Positions 1 through 43,620 of a stretch of 43,620 nucleotides of DNA are shown piece by piece. This stretch comes from an uncultured Dongia sp. (lineage in GTDB: Bacteria > Pseudomonadota > Alphaproteobacteria > Dongiales > Dongiaceae), in assembly GCF_936916975.1 (NCBI RefSeq), contig NZ_CAKZGO010000026.1, positions 1 through 43,620 on the forward strand, read 5' to 3'. Below the pieces are notes generated by a model. The model worked only from the letters and a program-made list of their open reading frames with translations. It searched no databases and was not told where the DNA came from. Positions within the stretch are counted from its first letter, which is position 1, and the number at the start of each line of letters is the position of its first letter. The position numbers were made by a program, and so were the translations under genes.

Positions 1-80
1 CCCGCGGTTTTTGGCCGGTTATGGTGGACAACCCTCTATTTTGCCGGCCATGTCTGGTTTAACGGATAGAAACTCGTGGG

Positions 81-100
81 TGGTCCGCCTTCGCGGACCA
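81..100 (-). terminator. hairpin just downstream of the amidase gene
   Basis: A perfect 8-bp inverted repeat (TGGTCCGC / GCGGACCA) with a 4-base loop lies six bases past the amidase stop codon, at the 3' end of the six-gene minus-strand operon. It could end or protect that transcript. No clear U-tract follows on the minus strand, so a classical intrinsic terminator is not proven. Positions 1-80 hold nothing I can assign. Confidence 0.45.
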
Positions 101-106
101 TGACGA

Positions 107-1543
107 TTAAGATTGCGCCATCATCGGCGAGCGGGCGAACGGCCACGCAACTTCCATATCGTGCGCCAGTTGCAGCAAGGTGGCGTCACCACCCAGCGGT
201 GCCGCGAGTTGGATGCCGACCGGCAAGCCGTCCATCGACTGCATGATCGGCACCACGATCGCAGGTTCGCCGGTGACGTTGTAGGTCGCGGTGAACGGCG
301 AGAAGCGCAGCATGCGTGCCACGTGTTCGGTGACATCGTCGTGGTCGGTCGAAAAGGCGCCAAGCTTCGGCGGCGGTCCGGCCAGGGCCGGTGTGAGAAG
401 CACGTCCACATCATCCCACAGCAAGGCCATCTGCCGCGCGAAGTTCTGACCCAGGCGAATGCTGGCGACATAGTCGGCGACGGTGAGGTGACGGCCGGCT
501 TCGGCGGCGGCGAGGTTGATCATTTCCATCTCGCCGGTGCGTGGACCGCGGCCGAGCAGAGCCTTCAGTTCGGCGGCGTCGGCGGCGGCCTGGGCGCAGA
601 CCTGGGCCAGATAGACCTTGCGCGGGACATGCAGGTCGTCCTCCCGGATGGGCAAGGCGATCGGTGCCACGTGGTGGCCGAGATCGGTGAGCAGGCTCGC
701 CGTGAGCTCCAGGGCCTGCAACGCCTCAGGCGAGAGCGTCACGTCCGACAGATGTTGATGGTTGATGCCGATGCGCAAGGGCGGTGCGGGGCGATCAAGT
801 GCCTGCAGGAAACCACCGCTCGGTGCCATCGGCGCTGCGTAGGGTGCGCCCACATCGGCGCCATACATGATATCGAGGGCGGCGGCGCTGTCGCGAACCG
901 AGCGGCTGACGACACCTTCGCTGACCAGACCCGCATAGATATCCGCGTGGGCCGGGCCTTGTGGCAAGGCTCCCCGTGACGGTTTCAGACCGACGAGACC
1001 GCAGGCGGCGGCGGGAATGCGGATCGAGCCGGCGCCATCGGTGGCATGGGCCAGGGGCACAATGCCCGCCGCGACGGCCGCCGCTGATCCGCCAGACGAG
1101 CCACCGGTCGAATGCGCGAGGTTCCAAGGATTGCGGCTGGGGCCGAACATGTCCGGCTCGGTCGTCACGTTGAAGCCAAGTTCGGGGAGATTAGTCTTGC
1201 CGAGGATGCGAAGACCCGCCGCTTTGAACCGCGCGGTCAGTTCGTCATCGACATCGGGTGGCGGCAGATGGGCGAGATAGCGGCTAGCGCCAGTCGTGGA
1301 GACACCCTTCAGCGCACCACCGATATCCTTCAGTAGGAACGGTACGCCGTGGAAAGGCGCTGCTTCATCCACGACAAAGTCGGCGGGCTCTGCAAATAAC
1401 TCGACGATGGCGTTGATCTGCGGGTTGGCACTGGCGATGACCTCGCGCGCGGCGTTCAGCACCTCGTCCGCCGACACGTCGCGGCGGCGGATGAGGCCAG
1501 CGAGCCCCACACCGTCAAGGCTGAGATAGTCGGCGCGGTTCAT
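107..1543 (-). CDS. amidase-signature family hydrolase
   Basis: This is a 478-residue amidase-signature (AS) family enzyme that hydrolyses a carboxamide to acid and ammonia, probably in the cytoplasm because no signal peptide is visible. The AS Ser-cisSer-Lys triad is readable: Lys72 in FLLKDIGG, Ser149 in the GGSSGGS stretch, and nucleophile Ser173 in TDGAGSIRIPA. The 24-residue spacing of the two serines fits family members such as malonamidase. Length is normal for the family. It is the last gene of a six-gene operon and starts 4 bases after the ABC ATPase stop. Its neighbours are an importer and two dehydrogenases, so it probably acts on an imported amide or a pathway intermediate. The substrate cannot be read from sequence. 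GatA is unlikely because no gatB or gatC is nearby. Confidence 0.9.
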   Translation of the reverse strand: MNRADYLSLDGVGLAGLIRRRDVSADEVLNAAREVIASANPQINAIVELFAEPADFVVDEAAPFHGVPFLLKDIGGALKGVSTTGASRYLAHLPPPDVDDELTARFKAAGLRILGKTNLPELGFNVTTEPDMFGPSRNPWNLAHSTGGSSGGSAAAVAAGIVPLAHATDGAGSIRIPAAACGLVGLKPSRGALPQGPAHADIYAGLVSEGVVSRSVRDSAAALDIMYGADVGAPYAAPMAPSGGFLQALDRPAPPLRIGINHQHLSDVTLSPEALQALELTASLLTDLGHHVAPIALPIREDDLHVPRKVYLAQVCAQAAADAAELKALLGRGPRTGEMEMINLAAAEAGRHLTVADYVASIRLGQNFARQMALLWDDVDVLLTPALAGPPPKLGAFSTDHDDVTEHVARMLRFSPFTATYNVTGEPAIVVPIMQSMDGLPVGIQLAAPLGGDATLLQLAHDMEVAWPFARSPMMAQS

Positions 1544-1547
1544 GGCG

Positions 1548-2345
1548 TCACGCGAGCGCGTCGCCCAGCGCCGCGATGGCGATGGATTCGGCGCGGATTT
1601 CAGCCAGCACCTCGCGCTGCAATTTCGTGAATTCCAGCGATCCCATCATCTCATAGGTGCGCGGGCGCGGCAGGTCGATATCGATGATGCGCTTGATACG
1701 GCCGGGGCGGTTCGACATGACAGCGACGCGGTCGGACATGTAGACCGCCTCCTCCACGTCATGGGTCACGAACAGCACGGTCAGGCGATGCTGTTCCCAG
1801 ATGCGCGCCAGCAATTCCTGCATGTGATGGCGGGTCAGCGCATCGAGCGCGCCGAAGGGCTCGTCCATCAGCAGCATATTGGGGCGATAGGAGAGAGCGC
1901 GCGCGATGGCGACGCGCTGCTTCATGCCGCCGGAGAGTTCGCTGGGGAACGCGTCGGCGAATCCGTCGAGACCGACCAGTGACAAATGCGACCGTGCGAT
2001 ATCACGGGCTTCCTTGCGCGATTTGCCGGCGGCGAGAAGGGCGAATTCGACATTGCCTAGCGTGGTGAGCCAGGGCAGCAGGGTATAGCTTTGAAAGACG
2101 ACACCGCGGTCGAGGCCGGGACCGCCGATCGGTTTGCCTTCGATGGTGACGGTGCCCGCGTCATGGCTTTCGAGTCCGGCCACGATCGAGAGCAGGGTCG
2201 ACTTGCCGCAGCCCGATGTACCGACCAGCGAGACGAATTCATTCTCGCCCAGGGTGAGATCGACACCGGAGAGTGCCACCACGTCACCGCGGTCGCCGCG
2301 GAACGTCTTGGCCAAATTGGAGATGACGAGCTTGGGGGCGTTCAT
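1548..2345 (-). CDS. taurine/nitrate/sulfonate-type ABC transporter ATP-binding protein
   Basis: This is the cytoplasmic ATPase of an importer of the TauB/SsuB/NrtD class. It shows Walker A (GTSGCGKST, about residues 41-49), the ABC signature LSGGMKQR and Walker B LLMDEPFGAL, followed by the H-loop context VTHDVEEAV. The start chosen is the ATG at 2345, which overlaps the permease stop as ATGA. A frame extension to 2387 exists but would run into the permease coding region. The gene is translationally coupled between the permease and the amidase. The transported ligand is set by the binding protein upstream and is unknown. Sulfonate, nitrate or thiamine-precursor-like ligands are all possible for this class. 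Confidence 0.92.
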   Translation of the reverse strand: MNAPKLVISNLAKTFRGDRGDVVALSGVDLTLGENEFVSLVGTSGCGKSTLLSIVAGLESHDAGTVTIEGKPIGGPGLDRGVVFQSYTLLPWLTTLGNVEFALLAAGKSRKEARDIARSHLSLVGLDGFADAFPSELSGGMKQRVAIARALSYRPNMLLMDEPFGALDALTRHHMQELLARIWEQHRLTVLFVTHDVEEAVYMSDRVAVMSNRPGRIKRIIDIDLPRPRTYEMMGSLEFTKLQREVLAEIRAESIAIAALGDALA

Positions 2346-3178
2346 CGCGATTGCCGGAGATAGCGGAACAGCTTGCGGCTGCCCCATTTCATCGCCTGGT
2401 CGGTGGCGAGGCCCAGGACACCGAGCAGCAGCAGATAGCCGAAGATGGTGTCGGTCTGGAAGAAACGCTGCGCCGTGGTGATGCGGTAGCCGAGGCCGGA
2501 TGTGGCCGCGACCAGTTCCGCAACGACCAGCCAGGTCCAGGCCCAGCCCAGACTGATGCGCATCGAATCCCAGATACCCGGCATGGCAGAGGGCAGGATG
2601 ATGCGCGCGAGTATCCGGCTCTCCGGCATCTGCAACGTGCGGCCAAGATTGATGAAATCGCGCGGCACGGATTTCACGTTGTCCATGACCAGTAGCACCT
2701 GCTGGAAAAAGGTGCCGATGAAAATGATGAGAAACTTCTGCGCATCACCCGTGCCAGTCCACAGGATGGTGAGCGGGACAAAGGCCACGACGGGCATGTA
2801 GCGGATGAAATCGACCAGCGGCTCGATCATCGCCTCCCACGCGCGGTAGGAGCCGATGAGGATGCCGATCGGCAAGGCGAACGCCGTCGAAATGAGGAAG
2901 CCCAGTGAGATGCGATAGATGCTGATCAGCATGTCATCGAGCAGCTTGCCGCTCACCGCCAGTTCCTGGAGGCGTGCCAGGACCTTCTCGGGCGGTGGCA
3001 GGAACAGCGGCGTCACCCAGCCGGCCTTGGTGACGAGCCACCAGGCAAGGCCGAGCACGAAAAAAACCAGGACAGCGATGGTGATGAACTGGCGCGAACC
3101 GACGGAGGCGGTCAGCGAAAACAAACCAGAAGAAACCCTGGCCGGGGGAGTGCGTGGTTGGCGTGGCTCCCCCGGCAT
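2342..3178 (-). CDS. taurine/nitrate/sulfonate-type ABC transporter permease
   Basis: This 278-residue inner-membrane permease is of the TauC/SsuC class. It has an N-terminal hydrophobic segment (about residues 30-50), several further membrane spans, and the coupling-loop region with the INLGRTLQMPESRILARIILPSA pattern typical of this family (conserved G and I-LP). It lies 4 bases after the binding-protein gene and overlaps the ATPase gene by 4 bases, so the three form one complete importer. The N-terminal 25 residues are proline- and arginine-rich and unrelated to the membrane domain. A later start is possible, but no clearly better ribosome site is seen. Confidence 0.9.
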   Translation of the reverse strand: MPGEPRQPRTPPARVSSGLFSLTASVGSRQFITIAVLVFFVLGLAWWLVTKAGWVTPLFLPPPEKVLARLQELAVSGKLLDDMLISIYRISLGFLISTAFALPIGILIGSYRAWEAMIEPLVDFIRYMPVVAFVPLTILWTGTGDAQKFLIIFIGTFFQQVLLVMDNVKSVPRDFINLGRTLQMPESRILARIILPSAMPGIWDSMRISLGWAWTWLVVAELVAATSGLGYRITTAQRFFQTDTIFGYLLLLGVLGLATDQAMKWGSRKLFRYLRQSR

Positions 3179-3182
3179 GGAT

Positions 3183-4187
3183 TTAGAACGCCTCGACGAA
3201 GCGCGTGTCGATCAACTTGGCAAGGTCGACATCGGCGCTCAGCAGGCCCGCCGAGAGGGCCGCCTTCTTCACTTCCGGGACGACCTTGTTGACGAAATCG
3301 CCGGTGAGCTGGGTCTTGTTCTCGCCGATCGTGTAGTAGGTGACGCCGTCAAACGCGGTCGCCAGTTCTTCCGGCTTGGCGCCCACGGCTTCCGAGATGA
3401 TGGCGCGGCCACCGGCAGTGTCGGCCTTGTAATCGGCAACCGACGCGTCCCAGGCCTTGAGCAGCGCCAGAACCTGGCCCGGCTTTTCAGCGAGGAAGTC
3501 TTCGCGCACGACGAAGACGTCTGAGATGAGGCCCGGATTCTCGCCGGCCGAATACAGCATCTTCACTTTCGGATTCTGCTGCATGGCGAGCGTCAGGTAT
3601 GGCTCGTAGGTGACGGCGACCGGCACCTTGCCGGCGATGAGGGCGGAACCGGCGTCCGACGCCGGCATCGGCACCTTCTGCACGTCATCCAGGGTCATGC
3701 CGTTTTGCGCCAGTGCGTAGTTCAGCAGGATGTGGCTGGTGGTGCCCTCCTCGAACGCGACCTGCTTGCCCTTCAAATCGGCAACCGAGGTGATCGAACC
3801 ATCGGTGATCATGGCATCGGCCGTCATCGAAACGTCGAGCAAGGCGATGATCTTGATCGGCAGGCCGGCGGCGGCAAAGGCCATCGCGGTATGGGTGGCG
3901 ATGTTGCCGCACTGGACCTGACCGGCCGCGAGGGCTGCGTTCAGATCGGCGTCGGTGTTGAAGTTGATCACTTCCACGTCGGGCAGCCCGGCCGCAGCAA
4001 ACAGGCCCTTCTTGGCGGCGATATGCCATTGGCCGTAGCCGAGCCAGGGTTCGATCGCCATCTTGATCGCGCCGGCTTCCGGCGTGGTCGGAATGGCCTG
4101 GGCGAAGGCGGCTTTGCTGATACCGGTCATGGCGAGTGTCGCAGCGCCAGCCTGCAAGATCTGACGCCGATTGAAGGTCCAGTTCAT
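3183..4187 (-). CDS. ABC transporter substrate-binding protein, taurine/nitrate/NMT1 class
   Basis: This 334-residue periplasmic solute-binding protein belongs to the TauA/NrtA/THI5-like class. The N-terminus carries a twin-arginine-type signal (NRRQIL followed by a hydrophobic stretch ending AFAQA near residue 30), so export may be by Tat. The ATG at 4187 is preceded by GGGAGAA at good spacing and is preferred over an ATG seven codons upstream. The mature protein has the class pattern EPWLGYGQWHIAAKKGLF near its start. It is the first of three importer genes and lies 87 bases after the HisD-like gene. The ligand is unknown. The pairing with oxidoreductases and an amidase suggests a catabolic substrate and not a cofactor precursor. 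Confidence 0.9.
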   Translation of the reverse strand: MNWTFNRRQILQAGAATLAMTGISKAAFAQAIPTTPEAGAIKMAIEPWLGYGQWHIAAKKGLFAAAGLPDVEVINFNTDADLNAALAAGQVQCGNIATHTAMAFAAAGLPIKIIALLDVSMTADAMITDGSITSVADLKGKQVAFEEGTTSHILLNYALAQNGMTLDDVQKVPMPASDAGSALIAGKVPVAVTYEPYLTLAMQQNPKVKMLYSAGENPGLISDVFVVREDFLAEKPGQVLALLKAWDASVADYKADTAGGRAIISEAVGAKPEELATAFDGVTYYTIGENKTQLTGDFVNKVVPEVKKAALSAGLLSADVDLAKLIDTRFVEAF

Positions 4188-4274
4188 GTTATTTCTCCCT
4201 GTCTGCACGTAGTTCCCCGTTCCGGCGGCGATAGTGATGGGCCGGCCGGAATATTGTCAAGCAAGTGGGCGTAG

Positions 4275-5609
4275 CTACTTCAGCAGTTTGGTGCGAATCT
4301 CGGAAACCGCGTTGGCATGGGCGTCAAAACCCTCATAGGTCGCAAGCACGCGGGCGTGGCGGGCGAGCTCTGGATAGCCGGCCGAGGTGACGTAGCCCAC
4401 CGAAATACGCTTCATGTAATCGAACACCGACAGCGGCGAATGGGTCATGGCTGCGCGGCTGGTCGGCAGCACGGCGTTGGGTCCGAGCACGAAGTTGCCC
4501 AGCGTCACCGGCGTGTGCTTGCCAAGCAGAACTTCGCCCGCATTCTCGATGCGGCCCAGATAGGCAAAGGGTTCATCGGACAGGATTTCCAGATGTTCCG
4601 GCGCGTAGTCATTGATGAAGGCCATAGCGGCACCGACATCGGGGGCGAGCACGACGCCACCACGCGGCCCCATGAGCACAGCCGATGAGAAGGCGACGCG
4701 CTGCTCCGACATCTTTGCCCAATAATCAGGCAGCGCCTTGATGGCCGCGTCGGCCACCTTGGGCGAGGTCGTTACCAGATAGGCCGATGAATCGGGGCCG
4801 TGCTCGGCTTCAACCAGCAGATCGAGGGCGGCGAGACGGCCATCCACGGTCTCGTCGGCGAAGATGATGGATTCGCTGGGGCCGGCTGGAATGCCGGGAT
4901 CGATGATGTCGGCCAGCAGACGCTTGGCGGCCACGACATAGGGACTGCCGGGGCCGACGATCTTGGCGCATTTCGGCACGGTCTGGGTGCCATAGGCCAC
5001 TGCCGCCACGCCCTGGGCGCCACCGCATTTATAGACCCTGTCGACGCCGGCGAGGCGCGCCGCCACCAATGTCGCCGCATCGATCTTGCCATCGGGGCCT
5101 GGTGGCGTCACGACGCAGATATTCTTCACACCGGCAACGACGGCCGGGATGGTCGTCATCATCACGACGCTGGGAAACGAGCCCTTGCCGCGCGGCACGT
5201 AGCAGGCAACCGACGGAATGGGCCGGAAGCGATCGCCGGCGAAGGCGCCGGGGCGCATCTCATGCAGCCACATCTCCTCGGGCTTCTGGTCGGTGTGGAA
5301 CTTGCGAATGTTTTCGACCGCGAATTCGATGGCGGCAATCACGTCGGGTTCGACCGATTTGAAGGCGGCGTCGAAATCGGCAGGCGAGGCGGCGATCTCA
5401 TCCGACTTCACCGGCGACCGGTCGAACTCATTCGCAAAGCGGGCGAGTGCCACGTCGCCTTCCTGCCGCACAGCGTCGATGATCGGGCGCACGCGGTCGA
5501 GGAAGGGACCGAGATCGGCCTCCGAGCGCTTGAGGAGGTTGCTGCGGGCCTCGGGGCTGAGGCGCGCGAGATCGTGCAGGTTGACGCTGCCGGCCATAGG
5601 CTTGTCCAT
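4275..5609 (-). CDS. histidinol-dehydrogenase-like NAD-dependent dehydrogenase (HpsN-type paralogue)
   Basis: This 444-residue protein is a HisD superfamily member along its whole length. The catalytic Glu-His pair is present (Glu338-His339 in YAPEHLEI), as are counterparts of zinc ligands His262 (His270) and His419 (His431) of E. coli HisD. Two other HisD zinc ligands are replaced: the Gln259 position is Glu267 and the Asp360 position is Asn372. The substrate-binding His367 position is Ala379. These changes, and the absence of any other his gene, argue against histidine biosynthesis. HisD paralogues of this kind include HpsN, which oxidises dihydroxypropanesulfonate. The operon with a taurine-type importer and an SDR agrees with alcohol oxidation of an imported compound, but the substrate is not established. 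Confidence 0.85.
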   Translation of the reverse strand: MDKPMAGSVNLHDLARLSPEARSNLLKRSEADLGPFLDRVRPIIDAVRQEGDVALARFANEFDRSPVKSDEIAASPADFDAAFKSVEPDVIAAIEFAVENIRKFHTDQKPEEMWLHEMRPGAFAGDRFRPIPSVACYVPRGKGSFPSVVMMTTIPAVVAGVKNICVVTPPGPDGKIDAATLVAARLAGVDRVYKCGGAQGVAAVAYGTQTVPKCAKIVGPGSPYVVAAKRLLADIIDPGIPAGPSESIIFADETVDGRLAALDLLVEAEHGPDSSAYLVTTSPKVADAAIKALPDYWAKMSEQRVAFSSAVLMGPRGGVVLAPDVGAAMAFINDYAPEHLEILSDEPFAYLGRIENAGEVLLGKHTPVTLGNFVLGPNAVLPTSRAAMTHSPLSVFDYMKRISVGYVTSAGYPELARHARVLATYEGFDAHANAVSEIRTKLLK

Positions 5610-5629
5610 TCAGTCAGATTGTGTGGAAG

Positions 5630-6394
5630 TCAGATCGAGGCAAGATAGCCACCGTCGACCGGCATGTAAATTCCGGTGACATAGGAGGCGGCGTCGGAAC
5701 TGAGGAAAATTGCCGCACCCACCAGATCATCGAGCTGGCCGAAGCGCTGCAGCGGGATTTTGGCCAGCATGGCGGCGGACCAATCGGCGTTCTCGTAGAA
5801 CACGTCGGTGAGGGCCGTGCGGAAATAGCCTGGTCCGAGGCTATTGACGCGAATGCCGAGCGGCGCCCATTCGGCCGACAGCGCCCGCGTCATGCCAAGG
5901 AGGCCGCTCTTCGACGAGCCGTAGGGAACGGCGGTCGGCACGCCGACTTCCGAGGTGAGCGAGCACATGTTGAGGATCGAGCCGCCGTGTTTGCCCTTCT
6001 GCATCACCTTGGCGGCGGCCTGGGCGCAGAAGAAGGCACCCTTGAGGTTGGTGTCGAGGATGCGATCCCACAGCGCTTCGTCGACGTCGAGGGACGGGCA
6101 GACCTGTTCGATGCCGGCATTGTTGATGAGGATGTCGAGTCCACCCAGTGCATGAGCCGCGGCGGTGACGCCTTCGCGGCAGGCGGTTACATCGGCCACG
6201 TCCATCGCAACGCCGACGCCCTTGTCTATCTGGCCCAGGGTTTCATCAAGACTGGCCTTTGTCCGCGCACTGGCCGCAACCTTGGCGCCGGCTTGGGCAA
6301 GGCCGATGGCGATGACCTGGCCGATACCGCGGCTGGCGCCGGTCACCAGGGCTCGCTTGCCTGCAAGGTTGAAACGGGAAAGATCGACTTTCAT
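5630..6394 (-). CDS. short-chain dehydrogenase/reductase (SDR)
   Basis: This 254-residue classical SDR probably oxidises an alcohol or reduces a ketone with NAD(P). The cofactor motif TGASRGIG is at residues 18-25, NNAG at 91-94, and the catalytic Ser145, Tyr158 and Lys162 (YGSSK) are all present. The C-terminal VTGIYMPVDGGYLA pattern is typical of the family. It is the first gene of the minus-strand operon and lies 20 bases before the HisD-like dehydrogenase, so the two may act in sequence on one substrate. Cofactor preference is uncertain: Ser42-Ala43-Arg44 after the second strand could favour NADP. Confidence 0.9.
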   Translation of the reverse strand: MKVDLSRFNLAGKRALVTGASRGIGQVIAIGLAQAGAKVAASARTKASLDETLGQIDKGVGVAMDVADVTACREGVTAAAHALGGLDILINNAGIEQVCPSLDVDEALWDRILDTNLKGAFFCAQAAAKVMQKGKHGGSILNMCSLTSEVGVPTAVPYGSSKSGLLGMTRALSAEWAPLGIRVNSLGPGYFRTALTDVFYENADWSAAMLAKIPLQRFGQLDDLVGAAIFLSSDAASYVTGIYMPVDGGYLASI

Positions 6395-6454
6395 GGGGGG
6401 CTCACGCTAGAAGTCAAAGCAGGATCGCAGCATAGCCGAAAAGACCCGCCTGTC
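6395..6454. promoter_or_regulatory. divergent intergenic region
   Basis: Only 60 bases separate the start of the minus-strand SDR operon from the plus-strand kinase-like gene, so at least one promoter probably extends into coding sequence. I see no convincing -35/-10 pair and no strong ribosome-binding site for either gene in this gap. Confidence 0.3.
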
Positions 6455-7759
6455 ATGTCACTCCCCGCTCTTTCCGTTACAGCGCGCGCCAGAGCCTTTG
6501 CCAAGGCCGGCGATCTCCCCGGTGCGGCGCGCCTGATCGGCGATCTGCTGCAGGACAAGTTCGGCTTCGAGGCCCAAGACATCCGCATCAATGTCGATAT
6601 CTACAGCCTGAATTCCCTCAATGGATTCTTCACGTCGGCCGGCCAGGCTTATTTCTTCAAGTTCCATCAGGAGGAGAATGAGGAGGCGATGGCCGGCGAG
6701 TATTACCGTGCCGGACTGCTCGCGGAGGCCGGGTTGCCGGTCGATCAGCCGCTTCATGTTTCGACCGAGCCTGGCGAACAGATCCTGGTCTATCGCCGCC
6801 GCGAGGATCGCCGCTTTGCCGATGTGCTGAAGGAGTTGGATTTCAGCGACGACCAAGCCGCCATCGCCCGCGCAATCGCCGCAGAGCGCCGGCTCAATGC
6901 CGAACTGATGGCGGTCTATGCGAAGACCCTGCACCCGATCGATGCGGCACAATCGGCCGCGGAACCAATCCACCGTCTGTTCCAGGCGCGGCTGGTCGAT
7001 GCAGATAGGCCCGGTGTCATCGGCGGGCGGTTCGGCAGTTTCTATCGCGGCCAGATGTTCGAGTTTCCTGGTGTCGCGTTGTCCTGGGATGAGCTCAAGG
7101 ATCTGCAGTTTGTGGTGAACGGCGTGCGCTATTGCGACACGCTGGCAACCTTGTTCAACGAGGCGTTCACGCTGTTGGCGCCGGAGAAATTCGCGGGGTC
7201 AGGTGGCGTCACTGCCCATGGCGATGCGCATAACGCCAATGTCTGGTTTGAGGATCATGGTTCGGAAGCGCGATTGGCGATGTTCGATCCCGCCTTTGCC
7301 GGTCGGCATGTGCCGGCTTTGCTGGCCGAGGTGAAAACGACCTTCCACAACATCTTTGCCCATCCGCTCTGGCTCTATGATCCGGCGGCGGCCGCCAAGC
7401 GCTATGTCGCGAAGGCGAGACGCGTTGGCGACACGCTGGAGATTGAAACGGATTGGCAGCCGAGCCCGGTTCGCCTGGCGCTCCTCGATGCAAAGACTGA
7501 GTTGTTATGGCGACCCCTGCTGAGCGAACTCGCTGCGCGCGGTCTGTTGCCGGGCAATTGGCGGCGAACCATTCAGCTGGCGCTCTTCCTCTGCCCGACG
7601 CTGGTGATGAATCTGCGGGCCGGCAGCGGGACGCATAACCCGGTCTCCTCGGCGATCGGGCTGGCTACGGCCGTGGCGCTCGGGAGCGATCCGGTTTCCG
7701 GAATTGGCCTGATTTCACCATTCCTGGACAGACTCACATCGGTCGGCCATAAGTCCTAA
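6455..7759 (+). CDS. APH/choline-kinase-fold phosphotransferase-like protein, substrate unknown
   Basis: This 434-residue protein has the hallmarks of the aminoglycoside-phosphotransferase/choline-kinase fold. An HGDAHNANVW catalytic loop (His255, Asp257, Asn262) is followed after about 16 residues by a DFG-like FDPAFAG (Asp278). In the N-lobe a lysine (Lys69) is followed by a conserved acidic helix (about residues 72-84). It would transfer phosphate from ATP to a small molecule. The open frame runs far upstream, but that part lies antisense to the SDR gene, so I start at the ATG at 6455. It diverges from the amidase/importer operon and may phosphorylate that pathway's substrate or an unrelated compound. 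I do not recognise a named orthologue, and resistance is not implied. Confidence 0.75.
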   Translation: MSLPALSVTARARAFAKAGDLPGAARLIGDLLQDKFGFEAQDIRINVDIYSLNSLNGFFTSAGQAYFFKFHQEENEEAMAGEYYRAGLLAEAGLPVDQPLHVSTEPGEQILVYRRREDRRFADVLKELDFSDDQAAIARAIAAERRLNAELMAVYAKTLHPIDAAQSAAEPIHRLFQARLVDADRPGVIGGRFGSFYRGQMFEFPGVALSWDELKDLQFVVNGVRYCDTLATLFNEAFTLLAPEKFAGSGGVTAHGDAHNANVWFEDHGSEARLAMFDPAFAGRHVPALLAEVKTTFHNIFAHPLWLYDPAAAAKRYVAKARRVGDTLEIETDWQPSPVRLALLDAKTELLWRPLLSELAARGLLPGNWRRTIQLALFLCPTLVMNLRAGSGTHNPVSSAIGLATAVALGSDPVSGIGLISPFLDRLTSVGHKS

Positions 7760-7789
7760 TCACAACCTCGAAATTCCTGTGTCAGATGC

Positions 7790-7834
7790 TTGACATTTCC
7801 GCGCCAGGACATATTCTCTAGTTACCCTATAGAG
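7790..7834 (+). promoter_or_regulatory. rrf2 promoter with palindromic operator
   Basis: A near-consensus promoter precedes the Rrf2 gene: TTGACA at 7790-7795, a 16-base spacer, and TATTCT at 7812-7817. The dyad CTCTAGTTACCCTATAGAG (7816-7834) overlaps the -10 element and the ribosome-binding region, the usual place for autorepression. A related sequence lies upstream of cysT at 8351-8369. Confidence 0.65.
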
Positions 7835-7842
7835 ATTTCAGA

Positions 7843-8289
7843 ATGCTGTCGCAAAAAGCCAAATACGCCATGCGAGCCCTGCTCTATCTCGCCAAGGCCC
7901 AGTCAGACGAACCTGTCGGAATCGCCGAAATCGCCGCCAAGCAGGCTGTGCCGCGCAAGTTCCTGGAGCTTATCCTCCTGGAATTGAAGCGGAACGGCTT
8001 TGTCCAGAGTTTCCGCGGCAAGCATGGTGGTTACGCGCTGGCCAAAGCGCCCGGCGAGATCCATTTTGGCGAGGTGATCCGGCTGATCGACGGCCCGCTC
8101 GCCGCCCTGCCCTGTGCCAGTTTGACCGCTTACCGTCGCTGCGTCGATTGCGAGGACGAGGCGACCTGCGTTATTCGCCATATCCTGAAACAGGTGCGGG
8201 ATGCCTCATCCGGCATTCTCGACCGGACCAGCCTGTCCGACGTGCTCGACGGGCGCGCCGGCGAGTTGGTGATGGGGGACGGCATCTAA
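7843..8289 (+). CDS. Rrf2-family transcriptional regulator
   Basis: This 148-residue regulator has the Rrf2 winged-helix domain, recognisable from its N-terminus (MLSQKAKYAMRALLYLA), the recognition helix region (PRKFLELILLELKRNGFV) and the wing (RGKHGGYALA). Cys91, Cys100, Cys103 and Cys109 lie in the region where IscR, NsrR and RsrR bind an FeS cluster. Their spacing differs from IscR, so a cluster is possible but unproven. The cysteine-synthase-sensing CymR subgroup of this family lacks such cysteines. It sits 163 bases upstream of cysTWA in the same direction, and a copy of its own promoter motif lies in that gap. A role as local sulfur or redox regulator is therefore likely. The start follows a strong promoter. 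Confidence 0.9.
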   Translation: MLSQKAKYAMRALLYLAKAQSDEPVGIAEIAAKQAVPRKFLELILLELKRNGFVQSFRGKHGGYALAKAPGEIHFGEVIRLIDGPLAALPCASLTAYRRCVDCEDEATCVIRHILKQVRDASSGILDRTSLSDVLDGRAGELVMGDGI

Positions 8290-8350
8290 CCAGTCAGGCC
8301 GCCCCACCACAATTTCCGGGGCCTATTTCCCACCTAATTTTGAGCAAATA

Positions 8351-8369
8351 CACTAGCAACAAGATAGAT
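8351..8369 (+). promoter_or_regulatory. candidate Rrf2 operator upstream of cysT
   Basis: CACTAGCAACAAGATAGAT matches the dyad at the rrf2 promoter at 12 of 19 positions, sharing the CTAG-N2-AC-N3-ATAGA pattern. It lies about 85 bases before the cysT start. A weak TTGAGC at 8340-8345 could be a -35 element. An imperfect GC-rich inverted repeat at 8297-8323 precedes it and may weakly terminate the rrf2 transcript. Confidence 0.4.
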
Positions 8370-8452
8370 ATAGTCGCGCTTCGTCGCGTCTCGGGATGAT
8401 CGGGACAAAGCGTCGGGTCGGGTGTTTAGTTCCAGGTATTTCGGGGTGAGCG

Positions 8453-9310
8453 ATGGCCGCACAAGCCGGCATTTTGGGAAATTGGAAGCGACCGAGCGTG
8501 TTGCCAGGATTCGGCCTGACGCTGGGTTATGTCCTGTTCTATCTCAGCATCATCGTGCTGCTGCCGCTGGCGGCGCTCATCATGCGACCGGCCGAACTGG
8601 GACTTGCCGGCTTCTTCGAGACCGTGACCACGCCGCGCGTGCTGGCGAGCCTGCGCGTGAGCTTCGGTACAGCGGCGATTGCCGCCGGCATCAATGGCGT
8701 GTTCGGCTTGATCATCGCCTGGGTGCTGGTGCGCTATGAATTTCCCGGCAAGCGCCTGATCGACGCCTTTGTCGATCTGCCCTTTGCCTTGCCAACGGCC
8801 GTTGCCGGCATCGCACTCACCACACTTTATGCGCCCAATGGCTGGATCGGATCGCTGTTGATCCCGCTCGGCATCAAGGTCGCCTTTACCCCGCTCGGCA
8901 TTGTCATTGCGCTTATTTTCATCGGCCTGCCCTTCGTGGTGCGCACGGTGCAACCTGTGTTGCTCGATTTCGAGACGGAACTGGAGGAAGCCTCCGCCAG
9001 TCTCGGCGCCAACCGGCTACAGGTCTTTGTGCTGGTGATTCTTCCCTCGATCATGCCGGCCTTGCTCACCGGCATCGCGCTCGCCTTTGCGCGCGCAGTC
9101 GGCGAATACGGCTCGGTCATCTTCATCGCCGGCAACATGCCGATGAAATCCGAAATCGCCCCGCTGCTGATCGTCTCCAAGCTGGAGCAGTTCGATTACG
9201 CAGGGGCCGCCGCCATCGCGGTCGTTATGCTCGCGATCTCCTTCGTCATGCTGCTGATCCTCAATCTCATCCAGCGCTGGGCGCGCCGCCATGAGGACAA
9301 TTCACGATGA
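8453..9310 (+). CDS. cysT: sulfate/thiosulfate ABC transporter permease CysT
   Basis: This 285-residue inner-membrane permease of the sulfate/thiosulfate importer (also called CysU) has about six membrane spans. The family opening PGFGLTLGYVLFYLSIIVLLPL and the coupling motif EEASASLGANRLQVFVLVILP are visible. GGGGTGAG just upstream of the ATG is a good ribosome site. It is the first gene of the cysTWA set and overlaps cysW by 4 bases (ATGA). No cysP or sbp binding-protein gene is present here, so the periplasmic receptor must be encoded elsewhere. Confidence 0.95.
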   Translation: MAAQAGILGNWKRPSVLPGFGLTLGYVLFYLSIIVLLPLAALIMRPAELGLAGFFETVTTPRVLASLRVSFGTAAIAAGINGVFGLIIAWVLVRYEFPGKRLIDAFVDLPFALPTAVAGIALTTLYAPNGWIGSLLIPLGIKVAFTPLGIVIALIFIGLPFVVRTVQPVLLDFETELEEASASLGANRLQVFVLVILPSIMPALLTGIALAFARAVGEYGSVIFIAGNMPMKSEIAPLLIVSKLEQFDYAGAAAIAVVMLAISFVMLLILNLIQRWARRHEDNSR

Positions 9311-10176
9311 GCAGCATCAAGGCCGTCCGCACGAACAAGCCGCTGGCGCTGCAGGACCCGGCCATCGTGCGCTGGGGCCTCACTGGCCTGGCGCTTGCCT
9401 TCATCGTGCTGGTGCTATTCCTGCCGCTCACCCTGGTGTTCCTGGAAGCGTTGCGCCACGGCGCGCAAGCCTATTTCGATGCCATCATTGAACCGGATGC
9501 ACGGGCAGCGATCCAGCTGACGTTGATCGTGGCCGCCATCGCTGTGCCGCTCAATGTCGTGTTCGGATTGGCTGGCGCCTGGGCGATTGCGAAATTCGAA
9601 TTCCGCGGCAAGAGCATCCTGCTCACTTTGGTCGACCTGCCCTTCTCCGTCTCACCGGTCATTTCAGGCCTCATCTATGTGCTGCTCTATGGCGCTCATG
9701 GCTGGTTCGGTCCGACGCTGCAAGAATGGGGTATCAAGGTCATCTTCAACATCGCCGGGCTGGTGCTGGCGACGATCTTCGTGACGTTCCCGTTCGTGGC
9801 GCGCGAACTCATCCCGCTCATGCAGGAACAGGGTACCGAAGAGGAAGAAGCGGCGATCTCACTCGGTGCCGGTGGCTGGCAGACCTTCCGCCTGGTGACA
9901 TTGCCCAATGTCGCCTGGGGTCTGCTCTATGGCGTGCTGTTGTGCAACGCCCGCGCGATGGGTGAATTCGGTGCGGTCTCGGTGGTGTCAGGCCATATCC
10001 GCGGCTTGACCAACACGATGCCGCTCCATGTCGAGATTCTCTACAACGAATATGATTTCGTCGGCGCCTTTGCCGTCGCCTCGCTGCTGGCCCTGCTGGC
10101 ATTGGTGACCCTGGCTGCCAAATCCTTCCTGGAATGGCGCTACGGCGACCGGCTCAGCGCCGGCCGTACCCATTGA
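9307..10176 (+). CDS. cysW: sulfate/thiosulfate ABC transporter permease CysW
   Basis: This 289-residue permease is the partner of CysT. It has around six membrane spans and the coupling motif [22 protein letters not shown]. The segment [19 protein letters not shown] is characteristic of CysW. The start overlaps the cysT stop (ATGA), indicating translational coupling, and cysA follows after 20 bases. With CysT it forms the membrane channel for sulfate or thiosulfate. Confidence 0.95.
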
Positions 10177-10196
10177 GCGCGCAAGAGGAGATCACC

Positions 10197-11249
10197 ATGG
10201 GCCTGCAGGCACAAGGCATCGTCAAGACCTTCGGCACCTTCACCGCCTTGCGCGGTGTCGACATCGATATCGCCAAGGGCGAGTTCGTGGCGTTGCTGGG
10301 ACCATCGGGGTCCGGCAAGACCACCTTGCTGCGCATCCTCGCCGGTCTTGATGCCCAGGATGAAGGTCATGTACTGTTCAATGACGAGGACATGACCGGA
10401 CGCAAGCTGCGCGACCGGCGCGTCGGGTTCGTGTTCCAGCATTACGCTTTGTTCAAACACATGACGGTCGCCGAGAATATCGGCTTCGGCCTCAAGGTGC
10501 GGCCGCGCGAGCAGCGGCCGGAAAAGACGGAGATCAAGCGCCGCGTCGACGAGCTGCTGCATCTGGTGCAGCTTGATCGATTGGGTGACCGCTATCCCAG
10601 CCAGTTGTCCGGTGGGCAGCGGCAGCGCGTGGCATTGGCCCGGGCGCTTGCCATCGAACCCTCGGTCCTGCTGCTCGATGAACCGTTCGGCGCGCTCGAT
10701 GCCAAGGTGCGCAAGGAACTCCGCCGCTGGCTGCGCCGGCTGCACGAGACGATGAACCTCACCAGCATCTTCGTGACGCACGATCAGGAAGAAGCGCTGG
10801 AGCTCGCCGACAAGGTGGTCGTCATGAATAACGGCCTCATCGAACAAGTGGGAACGCCGGAAGCGGTCTATCACAAGCCCGAGACGGCGTTCGTCTATGA
10901 GTTCCTCGGCGGTGCCAACCGCGTGCCCTGCGAAATCATGGGTGGCGTCGTCAAGATCGGCAAGACCATCGTGCCCGCCCCGCAGGCGACCGACAAGCCG
11001 GACGGCAAGGGCATCGCCTATGTCCGACCGGAAGAAATCACCTTTGGTGCGGCCGATGGTCCCGGCGTGCCGGCCATCGTGCAGCATGTCTTCCGTGCCA
11101 GCCCCTTACCGCGGGTCGAGGTGCAATTGGTTGATACCCACCTCTCCCTTGACGTAACCTTGCCGCCGGAAGTGGTTGGCGCTGAATTGGCAAAGGGGCA
11201 GCGGGTGACGGTGAATTTCGCCAAGTTCGACGTGCTGCCCGCGCAGTGA
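10197..11249 (+). CDS. cysA: sulfate/thiosulfate ABC transporter ATP-binding protein CysA
   Basis: This 350-residue ATPase energises sulfate uptake. Walker A GPSGSGKT is at residues 35-42, the signature is [15 protein letters not shown], and Walker B is [22 protein letters not shown]-terminal TOBE-type regulatory region (about residues 240-350) follows. The start at 10197 is fixed by AAGAGGAG just upstream. An open extension to 10134 overlaps cysW and is not used. It is followed at 11 bases by the TauE/SafE gene, so the operon runs on. Confidence 0.95.
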
Positions 11250-11260
11250 TCTGGGGTTAA

Positions 11261-12091
11261 ATGGATCTGCCTAGTCTCCTCAGCAGCGAAATCTGGCTTC
11301 TCATCGGATTGCTGGCATTGGCCGGCTGCGGCTCCGGCTTTCTTGCCGGCATGCTGGGTGTGGGCGGTGGCATCGTCGTGGTGCCGGCGCTGTTCCAGGT
11401 GATGAGCGCCTTCGACGTGCCGGACGATCTGCGCATGCATATCGCGGTCGGCACCTCATTGGGATCGATCATCCCCACCTCGATCATCTCGCTCCGGTCG
11501 CATAACAAGCGCGGCGCCATCGATTGGGACCTGCTGAAATCTTGGGCGCCGTGGATTGCTGTCGGCGTCATCCTGGGGTCGTTCATCGCCAGCGAAGTGC
11601 GCGGCGCGACGCTGACGCTCATTTTCGCCATCATGAGCCTGTTGGTGGCGAGCTATCTCGCCATCGGCCGCAGCGATTTCCATCTCACCGACAAATTGCC
11701 GGGGACACCCGTGCGGCAGATGATCTGCCTGTTCATCGGCGGTGTCTCCGCGATGATGGGGATCGGCGGCGGCAGCCTCTCCGTGCCCGCGATGACGCTC
11801 TGCTCCTATCCGATCCGGCGCGCGGTGGGGACGGCGTCGGCGATCGGCCTCATCATCGCCGTGCCGGGGACGCTCACCTTCATCGTCACCGGCTGGCATG
11901 AGGGCGCCCTGCCCATCGCATCGCTGGGCTATGTCAATCTGCTGGCGGTGGCAGCCCTGGTGCCGAGCAGCTTGATCTTTGCGCCGATCGGCGCGAAGGT
12001 CGCGCACACCGTGCCGCAGAGCGTGCTGCGCCGGTGCTTTGCGGCCTTTCTGCTGCTCACCTCGCTGCGCATGTTCTATTCGCTCATCTGA
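11261..12091 (+). CDS. TauE/SafE-family anion exporter (probable sulfite/organosulfonate exporter)
   Basis: This 276-residue polytopic membrane protein of the TauE/SafE family (PF01925) has the two characteristic glycine-rich repeats: FLAGMLGVGGGIVVVPAL in the first half and GGVSAMMGIGGGSLSVPAM in the second. About eight membrane spans are expected. Members export sulfite or sulfoacetate during sulfonate breakdown, or move other anions. Its place 11 bases after cysA suits release of excess sulfite, or movement of sulfur oxyanions. It is 10 bases before the Gfo/Idh gene, so it is part of a longer operon. The exact substrate is not readable. Confidence 0.88.
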   Translation: MDLPSLLSSEIWLLIGLLALAGCGSGFLAGMLGVGGGIVVVPALFQVMSAFDVPDDLRMHIAVGTSLGSIIPTSIISLRSHNKRGAIDWDLLKSWAPWIAVGVILGSFIASEVRGATLTLIFAIMSLLVASYLAIGRSDFHLTDKLPGTPVRQMICLFIGGVSAMMGIGGGSLSVPAMTLCSYPIRRAVGTASAIGLIIAVPGTLTFIVTGWHEGALPIASLGYVNLLAVAALVPSSLIFAPIGAKVAHTVPQSVLRRCFAAFLLLTSLRMFYSLI

Positions 12092-12101
12092 AGGCAATCC
12101 C

Positions 12102-13007
12102 ATGAAAAGCTACGGCTTCGGTATCATCGGCCTCGGTGTCATGGGGCAGGAAATGGCCGAACTGCTCACCGCCCATCCGCGCTTTCACGTGGTGGCGGGC
12201 TTCGATCCGTCGCGGCCGGCCGTGCCGTTTCCGCTGCTGGCCGATGCCGCGGCGGTGGTGAACGATCCGCGCGTCGAGGCGGTCTATACCGCGACGCCGC
12301 CGGCGCATCACGAAGCGATCGTGCGGCTGGCGGTCGGAGCCAAGAAGCCGATCTTCTGCGAGAAGCCGCTCTCCTCCAGCGCCGCCTCGGCACAGATCTG
12401 CTGCGACCTGGTGGCGAGCGTCGGCATTCCCGCAGCCATCAACTTCTCCTTCGCCGCCCGCGACGTGCCGGTGCGCATTGCCCGGGTGGTGAAGAGCGGT
12501 GCGTTGGGCAGGATCGAAAGCGTGCATCTCCGCGTCCGCTTCGGGCAATGGCCGCGCAGCTGGCAATCGGGCGCCGGCGCCTGGCTGGCCGGGCCGGCGG
12601 AAGGCGGCTTCACCCGCGAGGTCATTTCGCATTTCGTGTTCCTCGCCAACCGGCTGTTCGGACCGGGTTCGCTGGTCGGCAGTGAGGTCGAGCGCGGCCC
12701 GGCCGGTACTGAGACCAAGCTGGTGGCGACCGTTCAGCATCCGACGATCAAATTCACGATTGATGCCGGTATCGGCGGCAGGGTGGATGACGACAACCGC
12801 TTCACGGTCAAAGGCAGTGCGGGTGAGATCTCGCTCGTCGATTGGAGCAAGCTCGATTACGCCGGCGATGCGGGACCTGCCTTGCCGGCTTCGTCGCAGT
12901 TGGATGCCTTGGCGGATCTGCTCGACGGCAAGCCGAACCAGACAGCAACCTTCGCAGAGGGCCTCGCCGTGGTCGAGTTGATCGAGGCGATGCTGGCCGG
13001 CAAGTAA
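12102..13007 (+). CDS. Gfo/Idh/MocA-family oxidoreductase
   Basis: This 301-residue NAD(P)-dependent oxidoreductase has the Rossmann motif GIIGLGVMGQ at residues 7-16 and the family EKP motif (Glu87-Lys88-Pro89). The C-terminal alpha/beta substrate domain begins near residue 120 and contains the GGFTREVISHFVFLANRLFG segment typical of sugar or inositol dehydrogenases. The start ATG at 12102 is 10 bases after the exporter gene. An upstream frame extension overlaps that gene and is rejected. It is followed at 11 bases by an SDR, suggesting successive oxidations. The substrate is unknown: family members act on sugars, cyclitols and some amine or sulfo-sugar derivatives. Confidence 0.88.
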   Translation: MKSYGFGIIGLGVMGQEMAELLTAHPRFHVVAGFDPSRPAVPFPLLADAAAVVNDPRVEAVYTATPPAHHEAIVRLAVGAKKPIFCEKPLSSSAASAQICCDLVASVGIPAAINFSFAARDVPVRIARVVKSGALGRIESVHLRVRFGQWPRSWQSGAGAWLAGPAEGGFTREVISHFVFLANRLFGPGSLVGSEVERGPAGTETKLVATVQHPTIKFTIDAGIGGRVDDDNRFTVKGSAGEISLVDWSKLDYAGDAGPALPASSQLDALADLLDGKPNQTATFAEGLAVVELIEAMLAGK

Positions 13008-13018
13008 GGAGGAGAACC

Positions 13019-13768
13019 ATGGCCTTCGATTTCAAAGACAGCCGCGTGATCGTGACGGGCGGCAGCCGCGGCATCGGCCGCTCGATCGCGCTGGGTTTTG
13101 CGGCGGCTGGCGCCGATGTCTCGATCTGCGCGCGGGGTGTCGCAGCGCTGGAGGGCACGCGCGAGGAAGTGGCCGCACTCGGCCACAAGGTTCATGCGGC
13201 CACATGCGATTTGGCACAGGAAGCGGCAATCAAGGCCTATATTTCTGAGGCCGCGGCGGCCTTGGGCGGTGTCGATATCCTGGTCTGCAATGCATCGGGC
13301 ATCGACAATACCGGCGACAATTGGGCCGATTGCTTCAATGTCGATGTCATGGCGGCGGTGCGTGCGGCCGCTGCGGCAGAAGCTTTCCTCGCCAAATCGA
13401 CGGCTGGCGCCATCGTCAATATCACGTCGATATCCGGCATGATGCCCTCGGCGCGCGACCCGGCCTATGCGGCGGCGAAGGCAGCACTCATCAACCTTAC
13501 CACCTCGCAGGCCGTGCGCCTCGCCGCACAGAAGATCCGCGTCAACGCCGTGGCGCCCGGTTCAATCGATTTTCCGGAGGGCTATTGGGATCGCTGCCGC
13601 GTGGAGACGCCGGACATCTATGCCGAGGTGCGCGACAGCATCCCGTTCAAGCGCTACGGCGCACCGGATGAGATCGCCAATGCGGTGATGTTCCTCGCCT
13701 CCCCGCTGGCCAGCTGGATCACCGGCCAGACACTGGTGGTGGATGGCGGCCAGGTGCTGCGCGGCTAG
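13019..13768 (+). CDS. short-chain dehydrogenase/reductase (SDR)
   Basis: This 249-residue classical SDR has cofactor motif TGGSRGIG at residues 13-20, NAS at 91-93 in place of the usual NNAG, and catalytic Ser137, Tyr150 and Lys154 (YAAAK). The strong ribosome site GGAGGAG sets the ATG at 13019. It ends the cys-exporter-Gfo/Idh operon, and its stop codon overlaps the ureG stop on the other strand by 4 bases, so the two operons converge without a spacer. It could be a reductase working with the Gfo/Idh protein. The substrate is unknown. Confidence 0.88.
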
Positions 13769-14421
13769 CTCCAGTCCTGCAGTGCCGGCAGAGCCTCCAC
13801 GAAGACAGCCTTGCGCTTGGGCATGCCGCCCAGTTCCAGGATCAGCTCGATGATCCGCTCCAGCCCCAGCCCAACGCGCATGTTGGCGAAGACGAAGGGC
13901 TTTTCGCCACGCTGTTTCTTGGCGTCTGTCGCCATGACGTCAAGATCGGCATGCACGATGGGAGCGAGATCCACCTTGTTGATGACCAGGATGTCGGAGC
14001 GCGTGATGCCCGGTCCGCCCTTACGCGGGATCTTGTCACCGGCGGAGACATCGATCACATAGATGGTGAGGTCGGCAAGTTCCGGTGAGAAAGTTGCACT
14101 CAGGTTGTCGCCGCCGGATTCCACAAATAGCAGTTCCAGCTTTGGAAAGCGGCCGACAAGATCGTCGACCGCGGCGAGGTTGATCGAGGCATCCTCGCGG
14201 ATCGCGGTGTGGGGGCAGCCGCCGGTCTCGACGCCGGAGATGCGCGCGGTCGGCAGCACGCCGGCGCGGTTGAGGAAGGCCGCATCCTCACTGGTATAGA
14301 TGTCATTGGTGATGACGGCGATGTCGTAGGTCTCAGCGAGGCACCTGCACAGGCGTTCGAGCAAAGCCGTCTTGCCGGAACCGACCGGGCCACCGATGCC
14401 GATGCGAATGGGAAGGGTCAT
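13765..14421 (-). CDS. ureG: urease accessory GTPase UreG
   Basis: This 218-residue GTPase delivers nickel to the urease active site. The P-loop GPVGSGKT is at residues 11-18, the metal-binding Cys-Pro-His ([12 protein letters not shown]) is present, and the G-domain NKVDLAP follows. The start at 14421 overlaps the ureF stop as ATGA. An upstream extension of 16 codons exists but has no better signal. It is the last gene of ureDABCEFG. Confidence 0.97.
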
Positions 14422-15134
14422 GAGCGGAACAACCTCGTATATTGGGTTTCGTGTTTCATGCTCGACCAATCGACGGCGAGCGCACTGCCGCCGAGATCGT
14501 TTAGGGAGAGGGTCAAGAGCGCCTGGACATAGTCGATGATGCGCGACTCAAGGGTCGCCACGATGCGCAGGCCGTCACTCTGGCCCAGCGGCACCAGCCG
14601 GATGCCGGCCGAGATGAGATTGTTGGCAAAGGCGGTGAGATAGGCTTCGAGCGCCATCGCTTCCGGAATGCCAGCCACCGCGCAGAGACAACCGACAATG
14701 ACGGGATAGGTGAGCTGGCAATCCGCCAGCGCCATCACGGGTGCGGACGTCGCATAGGCCGGCCAGCCGCTGGTGACCGCGCGCAGGAAGGCCGTGCCCT
14801 GCGCGGTCGCTTCCTGGGCGAGTTCCGCAGTTCCGCGCAGGGCCGCGGCCTGATGGGCGATGGCGACAAGATCGTCATATGGCGGCCGGGACGCGGCACG
14901 GTGCGCCGCCAGCAGGAACAGCCCATCATTGCGACCGGCGCCGAAGCGCAGGATACCATCGACCCAATTCATAAGGCTGGCGGCATCGCGCACCAGGCCG
15001 GCCTCAATCGCGTATTCAAGCCCATGGGAATAGCTGAAGCCGCCGACCGGAAAGGAAGGCGACAGCCAGGTCAGCAGGCGCGTGGCCGTGCCGACGCCTG
15101 TTTCAATGGGTGTGGGTATGCGGTCCATGTTCAT
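14418..15134 (-). CDS. ureF: urease accessory protein UreF
   Basis: This is a roughly 238-residue UreF, a partner of UreD and UreG in the nickel-insertion complex. The family pattern [25 protein letters not shown] follows the N-terminus. The start is uncertain: ATGs at 15134 and 15128 both overlap the ureE 3' end and neither has a strong ribosome site, so translation is probably coupled to ureE. It overlaps ureG by 4 bases. Length is normal for UreF. Confidence 0.95.
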
Positions 15135-15615
15135 GATCGTGATGGGTGGCGTCGCCACCGGCATAGGCGCCACCTTCCGGGTGGAATGGCGCTTGAACAG
15201 TGATGAGTTCCGCGCCGAGGCCTTTCAGCATGGCGCGCAGAACGGCGTCGTCGACGAGGCGGAGCGCATTGTCGCCGACCATCTCCGCCGCCGTGTGGCG
15301 GTTCCCGACATGCCAGGCGAGGCGGGCGAGATGTTTGGCGTCCTTCGCACGCGCCTCCAGCAGGGTTTCGACCGCTGCCACCACCTTGATGAAGCCGTGG
15401 CCCATCAGTTGCAGTCCATCGCCATCGGCAAGGCGCATGGGTCGTTCGAGGTCGAGCAGGAAAGGCTTGCCGCTGTCATCGGTGAGGCGAATGCGCCGCC
15501 GGCAGCGATCGGCATAGATAAGGGTGACAGTGCCCACCATCTGTGCCGCCGGCCAATAGCCGGACGGGATAATGGCGGTAGCGCGTTTGAGGTCATCGGC
15601 CATGAGGGACATCAT
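15103..15615 (-). CDS. ureE: urease accessory nickel chaperone UreE
   Basis: This 170-residue UreE binds nickel and passes it to the UreDFG-apourease complex. The N-terminal peptide-binding domain is followed by the metal-binding domain (HLARLAWHVGNRH around residues 98-110). The protein ends in a histidine-rich tail ([13 protein letters not shown]), the usual extra nickel store. The first ATG at 15615 shares a base with the ureC stop (TGATG). ATGs at 15612 and 15603 are alternatives. Confidence 0.95.
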   Translation of the reverse strand: MMSLMADDLKRATAIIPSGYWPAAQMVGTVTLIYADRCRRRIRLTDDSGKPFLLDLERPMRLADGDGLQLMGHGFIKVVAAVETLLEARAKDAKHLARLAWHVGNRHTAAEMVGDNALRLVDDAVLRAMLKGLGAELITVQAPFHPEGGAYAGGDATHHDHEHGPHTHTH

Positions 15616-17324
15616 CAGAACAGGAAATAGCGCTGCGCCATCGGCAGTTCTGCCGCGGGCTCGCAGGTCAGCAGCTTGCCATCGGCGCGGACTTCATAGG
15701 TTTCGGCATCGACCTCGATTTCCGGCATGGCGTCGTTGAGGACCATGTCCTTCTTCGAGATGTTGCGCGTGTTCTGGACTGCCACCAATTGCCGCTGCAA
15801 ACCCAGGTGGCTGCCGACACCTTGATCGAGGGCGGCAGCGCTGAGGAACGTCACAGCGCATTCCTTGAGCGCGCCGCCGAAAGCACCGAACATCGGGCGG
15901 TAATGGACCGGTTCCGGTTTCGGGATCGAGGCGTTGGGATCGCCCATGGGTGCTGCGATGATCATGCCGCATTTCAGCACCATGTCGGGCTTCACGCCGA
16001 AGAAGGCCGGGCGCCACAGCACGATGTCGGCGAGCTTGCCGACCGCGATCGAGCCGATCTCCGCCGACATGCCCTGTGCGACGGCGGGGTTGATCGTGTA
16101 TTTGGCGATGTAGCGCTTGACGCGGTTGTTGTCGTTCTCGGCCGGGTCGCCGGCAAGGCTGCCGAACTGCGCCTTCATCTTATGCGCCGTCTGCCAGGTG
16201 CGGATGATCACCTCGCCCACCCGGCCCATCGCCTGGCTGTCCGACGACATCATGCTGATGGCACCCATGTCATGCATCAGATCCTCGGCGGCGATGGTCT
16301 CGCGCCGGATGCGACTTTCGGCAAAGGCGATGTCTTCGGGGATGCGGGGATCCAGATGATGGCAAACCATCAGCATGTCGAGATGTTCATCAAGCGTGTT
16401 GACCGTGAAAGGTCGCGTCGGGTTGGTCGATGACGGCAGCACATTGGGCAGGCTGCAGAGCTTGATGATGTCCGGGGCATGGCCACCGCCCGCCCCTTCG
16501 GTGTGATAGGCATGGATGACACGGTTCTTGAACGCCGCCACCGTGCGTTCGACGAAGCCGGATTCATTCAAGGTATCGGTGTGGATGGCGACCTGGACAT
16601 CCATGGCATCGGCGACAGACAAGCAATTGTCGATGGCGGCTGGCGTGGTGCCCCAATCCTCATGAAGCTTCAGGCCACAGACACCGGCCTGCACCATTTC
16701 GATGAGCGCGTCCGGTTTTGAGGTATTGCCTTTGCCGAGCAGGCCGATATTGACCGGAACACCTTCGAGCGCCTGCAGCATGCGGCCGATATGCCAAGGA
16801 CCAGGCGTGCAGGTGGTGGCGGAGGTGCCCTCGGCTGGGCCCGTGCCGCCACCCACCATGGTGGTGACACCGGAATTGATCGCCTCTTCCGCCTGCTGCG
16901 GGCAGATCCAGTGGATGTGGGAATCGACGCCGCCCGCGGTGAGGATGCGCCCTTCGCCGGCGATGATCTCCGTCCCTGGCCCGATGATGATGTCGACGCC
17001 GGGTTGCGTGTCGGGATTGCCGGCCTTGCCGATACCAGCGATGCGGCCGCCCTTGATCGCGACGTCCGCCTTGATGATGCCCCAGTGATCGACGATCACG
17101 GCATTGGTGATGACGGTATCGACGGCACCCTCGGCACGCGTGCGCTGGGATTGCGCCATGCCGTCGCGGATCGATTTGCCGCCGCCGAATTTCGCCTCCT
17201 CGCCGGGAATGCCGAGGTCGCGCTCAATCTCGATGATGAGGTTGGTGTCGGCCAGCCGCAGGCGGTCGCCTGTGGTCGGGCCGTAGGTGAGGCCATAGGA
17301 GCCGCGATCCATCCGGTAAGCCAT
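15615..17324 (-). CDS. ureC: urease subunit alpha UreC
   Basis: This 569-residue catalytic subunit hydrolyses urea to ammonia and carbamate. The complete nickel site is visible: His136 and His138 (DSHIHW), carbamylated Lys219 (GLKLHEDW), His248, His274 and Asp362, with the mobile-flap Cys321-His322. Numbering is offset by +2 from the Klebsiella enzyme throughout. Full length, no disruptions. It lies 3 bases after ureB and just before ureE. Confidence 0.98.
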
Positions 17325-17327
17325 GTC

Positions 17328-17639
17328 TCAGCCCTCCAGCTTGCCGTCGACGAGACCGCCGAAGCCGTAAATGATGCGGTCGCCGCCGATGGCGACCAGA
17401 TTGACGTCGCGGCTCTGTCCCGGTTCGAAACGCACCGAGGCGCCGGACGGGATATCGAGCCGGAAGCCGCGGGCGGCGGCACGGTCGAAGGTCAGCGCCG
17501 TGTTGGTTTCGAAGAAGTGGAAATGGCTGCCGACCTGGATCGGCCGGTCACCGCTGTTGGCGACGCGGATTTTTAAGGTGGCGCGGCCTTCGTTGAGCAC
17601 GATCTCGCCGGGTTTGGTCAGCATTTCGCCGGGTATCAT
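17328..17639 (-). CDS. ureB: urease subunit beta UreB
   Basis: This 103-residue beta subunit is encoded separately from UreA, as in most Gram-negative ureases. It opens [18 protein letters not shown] and contains the family HFHFFETN segment. The ATG at 17639 is preceded by AGGGAG at proper spacing. A longer open frame upstream overlaps ureA in another phase and is not coding. It is 10 bases after ureA. Confidence 0.97.
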
Positions 17640-17649
17640 GATGGCTCCC

Positions 17650-17952
17650 TCAGCGGATCGGGTGATGGACGGTGACGAGTTTGGTCCCGTCCGGGAAGGT
17701 CGCTTCGACCTGGACCTCGTGCAGCATCTCGGCAATGCCGTCCATGACCTGGGCGCGGGTGATGACGGTGGCGCCGTCGCGCATGAGATCGGCGACTGAC
17801 CTGCCATCGCGGGCACCTTCGACGATGTAGTCAGAGATGAGGGCGATCGCTTCCGGATGGTTGAGTTTCACGCCGCGTTCGAGCCTGCGTCTCGCCACAA
17901 TCGCGGCCATGGAGATCAGCAGTTTGTCCTTTTCACGCGGGGTCAGGCGCAT
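17650..17952 (-). CDS. ureA: urease subunit gamma UreA
   Basis: This 100-residue gamma subunit shows the canonical start [13 protein letters not shown] and the C-terminal [18 protein letters not shown]. It lies 12 bases after ureD. With UreB and UreC it forms the (ABC)3 urease trimer. Full length. Confidence 0.98.
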
Positions 17953-17964
17953 GGGTGCAATCCT

Positions 17965-18798
17965 TCAGGCATGCCAGAATGTCGGCAGGTTGACGGGCAG
18001 GCCGCGTGCCGACGCACGCAGGCCCATCCACAGGGCCGCATAAGACGGCCGGATATCGGAGGCATCGTCGGCGAGCCAGCGTACCAGCAGCACGTCGTTC
18101 ACGATGGTGGCGGCGGCGCGCATGGCATTGTTGGCCGCGTTCAGTTTCTCGCGCACCCAATCGAGTGCCTGTTTGAGGTTGGCGCCGACATGGATCAGCA
18201 TGGCGCTGGCACGCGCACCGGCCAAGGCTGTGGGATGCCCCAGCATCGCCGTCAGATCCGCATCGGCGGCGTGGAAGGTGTCGGCCCAGGCGAGCTTGCC
18301 GTCGCGGGCGATCTGCCAGCCGTCATGGATAAGGCCATGGGTCAGTTCCTCACCGCGCGCCTGGCGGCCGAAGGCGAGGATTTCGCCGGCGAGTGCCGCA
18401 CTGCCCGGCGCCAATGAGAGCGTCGTGCGGCGGCGCATACGGGCGCCGTCGAACAGGATCGTTTCCTGCGGCAACCATTCCAGCCAGGCGTCTCGTTTAA
18501 GATCGAGCCTGACGTCGATCAGCGTCTCGGCACCGGTCGACCGGTAAAGCTTCTCGGCGGCCTGCCCGATCGCCATGGCGCCGGCGCCTTCGCCGATCTC
18601 GATGGCGATGGACAACCGATCACCACCGGTGAAGCCGCCGCAGGTCGCGGTGATGGCCGTGACCGGCAGGCCCATATTGGGGCAATGCGGAAATAGCGCG
18701 CGCATCGGTGCACGCTGGTCGAGATGAATGAGGCGGGTGTTGCCCGGCGTCGGGCCGTCAGCAGCCCCAGCAAATCTGATGTCGAGGCTGCCATCCAT
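17965..18798 (-). CDS. ureD: urease accessory protein UreD
   Basis: This is a 277-residue UreD (UreH), the scaffold that recruits UreF and UreG to apourease. The family features GGFTGGDRLSIAIEIGEGA and LEWLPQETILFDGAR are present. I chose the ATG at 18798, which gives the usual UreD opening DGSLDIRFAG. The frame stays open to 18933, but the added residues do not resemble UreD. It is the first gene of the urease operon. No urea transporter or nickel permease gene is attached. Confidence 0.93.
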   Translation of the reverse strand: MDGSLDIRFAGAADGPTPGNTRLIHLDQRAPMRALFPHCPNMGLPVTAITATCGGFTGGDRLSIAIEIGEGAGAMAIGQAAEKLYRSTGAETLIDVRLDLKRDAWLEWLPQETILFDGARMRRRTTLSLAPGSAALAGEILAFGRQARGEELTHGLIHDGWQIARDGKLAWADTFHAADADLTAMLGHPTALAGARASAMLIHVGANLKQALDWVREKLNAANNAMRAAATIVNDVLLVRWLADDASDIRPSYAALWMGLRASARGLPVNLPTFWHA

Positions 18799-19091
18799 CT
18801 GCGCGATCCGCCCCAGTTCTAATCTTCTTTGGCCAGAATTTGGCCACGCCCCCACGGCCGCGACAACGGCAGCCAGCTGGTTAACGCAAGAGCGGTGCCA
18901 GCCGAGCAGTCCCGGCAGGATCAGCGGAATCAAGCGCTTGATGCAATTCGGAACGGTCGATCTGTTCAGAAATTAGGCAAACAGGATCCGATCTGCTCAA
19001 ATCGGCGCCACCGCCGCTGGCCCTTTGCCGAGGCGGTGCCGCCGCCTATGATGCGGGCAGCCACGTAGCGACCCATTCCAGGAGATGGATC
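18799..19091. promoter_or_regulatory. divergent ureD-pncA intergenic region
   Basis: This 293-base gap must hold the promoters of the urease operon (minus) and pncA (plus). Two copies of TGGCCA (18830-18835 and 18841-18846) lie about 32 bases before ureD. CTGTT/AACAG (18962-18984) and CCGAT/ATCGG (18988-19005) dyads lie nearer pncA. I cannot name a regulator for any of these and see no clear -35/-10 pair. Confidence 0.4.
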
Positions 19092-19727
19092 TTGACCGCA
19101 GCCAATGCCGAGACCGACGCGCTGATCGTCATCGACGTGCAGAACGATTTCTGCCCCGGCGGCGCGCTGGCCGTCAGCGGCGGCGATGAGATCGTGCCGC
19201 TGGTCAATCGGTTGATCGCGGTCAGTCCGCATGTGGTGCTGACCCAGGATTGGCATCCCGCCAGGCATTCGAGCTTTGCCAGCGTGCATGCGGGCCAAGC
19301 GCCGTTCGGCAGCATCGATCTGCCCTACGGCGCGCAGACCCTGTGGCCAGATCACTGCGTGCAAGGCAGTAAGGGTGCCGAGTTTCACAACGGCCTCGCC
19401 TGGACCAAGGCTGAGCTCGTCATCCGCAAGGGCTTCCGGCCGGCGATCGACAGCTATTCCGCCTTCTTCGAGAATGATCGCGTCACGCCGACCGGCCTTG
19501 CAGGTTACTTGCGCGAACGTGGCCTCACGCATCTCACGCTGGTCGGTCTCGCCACGGATTTCTGCGTTGCCTATTCTGCGCTGGATGCGCGGCGCCTCGG
19601 CTTCGACACGCGCGTCGTCATGGATGCGTGCCGCGCCATCGATCTCGGCGGCTCATTACAGGATGCCATCACCAGGATGCAGCAATCAGGCGTAACGCTG
19701 ACGGATTCAACATCAGTTGCGGCGTGA
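19092..19727 (+). CDS. pncA: nicotinamidase PncA
   Basis: This 211-residue cysteine hydrolase deamidates nicotinamide to nicotinate. The catalytic triad Asp15 (VIDVQNDF), Lys113 (VIRKGF) and Cys158 (ATDFCV) is complete, as are the metal ligands Asp53 and His55 (QDWHP) and His88 (WPDHCV). The only suitable start is TTG at 19092, supported by AGGAG 7 bases upstream. The nearby ATG at 19085 is out of frame. The usual role is NAD salvage. Its location 7 kb from a nicotinate-type degradation island also allows a role in feeding nicotinate to catabolism, but proximity is the only hint. Confidence 0.95.
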   Translation: MTAANAETDALIVIDVQNDFCPGGALAVSGGDEIVPLVNRLIAVSPHVVLTQDWHPARHSSFASVHAGQAPFGSIDLPYGAQTLWPDHCVQGSKGAEFHNGLAWTKAELVIRKGFRPAIDSYSAFFENDRVTPTGLAGYLRERGLTHLTLVGLATDFCVAYSALDARRLGFDTRVVMDACRAIDLGGSLQDAITRMQQSGVTLTDSTSVAA

Positions 19728-19781
19728 CGTCGCGGGTCTCCCGACAATGGCGTCTATCTCCGTCTGCTGGCTTGATACCCG

Positions 19782-20336
19782 CTACAGCGAGAAGGTCCGC
19801 TTGATCATCTGTGCGCATGCCAGCGGCGTCGCTTTGCTGGTGTCGATCTCAAGATCGTAGGTCATGTTTTTGTGGACCTTGTTGAACTGCCAGCGGGCGA
19901 GGCCGATCAGCCGATCGCCACGGTCCCGCTCGCGCGTCTCCAGCACATCCAGCGGCGCCATGACGCCCACCCAATAGACGTCGAAGGGCGCCAGGAGCTG
20001 GCGGTATTCGACCTTTTCGGCACCCAGCAGGACATCATCGACGATGATGTCGTTGCCCTCCGCTGCCATCGCGGCAATGGCGTGGCGCATGCCGCGTAGC
20101 AGCCGCTCGCCCACGGCGCCCGTCGTGATGACGACCGACGGCTTGCCATCTTGTTGCATTGTTTCGAAGACGAAGCCATCGGGATGGTCGAAATAGGCGG
20201 GCGGCAGCATCTCGCAGAAGACGTCCATCGAGACGTGGAGGAAGGGTTCCGCGGCGATGGTCTGCAGGGCCTTGGCGATGGAGCCCTTGCCGGCACTCCC
20301 CACCCCGTTGAGGATGACGATGCGCGCCTTCTTCAT
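19782..20336 (-). CDS. chloramphenicol-phosphotransferase-like P-loop kinase
   Basis: This 184-residue protein resembles the CPT family (PF07931): a P-loop LNGVGSAGKGS (residues 9-19), an Asp following a strand (VSMDVF, Asp38), and the DVYWVGVMAPLDVLETRERDRGDR lid-like segment with many arginines. It would phosphorylate a small hydroxylated compound. It starts 13 bases after the livF stop, at the tail of the branched-chain-type transporter operon, so co-transcription is likely. Many CPT homologues in environmental bacteria are not resistance enzymes. Here the setting suggests a metabolic substrate, but none can be named. The start is the ATG before MKKARIVILN, and its ribosome site is weak. 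Confidence 0.75.
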   Translation of the reverse strand: MKKARIVILNGVGSAGKGSIAKALQTIAAEPFLHVSMDVFCEMLPPAYFDHPDGFVFETMQQDGKPSVVITTGAVGERLLRGMRHAIAAMAAEGNDIIVDDVLLGAEKVEYRQLLAPFDVYWVGVMAPLDVLETRERDRGDRLIGLARWQFNKVHKNMTYDLEIDTSKATPLACAQMIKRTFSL

Positions 20337-20349
20337 CGCCCAGTCTTTC

Positions 20350-21066
20350 TCATCGTGCGGCCTTTCGAATGCCAACGCCGACATATTGGTGCAGCAAGGA
20401 TGGATCCGCGCGCAACTCGGCCGGTGAGACGATCTCGGCCGAGCGGCCGTTTTCGATGAAGGCAACGCGGTCGGCGACATGGAGGGCCGATTCCACGCGT
20501 TGCTCGACCAGGATAGTGGCGACACCGGCTTCCTTCAGCTTGCCCACGATCTCCAGGATCTTGTTGATCATCAGCGGCATCAGCCCTTCAGTCGGCTCGT
20601 CGAGCAGCATCACCCTGGGTTCGACGCAGAGCGCCCGGGCGGTCGCCAGCATCTGCTGTTCGCCACCGCTGAGAGTGCCGGCGCGCTGCTGCAAACGTTC
20701 AGCCAGAAGGGGGAAAAGGTCGAGCACGCGGGCGCGGGTGGCGGCGCCCTTGTCGCGGGTCATCAGGCCGATTTTGAGATTTTCCTCGACGGTGAGGTCG
20801 GAAAACAGGCGCCGTCCCTGGGGCGTGTAGCCGATGCCCTGCTTCGCCACCTCATGGGGTGGGAGTGACGTGAGCTCGACATCGTCGAATTTGATGCTCC
20901 CGCTGCGAACGGCTATCAGGCCCATGATGGCCTTGAGCGCCGTGGTCTTGCCGGCCCCGTTGCGCCCGAGCAGGCACAGCACCTCACCCGGTGCCAGGTC
21001 GAGCGAGAAGTCGCGCAGGACCTGCACGTTGCCATAGAAGCAGTTGATGCGGTCGAGGTGCAGCAT
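20350..21066 (-). CDS. livF: LIV-type ABC transporter ATP-binding protein LivF
   Basis: This 238-residue ATPase is of the LivF type. Walker A GRNGAGKT is at residues 34-41, the signature is LSGGEQQMLATARAL, and Walker B is VMLLDEPTEGL, with the LivF-typical YTPQGRRLFSDLTVEENL. The ATG at 21066 shares a base with the livG stop (TGATG). The open frame continues upstream antiparallel to nothing useful and overlaps livG, so it is not coding. It works with LivG on the LivHM channel. Confidence 0.95.
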   Translation of the reverse strand: MLHLDRINCFYGNVQVLRDFSLDLAPGEVLCLLGRNGAGKTTALKAIMGLIAVRSGSIKFDDVELTSLPPHEVAKQGIGYTPQGRRLFSDLTVEENLKIGLMTRDKGAATRARVLDLFPLLAERLQQRAGTLSGGEQQMLATARALCVEPRVMLLDEPTEGLMPLMINKILEIVGKLKEAGVATILVEQRVESALHVADRVAFIENGRSAEIVSPAELRADPSLLHQYVGVGIRKAAR

Positions 21067-21800
21067 CAGGTCCCCAGATAGGCGCGTTGCACGTCGAGAT
21101 TGGCCATGATCTCGTCCGGTGATCCTTCGGCGAGAAGCGCGCCGTTGTTCATGACGGTGATGCGGTGGCTGAGTTCCATCACCACATCCATATTGTGCTC
21201 GATCAGCAGGATGGTGGCACCGGCCGAGATCTCCTTCACCAGGCGGCAGAAATCGGCGATCTCCTGCTCCGAGAGGCCCTGGGTCGGTTCGTCCAGGATG
21301 AGGAGTTTCGGTTGCAACGCAAGGCCCATCGCGACCTCGAGCAGGCGTTGATGGCCGTAGGACAGCTCGCCCGCGAGTTCTGCCGAACGGGTCAGCAGGC
21401 CCACGCGTGAAAGCGCGCTGTCGACAGCGGCCTGCACCTCGATCGGATCGGGCCGATGCCAGATCGCCCGTCCCTTGCTTAAGCTGCGTTGGACGGAGAG
21501 CGCCACATTGTCGAAACAGCTGAGATTGCGGAACACGCTGGTGATCTGGAAGGTATAGACGATGCCGCGCAGCACGCGGTCCCAGGGACGAAGTGCCGTG
21601 ATGTCCTCGCCCTCGAACAGGATGGCACCGGAACTGGGTTCGACGCGGCCGGAGATCATGCTGACGAAGGTAGTTTTGCCAGCACCATTCGGGCCGATGA
21701 TGGCGCGGATCTCGCCCTGTCGTAGGTCGAGATCGACACCCGTCACGGCCTGGATGCCGCCGAAACTGCGCGTGAGTGCTTGTGTGGTGAGGAAGGTCAT
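21066..21800 (-). CDS. livG: LIV-type ABC transporter ATP-binding protein LivG
   Basis: This 244-residue ATPase has Walker A GPNGAGKTT at residues 36-44 and Walker B KLLILDEPTQGL. The signature reads LSYGHQRLLEVAMGLA, a small departure from the common LSYGQQR form. The C-terminal GSPDEIMANLDVQRAYLGT is diagnostic of LivG. The start overlaps livM as ATGA. Such transporters carry branched-chain amino acids, but also amides, urea, aromatic acids and other compounds. Confidence 0.95.
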   Translation of the reverse strand: MTFLTTQALTRSFGGIQAVTGVDLDLRQGEIRAIIGPNGAGKTTFVSMISGRVEPSSGAILFEGEDITALRPWDRVLRGIVYTFQITSVFRNLSCFDNVALSVQRSLSKGRAIWHRPDPIEVQAAVDSALSRVGLLTRSAELAGELSYGHQRLLEVAMGLALQPKLLILDEPTQGLSEQEIADFCRLVKEISAGATILLIEHNMDVVMELSHRITVMNNGALLAEGSPDEIMANLDVQRAYLGT

Positions 21801-22756
21801 GGAATCCAACCCCACCAGCGTGCGCGAATGGTGCCGGCAATGCCCTTGGGGAACCACAGGACGAGCAGCACCAGCACGACACCGACGACGATCATATAGC
21901 TCGACGTATGGTCGCGGGAGATTTCGATGAGATAGAACATCAGCAAGGTGCCGATGACGGGACCGACCACCGTGCCGACACCGCCCAGCAGGACCCAGAG
22001 CAAGGGATAGATCGAATAGGGGATGGCGGCAAAGCTGGAGCCGACATAGCCGAAGAAGAGGACATAGGCGGCCCCCGCCGCGCTCGACAGCAGGCCGGAG
22101 AGCGAGAGGGCCAGCAGCTTGTAGCGGCGGGCGTCGTAGCCGAGCATCTTGGTGCGTTCCTCGTTCTCGCGGATGGCGACGAGGACACGACCGACCGGCG
22201 AACGGACGAGCGCCAGGCACAGCAGCAAGGCGCCGAGGAACAAGGCCAGCGCCAGATTGTAGCGCTGGCTGGGGTTAGTGAGATCGACATGCCAGCCCAG
22301 CAGATCGAACCCGCGCGCGGCCTGGGTCAAGGTCAGGCCTTCATCGCCATGGGTGATGTCGTTGAAATAGAGCGTCACGAGGAAGGCTGCCTGGGCGAAC
22401 ATCAGGGTGACGATCATGAATGCAACACCGGTGGTGCGCAGCGCGATGAGGCCGATGGCGATGGCGAGCAGCAGGCCGGCGACTGAGCCGAGGATGAAAG
22501 CCAGCACCGGATGCAGTTCGAGATAATAAACGCCCATGCCGGCGCCGTAGAGGCCGGCGGCGAAGAACATGGCGTGGCCGAGGCTGAGCAGGCCGGTGTA
22601 GCCCACCAGAATGTTGTAGCCCATGGCATAGGTCGCCAGCACCATGATGCTGGTGAAGTTGGTGTGATGGTAATCGGGCAGCAGGAATTGGAGCGCAAAC
22701 AGGATGACGATGAGGCCGGCATGCAGGATCAGCGAACGCTGGTTAGCAATCATCAT
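21797..22756 (-). CDS. livM: LIV-type ABC transporter permease LivM
   Basis: This 319-residue permease has about eight to ten membrane spans. The family motif GYTGLLSLGHAMFFAAGLYGAG is near residue 55 and the coupling-loop RENEERTKMLGYDARRYKLLA near residue 195. The start overlaps livH (ATGA). It is complete and coupled to livH and livG. Confidence 0.95.
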   Translation of the reverse strand: MMIANQRSLILHAGLIVILFALQFLLPDYHHTNFTSIMVLATYAMGYNILVGYTGLLSLGHAMFFAAGLYGAGMGVYYLELHPVLAFILGSVAGLLLAIAIGLIALRTTGVAFMIVTLMFAQAAFLVTLYFNDITHGDEGLTLTQAARGFDLLGWHVDLTNPSQRYNLALALFLGALLLCLALVRSPVGRVLVAIRENEERTKMLGYDARRYKLLALSLSGLLSSAAGAAYVLFFGYVGSSFAAIPYSIYPLLWVLLGGVGTVVGPVIGTLLMFYLIEISRDHTSSYMIVVGVVLVLLVLWFPKGIAGTIRARWWGWIP

Positions 22757-23634
22757 CGCGCCTTGCCCCCGAACAGGCCATTGGGGCGGAACACCAGCAC
22801 CAGCGCCACGACAAGGGTCGCGATGATCTTGGCCAAGGTGGGCGAGAAGAACACCGAGATAATACCGTCGCTGATACCGATGACGAAGGCCGCGAGGATT
22901 GTGCCCTTGAGGCTGTCGAGGCCGCCGATGATGACGACGATGAAGGAGAGCAGCAGCGGATCCAGGCCCATCAGGTAATGCGCCTGCTGCAGCGGCACCA
23001 CCAGCACGCCAGCCGCCGCTGCCAGCATGGCGCCCAAGGCGAAGACCGCGGCGTAGACGCGTTTTACCGGGATGCCGAAAGCCTGCGCCGTCTCACGGTC
23101 GAATTGTGTCGCCCGCATGATGAGGCCGAATTTCGTGCGGGTGACACCGTACCAGGCAGCGAGCAGCAGCAGCGATGCTGCGCCGACGGCCACGAGCTTG
23201 TAGCCGGAATAACCGAACCACGGGAACACGACCCGGAACTGGATTGGCGCCACCACGGGGCGCGCATCCGGGCCGTAGATGGTGAGGACCGCCTGCTGCA
23301 GGATGTAAAGCAGGCCGATGGTGGCAACTATGGTCGCTTCCGGCTGGTAGTTGAGCCGACGCAACACCAGCGCATCGGCCACCACGGCGATGGCGCCGAC
23401 GGCCAAGGGCGCGCCGATCAGCGCCAGCATGAAGCCCCAGAACGGTGCCTCGGGCACCAGCGAGGTTATCCACCACGCCAGCACGGCGCCCAGCATGAAG
23501 AACTCGCCATGCGCCACATTGACGATGCGCATGACGCCGAACACCAGCGACAGACCGAGAGCAGTCACAGCCAGAACAAAGGCCGAGACCGTCCCTTCGA
23601 GCAATGCCAGCAGAAGATGGGGACCAAGATCCAA
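22753..23634 (-). CDS. livH: LIV-type ABC transporter permease LivH
   Basis: This 293-residue permease shows the LivH features VTALGLSLVFGVMRIVNVAHGEFFMLG near the N-terminus and the coupling helix RATQFDRETAQAFGIPVKRVYA. The only start giving the complete first helix is TTG at 23634, with an AGAGAA purine stretch about 8 bases upstream. A weak TTG start and the upstream hairpins may lower its translation relative to the binding protein. It overlaps livM by 4 bases. Confidence 0.93.
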   Translation of the reverse strand: MDLGPHLLLALLEGTVSAFVLAVTALGLSLVFGVMRIVNVAHGEFFMLGAVLAWWITSLVPEAPFWGFMLALIGAPLAVGAIAVVADALVLRRLNYQPEATIVATIGLLYILQQAVLTIYGPDARPVVAPIQFRVVFPWFGYSGYKLVAVGAASLLLLAAWYGVTRTKFGLIMRATQFDRETAQAFGIPVKRVYAAVFALGAMLAAAAGVLVVPLQQAHYLMGLDPLLLSFIVVIIGGLDSLKGTILAAFVIGISDGIISVFFSPTLAKIIATLVVALVLVFRPNGLFGGKAR

Positions 23635-23679
23635 GGGCGATGTTCTCTCAAACTACAAAATTGCGAGCTACCACCTTCC

Positions 23680-23774
23680 CGTCATCCCCGGGCCCACCCT
23701 TGAATCAAGAGGGCCTCGGGGATTCACTATGGCAGTTGAAGGCGTGGATGCCCGGGTCAAGCCCGGGCATGACG
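23680..23774. repeat. REP/BIME-like double hairpin between binding-protein and livH genes
   Basis: A 95-base element is bounded by CGTCAT (23680-23685) and ATGACG (23769-23774). The left hairpin pairs TCCCCGGGCCC (23685-23695) with the GGGCCTCGGGGA arm (23711-23722). The right hairpin is a 9-bp stem ATGCCCGGG/CCCGGGCAT (23748-23770) with loop TCAAG. The right half resembles a palindromic repeat that is scattered widely in alphaproteobacterial genomes. Placement between a binding-protein gene and its permease genes resembles REP elements that stabilise upstream mRNA and cut downstream expression. Confidence 0.75.
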
Positions 23775-23793
23775 ATAAATGAAGAATCCGAAA

Positions 23794-25098
23794 CTACAGC
23801 GGCTGCTTGGTGTAGTCGGTGTCGTTTTCATAGAGCCCGTCTTCGATCGAGGTCTTGTGGACGACATTGAGCTTGGCGCCCTCGACCTTGGAGATGAACT
23901 GGTGGCCGTAGCATTGATGGCGCTTGCCATCGAAGGTCTTGTTGCCTTGGGGGTGCTCGTTGCCCTCGGCAAAGGATGTTATGGCTTCGACCGCCTCGAT
24001 GAGCGCGCCCTTGTCGGCAGCGGATTTATAGCCGCTGGCCTCGACCGCCTGCTTGATGGTGTAGAGCGTTTCCCAGCAACCGAACATATGCGAATAGGTG
24101 GCGATATCCTTGGGATCGCCGGTGCTGGCGCCATTCGCGTCGACGCCGACCTTCTCGCGATAGAACTTGTCGTAAGGGCTCTGCTCGGCGCCGGCATAGC
24201 GCGGGAAGGCTTCCCAGAAATAGGTGCCGTCCAGGAACTCGAGGCCGGGGCTGGCGAGATCGACCGCTTCCAACGAGTCGATAAAGCCGAAGATCTGCGG
24301 CCGCTTGGAGCCGAAATGCTCGCCCATCTCCTTGACGAAGGTGAGCACGCCGGGGCCGACCATGACGTGATAGATCACCTCGGTGTCGGCGGGAATCTGC
24401 GCGAAATACTTGGTATAGGAGGTTTCCGTGGGCGGGATTGCGAGCAGGGCCGCGATGCTGCCGCCCTGCTTCTCGATCGCCGCGGTGAAGAAGTCGCGAT
24501 GGTCATGGCCGAAGGCGTAATCCGGGAAGATCATGGTGACCTTCTTGCCGAGATTGCCGGCGATCCACGGCGCCATCGAGCTCACTTGGGAGCGAACATC
24601 GGTGATGCCGGGCTGGAAGACGTAGCGGTTGAGCGCGCCTGAGGCGACGTGATAGCCCTCGCTCACCACGAAATACGGCATCTTGAGTTCGCCCGCGCGC
24701 GGCGCGGAGCCGATCACGACATGGGAGAACAGGGTGCCGAAGACGAAGTCGACCTTGTGCTGGCTGGCAAATTTCTCGACCACCTCGGCACCACGCTTGG
24801 GATCCGTGCCGTCATCCTCGGTGATGATCTCGACCTGGCGACCGGCGATACCGCCGGCGTCGTTGATCAGCTTCACCGCGGCGTGGGTGGTGCGGTCGTA
24901 CCAACGGCCATAGCCGGCGCCGATGCCGGTGCTGTGCAGCTGGAAGCCGAGTTTCAGGGGCTCGGCGGTCTGCGCCTGGGCGTAGCGGACATAGCCGGGC
25001 GAAAGGGCGAGCGCGCTGGCGGCGCCGAGTGTTTTTAGTGCGGAACGCCTTGTGATCAGGCTCTTTTTTCCGCCGATGAGGGGCGTCTTCGGATTCAT
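23794..25098 (-). CDS. LIV-type ABC transporter substrate-binding protein
   Basis: This 434-residue periplasmic binding protein of the LivK/AmiC class is the first gene of the transporter operon. The N-terminus has a twin-arginine-like signal (ITRRSALK, Arg17-Arg18) with a hydrophobic core and AQAQ cleavage region near residue 44. The mature domain opens PLKLGFQLHSTG and has the family DDGTDPKRGAEVVEKF. The ATG at 25098 follows AGGGAG. Upstream lies a promoter with the same palindrome that controls the ring-degradation operon (25164-25177), which suggests the ligand is that pathway's substrate and not leucine. No ligand can be assigned from sequence alone. Confidence 0.92.
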   Translation of the reverse strand: MNPKTPLIGGKKSLITRRSALKTLGAASALALSPGYVRYAQAQTAEPLKLGFQLHSTGIGAGYGRWYDRTTHAAVKLINDAGGIAGRQVEIITEDDGTDPKRGAEVVEKFASQHKVDFVFGTLFSHVVIGSAPRAGELKMPYFVVSEGYHVASGALNRYVFQPGITDVRSQVSSMAPWIAGNLGKKVTMIFPDYAFGHDHRDFFTAAIEKQGGSIAALLAIPPTETSYTKYFAQIPADTEVIYHVMVGPGVLTFVKEMGEHFGSKRPQIFGFIDSLEAVDLASPGLEFLDGTYFWEAFPRYAGAEQSPYDKFYREKVGVDANGASTGDPKDIATYSHMFGCWETLYTIKQAVEASGYKSAADKGALIEAVEAITSFAEGNEHPQGNKTFDGKRHQCYGHQFISKVEGAKLNVVHKTSIEDGLYENDTDYTKQPL

Positions 25099-25163
25099 GG
25101 CACAACTCCCTGTCGTGAGTGGATCGCAGAATCAATTTGCCTCAGCCCGGCCTTATGACGACC

Positions 25164-25205
25164 GTTTGCATACAAATAATAAACACGAGCGTCCGCAAAA
25201 CTCAA
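25164..25205 (-). promoter_or_regulatory. promoter and palindromic operator of the LIV-type transporter operon
   Basis: On the minus strand TTGAGT (25205-25200) and TATTAT (25181-25176) form a promoter with an 18-base spacer. The palindrome GTTTG-CATA-CAAAT (plus strand 25164-25177) overlaps the last two bases of the -10 element and lies 66 bases before the binding-protein start. Thirteen of its 14 bases equal the palindrome at 26762-26775. The geometry suits a repressor. Confidence 0.65.
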
Positions 25206-25207
25206 CA

Positions 25208-26665
25208 TCAGCCCGCATTGGGGGCGGCAAGCAGCCAGAGACCGAACAAAGTGTAGAGCACCATGAGGGCCGCCAGCGGCATCTGCGCAAAGGGTGCGCG
25301 CCAGCCATCGCCCCCAAGGCGCGCGCTCAGCACATGGGCGACAGCGACCGCCAGGATATGGCCAAGCACGATGGCACCCGCCTGCAGATTCCAGATCATC
25401 ACCACTGAGTGATAATTGTTGAGGAAGGACATCGTCACGTTGCGGGAATCCAGCCCAAACAGATTCCAGCCGCGCCCGAAGGGATCGGAGAGTGCCAGTG
25501 CTGCATATTGCAAATCGACCAGCAGCACGGTCAGGTAATGCGCAAAGTGATAGGCAAGCGAGATGGGAATGATGCTCACCACGAGAATACCGGCTGCGCG
25601 TGCCGCCGGCATCGCCGGATTGATCCAGCGGCCGAGGGCGATGGCGATAAGATAGGTGGCCGCCAGCGCCAGCCATAGGCCGAGCAGGCCGGCAGTGTTG
25701 AGGCTGCTCACGGCGCTGCGGCCGGGGAATTCCAGCGGGTTGATGCCGCCCTTAGCCAACCACCAGAACGTCCGGCACAGGCCATCGAAGGAAACGGCAC
25801 TCAGGGTCAGCAGAACGAAGAGCACACCGCTGATCGGCAAGGGCTGCAGGCTGAACAACCGCGTACCGGGTAGGACGAGAGAGAGGCGGCATCTGTTCGG
25901 TGCGATCGGCTCCGCATCGATCGGCGAGAGATGGGCGATGAGGCGCAGGAACACGCTGAACGGGTCGGCACGATGCAGCCAGGCCTCGCCGCCGAACAGC
26001 AGCATGCCGGTCAGGGTGATCGCAGCATAGACGAGGATGGCGACAGCCAGCCGCGTGGGATCGTTGGGGGCGAGGTCGACCAGTTCGAACCAGGCGAAAC
26101 CGAGGAAGCCGAGGATCGCCGGCCAGTAGCCGAGCCAGTCGGGGTAGCTTCGCCAAGGTTGATGTCGCCCCATCACGCGCATGAGCAAACGATAGGGTGC
26201 CATCCAGGGGTTGAGGCGGTGCCAGAGATCACCGCAGACAGCCTGGAGGAAGGTGAAGCCCACCCACCAGAGCGACCAGATCGCCACCGGCAGCGGATTG
26301 ATGCGGGGGTCTGCGCTGCCGCAGAAGCCGGCGATGAGAAGGCCGAGCAAAATCACGGCACTCAGCGTGCTGGTGAGCATGACCGGGGGCAGCGGGATTT
26401 CGCCCAGCGGCAACCTGGCGCCGCCCCAGCGAGCGACGGTCACGGCTGGAATCAGAAAGACCAGAAGAAACGAGACCAGGACCGCGAGCGTGCCACCGGC
26501 GAGATAGTAGCCGGTCGGCAGCAGCAGGACGAAACCGCCCTCGCCGCTATGGGCCGCGGCCGGGACGAAAGACGTCAGCCACCAGAGCAGGGCCGGCAGC
26601 GGCAGGCGGAAAATGGCGGATCGCGGCCGAAATTTGTTCATGAACCTGTCCAGGATGCCGGCCAT
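25208..26665 (-). CDS. polytopic membrane protein of unknown function
   Basis: This is a roughly 485-residue integral membrane protein with about ten hydrophobic spans after a signal-like first helix ending SFVPAAAHSGEGG. Recognisable features are GDLWHRLNPW, an intramembrane WSLWWVGF segment, AYHFAHYL (two histidines in a predicted helix) and a late NYHSVV. The overall pattern reminds me of membrane proteins annotated as fenitrothion-hydrolase-like in actinobacteria, but I hold this only weakly. The start is uncertain: ATG 26665 or 26641, since the frame is open to 26773. The gene diverges from the molybdenum hydroxylase operon across a shared operator and precedes the transporter operon, so it probably belongs to the same regulon. 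A redox or electron-transfer role, or a transport role, is speculation. Confidence 0.6.
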   Translation of the reverse strand: MAGILDRFMNKFRPRSAIFRLPLPALLWWLTSFVPAAAHSGEGGFVLLLPTGYYLAGGTLAVLVSFLLVFLIPAVTVARWGGARLPLGEIPLPPVMLTSTLSAVILLGLLIAGFCGSADPRINPLPVAIWSLWWVGFTFLQAVCGDLWHRLNPWMAPYRLLMRVMGRHQPWRSYPDWLGYWPAILGFLGFAWFELVDLAPNDPTRLAVAILVYAAITLTGMLLFGGEAWLHRADPFSVFLRLIAHLSPIDAEPIAPNRCRLSLVLPGTRLFSLQPLPISGVLFVLLTLSAVSFDGLCRTFWWLAKGGINPLEFPGRSAVSSLNTAGLLGLWLALAATYLIAIALGRWINPAMPAARAAGILVVSIIPISLAYHFAHYLTVLLVDLQYAALALSDPFGRGWNLFGLDSRNVTMSFLNNYHSVVMIWNLQAGAIVLGHILAVAVAHVLSARLGGDGWRAPFAQMPLAALMVLYTLFGLWLLAAPNAG

Positions 26666-26687
26666 TCTTCTGAGATTCGGTCGATTT

Positions 26688-26711
26688 CCGCAATCATCCC
26701 CGCAATCATCC
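26688..26711. repeat. tandem 12-bp repeat in membrane-protein leader
   Basis: CCGCAATCATCC is repeated twice exactly, with no gap, 23 to 46 bases upstream of the preferred start of the membrane-protein gene. It may be part of its leader or a binding site, and no function can be assigned. Confidence 0.5.
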
Positions 26712-26731
26712 TCTGTGGGCAACTTAGCCAC

Positions 26732-26775
26732 TTGACGCCTCGGCCGGTCGGCGGGACAATTATTTGCATACAAAT
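26732..26775 (+). promoter_or_regulatory. promoter and palindromic operator of the N-heterocycle operon
   Basis: TTGACG (26732-26737), a 17-base spacer and GACAAT (26755-26760) make a plausible promoter reading toward the FAD-subunit gene. One base after the -10 lies the perfect inverted repeat ATTTG-CATA-CAAAT (26762-26775), 67 bases before that gene. The same site also stands upstream of the divergent membrane-protein gene. Operator placement over the transcription start suits repression, plausibly by the operon's own MarR protein. Confidence 0.65.
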
Positions 26776-26842
26776 GAATTTGGTTCGGCCGATTTTGGCC
26801 AAACCATGCCTGATGTCGTCCTGTGAGAGGAATTCAGCCTGC

Positions 26843-27697
26843 ATGTTTCTGCAGCCGGCCACGTTGAACGCAGCCATTGATCTCCTCGCCCAGCATGGCG
26901 GCAAATTGCTCGCCGGCGGGACCGATATCTTCCCGGCCCTGGGCCAGACGGCGCTCGCCAGCCCGATGATCGACATTTCCCGGCTGCCGGAATTGTGCGC
27001 CATTACGACCGGCGCCGACACGATCCGGCTCGGCGCCGGCGCTACCTGGAGCGAGATCGTGGCAGCCCCCCTGCCCGCCGGCTTCGACGCGCTGAAGGCG
27101 GCGGCGCGGGAGATCGGCTCGATCCAGATCCAGAATCGCGGCACCATCGGCGGCAACCTGTGCAACGCCTCCCCCGCCGCCGACAGCGTGCCGCCCTTGC
27201 TGACACTGGATGCGCGGGTCGAGCTCGTATCGCCGCGCGGCATGCGCGAGATGCCGCTCTCCGCCTTCATTCGCGGCAACCGGCAGACGGCTTTGGCCGC
27301 CGACGAGATCGTGACGGCCGTGCTGGTGCCGCGCGAGAACGGCGATTTCATCAGTCATTTTTCCAAGCTTGGCGCTCGGCGCTACCTCGTGATCTCGATC
27401 GCGATGATCGCGGTCGCGCTGAAACGCGCCGCGGACGGGGCGATTGCGCAGGCACGCATCGCCATCGGGTCCTGCTCGGCGGTGGCCCTGCGCCTGCCGG
27501 AACTGGAAGCTGCATTAGTCGGTTGTCGCTCCGTCACCGATATCGCAACGCGCGTGACGATTGCTCGCCTCGGCGGGCTGTCGCCGATCGATGATGTCCG
27601 CGCGAGTGCCGGCTATCGGCGCGACGCGGCACTCATCCTCGTCCGCCGTGCGGTGCAGGATTGTTTTGAGAAGCGCACGGCGACGGTGGGGCGCTGA
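26843..27697 (+). CDS. molybdenum hydroxylase FAD-binding subunit (CoxM/XdhB-like)
   Basis: This 284-residue FAD subunit belongs to the xanthine dehydrogenase/CO dehydrogenase family. It carries electrons from the FeS clusters to an acceptor. FAD motifs are LLAGGTDIFP (residues 22-31) and TIGGNLCNASPAAD (101-114), and the C-terminal CO-dehydrogenase-flavoprotein-like domain follows. The ATG at 26843 gives the family opening. GAGAGG stands about 12 bases upstream. A start 10 codons earlier is possible. It is the first gene of the seven-gene operon, 2 bases before the FeS-Mo subunit. The 4Fe-4S insertion loop seen in 4-hydroxybenzoyl-CoA reductase is absent as far as I can see. Confidence 0.92.
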   Translation: MFLQPATLNAAIDLLAQHGGKLLAGGTDIFPALGQTALASPMIDISRLPELCAITTGADTIRLGAGATWSEIVAAPLPAGFDALKAAAREIGSIQIQNRGTIGGNLCNASPAADSVPPLLTLDARVELVSPRGMREMPLSAFIRGNRQTALAADEIVTAVLVPRENGDFISHFSKLGARRYLVISIAMIAVALKRAADGAIAQARIAIGSCSAVALRLPELEAALVGCRSVTDIATRVTIARLGGLSPIDDVRASAGYRRDAALILVRRAVQDCFEKRTATVGR

Positions 27698-27699
27698 TC

Positions 27700-30462
27700 A
27701 TGTTCGACACGCAGGCCGCCACTCCCTTCACTCTCAATGGCCACCCGGTCGAGGTCGCGGCACCCGCGGAATGGCGCCTCAGCCGCGTGCTGCGCGATGA
27801 ATTGGGTCTTGCTGGCACCAAGGTAGGCTGCGACGCCGGCGATTGCGGCGCCTGCACGGTGCTGGTGGATGGTGAGACGGCCTGCGCCTGCCTGATGGCG
27901 CTGGGCCAGGTTGCCGGGCGCGCGGTCACGACGATCGAAGGGCTGCCGGCGGCATCGCCCATCACGCGCGATTTGCAGCAGAGCTTCCTGCGCCATGGCG
28001 CGGCGCAGTGCGGGATCTGCACGCCGGGTATGCTGGTGGCGGCAACGGCTCTGCTCGGGCGCAATGCGTCGCCGAGCGAAGAGGCCGTACAGGATGCCCT
28101 GGGCGGTGTGCTATGCCGCTGCACCGGCTATCGCAAGATCATCGCAGCGGTGATGGATGTCGGCAGTCCGGTTGCGGCGGTGGCGCGGCCATTGGCAGGC
28201 AAAGCGGTGGGTGCGCGCATCGACCGGCTGGACGGCCAGCGCAAGGTCGACGGCACCGATGTCTTCGGCGCTGATTCGCATCCCCATGATGCGCTGTTGC
28301 TGCGCGCGATCCGCACGCCGTTCCATCACGGGCGGTTCAAGCTGGGCGATCTCAAGGCCTATCTGCGCGACAATCCGGGCATCGTGCGGATCTTCACCGC
28401 CGCTGACGTGCCGGGGGAGAATTGTTTTGGCGTGATCGGTCCCTTTGCCGACCAGCCGGTCTTTGCCGTGGATGAGACGCGCTTTCGCGGCGAGGCGGTG
28501 GCCGCCGTGGTCGGCGAGGCCAAGGCGATCGAGGCGCTCGATCTCAAAAAATTCCCAGTGAGCTGGGAAGAACTGCCGGCGCACCTCACCCTCGGTGCGG
28601 CCTTGGCCGACAAGGCATCGCTGGTGCATGAGGCGCGCACGGACAATATCCTGGTGCGCGGCCGCGTGGTGCGGGGCGATATCGACGCGGCATTGGCGCA
28701 ATCCGATGCGGTGGTCGAGGGCGTTTTCGAGACCGGCTTTGTCGAGCATGCCTATATTGAACCCGAAGCCGGCATCGCGCACCGTGTGGGCGACCGGATG
28801 GAGGTTCAGGCCTGCACCCAGGCACCCTATATGGACCGCGATGACGTTGCGAAGATCCTGGGCATTCCCTTGGATGCTGTGCGGATCATCCCGACTGCGG
28901 TCGGCGGCGGATTCGGTTCCAAGCTCGATCTCTCCGTGCAGCCCTTCATCGCGGTCGCGGCCTGGCATCTCAAGCAGCCGGTGCGCATGGTCTATTCGCG
29001 CGCTGAGTCGATTTCGACCACGACCAAGCGCCATCCCGGCCGTATGCAAGTGCGGGTCGGCGCCACGAAAGACGGTCAGTTGACCGGCATGGATTTCAGC
29101 GGCGATTTCAATACCGGCGCCTATGCATCGTTTGGGCCGACGGTCGCGAACCGCGTGCCGGTCCACGCTTCCGGTCCCTATTTCATGCCGGCTTACCGCG
29201 CGCTGACGCGGGCGGTGCATACCCATGTCGTGCCGGCCGGCGCGTTCCGCGGGTTCGGCGTGCCGCAGGCCGGCATCGCGCAGGAACAGCTCTATGACAT
29301 GCTGGCCGAGAAGCTGGGCATCGACAAACTGCAGTTTAGGACTCAGAACGCGCTTCGTCCGGACCAGCCGACGGTGACCGGGCAGGTGCTGGGTGCCGGA
29401 ACCGGTATCCGTGCGTGCTTCGAAAGCCTCGAGCCGCATTGGCAGCGTGCACTGAAAGAGGCGGCTGCCGCGAATGCGCAAGCACCGGCGGACTCACCGC
29501 TGCGCCGCGGCGTCGGTATTGCCGGCATGTGGTATGGCTGCGGCAACACGTCATTGGCCAATCCGTCGACGATCCGATTGGGGTTGAAGGCCGATGGCCG
29601 TCTGGCACTTCACCAGGGGGCGGTCGATATCGGGCAAGGGTCCAACACCGTCATCACGCAGCTCTGCGCCGATGCCGTGGGCGCGCAGATCGACAGCATC
29701 GATCTCATCTCGGCCGATACTGATTTGACGCCCGATTGCGGCAAGACTTCCGCGTCGCGTCAGACCTTCATCACCGGCAAGGCCGCTCAACTGGCAGGCG
29801 AAGCGTTGCGACGGCAGATTCTGCGGCTTGCCAATGCCGGTGCCGATGCCGCCTTGAGTTTCCGACCAGGCAAGGTCGTCGTGCAGGATGGCGGCATCGC
29901 GCATCAGATTGAGCTTAGCTCCTTGCCCCGCGATGCGCGCGGCTATGTGCTGGCGGCGGAGGAGACCTTCGATGCGCCGACCACGTCGCTCGATGCCGAC
30001 GGTCAGGGCGCGCCTTACGCGGTCTATGGATTCGGCGCGCATATGGTGGAACTCACCGTCGATGTCGAATTGGGGCTGGTCAAGCTGCTGAAGATCACCG
30101 CCGCCCATGATGTCGGCCGCGCCGTCAATCCGACGCTCATTGAAGGGCAGATCGAGGGCGGCATCGCACAGGGTATCGGCCTCGCCTTGCTGGAGGAGTT
30201 TCATCCCGGCCGTGGCGAGAATCTGCACGATTATCTCATCCCTACGATCGGCGATGTGCCGGTGGTGGAATCGATCCTCATTGAGGACGCGTCGCCGGTG
30301 GGGCCGTTCGGCGCGAAGGGCATCGGCGAGCAGGCGCTCATTCCCACCGCACCAGCAATCCTCAATGCCATTGCACATGCGACCGGCGCGCGGCTGCACC
30401 GGATTCCAGCGACGCCGGACCGGATCCTGGCCGCCATCAAGGAGGCCGCCCATGAGGGATGA
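27700..30462 (+). CDS. molybdenum hydroxylase, fused [2Fe-2S] and molybdopterin subunit
   Basis: This 920-residue protein fuses the two remaining parts of a xanthine-dehydrogenase-family hydroxylase. Residues 1-160 hold both [2Fe-2S] sites: Cys44, Cys49, Cys52, Cys64, then Cys104, Cys107, Cys139, Cys141. Residues of about 175-920 are the molybdopterin domain with GGGFGSKLD, GAFRGFGVPQAG and the catalytic Glu877 in AKGIGEQAL. The enzyme would hydroxylate an electron-poor N-heterocycle next to nitrogen using water. Together with the FAD subunit it is complete. The next gene, a 6-hydroxynicotinate-reductase-like protein, makes nicotinate or a similar ring the leading substrate, but purines or other azaarenes remain possible. 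The reading frame is intact. Confidence 0.92.
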   Translation: MFDTQAATPFTLNGHPVEVAAPAEWRLSRVLRDELGLAGTKVGCDAGDCGACTVLVDGETACACLMALGQVAGRAVTTIEGLPAASPITRDLQQSFLRHGAAQCGICTPGMLVAATALLGRNASPSEEAVQDALGGVLCRCTGYRKIIAAVMDVGSPVAAVARPLAGKAVGARIDRLDGQRKVDGTDVFGADSHPHDALLLRAIRTPFHHGRFKLGDLKAYLRDNPGIVRIFTAADVPGENCFGVIGPFADQPVFAVDETRFRGEAVAAVVGEAKAIEALDLKKFPVSWEELPAHLTLGAALADKASLVHEARTDNILVRGRVVRGDIDAALAQSDAVVEGVFETGFVEHAYIEPEAGIAHRVGDRMEVQACTQAPYMDRDDVAKILGIPLDAVRIIPTAVGGGFGSKLDLSVQPFIAVAAWHLKQPVRMVYSRAESISTTTKRHPGRMQVRVGATKDGQLTGMDFSGDFNTGAYASFGPTVANRVPVHASGPYFMPAYRALTRAVHTHVVPAGAFRGFGVPQAGIAQEQLYDMLAEKLGIDKLQFRTQNALRPDQPTVTGQVLGAGTGIRACFESLEPHWQRALKEAAAANAQAPADSPLRRGVGIAGMWYGCGNTSLANPSTIRLGLKADGRLALHQGAVDIGQGSNTVITQLCADAVGAQIDSIDLISADTDLTPDCGKTSASRQTFITGKAAQLAGEALRRQILRLANAGADAALSFRPGKVVVQDGGIAHQIELSSLPRDARGYVLAAEETFDAPTTSLDADGQGAPYAVYGFGAHMVELTVDVELGLVKLLKITAAHDVGRAVNPTLIEGQIEGGIAQGIGLALLEEFHPGRGENLHDYLIPTIGDVPVVESILIEDASPVGPFGAKGIGEQALIPTAPAILNAIAHATGARLHRIPATPDRILAAIKEAAHEG

Positions 30463-31954
30463 CACGGTAACGGAGGCCTCCGCCGGCGATGTCGGTCCCA
30501 AGGTCGTCGATGGCAAGATCCGTTGCGACGCGTGTCCGGTGCTCTGCTACATCCGCGACGGCATGACTGGCGCCTGCGACCGCTACGCCAATCGCGGTGG
30601 CGAATTGATGCGGGTCGATCCGCATATCGTACTGGGTCAGGCCGTGGTGCCGTTCGGCCAAAGCGCCAAGGATTGGGATGGCGACATCCTCAATGGCGGC
30701 GGCACCTTCGTGACCGCGATCGGGGCCGGCACCACCTATCCCGATTACAAGCCGGCGCCGTTCATCGTCGCCTCGGAAGTGGACGGCGTCGATATGGTCA
30801 CCGTGGTGACAGAGGGCATATTCAGCTATTGCGGCGTCAAAATCAAAATCGACACCGACCGGTTCTTAGGCGCAGAGCAGGCCGTGGTGCGCGCGCAAGG
30901 TGAGGCGGTCGGCCATGTGACGACCGGCGAATACGGCTCGCAGATGCTCTCGCTGGGTGGCGTCCATCATCTGACCGGCGGCTCGAAGAAAGAGGGCCGC
31001 GTCACCTGCGATACTCTGCTGGCGCTTTGCAACAAGCAACCCGTCGAACTTGTGATTGACGGCGGATCGACCGTCATCGTCGAGGCAGGCAAGGCGCCGA
31101 TCGTCAATGGGGTGCCGGAAGAACGCATGCGCGTCGGCTGCGGCTCCGCCACCATCGGCATGTTCGCCAAGCAATGGCAGGGGAAGGTCGATGAGGTGGT
31201 GGTGGTCGACGACCACATCACCGGCGTTCTTTCCGAACATCAGGCCGGCAAGCTGCTGGGCATTCCCGATACTGGCATCAAGATGCGCGGGAGGCGATCG
31301 ACGCCCGGCCGCTATTTCCAGGTGGCCGAACCCGGGACGGGCTGGGGCGGCACCGATATCTCCGACCCGCTCGCCATCCTGCAGCCGTTCGACGGCAAAG
31401 TGGCGCGACCGGGCATGACCATGCTGATGGTCAGCACCACCGGCGAGCATGCGGCTTATTTTGAATTGGATGCCGAGTTGAAGCCGGTGGAGCGCGCGCT
31501 GCCGCAGCTGCTGCAGGAGTCGGTTGCGCGCATCCAGGAGAATTGCGAACCGGCCATGTGCACCGTTTTGTTCATGGGCGGGGCCGGCGGCTCCTTGCGT
31601 GCCGGCGTCACCGAAAATCCGGTGCGGCTCACGCAATCGGTGAAGCGCGCCCTCACTTATGTCAGCTGTGGCGGAGCACCCGCCTATATCTGGCCCGGTG
31701 GCGGAATCACCATCATGGTCGATGTGACCTTGCTGCCGCAGAACGCCTTCGGCTATGTGCCGACCCCGGCGCTGGTGGCGCCGATCGAGTTCACCCTGCG
31801 GCTTTCCGATTACGCAGCCTTGGGCGGACATATGGATTATGTGCAACGCTTGTCAACGTTCGCTACCGATGGGTCCAGGCGCCAGCGGGTGACGCGGCAT
31901 GAAGAAGCGCCCTGGCCCCTCACCTTCCACAACCGGTCGGAGCGCGTACTTTGA
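30452..31954 (+). CDS. 6-hydroxynicotinate-reductase-like iron-sulfur protein
   Basis: This 500-residue protein resembles proteins annotated as 6-hydroxynicotinate reductase (Hnr), which in Eubacterium barkeri reduces 6-hydroxynicotinate to 1,4,5,6-tetrahydro-6-oxonicotinate. The N-terminus has four cysteines (Cys25, Cys28, Cys32, Cys42 in CDACPVLC and GACDRY) suited to a [4Fe-4S] cluster. The rest has many conserved glycine-rich segments (GEYGSQMLSLGGVHHLTGG, GCGSATIGMF) that I cannot assign to a standard fold. Size matches Hnr at about 53 kDa. The start at 30452 follows AAGGAGG and overlaps the hydroxylase gene by 11 bases. In an aerobic-type alphaproteobacterium this implies a reductive ring-dearomatising route. 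The reaction is inferred from family resemblance. Confidence 0.8.
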   Translation: MRDDTVTEASAGDVGPKVVDGKIRCDACPVLCYIRDGMTGACDRYANRGGELMRVDPHIVLGQAVVPFGQSAKDWDGDILNGGGTFVTAIGAGTTYPDYKPAPFIVASEVDGVDMVTVVTEGIFSYCGVKIKIDTDRFLGAEQAVVRAQGEAVGHVTTGEYGSQMLSLGGVHHLTGGSKKEGRVTCDTLLALCNKQPVELVIDGGSTVIVEAGKAPIVNGVPEERMRVGCGSATIGMFAKQWQGKVDEVVVVDDHITGVLSEHQAGKLLGIPDTGIKMRGRRSTPGRYFQVAEPGTGWGGTDISDPLAILQPFDGKVARPGMTMLMVSTTGEHAAYFELDAELKPVERALPQLLQESVARIQENCEPAMCTVLFMGGAGGSLRAGVTENPVRLTQSVKRALTYVSCGGAPAYIWPGGGITIMVDVTLLPQNAFGYVPTPALVAPIEFTLRLSDYAALGGHMDYVQRLSTFATDGSRRQRVTRHEEAPWPLTFHNRSERVL

Positions 31955-32853
31955 GCGCGCGGCAGCAAGTGAGGCTGCTGCCCGATGGGCGCCGCCTGCA
32001 TCTGCACGATGGGCCGATCGACCTCATCATTTGCGCTGACGGCGACGCGCAGAATGTGGCGCGCGCCTATGATGCCGCGGCGACACGCTTTGCAACCTTG
32101 CTCGATGAATTGTGCGCGGAACTTTCTTTGCTTCGCCAGGCTGTGACGCAGGACAGCCAGCGACCGCAAGGCACTGTGGCAGCGCGCATGTTCGGGGCCG
32201 CCCAGCCTTATGCCAGCCGGCATTTCGTGACGCCCATGGTGGCCGTGGCCGGTGCCGGCGCTGAGGCAATCCTGGTGGCGATGACAACTGCCGCGCCCCT
32301 CAGCCGTGCCTATGTCAACAATGGCGGTGACATCGCGCTGCATCTGGCCGATGGCGCCAGTTTCGAGATCGGCATGGTGGACCGACCCGACAAGGCGCAG
32401 CTGTTCGGCAAACTCACCATCACGAGCCGTGATCCGATCCGCGGCATTGCCACCAGCGGCCGGCATGGCCGCAGCTTTTCGCTCGGCATCGCCGATGCAG
32501 TGACGGTGCTGGCCGAGGACGCGCCAACTGCCGATGCCGCCGCCACAATGATTGCCAACGCCATCGACCTGCCGGGGCATCCAGCCATCCTGCGCGTGCC
32601 CGCCAATGAGCTGCAGCCGGACAGCGACCTTGGATCGCTGCTGGTCACACGGTCGGTCGGTCGCCTGTCGGATGTCGAGATCACGCGCGCCTTGGCCCGC
32701 GGCGCCGATTATGCCGAAAGCTTGCTGGAGAATGGGCGCATACAGGCCGCCGCTCTCCATCTTGCCGGCCAGACCAGACTCGTTCACGCATCACCCGGTT
32801 TGATGATGCCGATCCATCGCCAGAAGGAAGCCCAGATCCATGCCGCAAGTTGA
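31951..32853 (+). CDS. UPF0280 family protein (ApbE-like fold)
   Basis: This 300-residue UPF0280 member is related to the ApbE flavin transferase superfamily. The ApbE-like features YVNNGGDIALHL (Asn123-Asp127 core) and GIADAVTVLAEDAPTADAAAT (residues 179-199) are present. There is no signal peptide, so it acts in the cytoplasm, unlike periplasmic ApbE. The start is TTG at 31951, overlapping the previous stop as TTGA, with GGAG 8 bases upstream. No ATG is suitably placed. Its tight coupling to the Hnr-like gene suggests it matures or assists that protein, for instance by flavin attachment. That is inference, as the biochemical function of UPF0280 is not known to me. Confidence 0.85.
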   Translation: MSARQQVRLLPDGRRLHLHDGPIDLIICADGDAQNVARAYDAAATRFATLLDELCAELSLLRQAVTQDSQRPQGTVAARMFGAAQPYASRHFVTPMVAVAGAGAEAILVAMTTAAPLSRAYVNNGGDIALHLADGASFEIGMVDRPDKAQLFGKLTITSRDPIRGIATSGRHGRSFSLGIADAVTVLAEDAPTADAAATMIANAIDLPGHPAILRVPANELQPDSDLGSLLVTRSVGRLSDVEITRALARGADYAESLLENGRIQAAALHLAGQTRLVHASPGLMMPIHRQKEAQIHAAS

Positions 32854-33424
32854 GATTCGCAAACGCCTGATCTCGGTCGAGGAGATCTTTCACGAAGGTG
32901 GCCCGCGCGCCGAGACACCGCTGCGCCGCGTCTCCGCCGTCGTCGTGATCCGCAATCCCTTCGCCGGCCGCTATGTCGAAGATATCGCCGGCTTCATGGA
33001 TGATCTGACGCCGCTGGGCCTCGCCATGGCGAGGGACATGGTGGCCGCCCTGGGCGGCGATCCGAAGATCGTACAAGGTTATGGCAAGGGTGCTATCGCC
33101 GGGTCCGCCGGCGAGGCGGAGCATGCAGCACTCTGGCATGTGCCCGGCGGCTATGCCATGCGCGAGGTGCTGGGCGATACCAAAGCCATCGTCGCCTCAA
33201 CCAAAAAGGTGGGCGGTCCGGGCACGCGGCTCGATGTGCCGGTGACGCATATCAACGCATCTTATGTCCGCAGCCATTTCGATGCGATGGAAGTGGGCCT
33301 CACCGACGCCCCGCGGGCAGATGAATTGCTGTTGGCCCTGGTCATGACGACGGGATCGCGCATCCATGCGCGCGTCGGTGGCCTCAAGGCCGGCGAGATC
33401 AAGGGAGAGGATGGATTGCGATGA
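32840..33424 (+). CDS. DUF1185 (amino acid synthesis family) protein, copy 1
   Basis: This 194-residue member of PF06684 belongs to a family with a chorismate-mutase-like fold in solved structures and no settled reaction. Conserved family segments are RNPFAGRYVED, GYGKGAI, KKVGGPGTRLDVP and SYVRSHFDAMEV. The ATG at 32840 has AAGGAAG upstream and overlaps the UPF0280 gene by 14 bases. The next gene is a clear paralogue of the same length, so the two probably form a heteromer or act on successive ring intermediates. The family name amino acid synthesis is not informative here. Confidence 0.88.
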   Translation: MPQVEIRKRLISVEEIFHEGGPRAETPLRRVSAVVVIRNPFAGRYVEDIAGFMDDLTPLGLAMARDMVAALGGDPKIVQGYGKGAIAGSAGEAEHAALWHVPGGYAMREVLGDTKAIVASTKKVGGPGTRLDVPVTHINASYVRSHFDAMEVGLTDAPRADELLLALVMTTGSRIHARVGGLKAGEIKGEDGLR

Positions 33425-34005
33425 AAGCCGAGATCAGGAAAATTGTCACCTTTGTCGAAGAAACGCATCGCGAGATGGATCGCGGCATCACTCCGCCGAC
33501 CCGGCGCGCGGCGGCGGTTGCGATCATCACCAATCCCTTTGCCGGAAAATATGTCGAGGATTTGACGCCGCTCATGGATATCGGCGTGGAGCTTGGTGCC
33601 TTGCTGGCCGCGAAAGCGGTGGCAGCCCTCGGCATCGATGGTGGCAAGGCCGAGAGCTACGGCAAGGCTGCGGCGGTGGGCGAGAATGGCGAGCTGGAAC
33701 ATGCCGCCGCCATCCTGCATCCGAAGCTTGGCACACCGGTGCGCAAGGTGTTGGAAAAGGGCGCTGCCCTCATCCCTTCCTCCAAGAAGCGGGGCGGGCC
33801 AGGTGTGGCGCTCGACATTCCCTTGGGCCACAAGGACGCCGCTTATGTGCGCAGCCATTTCGATGGCATGGAGGTGCGCGTCAACGATGCACCCCGGGCG
33901 AACGAGATCATGGTGGCCGTGGCCGTCACCGATAGTGGGCGACCGCTGCCACGTGTGGGTGGTCTCACCAAGGATCAGATCAAGGGCGAGGATGGATTGC
34001 GCTGA
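33421..34005 (+). CDS. DUF1185 (amino acid synthesis family) protein, copy 2
   Basis: This second 194-residue PF06684 protein shares with copy 1 TNPFAGKYVED, SYGKAAAV, KKRGGPGVALDIP, AYVRSHFDGMEV and the identical C-terminus IKGEDGLR. Overlap with copy 1 is ATGA and with marR TGATG, so the three are translationally coupled. The two copies differ most in residues 85-115, which could mark different ligands. Tandem pairs suggest an alpha/beta complex. The function is unknown beyond its presence in a ring-degradation operon. Confidence 0.88.
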   Translation: MKAEIRKIVTFVEETHREMDRGITPPTRRAAAVAIITNPFAGKYVEDLTPLMDIGVELGALLAAKAVAALGIDGGKAESYGKAAAVGENGELEHAAAILHPKLGTPVRKVLEKGAALIPSSKKRGGPGVALDIPLGHKDAAYVRSHFDGMEVRVNDAPRANEIMVAVAVTDSGRPLPRVGGLTKDQIKGEDGLR

Positions 34006-34451
34006 TGGCAATTCAACCGCGCCAAAAGCCCGAGACTGTGTCGACGCAATATGCGCTGGATGACCAGATCGGATTCATCTTGCGCAAGGTCAGCCAGCGT
34101 CATACCGCGATTTTCGCCGCGGCCTTTCCGGATCTCACCGCCCCGCAATGGGCAACCTTGGCCAAGCTCTATGAAAGCGGCCCCACCTCGCAGAACCAGC
34201 TCGGCCGCCTGGTGGCGCTCGATGCCGCCACGATCAAAGGGGTGGTCGACAGGCTCGGTGCGCGCGGCCTCACCATGACAGCGCCGGACCCGGCCGATGC
34301 ACGGCGCGTCGTCGTGGCCCTGACCGAGGCCGGTCGCAAGGAAGCAGAACGCGGCTTCCCCGTCGCCGAAGCGGTGACAGTGGAGACGCTGGCGGCGCTG
34401 AGTGTCGAGGAACGCGCGCAGCTTGTGCAGTTGTTGAAGGCGCTGGAGTAG
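34005..34451 (+). CDS. MarR-family transcriptional regulator
   Basis: This 148-residue MarR regulator has a winged helix-turn-helix (about residues 45-110: LTAPQWATLAKL, TSQNQLGRLVALDAATIKGVVDRL and wing DPADARRVVVALTEAGR). It is the last gene of the catabolic operon, sharing one base with the preceding stop. MarR proteins NicR and BpsR control nicotinate catabolism in other bacteria and respond to 6-hydroxynicotinate, so a matching role here is plausible. The two 14-bp palindromes at 25164-25177 and 26762-26775 are its best candidate operators, which would make the operon autoregulated. Ligand and sites are inference. Confidence 0.92.
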   Translation: MAIQPRQKPETVSTQYALDDQIGFILRKVSQRHTAIFAAAFPDLTAPQWATLAKLYESGPTSQNQLGRLVALDAATIKGVVDRLGARGLTMTAPDPADARRVVVALTEAGRKEAERGFPVAEAVTVETLAALSVEERAQLVQLLKALE

Positions 34452-34461
34452 CAGCGCCCCT

Positions 34462-35670
34462 CTACCCCAGTTTCCCTTTCACGAGATCGGGTATCCGCGT
34501 TGCCGGCGGCGTGTTGCGGCTGCGTTGGATGCGCGGGACTCCGTCGATGACGACCATGCCGACGCCGGGCAGATCACCAAGCTGGACCGAATCCAGCAGA
34601 TCCTTGCCGGCGGAATGCTGTGCCTTATCGAGGAAGACGAAATCGGCAGACATGCCGGCCTGAATGAGGCCCGCATCAAGCTTACGCATGCGGGTGGTGT
34701 TGCCGGTGGCAAAGCAGAAGGCGATCTCCGCCGGGATGTCGCCCAAGGATGAGAGCATCGAGACCATGCGCAGGATACCGAGTGGCTGCACGCCGGAACC
34801 GGCAGGCGCATCGGTGCCGAGGATGACACGCTCCAACTGGCCGAGTTCCTTCGCCGTGCGTAGCGTATAGAGGGCGGCACGTTCATTGCCGTTGTGGACG
34901 ATTTCAAGCCCGCGCTTGCAGCCCTCGCAGATGCAGCGGATCTGGCTGTCCGGCAGCGCGGTGTGGCCGCCATTGATGTGCCCCACGACATCGGCATCCA
35001 CTTCCAGCACCACATCCTTGTCGATGAGGCCTGAGCCGGGGATCGACGGACCGCCGGTATGGATGGTGCTCTGGATGCCGTATTTCCGCGCCCACTCGAC
35101 CATCTTATGGCCGTTGACGCCGTCCTTCACGCCACCCAACCCGATCTCGCCCAGCAACTTGACACCGGCCTTTGCTAGGTCGGCGAAATCTTCCTCCACC
35201 ATCCCCTGTTCGATGATCGGCGCACCGCCATGGACTTTCACGCCACCGGGGCGGAAGGCCGCATACATCCGCTGATGAAAGATCGCCATGGCTTTCAGGC
35301 CGACGATGTCCTTGGGGCGGCCGGGCATATGCACTTCGCCGGCCGAGATCATCGTGGTGACGCCGCCATGGAGTGAACTGTCGATCCAACCGATCTGGTT
35401 CTGACGCGGCGTCCAGTCGCCGGCCACCGGATGCACATGGCTGTCAATGAGGCCCGGCGCCAGCGCCGTCCCCTGAGCGTCGATGACGGTATCGGCACCC
35501 TCAAGATCGAGATCCTTGGCCTTGCCGACAGCAATGATCCTGCCGTTTTCGACCAGCACGGAATCGCCCGCCAGGATCGGGTTCTGCATATCGCCGCTGA
35601 GGATCAGGCCGATATTGCGGATCGCCAGCTTCGTTGCGCCGCCGGCTGCGGCGGGTGCGTCATGGGCCAT
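34462..35670 (-). CDS. amidohydrolase, enamidase-like
   Basis: This 402-residue metal-dependent amidohydrolase carries the HxH motif (His78, His80 in LIDSHVHP), a possible carboxylated Lys or Glu ligand around Lys171-Glu175, His204 (IHTGG), His231 and Asp287 (LGTDAPAG). Enamidase of Eubacterium barkeri, of this superfamily, opens the ring of tetrahydro-6-oxonicotinate to 2-formylglutarate and ammonia, the step after Hnr. Position next to the Hnr-like operon makes this the best reading. Imidazolonepropionase or another cyclic amidase are alternatives. It converges with marR (10 bases apart) and has its own promoter region with AGAGGG before the ATG. I see no copy of the shared palindrome in front of it. 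Confidence 0.85.
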   Translation of the reverse strand: MAHDAPAAAGGATKLAIRNIGLILSGDMQNPILAGDSVLVENGRIIAVGKAKDLDLEGADTVIDAQGTALAPGLIDSHVHPVAGDWTPRQNQIGWIDSSLHGGVTTMISAGEVHMPGRPKDIVGLKAMAIFHQRMYAAFRPGGVKVHGGAPIIEQGMVEEDFADLAKAGVKLLGEIGLGGVKDGVNGHKMVEWARKYGIQSTIHTGGPSIPGSGLIDKDVVLEVDADVVGHINGGHTALPDSQIRCICEGCKRGLEIVHNGNERAALYTLRTAKELGQLERVILGTDAPAGSGVQPLGILRMVSMLSSLGDIPAEIAFCFATGNTTRMRKLDAGLIQAGMSADFVFLDKAQHSAGKDLLDSVQLGDLPGVGMVVIDGVPRIQRSRNTPPATRIPDLVKGKLG

Positions 35671-35788
35671 GGAAATTCCCTCTCAAACCTCGGAAACGAC
35701 TGGTTTATTCGGCCCAGATGTTAGTGCAGCCGCCGCCCGAACGCCAAGCCAAACTGCGTGCGTTCCCCTTTGACGCGCGGTATTCTTT

Positions 35789-35812
35789 CGATATATACGG
35801 ATGGCTATAACG
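35789..35812 (+). promoter_or_regulatory. ModE-like operator upstream of modA
   Basis: A 24-base dyad begins CGATATAT and ends CTATAACG. Length and ends match the known E. coli modA operator pattern (CGTTATAT to CATAACG). It lies 19 bases before the modA ATG, where binding of molybdate-loaded ModE would block transcription. No modE gene is in the window. The 161-base amidohydrolase-modA gap holds no other site I can name. Confidence 0.6.
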
Positions 35813-35831
35813 ATGCCTATGGAGATTTCCG

Positions 35832-36608
35832 ATGACGACTTTCTTCACCCGCCGCGCCTTGCTCATCGCCTTTGTCGCCCTCGCCACATTTGCCGCCAAC
35901 TCAACGGCGAGGGCCGAGGGCGTGCTGGTTGCGGTCGCTGCGAATTTTGCTGACGCGGCTCAGGATCTGGCGGCGCTTTATGAAAAATCTTCCGGCATCC
36001 AGGTTGCCGTCACCACGGGGTCGACTGGCAAGCTCTATGCCCAGATCAAGGAGGGCGCACCCTTCCAGATCCTGCTGTCGGCCGATGCCAAAACGCCGGC
36101 CAAACTTGAGGATGAACAAGCCGCCGTTAAAGGTTCGCGCTTTACCTACGCGATCGGCAAGCTGGCCCTGTGGAGCGCCGATGCGAAACGTGTGGGCGCC
36201 GATGGCCGCACCGCGCTCCAGGCCGACGACTTCCAGCATCTTGCCATCGCCAATCCGGGCCTTGCCCCCTACGGCGTCGCGGCACGCGAGACCTTGCAGA
36301 GTCTGAAGCTCTGGGACAAGCTGTCGCCCAAGATCGTCATGGGCGAGAATATCGGACAGGCGCATAGCATGGTTGCGACCGGCAATGCCGAGCTGGGCTT
36401 CGTCGCTCTTTCCGCCGTTCTCAACCCAAAGAAGCCGTCGGAGGGGTCGCATTGGGTCGTGCCGCAGGACATGTTCAAGCCGATCCGCCAGGACGCGATC
36501 CTGCTCAATGCCGGCAGCGGCAATGCGGCTGCGACAGCTTTCCTCGATTTCCTGAAATCTCCGGAGGCACATGCCGTCATCGAGACCTATGGCTACGGGG
36601 TGGAGTAA
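35832..36608 (+). CDS. modA: molybdate ABC transporter substrate-binding protein ModA
   Basis: This 258-residue periplasmic molybdate-binding protein has a signal peptide ending near Ala28 (ANSTARA). The mature protein opens with the ModA pattern VAVAANFADAAQDLAALYEK, followed by TTGSTGKLYAQIKEGAPFQILLSAD, containing the serines and backbone that bind the oxyanion. GGAG stands 7 bases before the ATG. It is the first gene of modABC, under a ModE-like site. Molybdate is needed for the neighbouring hydroxylase. Confidence 0.96.
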   Translation: MTTFFTRRALLIAFVALATFAANSTARAEGVLVAVAANFADAAQDLAALYEKSSGIQVAVTTGSTGKLYAQIKEGAPFQILLSADAKTPAKLEDEQAAVKGSRFTYAIGKLALWSADAKRVGADGRTALQADDFQHLAIANPGLAPYGVAARETLQSLKLWDKLSPKIVMGENIGQAHSMVATGNAELGFVALSAVLNPKKPSEGSHWVVPQDMFKPIRQDAILLNAGSGNAAATAFLDFLKSPEAHAVIETYGYGVE

Positions 36609-36635
36609 GAAAGATCATGGCGGATCCCGATTGAG

Positions 36636-37313
36636 ATGACGCTGCCCGATCTTGATCCGCTTTGGCTTACCCTGCGCCTTGCCGGGCTGGTGACGCTCAT
36701 CCTGCTGATCGTCGGCACGCCGCTGGCATGGTGGCTGGCGACGACAAGGTGGCGGATCAAATCCGTCGCGGAAGCCATCACCGCCTTGCCGCTGGTCCTG
36801 CCACCGACCGTGCTCGGTTTCTATTTCCTGGTGTTCCTCAGCCCGAATTCGACCCTGGGCGGCCTATGGTTCAGCGCCACCGGTACGACGCTCACCTTCT
36901 CGTTCGTCGGACTGGTGTTCTGCTCGGTGATATACTCCCTACCCTTCACCGTGCAGCCGCTGCAGGCGACCTTCGAGACTCTCGGCCGCGGCTTCTGGGA
37001 GACGGCAGCAACGCTCCGCGCCAGTCCGCTGGACGCGTTCCTCACCGTCATCTCTCCCCTGGCCGCGCGCGGCTATCTCACGGCGATCGTGCTGACCTTC
37101 GCCCATACGATCGGCGAATTCGGCGTCGTGCTGATGGTCGGCGGCAACATCCCGGGGCAGACCAAGGTCATCTCGATCGCCATCTACGAGCATGTCGAAA
37201 CGATCCGCTATGCCGAAGCGCATCTGCTTTCGGCGGGACTCCTTGCCTTCTCCTTCCTGGTCCTGCTGTTCGTCTATGTCATGAACCGGCGTTTCCCAAT
37301 CCATGTCGGTTGA
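36636..37313 (+). CDS. modB: molybdate ABC transporter permease ModB
   Basis: This 225-residue inner-membrane permease has about five to six spans, with the ModB motifs ALPLVLPPTVLGFYFL and FAHTIGEFGVVLMVGGNIPGQTK. It starts 27 bases after modA and overlaps modC by 11 bases. The stretch between modA and modB has no apparent terminator. Confidence 0.95.
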   Translation: MTLPDLDPLWLTLRLAGLVTLILLIVGTPLAWWLATTRWRIKSVAEAITALPLVLPPTVLGFYFLVFLSPNSTLGGLWFSATGTTLTFSFVGLVFCSVIYSLPFTVQPLQATFETLGRGFWETAATLRASPLDAFLTVISPLAARGYLTAIVLTFAHTIGEFGVVLMVGGNIPGQTKVISIAIYEHVETIRYAEAHLLSAGLLAFSFLVLLFVYVMNRRFPIHVG

Positions 37314-38421
37314 CGGCATGAGCGAGCTCTCCTTCGACCTCAGCATCGCATTCGGCGATTTCTCGCTGGCGGTCGCCGAGCGTCTGCCGCTGCAGGGGAT
37401 CACCGCGCTGTTCGGGCCCAGCGGTTGCGGCAAGAGCACCCTGCTGCGTATCCTCGCCGGTCTGGAGCGTCGGGCTGTGGGTCACATCATGCTCGCCGGC
37501 GAAACCTGGCAAGACGGTGAGATTTCAATACCGACCTATCGGCGCGGAATCGGCTACGTGTTCCAGGATGCGCGCCTGTTTCCGCATCTCGATGTCGCCA
37601 GCAATCTCCGCTATGCCGAGAAGCGGTCGCAGGGCATGAGCAGTGCCATCCATTTCGACCAGGTGGTGGTGGCGCTTGACCTCGGCGATCTTCTGCGGCG
37701 CAGCGCACCGTCATTGTCGGGCGGCGAGCGGCAGCGTGTCGCCATCGGCCGGACGCTGCTGACGCGACCACGCCTGCTGTTGATGGACGAGCCATTGGCC
37801 TCGCTCGATTTCAAGCGCAAGGGCGAGATCCTGCCCTATATCGAACGCCTGCCGGATGCCTTTGGCGTGCCGATCATCTATGTCACCCACGATATCGAGG
37901 AAGTGGCGCGGCTCGCCGATCGCATGATCGTGCTGCAGAACGGACGTGTCGTCGTGACGGGCGATGTCGAGAGCGTGCTGGCGCGCCTCGACCTGCCTGG
38001 CGGCAACGAGCAATTCGAAGCGGGGGCGGCCCTCACCGCCCATGTTCTGAGGCATGATCCACATTACCGGCTGAGTCAGCTCGACCTTCACGGCCAGACG
38101 ATCATGGTACCGCAGATCGATGCTGCCATCGGCAGCAGTCTGCGCCTGCGCATTCGTGCCCGCGACGTCGCCATCGCGACCGAACGACCGAGCGCCATCA
38201 GCGTGCGAAATATCCTTTCGGTCCACATCCTGGAGATCATGGCGACGCTGGATTCGCCCCATGCCGACATCCTGCTCGATATCGGCGGCTCGACCCTGCG
38301 AGCCCGCATCACCCGGCAATCGGTCGACGAGTTGCAGCTCGCCCCCGGCCACGCGGTCTTTGCCGTGGTGAAATCGGTGTCCTTCAACGCACCGGGATTC
38401 GGCGCGCGCCAATTGCCCTAG
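37303..38421 (+). CDS. modC: molybdate ABC transporter ATP-binding protein ModC
   Basis: This 372-residue ATPase has Walker A GPSGCGKST (residues 38-46), signature LSGGERQRVAIGRTLL and Walker B LLLMDEPLASLD. A C-terminal molybdate-sensing TOBE/Mop region (about residues 295-365) includes RARDVAIAT and RITRQSVDELQLAPGHAVFAVVKSV. The start may be ATG 37303 or 37318. Its stop overlaps the stop of the AhpD-like gene on the other strand by 4 bases. Confidence 0.95.
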   Translation: MSVDGMSELSFDLSIAFGDFSLAVAERLPLQGITALFGPSGCGKSTLLRILAGLERRAVGHIMLAGETWQDGEISIPTYRRGIGYVFQDARLFPHLDVASNLRYAEKRSQGMSSAIHFDQVVVALDLGDLLRRSAPSLSGGERQRVAIGRTLLTRPRLLLMDEPLASLDFKRKGEILPYIERLPDAFGVPIIYVTHDIEEVARLADRMIVLQNGRVVVTGDVESVLARLDLPGGNEQFEAGAALTAHVLRHDPHYRLSQLDLHGQTIMVPQIDAAIGSSLRLRIRARDVAIATERPSAISVRNILSVHILEIMATLDSPHADILLDIGGSTLRARITRQSVDELQLAPGHAVFAVVKSVSFNAPGFGARQLP

Positions 38422-38828
38422 GACTTGACCTCGAATTCAGGGTCGAGGGGAATCTGCATCGCCGTCACCAAGTGATTGGTCTGGGCAGCAAGGCCGATGA
38501 TCGCCATCAGTTCGGCATGCTGCGAATCGGTCATGCCTTTGGCGCGGGCTGCTGCCGTATGCGAATGCACGCAGTAGGAACAGCTATTGGCCGTCGAGAC
38601 GGCGATGTAGATCAGCTCCTTGGTGAGCGGGTCGATTTCGCCGGGTGTCACCATCACCGCCTTGATCTGAGCCCATGTGCGTTTCAGCAGATCGGGACTA
38701 CCGGCGAGGCCGCGCCAGATGTTGTTGATGAAATCAGATTTGCGCGTGGTGCGGATGTCGTCGAAGACCTCCTTCACGGCGGGATTCTTTTCGGCCTCGG
38801 CAATGCTCGGTAGTTTCACGGTCGCCAT
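38418..38828 (-). CDS. carboxymuconolactone decarboxylase / AhpD-like protein
   Basis: This 136-residue member of the CMD/AhpD family has the redox motif CSYC with a following histidine (Cys83, Cys86, His90), placing it in the AhpD-like peroxidase-associated group and not with the true decarboxylase. The reaction is unknown, possibly thiol-dependent peroxide handling. It is the last gene of the minus-strand sugar-type ABC operon, 15 bases after the ATPase, and converges with modC. The link to carbohydrate uptake is only by position. Confidence 0.85.
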   Translation of the reverse strand: MATVKLPSIAEAEKNPAVKEVFDDIRTTRKSDFINNIWRGLAGSPDLLKRTWAQIKAVMVTPGEIDPLTKELIYIAVSTANSCSYCVHSHTAAARAKGMTDSQHAELMAIIGLAAQTNHLVTAMQIPLDPEFEVKS

Positions 38829-38843
38829 GGCGTGGATCCTTTG

Positions 38844-40343
38844 TCAGTGAACGGCGGCATACATGATCTTTTCCTCAGTCGCGTCGGTCGGGGAGAATTC
38901 CTCGACGATGCGGCCCTGGCGGCAAACCAGGATGCGGTCGGACAGATTCATGATTTCGGGCAGATAGGATGAGATGACCACGACCGCCAGGCCTTCATCG
39001 GCGAGGCGGTTGATGAGCTGGTGGATTTCGGCGATGGCACCCACATCAACGCCACGGGTCGGCTCATCGAAGATGATGATGCGCGGCTTCTGCACCAACC
39101 CCTTGCCGATCACGACCTTCTGCTGATTGCCGCCGGAAAGCTCGACCACGCGGGCGTTTTCGTTGATGGCGCGGATATTGAGCGTGCCCTTCCATTCTGC
39201 CGCCAGCGTGTGCATCTCGCGCAAAGAGATATAGTTGTGCTTCTCACGGCCGGACGCCAGCAGGCCGGAAAACAGATTCTCGGCGATCGACATGGTCTCG
39301 AAGAAGCCTTCGGCCTTGCGGTCTTCGGTCACGTAGACGATGCCGTCCTTGACCGCTTCACGCGGTACGACATAGCGAACTGGTTTGCCGTCAAGCTGGA
39401 TTTCGCCGCCGCGCAGGAAGTCGCGCTTGTAGATGCCGGAGACGATCTTGAAGGTCTCGGTGCGGCCGGAACCGATGAGGCCGAAGACGCCGGTGATCTG
39501 ACCTTCGAACACCGAGAAGGAATTGTTGCGCACCACGGCGCCCATGGAGATGTCCTCGACCGACAGGACCTTGGTTCCGGCCTTGCGCAGGGTCGCTGCC
39601 GCGCGATGCTTGCCATAGAGCTCGTCGGAGAGGGCACGGCCAACCATGGCGCGAACGACCTTCTCGCGGTTGAAATCCTGAGCATCGCCGGTGATGACAT
39701 GCTCCCCGTCGCGCATGATGGTGATGCGGTCGGCATGGGCCAACGCCTCTTCCAGTGCATGGCTGATGAAGACAATGGAAACGCCGCGGGTTTTCAAGCG
39801 CTGCATCAGTGCGAAGAAATGACGCTTCTCTTCCGGGGTCAGGGTGGCTGTCGGCTCGTCGAAAATGATGACTTCCGCATTGTGATGGACCGCGCGGGCG
39901 ATCTCGACCATCTGCCGCTTGGCGGCGCCCAGCGTTTCCACCACCGCTGTCGGATCGACCGGGAAGTTCAGCGATTGCAGGAATTGCTGGGCGGAGATGT
40001 AGATACCACGGAGCCTGTTGAGGAATTTCTCCTCGCCCAGATAGAGATTCTGCGCCACTGTCATCGACGGCACCAGGCTGGTTTCCTGGAACACCATGGC
40101 GATGCCGTCCTGCAACGCCTCGTTGGGCGTCTTGAAAGCCACTTCCTTGCCGCGATAGAGCATGCGGCCGCTGGTGGCCTCAACCACGCCTGCCATGATC
40201 TTGGTCAGCGTGGATTTGCCAGCACCGTTCTCGCCGAGCAGCGCATGAATCTCACCGGGGCGGAGATCGAAGTCGATCTCGCGCACCGCCGGGACACCGC
40301 GATAAGCTTTGGTGATCTTCTGCATTTCGATGATCGGGGTCAT
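38844..40343 (-). CDS. ribose/galactose-type ABC transporter ATP-binding protein (two ABC domains)
   Basis: This 499-residue duplicated ATPase is of the RbsA/MglA/XylG class. The first domain has Walker A GENGAGKST (about 37-45) and Walker B VIIFDEPTATL. The second has the class-typical degenerate P-loop GLIGSGRTETF and Walker B RIIIFDEPTRGVDVG, with LSGGNQQKVVIGKGL as signature. It starts with an ATGA overlap on the SMP-30 gene. With the fused permease it forms an importer for a sugar, cyclitol or lactone-like compound. The binding protein is not in the window. Confidence 0.93.
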   Translation of the reverse strand: MTPIIEMQKITKAYRGVPAVREIDFDLRPGEIHALLGENGAGKSTLTKIMAGVVEATSGRMLYRGKEVAFKTPNEALQDGIAMVFQETSLVPSMTVAQNLYLGEEKFLNRLRGIYISAQQFLQSLNFPVDPTAVVETLGAAKRQMVEIARAVHHNAEVIIFDEPTATLTPEEKRHFFALMQRLKTRGVSIVFISHALEEALAHADRITIMRDGEHVITGDAQDFNREKVVRAMVGRALSDELYGKHRAAATLRKAGTKVLSVEDISMGAVVRNNSFSVFEGQITGVFGLIGSGRTETFKIVSGIYKRDFLRGGEIQLDGKPVRYVVPREAVKDGIVYVTEDRKAEGFFETMSIAENLFSGLLASGREKHNYISLREMHTLAAEWKGTLNIRAINENARVVELSGGNQQKVVIGKGLVQKPRIIIFDEPTRGVDVGAIAEIHQLINRLADEGLAVVVISSYLPEIMNLSDRILVCRQGRIVEEFSPTDATEEKIMYAAVH

Positions 40344-41404
40344 TGTGATGCCTCCCCCGCGGAATGATCGACATCAAGGATGACATCACCGCCCTTCGAG
40401 CCGACCAGCAGGGAATTGCCGATCTCGACCACGCTGGTGACACCATGGCGATGGCCATTGGCGCGGCTGTGATAGCTGGTCACTGGGCGGAAACTGCTGT
40501 CCAAGCGCGCCACCAATCCATAGGAGCGACTGGGCGACCACGGCTTGTGAATGCCCATGGTCTTGATGCCGCCGCATTGCAAGGGTTCGAGGAAGCTCGT
40601 GCCCGAGGAGAGGCTGGGTGCGATCCAATAGGGCCGTGGCACCGATTGCATCATGTCAGCGAGATAGGCCGGTTCCTGGAGGACGAACTCCACCAGACGG
40701 TTGCGCGGCGCAAACAGGCTGAGCCAGGCGCCACCATCAGCCGCGGGAGATATGCGCGCCGGGTAGCCTGGCAGCTTTTCCAGGAGTCGTGTCGGCGCAG
40801 CGCCGTCGAGCGGCACGCGCAGCAGGCGATGCTGCCAGCTTTCGGTCACCAGCAGTGCCTGTCCATCGGTCGCCAGCATGATGCCTTGCGGGAAAGCGAG
40901 GCCGCTGGTCAGCACCTTGGATTGGCCGCGCGTGAGATCGATCTGCCAGACCGAGCCCAAGGCGTTGCCGTTCATGAGATCCATCACCCAATCGCCGGCC
41001 TTATGCGCGCTGGAGCCGTTGCAGAGATAAAGCATATTGTCTTGGCCGAAACACAAGGCGGTCAGGCAGCGAACACCGTCGGGCAGCGTGATCTCGTTTT
41101 CACCGACCAGCAGACGGCCATTGTCCAGGGCGATGGCAGGCAGGCCATCCGGTGCCAATGCGACAGCCGAGATGATCGCGTCGAAGCTGGCAAGGACCGT
41201 CGAACCGGTTGCGTTCAACTGGTGCAAATCAGCACCGGACGAGAACAAAACCCGGCCACCCGCCGTGCAGAGATTGTCCGGCGCCGCAATCTCCAGCTGC
41301 GCCGGCGCTTCGTCCAATACGAGATTGGGGCGGAAGGCGCCGTCGAGCGGCGGAATCGTCACGGCCTTGCCGCGGAAGAGGTCGAGGATGGGATCGAAGA
41401 TCAT
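40340..41404 (-). CDS. SMP-30/strictosidine-synthase-like beta-propeller protein
   Basis: This 354-residue protein has repeated blades of the six-bladed propeller class (for example LTALCFGQDNMLYLCNGSS, SGLAFPQGIMLATDGQALLVTESWQHRLLRVPLDG and GYPARISPAADGGAWLSLF). This resembles the strictosidine-synthase-like half of the preceding fused gene, so the two look like paralogues. No signal peptide is visible. Members include lactonases and related hydrolases, and the reaction here is unknown. It starts at 41404, overlapping the fused gene as ATGA, and overlaps the ATPase gene by 4 bases. Confidence 0.85.
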   Translation of the reverse strand: MIFDPILDLFRGKAVTIPPLDGAFRPNLVLDEAPAQLEIAAPDNLCTAGGRVLFSSGADLHQLNATGSTVLASFDAIISAVALAPDGLPAIALDNGRLLVGENEITLPDGVRCLTALCFGQDNMLYLCNGSSAHKAGDWVMDLMNGNALGSVWQIDLTRGQSKVLTSGLAFPQGIMLATDGQALLVTESWQHRLLRVPLDGAAPTRLLEKLPGYPARISPAADGGAWLSLFAPRNRLVEFVLQEPAYLADMMQSVPRPYWIAPSLSSGTSFLEPLQCGGIKTMGIHKPWSPSRSYGLVARLDSSFRPVTSYHSRANGHRHGVTSVVEIGNSLLVGSKGGDVILDVDHSAGEASQ

Positions 41405-43524
41405 TTCGCCCCTCCCCAATATGATTTCGGGCCGGTCCAATCGGGATCAGCGCTGGCGAGCTGGTGGCGGCCGATGCGGTTGTTGAGAATGCCACCGACG
41501 AAGAGTGCCCCCTTATGCTCGCGCATTGAGGTCACCATCGGATGCGACACGCCGGAGAGATCACCCAAGGTCGCCACGATTCTGCCGGTCTCGTCGAACT
41601 TCACGACGCCGCCAGTATTGATGTTCGGGAACAGCCATTCATCCTGCGGCAGGCGTCGGGTCATGCGCTTGCGCATCGCGGGGTGACGCAAGGAAAGGTC
41701 GAAGCTCGGCGTGCGCATGCCGAGCCAGGCCATCCAATAGGTTCCATCGGAGGCGCGGTTGATGTTGTCGGGATAGCCCGGCATGTCCTTGATCACGCAT
41801 TCGACCTGGCCCGCTTTCGGTCCCTCGAACCAGTAACGATGTACCCGGCAGGCCCAGGATTCGGCGAAGAACAGGGATTGCCCGTCATGGGCGATGCAGA
41901 CCCCGTTGGCGTAGAGATAGTTGTCGAGGAGCGTCGTGGTCTTGCCCGTAGCAGGGTCATAACAGAGCAGTCGGCCGGTTGGGCGGGCCTCGATCGAATC
42001 CAGCGCCCAGTCATGGGCGTCATAGCGCTTGGTGGAATCGGTGAAGAAGATGCGGCCGTCCGGCGCCACGTCGCAATCATTGGGATCACGCAGGCGCGCA
42101 TCGTCGACCACGGACGTCCAGGTCCGGCGCGTCTCGGCCGTGAGCTTGGTGACGACACGATCCTTGGAAATCGAATAGAGCCCCATGGCACCGACGCAGG
42201 AGATGAGATTGCCGGCGCGGTCGAAGGCAAGGCCCAGCGGAAAACCGCCGGTATGGGCGAAGATCTCCGATTTCTGATAGTCGGGAGCGAAGAAGCGGAT
42301 GATCTCGCCATGCCGCGTGCCGCAATAGAGATGGTCGTCTGCATCCAGGATGACGTCTTCCGGCCCTTCGAGTTGGCCGAGACCGATATACTGCGTGTTG
42401 GCAAGATTGTTGTTAAGCGCATAGGGCGAGCCTGATTTGGGTTCGGCCGATTGCGTCTCCCCCATGCGTTGGTAGATTGGCGCCACATAGACCTCGTTCA
42501 AGACCTTGTGGCGATTCTTCAGCCAGCGGATATCGAGTGTCACGGCGGCCGCCAGCATCAGGCCCAACACCATCTGGTTGGTACCGGTGCCGTAGCCGAG
42601 GCGGATCAGGGCATTGGTCATGACCAAGACAATGACCGCCCCCATTAACCCCTTGACGATCGAACCACGGCCGCCACCAAGGCTGTTGCCACCGACGACC
42701 GCAGCCGTGAGTGCCATGATTTCCAAATTGTGTCCGGTACCCGGCCCTGCGCCACTCAAGCGACAAGCGAAAAGAAAGGCGGCGATACCGCAGCAGATGC
42801 CGGAGATGACATAAGTCATGAACACGGTTTCGCGCACGCGGATGCCGGCATTGTGCGCCGAGCGGCGCGAACCACCGACCGCTAGGATATGCCAACCAGG
42901 GCGCGAGCGCGTCAGCGCGATATGCGCGATGAGCGCGATGAAGATGGCGACGATGACGCTGATTGCGATGCCGAAGACTGTACCGTCGCCGATGAAGTCC
43001 CAGGTATCCGATGTCACGTCTGAAAGCTGGACCTGCGATGCGAAGTTGACGACGAGAATATCGTAGACCGCTCGCCCGATGATGAAGGTGACCAGGGTGG
43101 TGAGGAAAGCACGCAAGCGGACATAGCCGATCAGGAAGCCGTTGATCGCCCCGAAGACACCGCCGACAGCGACGGCGGCCAGCAAAGCCGCCCAAACCGG
43201 CAAATCGAAGATGAACAGCGAGGAAACCGCGGCGAAGGCCGCGAGGGCGAAGATCGAGCCCACCGACAGATCGATGCCACCGCCCAGCATGACGATGGTG
43301 AGGCCTGTGACGACGATAGAGAACTCGCCGAGCTGCCTTGAGGAGCTGCTCAGCGATGCCGGTTTGAAGAAGCCATCGATGGCGGTCCCGAAACCTACGA
43401 TGGTGATAACCAGTGCCAGGAACGGGATGGCACTGTCGGTCCAGCGTTTGGTGAGAATCTCGCCGATCAGATGATCGGGGATGAAGTTGTAGCGCCAGCG
43501 CTGCAGTTTTTCCCGGAAGGGCAT
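41401..43524 (-). CDS. fusion of RbsC-type ABC permease and strictosidine-synthase/SMP-30 propeller
   Basis: This 707-residue protein joins two normally separate parts in one intact frame. Residues 1 to about 335 are a complete RbsC-type permease with multiple spans and the motif GGGIDLSVGS (residues 82-91), ending in the usual AVVGGNSLGGGRGS region and last helix. A hydrophilic linker (about 335-380) leads to a propeller of about 320 residues with strictosidine-synthase-family blades (ANGVCIAHDGQSLFFAES, GPKAGQVE, PGYPDNINRASDGTYWMAW). RbsC permeases usually end in the cytoplasm, so the propeller would face inward and could process the solute on entry. The ATG at 43524 is preferred; the frame extends into the damaged contig end. 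Next come a second propeller and the ATPase, each overlapping by 4 bases. Confidence 0.85.
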   Translation of the reverse strand: MPFREKLQRWRYNFIPDHLIGEILTKRWTDSAIPFLALVITIVGFGTAIDGFFKPASLSSSSRQLGEFSIVVTGLTIVMLGGGIDLSVGSIFALAAFAAVSSLFIFDLPVWAALLAAVAVGGVFGAINGFLIGYVRLRAFLTTLVTFIIGRAVYDILVVNFASQVQLSDVTSDTWDFIGDGTVFGIAISVIVAIFIALIAHIALTRSRPGWHILAVGGSRRSAHNAGIRVRETVFMTYVISGICCGIAAFLFACRLSGAGPGTGHNLEIMALTAAVVGGNSLGGGRGSIVKGLMGAVIVLVMTNALIRLGYGTGTNQMVLGLMLAAAVTLDIRWLKNRHKVLNEVYVAPIYQRMGETQSAEPKSGSPYALNNNLANTQYIGLGQLEGPEDVILDADDHLYCGTRHGEIIRFFAPDYQKSEIFAHTGGFPLGLAFDRAGNLISCVGAMGLYSISKDRVVTKLTAETRRTWTSVVDDARLRDPNDCDVAPDGRIFFTDSTKRYDAHDWALDSIEARPTGRLLCYDPATGKTTTLLDNYLYANGVCIAHDGQSLFFAESWACRVHRYWFEGPKAGQVECVIKDMPGYPDNINRASDGTYWMAWLGMRTPSFDLSLRHPAMRKRMTRRLPQDEWLFPNINTGGVVKFDETGRIVATLGDLSGVSHPMVTSMREHKGALFVGGILNNRIGRHQLASADPDWTGPKSYWGGAK

Positions 43525-43556
43525 GGGTGTTCCCGACGATGAATGCAGCAACGCCG

Positions 43557-43620
43557 CCCGCCCCCCAATAAATGGGGCCCGCCCCCCCACCCCCCCTAAA
43601 AAATAAAAATTACCCGCATT
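43557..43620. other. homopolymer-rich window end, probable low-quality sequence
   Basis: The last 64 bases consist of runs of C (up to seven) and A, plus GGGGCCC, unlike anything else in the window. This is most likely an error-prone contig terminus. The true upstream region of the sugar-type operon, including any binding-protein gene, is therefore not visible. Confidence 0.6.

Follow-up and report, generated by a model that had tools for sequence, protein, structure and literature searches.

A probable reductive nicotinate utilisation island in an alphaproteobacterium and the proposed role of UPF0280 as an accessory of 6-hydroxynicotinate reductase

Introduction

Which ring does the gene island around the molybdenum hydroxylase of an uncultured Dongia sp. 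serve, and what might its uncharacterised members contribute? The first-pass annotation of the window, i.e. the complete stretch of 43,620 nucleotides analysed here, had placed a candidate reductive route for nicotinate-like rings at positions 26843-35670. Judged from sequence, the island would be a utilisation unit for nicotinate, or a closely related pyridine-carboxylate, that follows the reductive route, a reading to which we assign a probability of about 0.85.

Results

Organisation of the island

All eight open reading frames between 26843 and 35670 were found to be open in an ORF check. On the plus strand (26843-34451) six consecutive junctions comprise a 2-nt gap followed by overlaps of 11, 4, 14, 4 and 1 nt, confirming one operon opposite the enamidase gene (34462-35670, minus strand). 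The operon encodes the FAD subunit of a xanthine-dehydrogenase-family hydroxylase (26843-27697), a fused 2x[2Fe-2S] and molybdopterin subunit (27700-30462; together the proposed nicotinate 6-hydroxylase), a 6-hydroxynicotinate reductase (Hnr) family protein of the short form (30452-31954), a UPF0280/COG2122 protein with a TTG start (31951-32853), two DUF1185 (PF06684) proteins, a (32840-33424) and b (33421-34005), and a BpsR-like MarR regulator (34005-34451). ORFs, junctions and profiles thus agree with the tight operon of this content that had been described at first pass. The extent of the island had been drawn too narrowly, however: 26843-35670 is real, but a left part at 20350-26773 with an ABC transporter and a membrane protein had been overlooked.

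This left part lies on the minus strand. It comprises a Liv-type ABC transporter (20350-23634) with two ATPases (20350-21066 and 21066-21800, assigned by Pfam) and two permeases (21797-22756 and 22753-23634, named by reading and from annotated homologues), a periplasmic binding protein of the Peripla_BP_6 family (23794-25098, PF13458) and an orphan membrane protein (25208-26773) without Pfam match. We compared 79 Hnr loci, the window among them; loci of the comparison are labelled with L-numbers. The binding protein, which probably takes up nicotinate or hydroxynicotinate, has homologues scoring at least 360 bits in 13 of the 79 loci. Homologues of the membrane protein occur in 12 loci; both counts include the window and one genome twice. 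The palindrome GTTTGCATACAAAT (25164-25177) precedes the binding-protein gene as a candidate operator, and ATTTGCATACAAAT (26762-26775), within the divergent promoter, is a candidate operator of the MarR protein. The membrane protein probably starts at 26665 or 26641, because its listed TTG codon falls inside the latter palindrome.

Loosely linked to the island is an isochorismatase-family hydrolase (19092-19727, plus strand; PF00857, E 7e-30), by reading a probable nicotinamidase supplying nicotinate. On the other side follow ModA, ModB and ModC of a molybdate transporter (35832-38421, plus strand; names by reading), and ModA/ModB homologues above 340 bits are found in three other Hnr loci from two genomes.

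Hnr and its partner UPF0280

The product of 30452-31954 has no Pfam or NCBIfam match at E ≤ 0.001 and only chance-level matches among PDB sequences (E ≥ 0.5). Several of its nearest plasmid-borne relatives are annotated as 6-hydroxynicotinate reductase, and its identity is 79% and 77% with two Bradyrhizobium Hnrs (L070 and L075) and 44-47% with the Hnrs of L048-L055. Family membership is transitive, via the Bradyrhizobium Hnrs and PMC3511419, because the E. barkeri Hnr sequence lies outside the comparison; the accessible text of that paper gives 42% identity between the SG-6C and E. barkeri enzymes. The clustering of Hnr with a molybdenum hydroxylase and an enamidase is present in the window. 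In all eight Hnrs of L048-L055, whose lineages are mostly anaerobic, an N-terminal 2x[4Fe-4S] ferredoxin domain with two or three motifs is present, while the window Hnr contains none. A structure search with Hnr gave no match at E ≤ 0.001, and a profile search of solved structures returned nothing convincing. A C-terminal barrel like that of glycine-cleavage T-proteins is weakly hinted at: Pfam GCV_T_C is seen in 48 of 52 Hnrs at E ≤ 1 (best 0.0004; window Hnr 17 bits against a cut-off of 25.9), and T-proteins appear at ranks 13, 20 and 27 of the structure search with probabilities of 0.2-0.25.

The flavin of E. barkeri Hnr is bound covalently. Two Hnr motifs were considered as acceptor and discarded, LTGGSKKEG as it is missing in the Hnrs of L048-L055, and GCGSAT (229-234) as position 234 is variable (T in 39, A in 9, V in 2 and S in 2 of 52).

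The neighbourhood comparison of Hnr homologues that had been suggested at first pass identifies UPF0280 (79/79 loci) and DUF1185 (78/79) as core members. The UPF0280 protein of the window scores 392 bits against NF003322 (cut-off 290). As every locus has both genes, and as UPF0280 lies on the same strand within 400 nt downstream of Hnr in 75 of them, the linkage is not due to chance. Moreover, Hnr and UPF0280 occupy an identical set of 65 out of 337 alphaproteobacterial genomes. In the best explanation, Hnr would have UPF0280 as its obligate accessory.

Foldseek searches with the predicted fold of UPF0280 retrieve FmnB with E 5e-7 and 12 ApbE-family chains at E ≤ 0.001; every chain from rank 3 to rank 40 belongs to the ApbE family, at TM-scores below 0.5. 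Pfam ApbE is matched at E ≤ 1 by 28 of 45 UPF0280 members, the window protein not being among them. The fold and the GGD, TSG and AD..AT motifs (identified by eye) are common to UPF0280 and the flavin transferases ApbE, Ftp and FmnB as described in the accessible part of PMC12052999. In contrast to these, UPF0280 lacks the segment with the catalytic His257, a short GRS stretch being read in its place, and the ApbE target motif DxxSGAT is found in none of 52 Hnrs. We propose that UPF0280 most likely loads or covalently attaches the flavin of Hnr.

Alternatively, and rather unlikely in our view, UPF0280 could deliver sulfur or Fe-S to Hnr, like COG2122 with DUF39, and not handle flavin at all. 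The methanogen protein MA1715 has been described as a sulfur trafficking protein (PMC12068725, in part), and homocysteine synthesis in D. vulgaris requires COG2122, with a NIL/ferredoxin protein as further partner; the same excerpt states that the ApbE homology of COG2122 apparently stops short of the flavin-binding region (PMC5764234). The genes for DUF39, NIL/ferredoxin and UPF0280 are consecutive in L131. This homocysteine system resembles the Hnr system in that a UPF0280/COG2122 member is needed with a metabolic enzyme, but Hnr has no detectable sequence relation to DUF39, and the idea that the two are homologous, raised by eye, found no support (hhalign Prob 0.1 on the percent scale, E 0.56). 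Sulfur delivery is further disfavoured by the predicted fold, which is that of flavin transferases, and by the Hnr-linked subfamily, in which no alignment column reaches 30% cysteine (45 sequences). Homocysteine-type UPF0280 copies are distant, with 85-102 bits versus 232-304 bits for Hnr-linked copies. The name UPF0280 gave no result in the literature searched, and papers drawn from the matches listed for COG2122 make, in their accessible text, no mention of nicotinate.

Ring opening and the DUF1185 pair

The product of 34462-35670 matches E. barkeri enamidase (2VUN) with E 1.3e-113 over residues 14-394 at 48% identity and is most likely an enamidase that would hydrolyse 1,4,5,6-tetrahydro-6-oxonicotinate (THON). 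All 67 enamidases taken from Hnr loci retain Glu175, which belongs to a GE(V/I)GLG motif as in 2VUN. The same position in 36 other copies is occupied by Glu (29), Lys (6) or Ile (1), and lysine here marks a second subgroup.

Among the 65 Hnr-bearing alphaproteobacterial genomes, 29 have a close enamidase and 36 a close HyuA-type ATP-dependent lactamase; none has both. This pattern suggests that 36 of the 65 sampled genomes open the reduced ring by a second mechanism. The ATP-dependent caprolactamase CapAB, a HyuAB-like enzyme of lactam opening in the accessible text of PMC8453981, bears on those Hnr clusters without enamidase, and CapAB-like HyuAB is absent from the window. No link between HyuAB and nicotinate appears in the titles or abstract openings among the matches listed.

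The two DUF1185 proteins match PF06684 with E 6e-70 and 2e-73, and protein a has the PDB matches 3BYQ and 2QTP. The pair perhaps works at or after ring opening, hydrolysing or tautomerising the enamine or enol product. That the proteins serve solely as decarboxylases in the aerobic glutarate route is made less likely by the presence of DUF1185 in the fermentation-type cluster L051 as well. Nor is DUF1185 tied to Hnr alone: among 36 enamidase loci whose compared region lacks Hnr, 12 contain it in that region and 24 do not. Three of these 12 come from genomes with Hnr elsewhere (L098, L113, L058), six from genomes without Hnr (L057, L059, L061, L064, L074, L084), and L040-L042 are plasmids whose host chromosomes lay outside the Hnr search. 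DUF1185 is also common outside such clusters (388 plasmid records).

Hydroxylase, regulator and identity of the substrate

Pfam and NCBIfam profiles identify FAD_binding_5 and CO_deh_flav_C in the smaller hydroxylase subunit and Fer2, Fer2_2 and MoCoBD in the larger one, so that the xanthine dehydrogenase-family domain set (FAD, 2x[2Fe-2S], MoCo) is present. With the FeS domains residing on the molybdenum subunit as a fusion, the hydroxylase consists of two polypeptides. Homologues of the molybdenum subunit at about 600 bits adjoin Hnr and enamidase in L048 and L052-L055.

The regulator, assigned to the MarR family by Pfam, is matched best in the PDB by 2NNN, a different MarR protein in which Tyr occupies the His32 position. 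Ranks 2-3 are 6PCP and 6PCO (E 8e-25), which we take to be BpsR. This assignment is made because residues 15, 23, 26 and 32 agree with the contacts given in the accessible text on BpsR (PMC6837509). Of the 6-hydroxynicotinate contacts Tyr15, Arg26 and His32 are kept as Tyr16, Arg27 and His33, while His23 is replaced by Phe24; across clusters Tyr and Arg are found in all 38 readable rows and His in 33. Bordetella BpsR, likewise of the MarR family, differs in that the genes it represses belong to the oxidative nic pathway (PMC6837509). The MarR protein of the window is a probable sensor of 6-hydroxynicotinate, as judged by these residues.

With at most one mismatch the palindrome has 24 matches across the 79 loci, each adjoining the start of a cluster gene, and none in three mononucleotide shuffles; 63 of the 79 loci have no copy at this threshold. 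Within the window, allowing three mismatches yields four matches, which is not unusual, as 6 of 100 shuffles reach four. Together with the BpsR-like regulator, the palindrome provides a cheap handle on the substrate via transcription.

Could the same reductive logic act on another N-heterocycle, such as a different pyridine carboxylate, a pyridone or a pyrimidine-like ring, with 6-hydroxynicotinate being no intermediate? The Phe at the position of His23 would fit this, as would the hydroxylase, which is unlike NicAB and unlike the split anaerobe enzyme, is of a type that differs from one Hnr cluster to another, and has aldehyde oxidoreductases, not nicotinate dehydrogenase, as sequence-closest solved structures in the PDB search. 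We nevertheless consider it improbable, given that Hnr and enamidase are close to published nicotinate clusters or their relatives, that the other three regulator contacts are kept and that a nicotinamidase-like homologue occurs in 10 of the 79 loci including the window. The reductive THON route for nicotinate put forward at first pass is supported by these contacts and this homologue, by the enamidase match and by the occurrence of Hnr with the expected partners also in other phyla. That Hnr, UPF0280 and enamidase form a side branch, with nicotinate broken down oxidatively via 2,5-dihydroxypyridine, is very improbable: NicAB-type hydroxylases do lie close to Hnr in L013, L014 and L015, but no NicC-type flavin monooxygenase is recognised by eye among the listed ORFs of the window, in line with the first-pass annotation, and all 65 Hnr-bearing genomes possess a close enamidase or HyuA.

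Discussion

From gene content, homology, the predicted fold of UPF0280, co-occurrence and the conserved palindrome we infer the following activities, order of steps, ligand and helper roles. The ABC transporter would import the substrate, and the two-polypeptide molybdenum enzyme would hydroxylate it at C6. Hnr may then carry out the four-electron reduction of 6-hydroxynicotinate to THON, with UPF0280 serving it as proposed above, and the enamidase may hydrolyse the enamide to 2-formylglutarate and ammonia, at or after which the DUF1185 pair would act. Glutarate would follow as in Azorhizobium, by enzymes encoded outside the window. The MarR protein is predicted to repress the genes until 6-hydroxynicotinate appears.

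UPF0280/COG2122, known in bacteria and archaea, thus gains a partner of matching presence across the 337 alphaproteobacterial genomes, and its predicted fold points to testable chemistry. Tentatively, and at somewhat less than even odds, we suggest a joint reading in which UPF0280 is a second, cytosolic flavin-transferase class on the ApbE scaffold, without the ApbE histidine, with a non-canonical acceptor and dedicated to Hnr maturation, and in which Hnr pathways pick, in near-strict alternation, one of two unrelated ring-opening modules, the metal enamidase or the ATP-dependent HyuAB lactamase. If UPF0280 loads the Hnr flavin, the view of COG2122 as a sulfur carrier would have to be re-examined.

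Among known systems, the nicotinate fermentation of Eubacterium barkeri, reportedly described by Alhapel in 2006, has the molybdenum hydroxylase, Hnr and enamidase steps in common with the window. L051, with ena-hnr-UPF0280 alongside genes that by reading resemble those for the mutase, isomerase, lyase and dehydratase of the fermentative pathway, reads as a complete cluster of the E. barkeri type; it shares UPF0280 and DUF1185 with the window, whereas its Hnr has the ferredoxin domain. No methyleneglutarate branch is recognised among the window ORFs.

Nicotinate clusters have been described for Azorhizobium caulinodans, Bradyrhizobium japonicum (blr3818-blr3830), Rhodopseudomonas palustris HaA2 and Bradyrhizobiaceae strain SG-6C, which degrades nicotinate with 6-hydroxynicotinate as a transient (PMC3511419). 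By the description in the accessible text these encode, like the window, the enzymes of the first three steps together with an ABC transporter and uncharacterised conserved proteins, and follow the reductive THON route. Clusters of this type have been reported before, in Azorhizobium, Bradyrhizobium and their relatives, and the window is ordinary in kind. In detail, Hnr of the Bradyrhizobium loci L077, L081, L082 and L092 has a single DUF1185 gene beside it and, nearby, a ferredoxin-NADP reductase and a NicAB-type hydroxylase, whereas the window combines a fused FeS-Mo hydroxylase with two DUF1185 genes.

Gene content and layout of the island

The gene content reported in the first-pass annotation holds for the operon at 26843-34451 (+ strand) and the opposing gene at 34462-35670 (- strand), with one difference: the FeS and Mo parts of the hydroxylase form a single fused polypeptide. 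The amidohydrolase encoded by the opposing gene matches the Eubacterium barkeri enamidase structure 2VUN with an E value of 1.3e-113 and 48% identity (runner-up PDB match 8e-06) and is, judged by its sequence, an enamidase. For the Hnr-like protein (30452-31954) a family search gave no match at E ≤ 0.001, PDB sequences matched at chance level only, and Foldseek with its AlphaFold model (mean pLDDT 80.9) returned nothing at E ≤ 0.001. On plasmids, several of its closest relatives bear the annotation 6-hydroxynicotinate reductase, and it shares 79% and 77% identity with the Hnrs of two Bradyrhizobium loci (L070 and L075) and 44-47% with those of eight loci, L048-L055. The Hnrs of SG-6C and E. 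barkeri share 42% identity according to the available text of PMC3511419. The reductive nicotinate route put forward earlier is supported by the enamidase match to 2VUN and by the kinship of Hnr with published-type clusters.

On the upstream side of the operon the island extends to the left: a Liv-type ABC transporter, binding protein included, occupies 20350-25098, and next to it lies an orphan membrane-protein gene (25208-26773), whose product has about nine hydrophobic segments and matched no family in a Pfam search. Of 79 Hnr loci, 13 contain homologues of the binding protein (at least 360 bits) and 12 contain homologues of the membrane protein, which is found with the transporter in relatives; both counts include the window and count one genome twice. 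The assembly comprises 5.48 Mb in 47 contigs. Further along the window, a long ORF at 41401-43590 looks, as read by eye, like a fusion of an ABC sugar permease with a domain of the gluconolactonase/strictosidine-synthase type.

Close link between UPF0280 and Hnr

The Hnr neighbourhood comparison proposed earlier covered 79 loci (78 fetched plus the window), of which 49 came from a scan with enamidase and are biased towards this enzyme; L023 and L079 represent one genome. UPF0280 is present at all 79 loci, downstream on the same strand within 400 nt in 75, and DUF1185 at 78, with at least two copies in 50; the single locus without it, L036, consists of a short contig. Enamidase, Hnr, UPF0280 and DUF1185 occur together in all eight loci L048-L055 (Desulfobacteraceae, Desulfovibrio, Bacillota, Clostridiales Family XIII, two Thermodesulfobacteriota, a deltaproteobacterium and an uncultured proteobacterium), which, going by their record titles, probably represent mostly anaerobic lineages. 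In the Clostridiales Family XIII MAG (L051) the genes, named by reading, appear to make up a complete cluster for nicotinate fermentation of the E. barkeri type, which includes UPF0280 and DUF1185.

Among 337 evenly drawn Alphaproteobacteria, Hnr and UPF0280 are each found in 65 genomes and the two genome lists are identical (30 families); we attach no probability to this coincidence because the genomes are related. Of 26 genomes whose fetched stretch holds an enamidase-family gene and lacks Hnr, 16 contain a full Hnr elsewhere together with UPF0280 and 10 contain neither, a 48-residue Hnr match in one genome (G070) being discounted. Both genes are present even where they lie apart, by about 9 kb in G085 and on different contigs in G087 and G088. 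UPF0280 stands in a stretch lacking Hnr at L039, L098 and L113; for the latter two Hnr lies elsewhere in the genome. L039, a Hydrogenophaga plasmid, has UPF0280 in four places, at least one adjoining IS1071, with Rieske oxygenase genes nearby, and a search confined to the plasmid record gave no Hnr match. A second, distant UPF0280 is found in seven of the eight genomes behind L048-L055; at L128 and L131 it adjoins DUF39 and NIL/ferredoxin genes, and the homocysteine system with these genes is a known setting of COG2122 (PMC5764234).

Putative role of UPF0280

Using the predicted model of UPF0280 (pLDDT 95), Foldseek places DVU1097 (2O34) at ranks 1-2 and exclusively ApbE/Ftp/FmnB chains at ranks 3-40, 12 of them at E ≤ 0.001, with TM-scores below 0.5. 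The Pfam ApbE family is matched at E ≤ 1 by 28 of 45 UPF0280 members (best 1.2e-07), the window protein not among them. In its sequence the motifs GGD, TSG and AD..AT are kept, which we equate with Ser241 and Asp285 of ApbE, and a short GRS stretch stands where ApbE has its His257 segment. The available text of PMC5764234 describes COG2122 as distantly ApbE-like, with a similarity that apparently stops short of the flavin-binding region. A persulfide carrier is disfavoured for this subfamily because no Cys column reaches 30% conservation in 45 sequences. The ApbE target motif DxxSGAT was found in none of 52 Hnrs. The E. barkeri Hnr reportedly carries a covalent flavin, a result credited to Alhapel in 2006. 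We therefore propose flavin loading or attachment as the most likely single role that UPF0280 would have.

Regulator and DUF1185

The best PDB match of the window MarR protein is 2NNN, a regulator of unnamed function, followed by 6PCP/6PCO (hits 2-3), taken by residue numbering as BpsR, whose ligand is 6-hydroxynicotinate in the accessible portion of PMC6837509. A MarR protein is found at 39 of 79 Hnr loci (at least 90 bits, window included). Among 38 readable rows the Tyr and Arg contacts are kept in all and the His32 equivalent in 33; the His23 equivalent is mostly Phe or Tyr. The palindrome ATTTGYATRCAAAT (at most one mismatch) occurs in 24 copies in 16 of 79 Hnr loci, all of them near the start (from -60 to +350 nt) of a gene in the set that was searched, and in none of three mononucleotide shuffles. 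With three mismatches allowed the window has four matches, i.e. two sites on both strands; among 100 dinucleotide shuffles, 6 have as many or more. One site (25164-25177) precedes the binding-protein gene; the other (26762-26775) lies in the divergent promoter and overlaps the start given for the membrane-protein gene, which is probably not the true one.

DUF1185 adjoins enamidase-like genes in some Hnr-free loci. A MarR gene, enamidase and a DUF1185 pair stand in stretches lacking Hnr at L058, L061 and L074; Hnr and UPF0280 were not found in the genomes of the latter two, and both are present elsewhere in that of L058. At L040 DUF1185 lies beside a flavin monooxygenase gene and near a semialdehyde dehydrogenase gene. 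The enamidase-like gene adjoining DUF1185 at L040, L041 and L042, clusters with no Hnr in the stretch, belongs to the Lys subgroup, and the L041 cluster also contains a semialdehyde dehydrogenase gene. Solved DUF1185 members have a chorismate-mutase-like fold (PMC2954203), and a DUF1185 protein tested in a coumarin pathway had no effect in the attempts described in the available text of PMC7913881. That DUF1185 acts on the enamine or enol product is a tentative guess, and a rather doubtful one.

Two forms of Hnr and two proposed ring-opening modules

An N-terminal ferredoxin domain (2x[4Fe-4S], with two or three CxxCxxCxxxC motifs) is seen in all eight Hnrs of L048-L055 and in none of the remaining 71, although some of these, a small number, are truncated where the fetched stretch ends. 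Many of these 71 loci encode a ferredoxin-NADP reductase homologue close to Hnr, and the window's genome has one away from the island (contig 21, 49% identity). We infer that Hnrs of this shorter form receive ferredoxin externally. At L038 Hnr is interrupted, in two frames, within an otherwise normal-looking cluster.

Sixteen of the 26 Hnr-bearing plasmid records have enamidase as well (at least 68% identity); the other 10 have HyuA and HyuB homologues in the fetched stretch, assigned by homology. Enamidase-free Hnr clusters with oxoprolinase-like HyuA/HyuB are L013, L014, L016, L017, L037, L038, L044, L045 and L163-L166, only HyuA being recognised in L038. The surroundings were viewed for three of the 16 enamidase records (L015, L018 and L046), and the alternation is not absolute, since L018 has HyuA/HyuB homologues besides enamidase. 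The 65 Hnr genomes of the alphaproteobacterial sample divide into 29 with close enamidase (E < 1e-170, 68-100% identity, a cut-off chosen after seeing the gap down to 1e-99) and 36 with close HyuA (E ≤ 1e-200), none having both or neither; extra copies may be overlooked because only the best five and three candidates per genome, respectively, were scored. One Hnr-free genome (G126) has enamidase and nine have HyuA, while G147 and G301 combine HyuA with a distant enamidase relative (40-42%). An earlier test of eight genomes gave five with enamidase and HyuA relatives of at most 45%, and three lacking enamidase with HyuA at 59-62%.

Comparison with known systems

The coupling of UPF0280 to Hnr and the enamidase/HyuA alternation are the points for specialist follow-up. 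As regards the latter, the accessible text on the caprolactamase CapAB (PMC8453981) indicates that lactam opening with ATP is possible in the HyuAB-type family. The island in the window is well supported as a reductive nicotinate island of known kind: this kind of cluster is already published, since the available text of PMC3511419 reports the same cluster in four Alphaproteobacteria and nicotinate degradation by SG-6C with 6-hydroxynicotinate appearing transiently.
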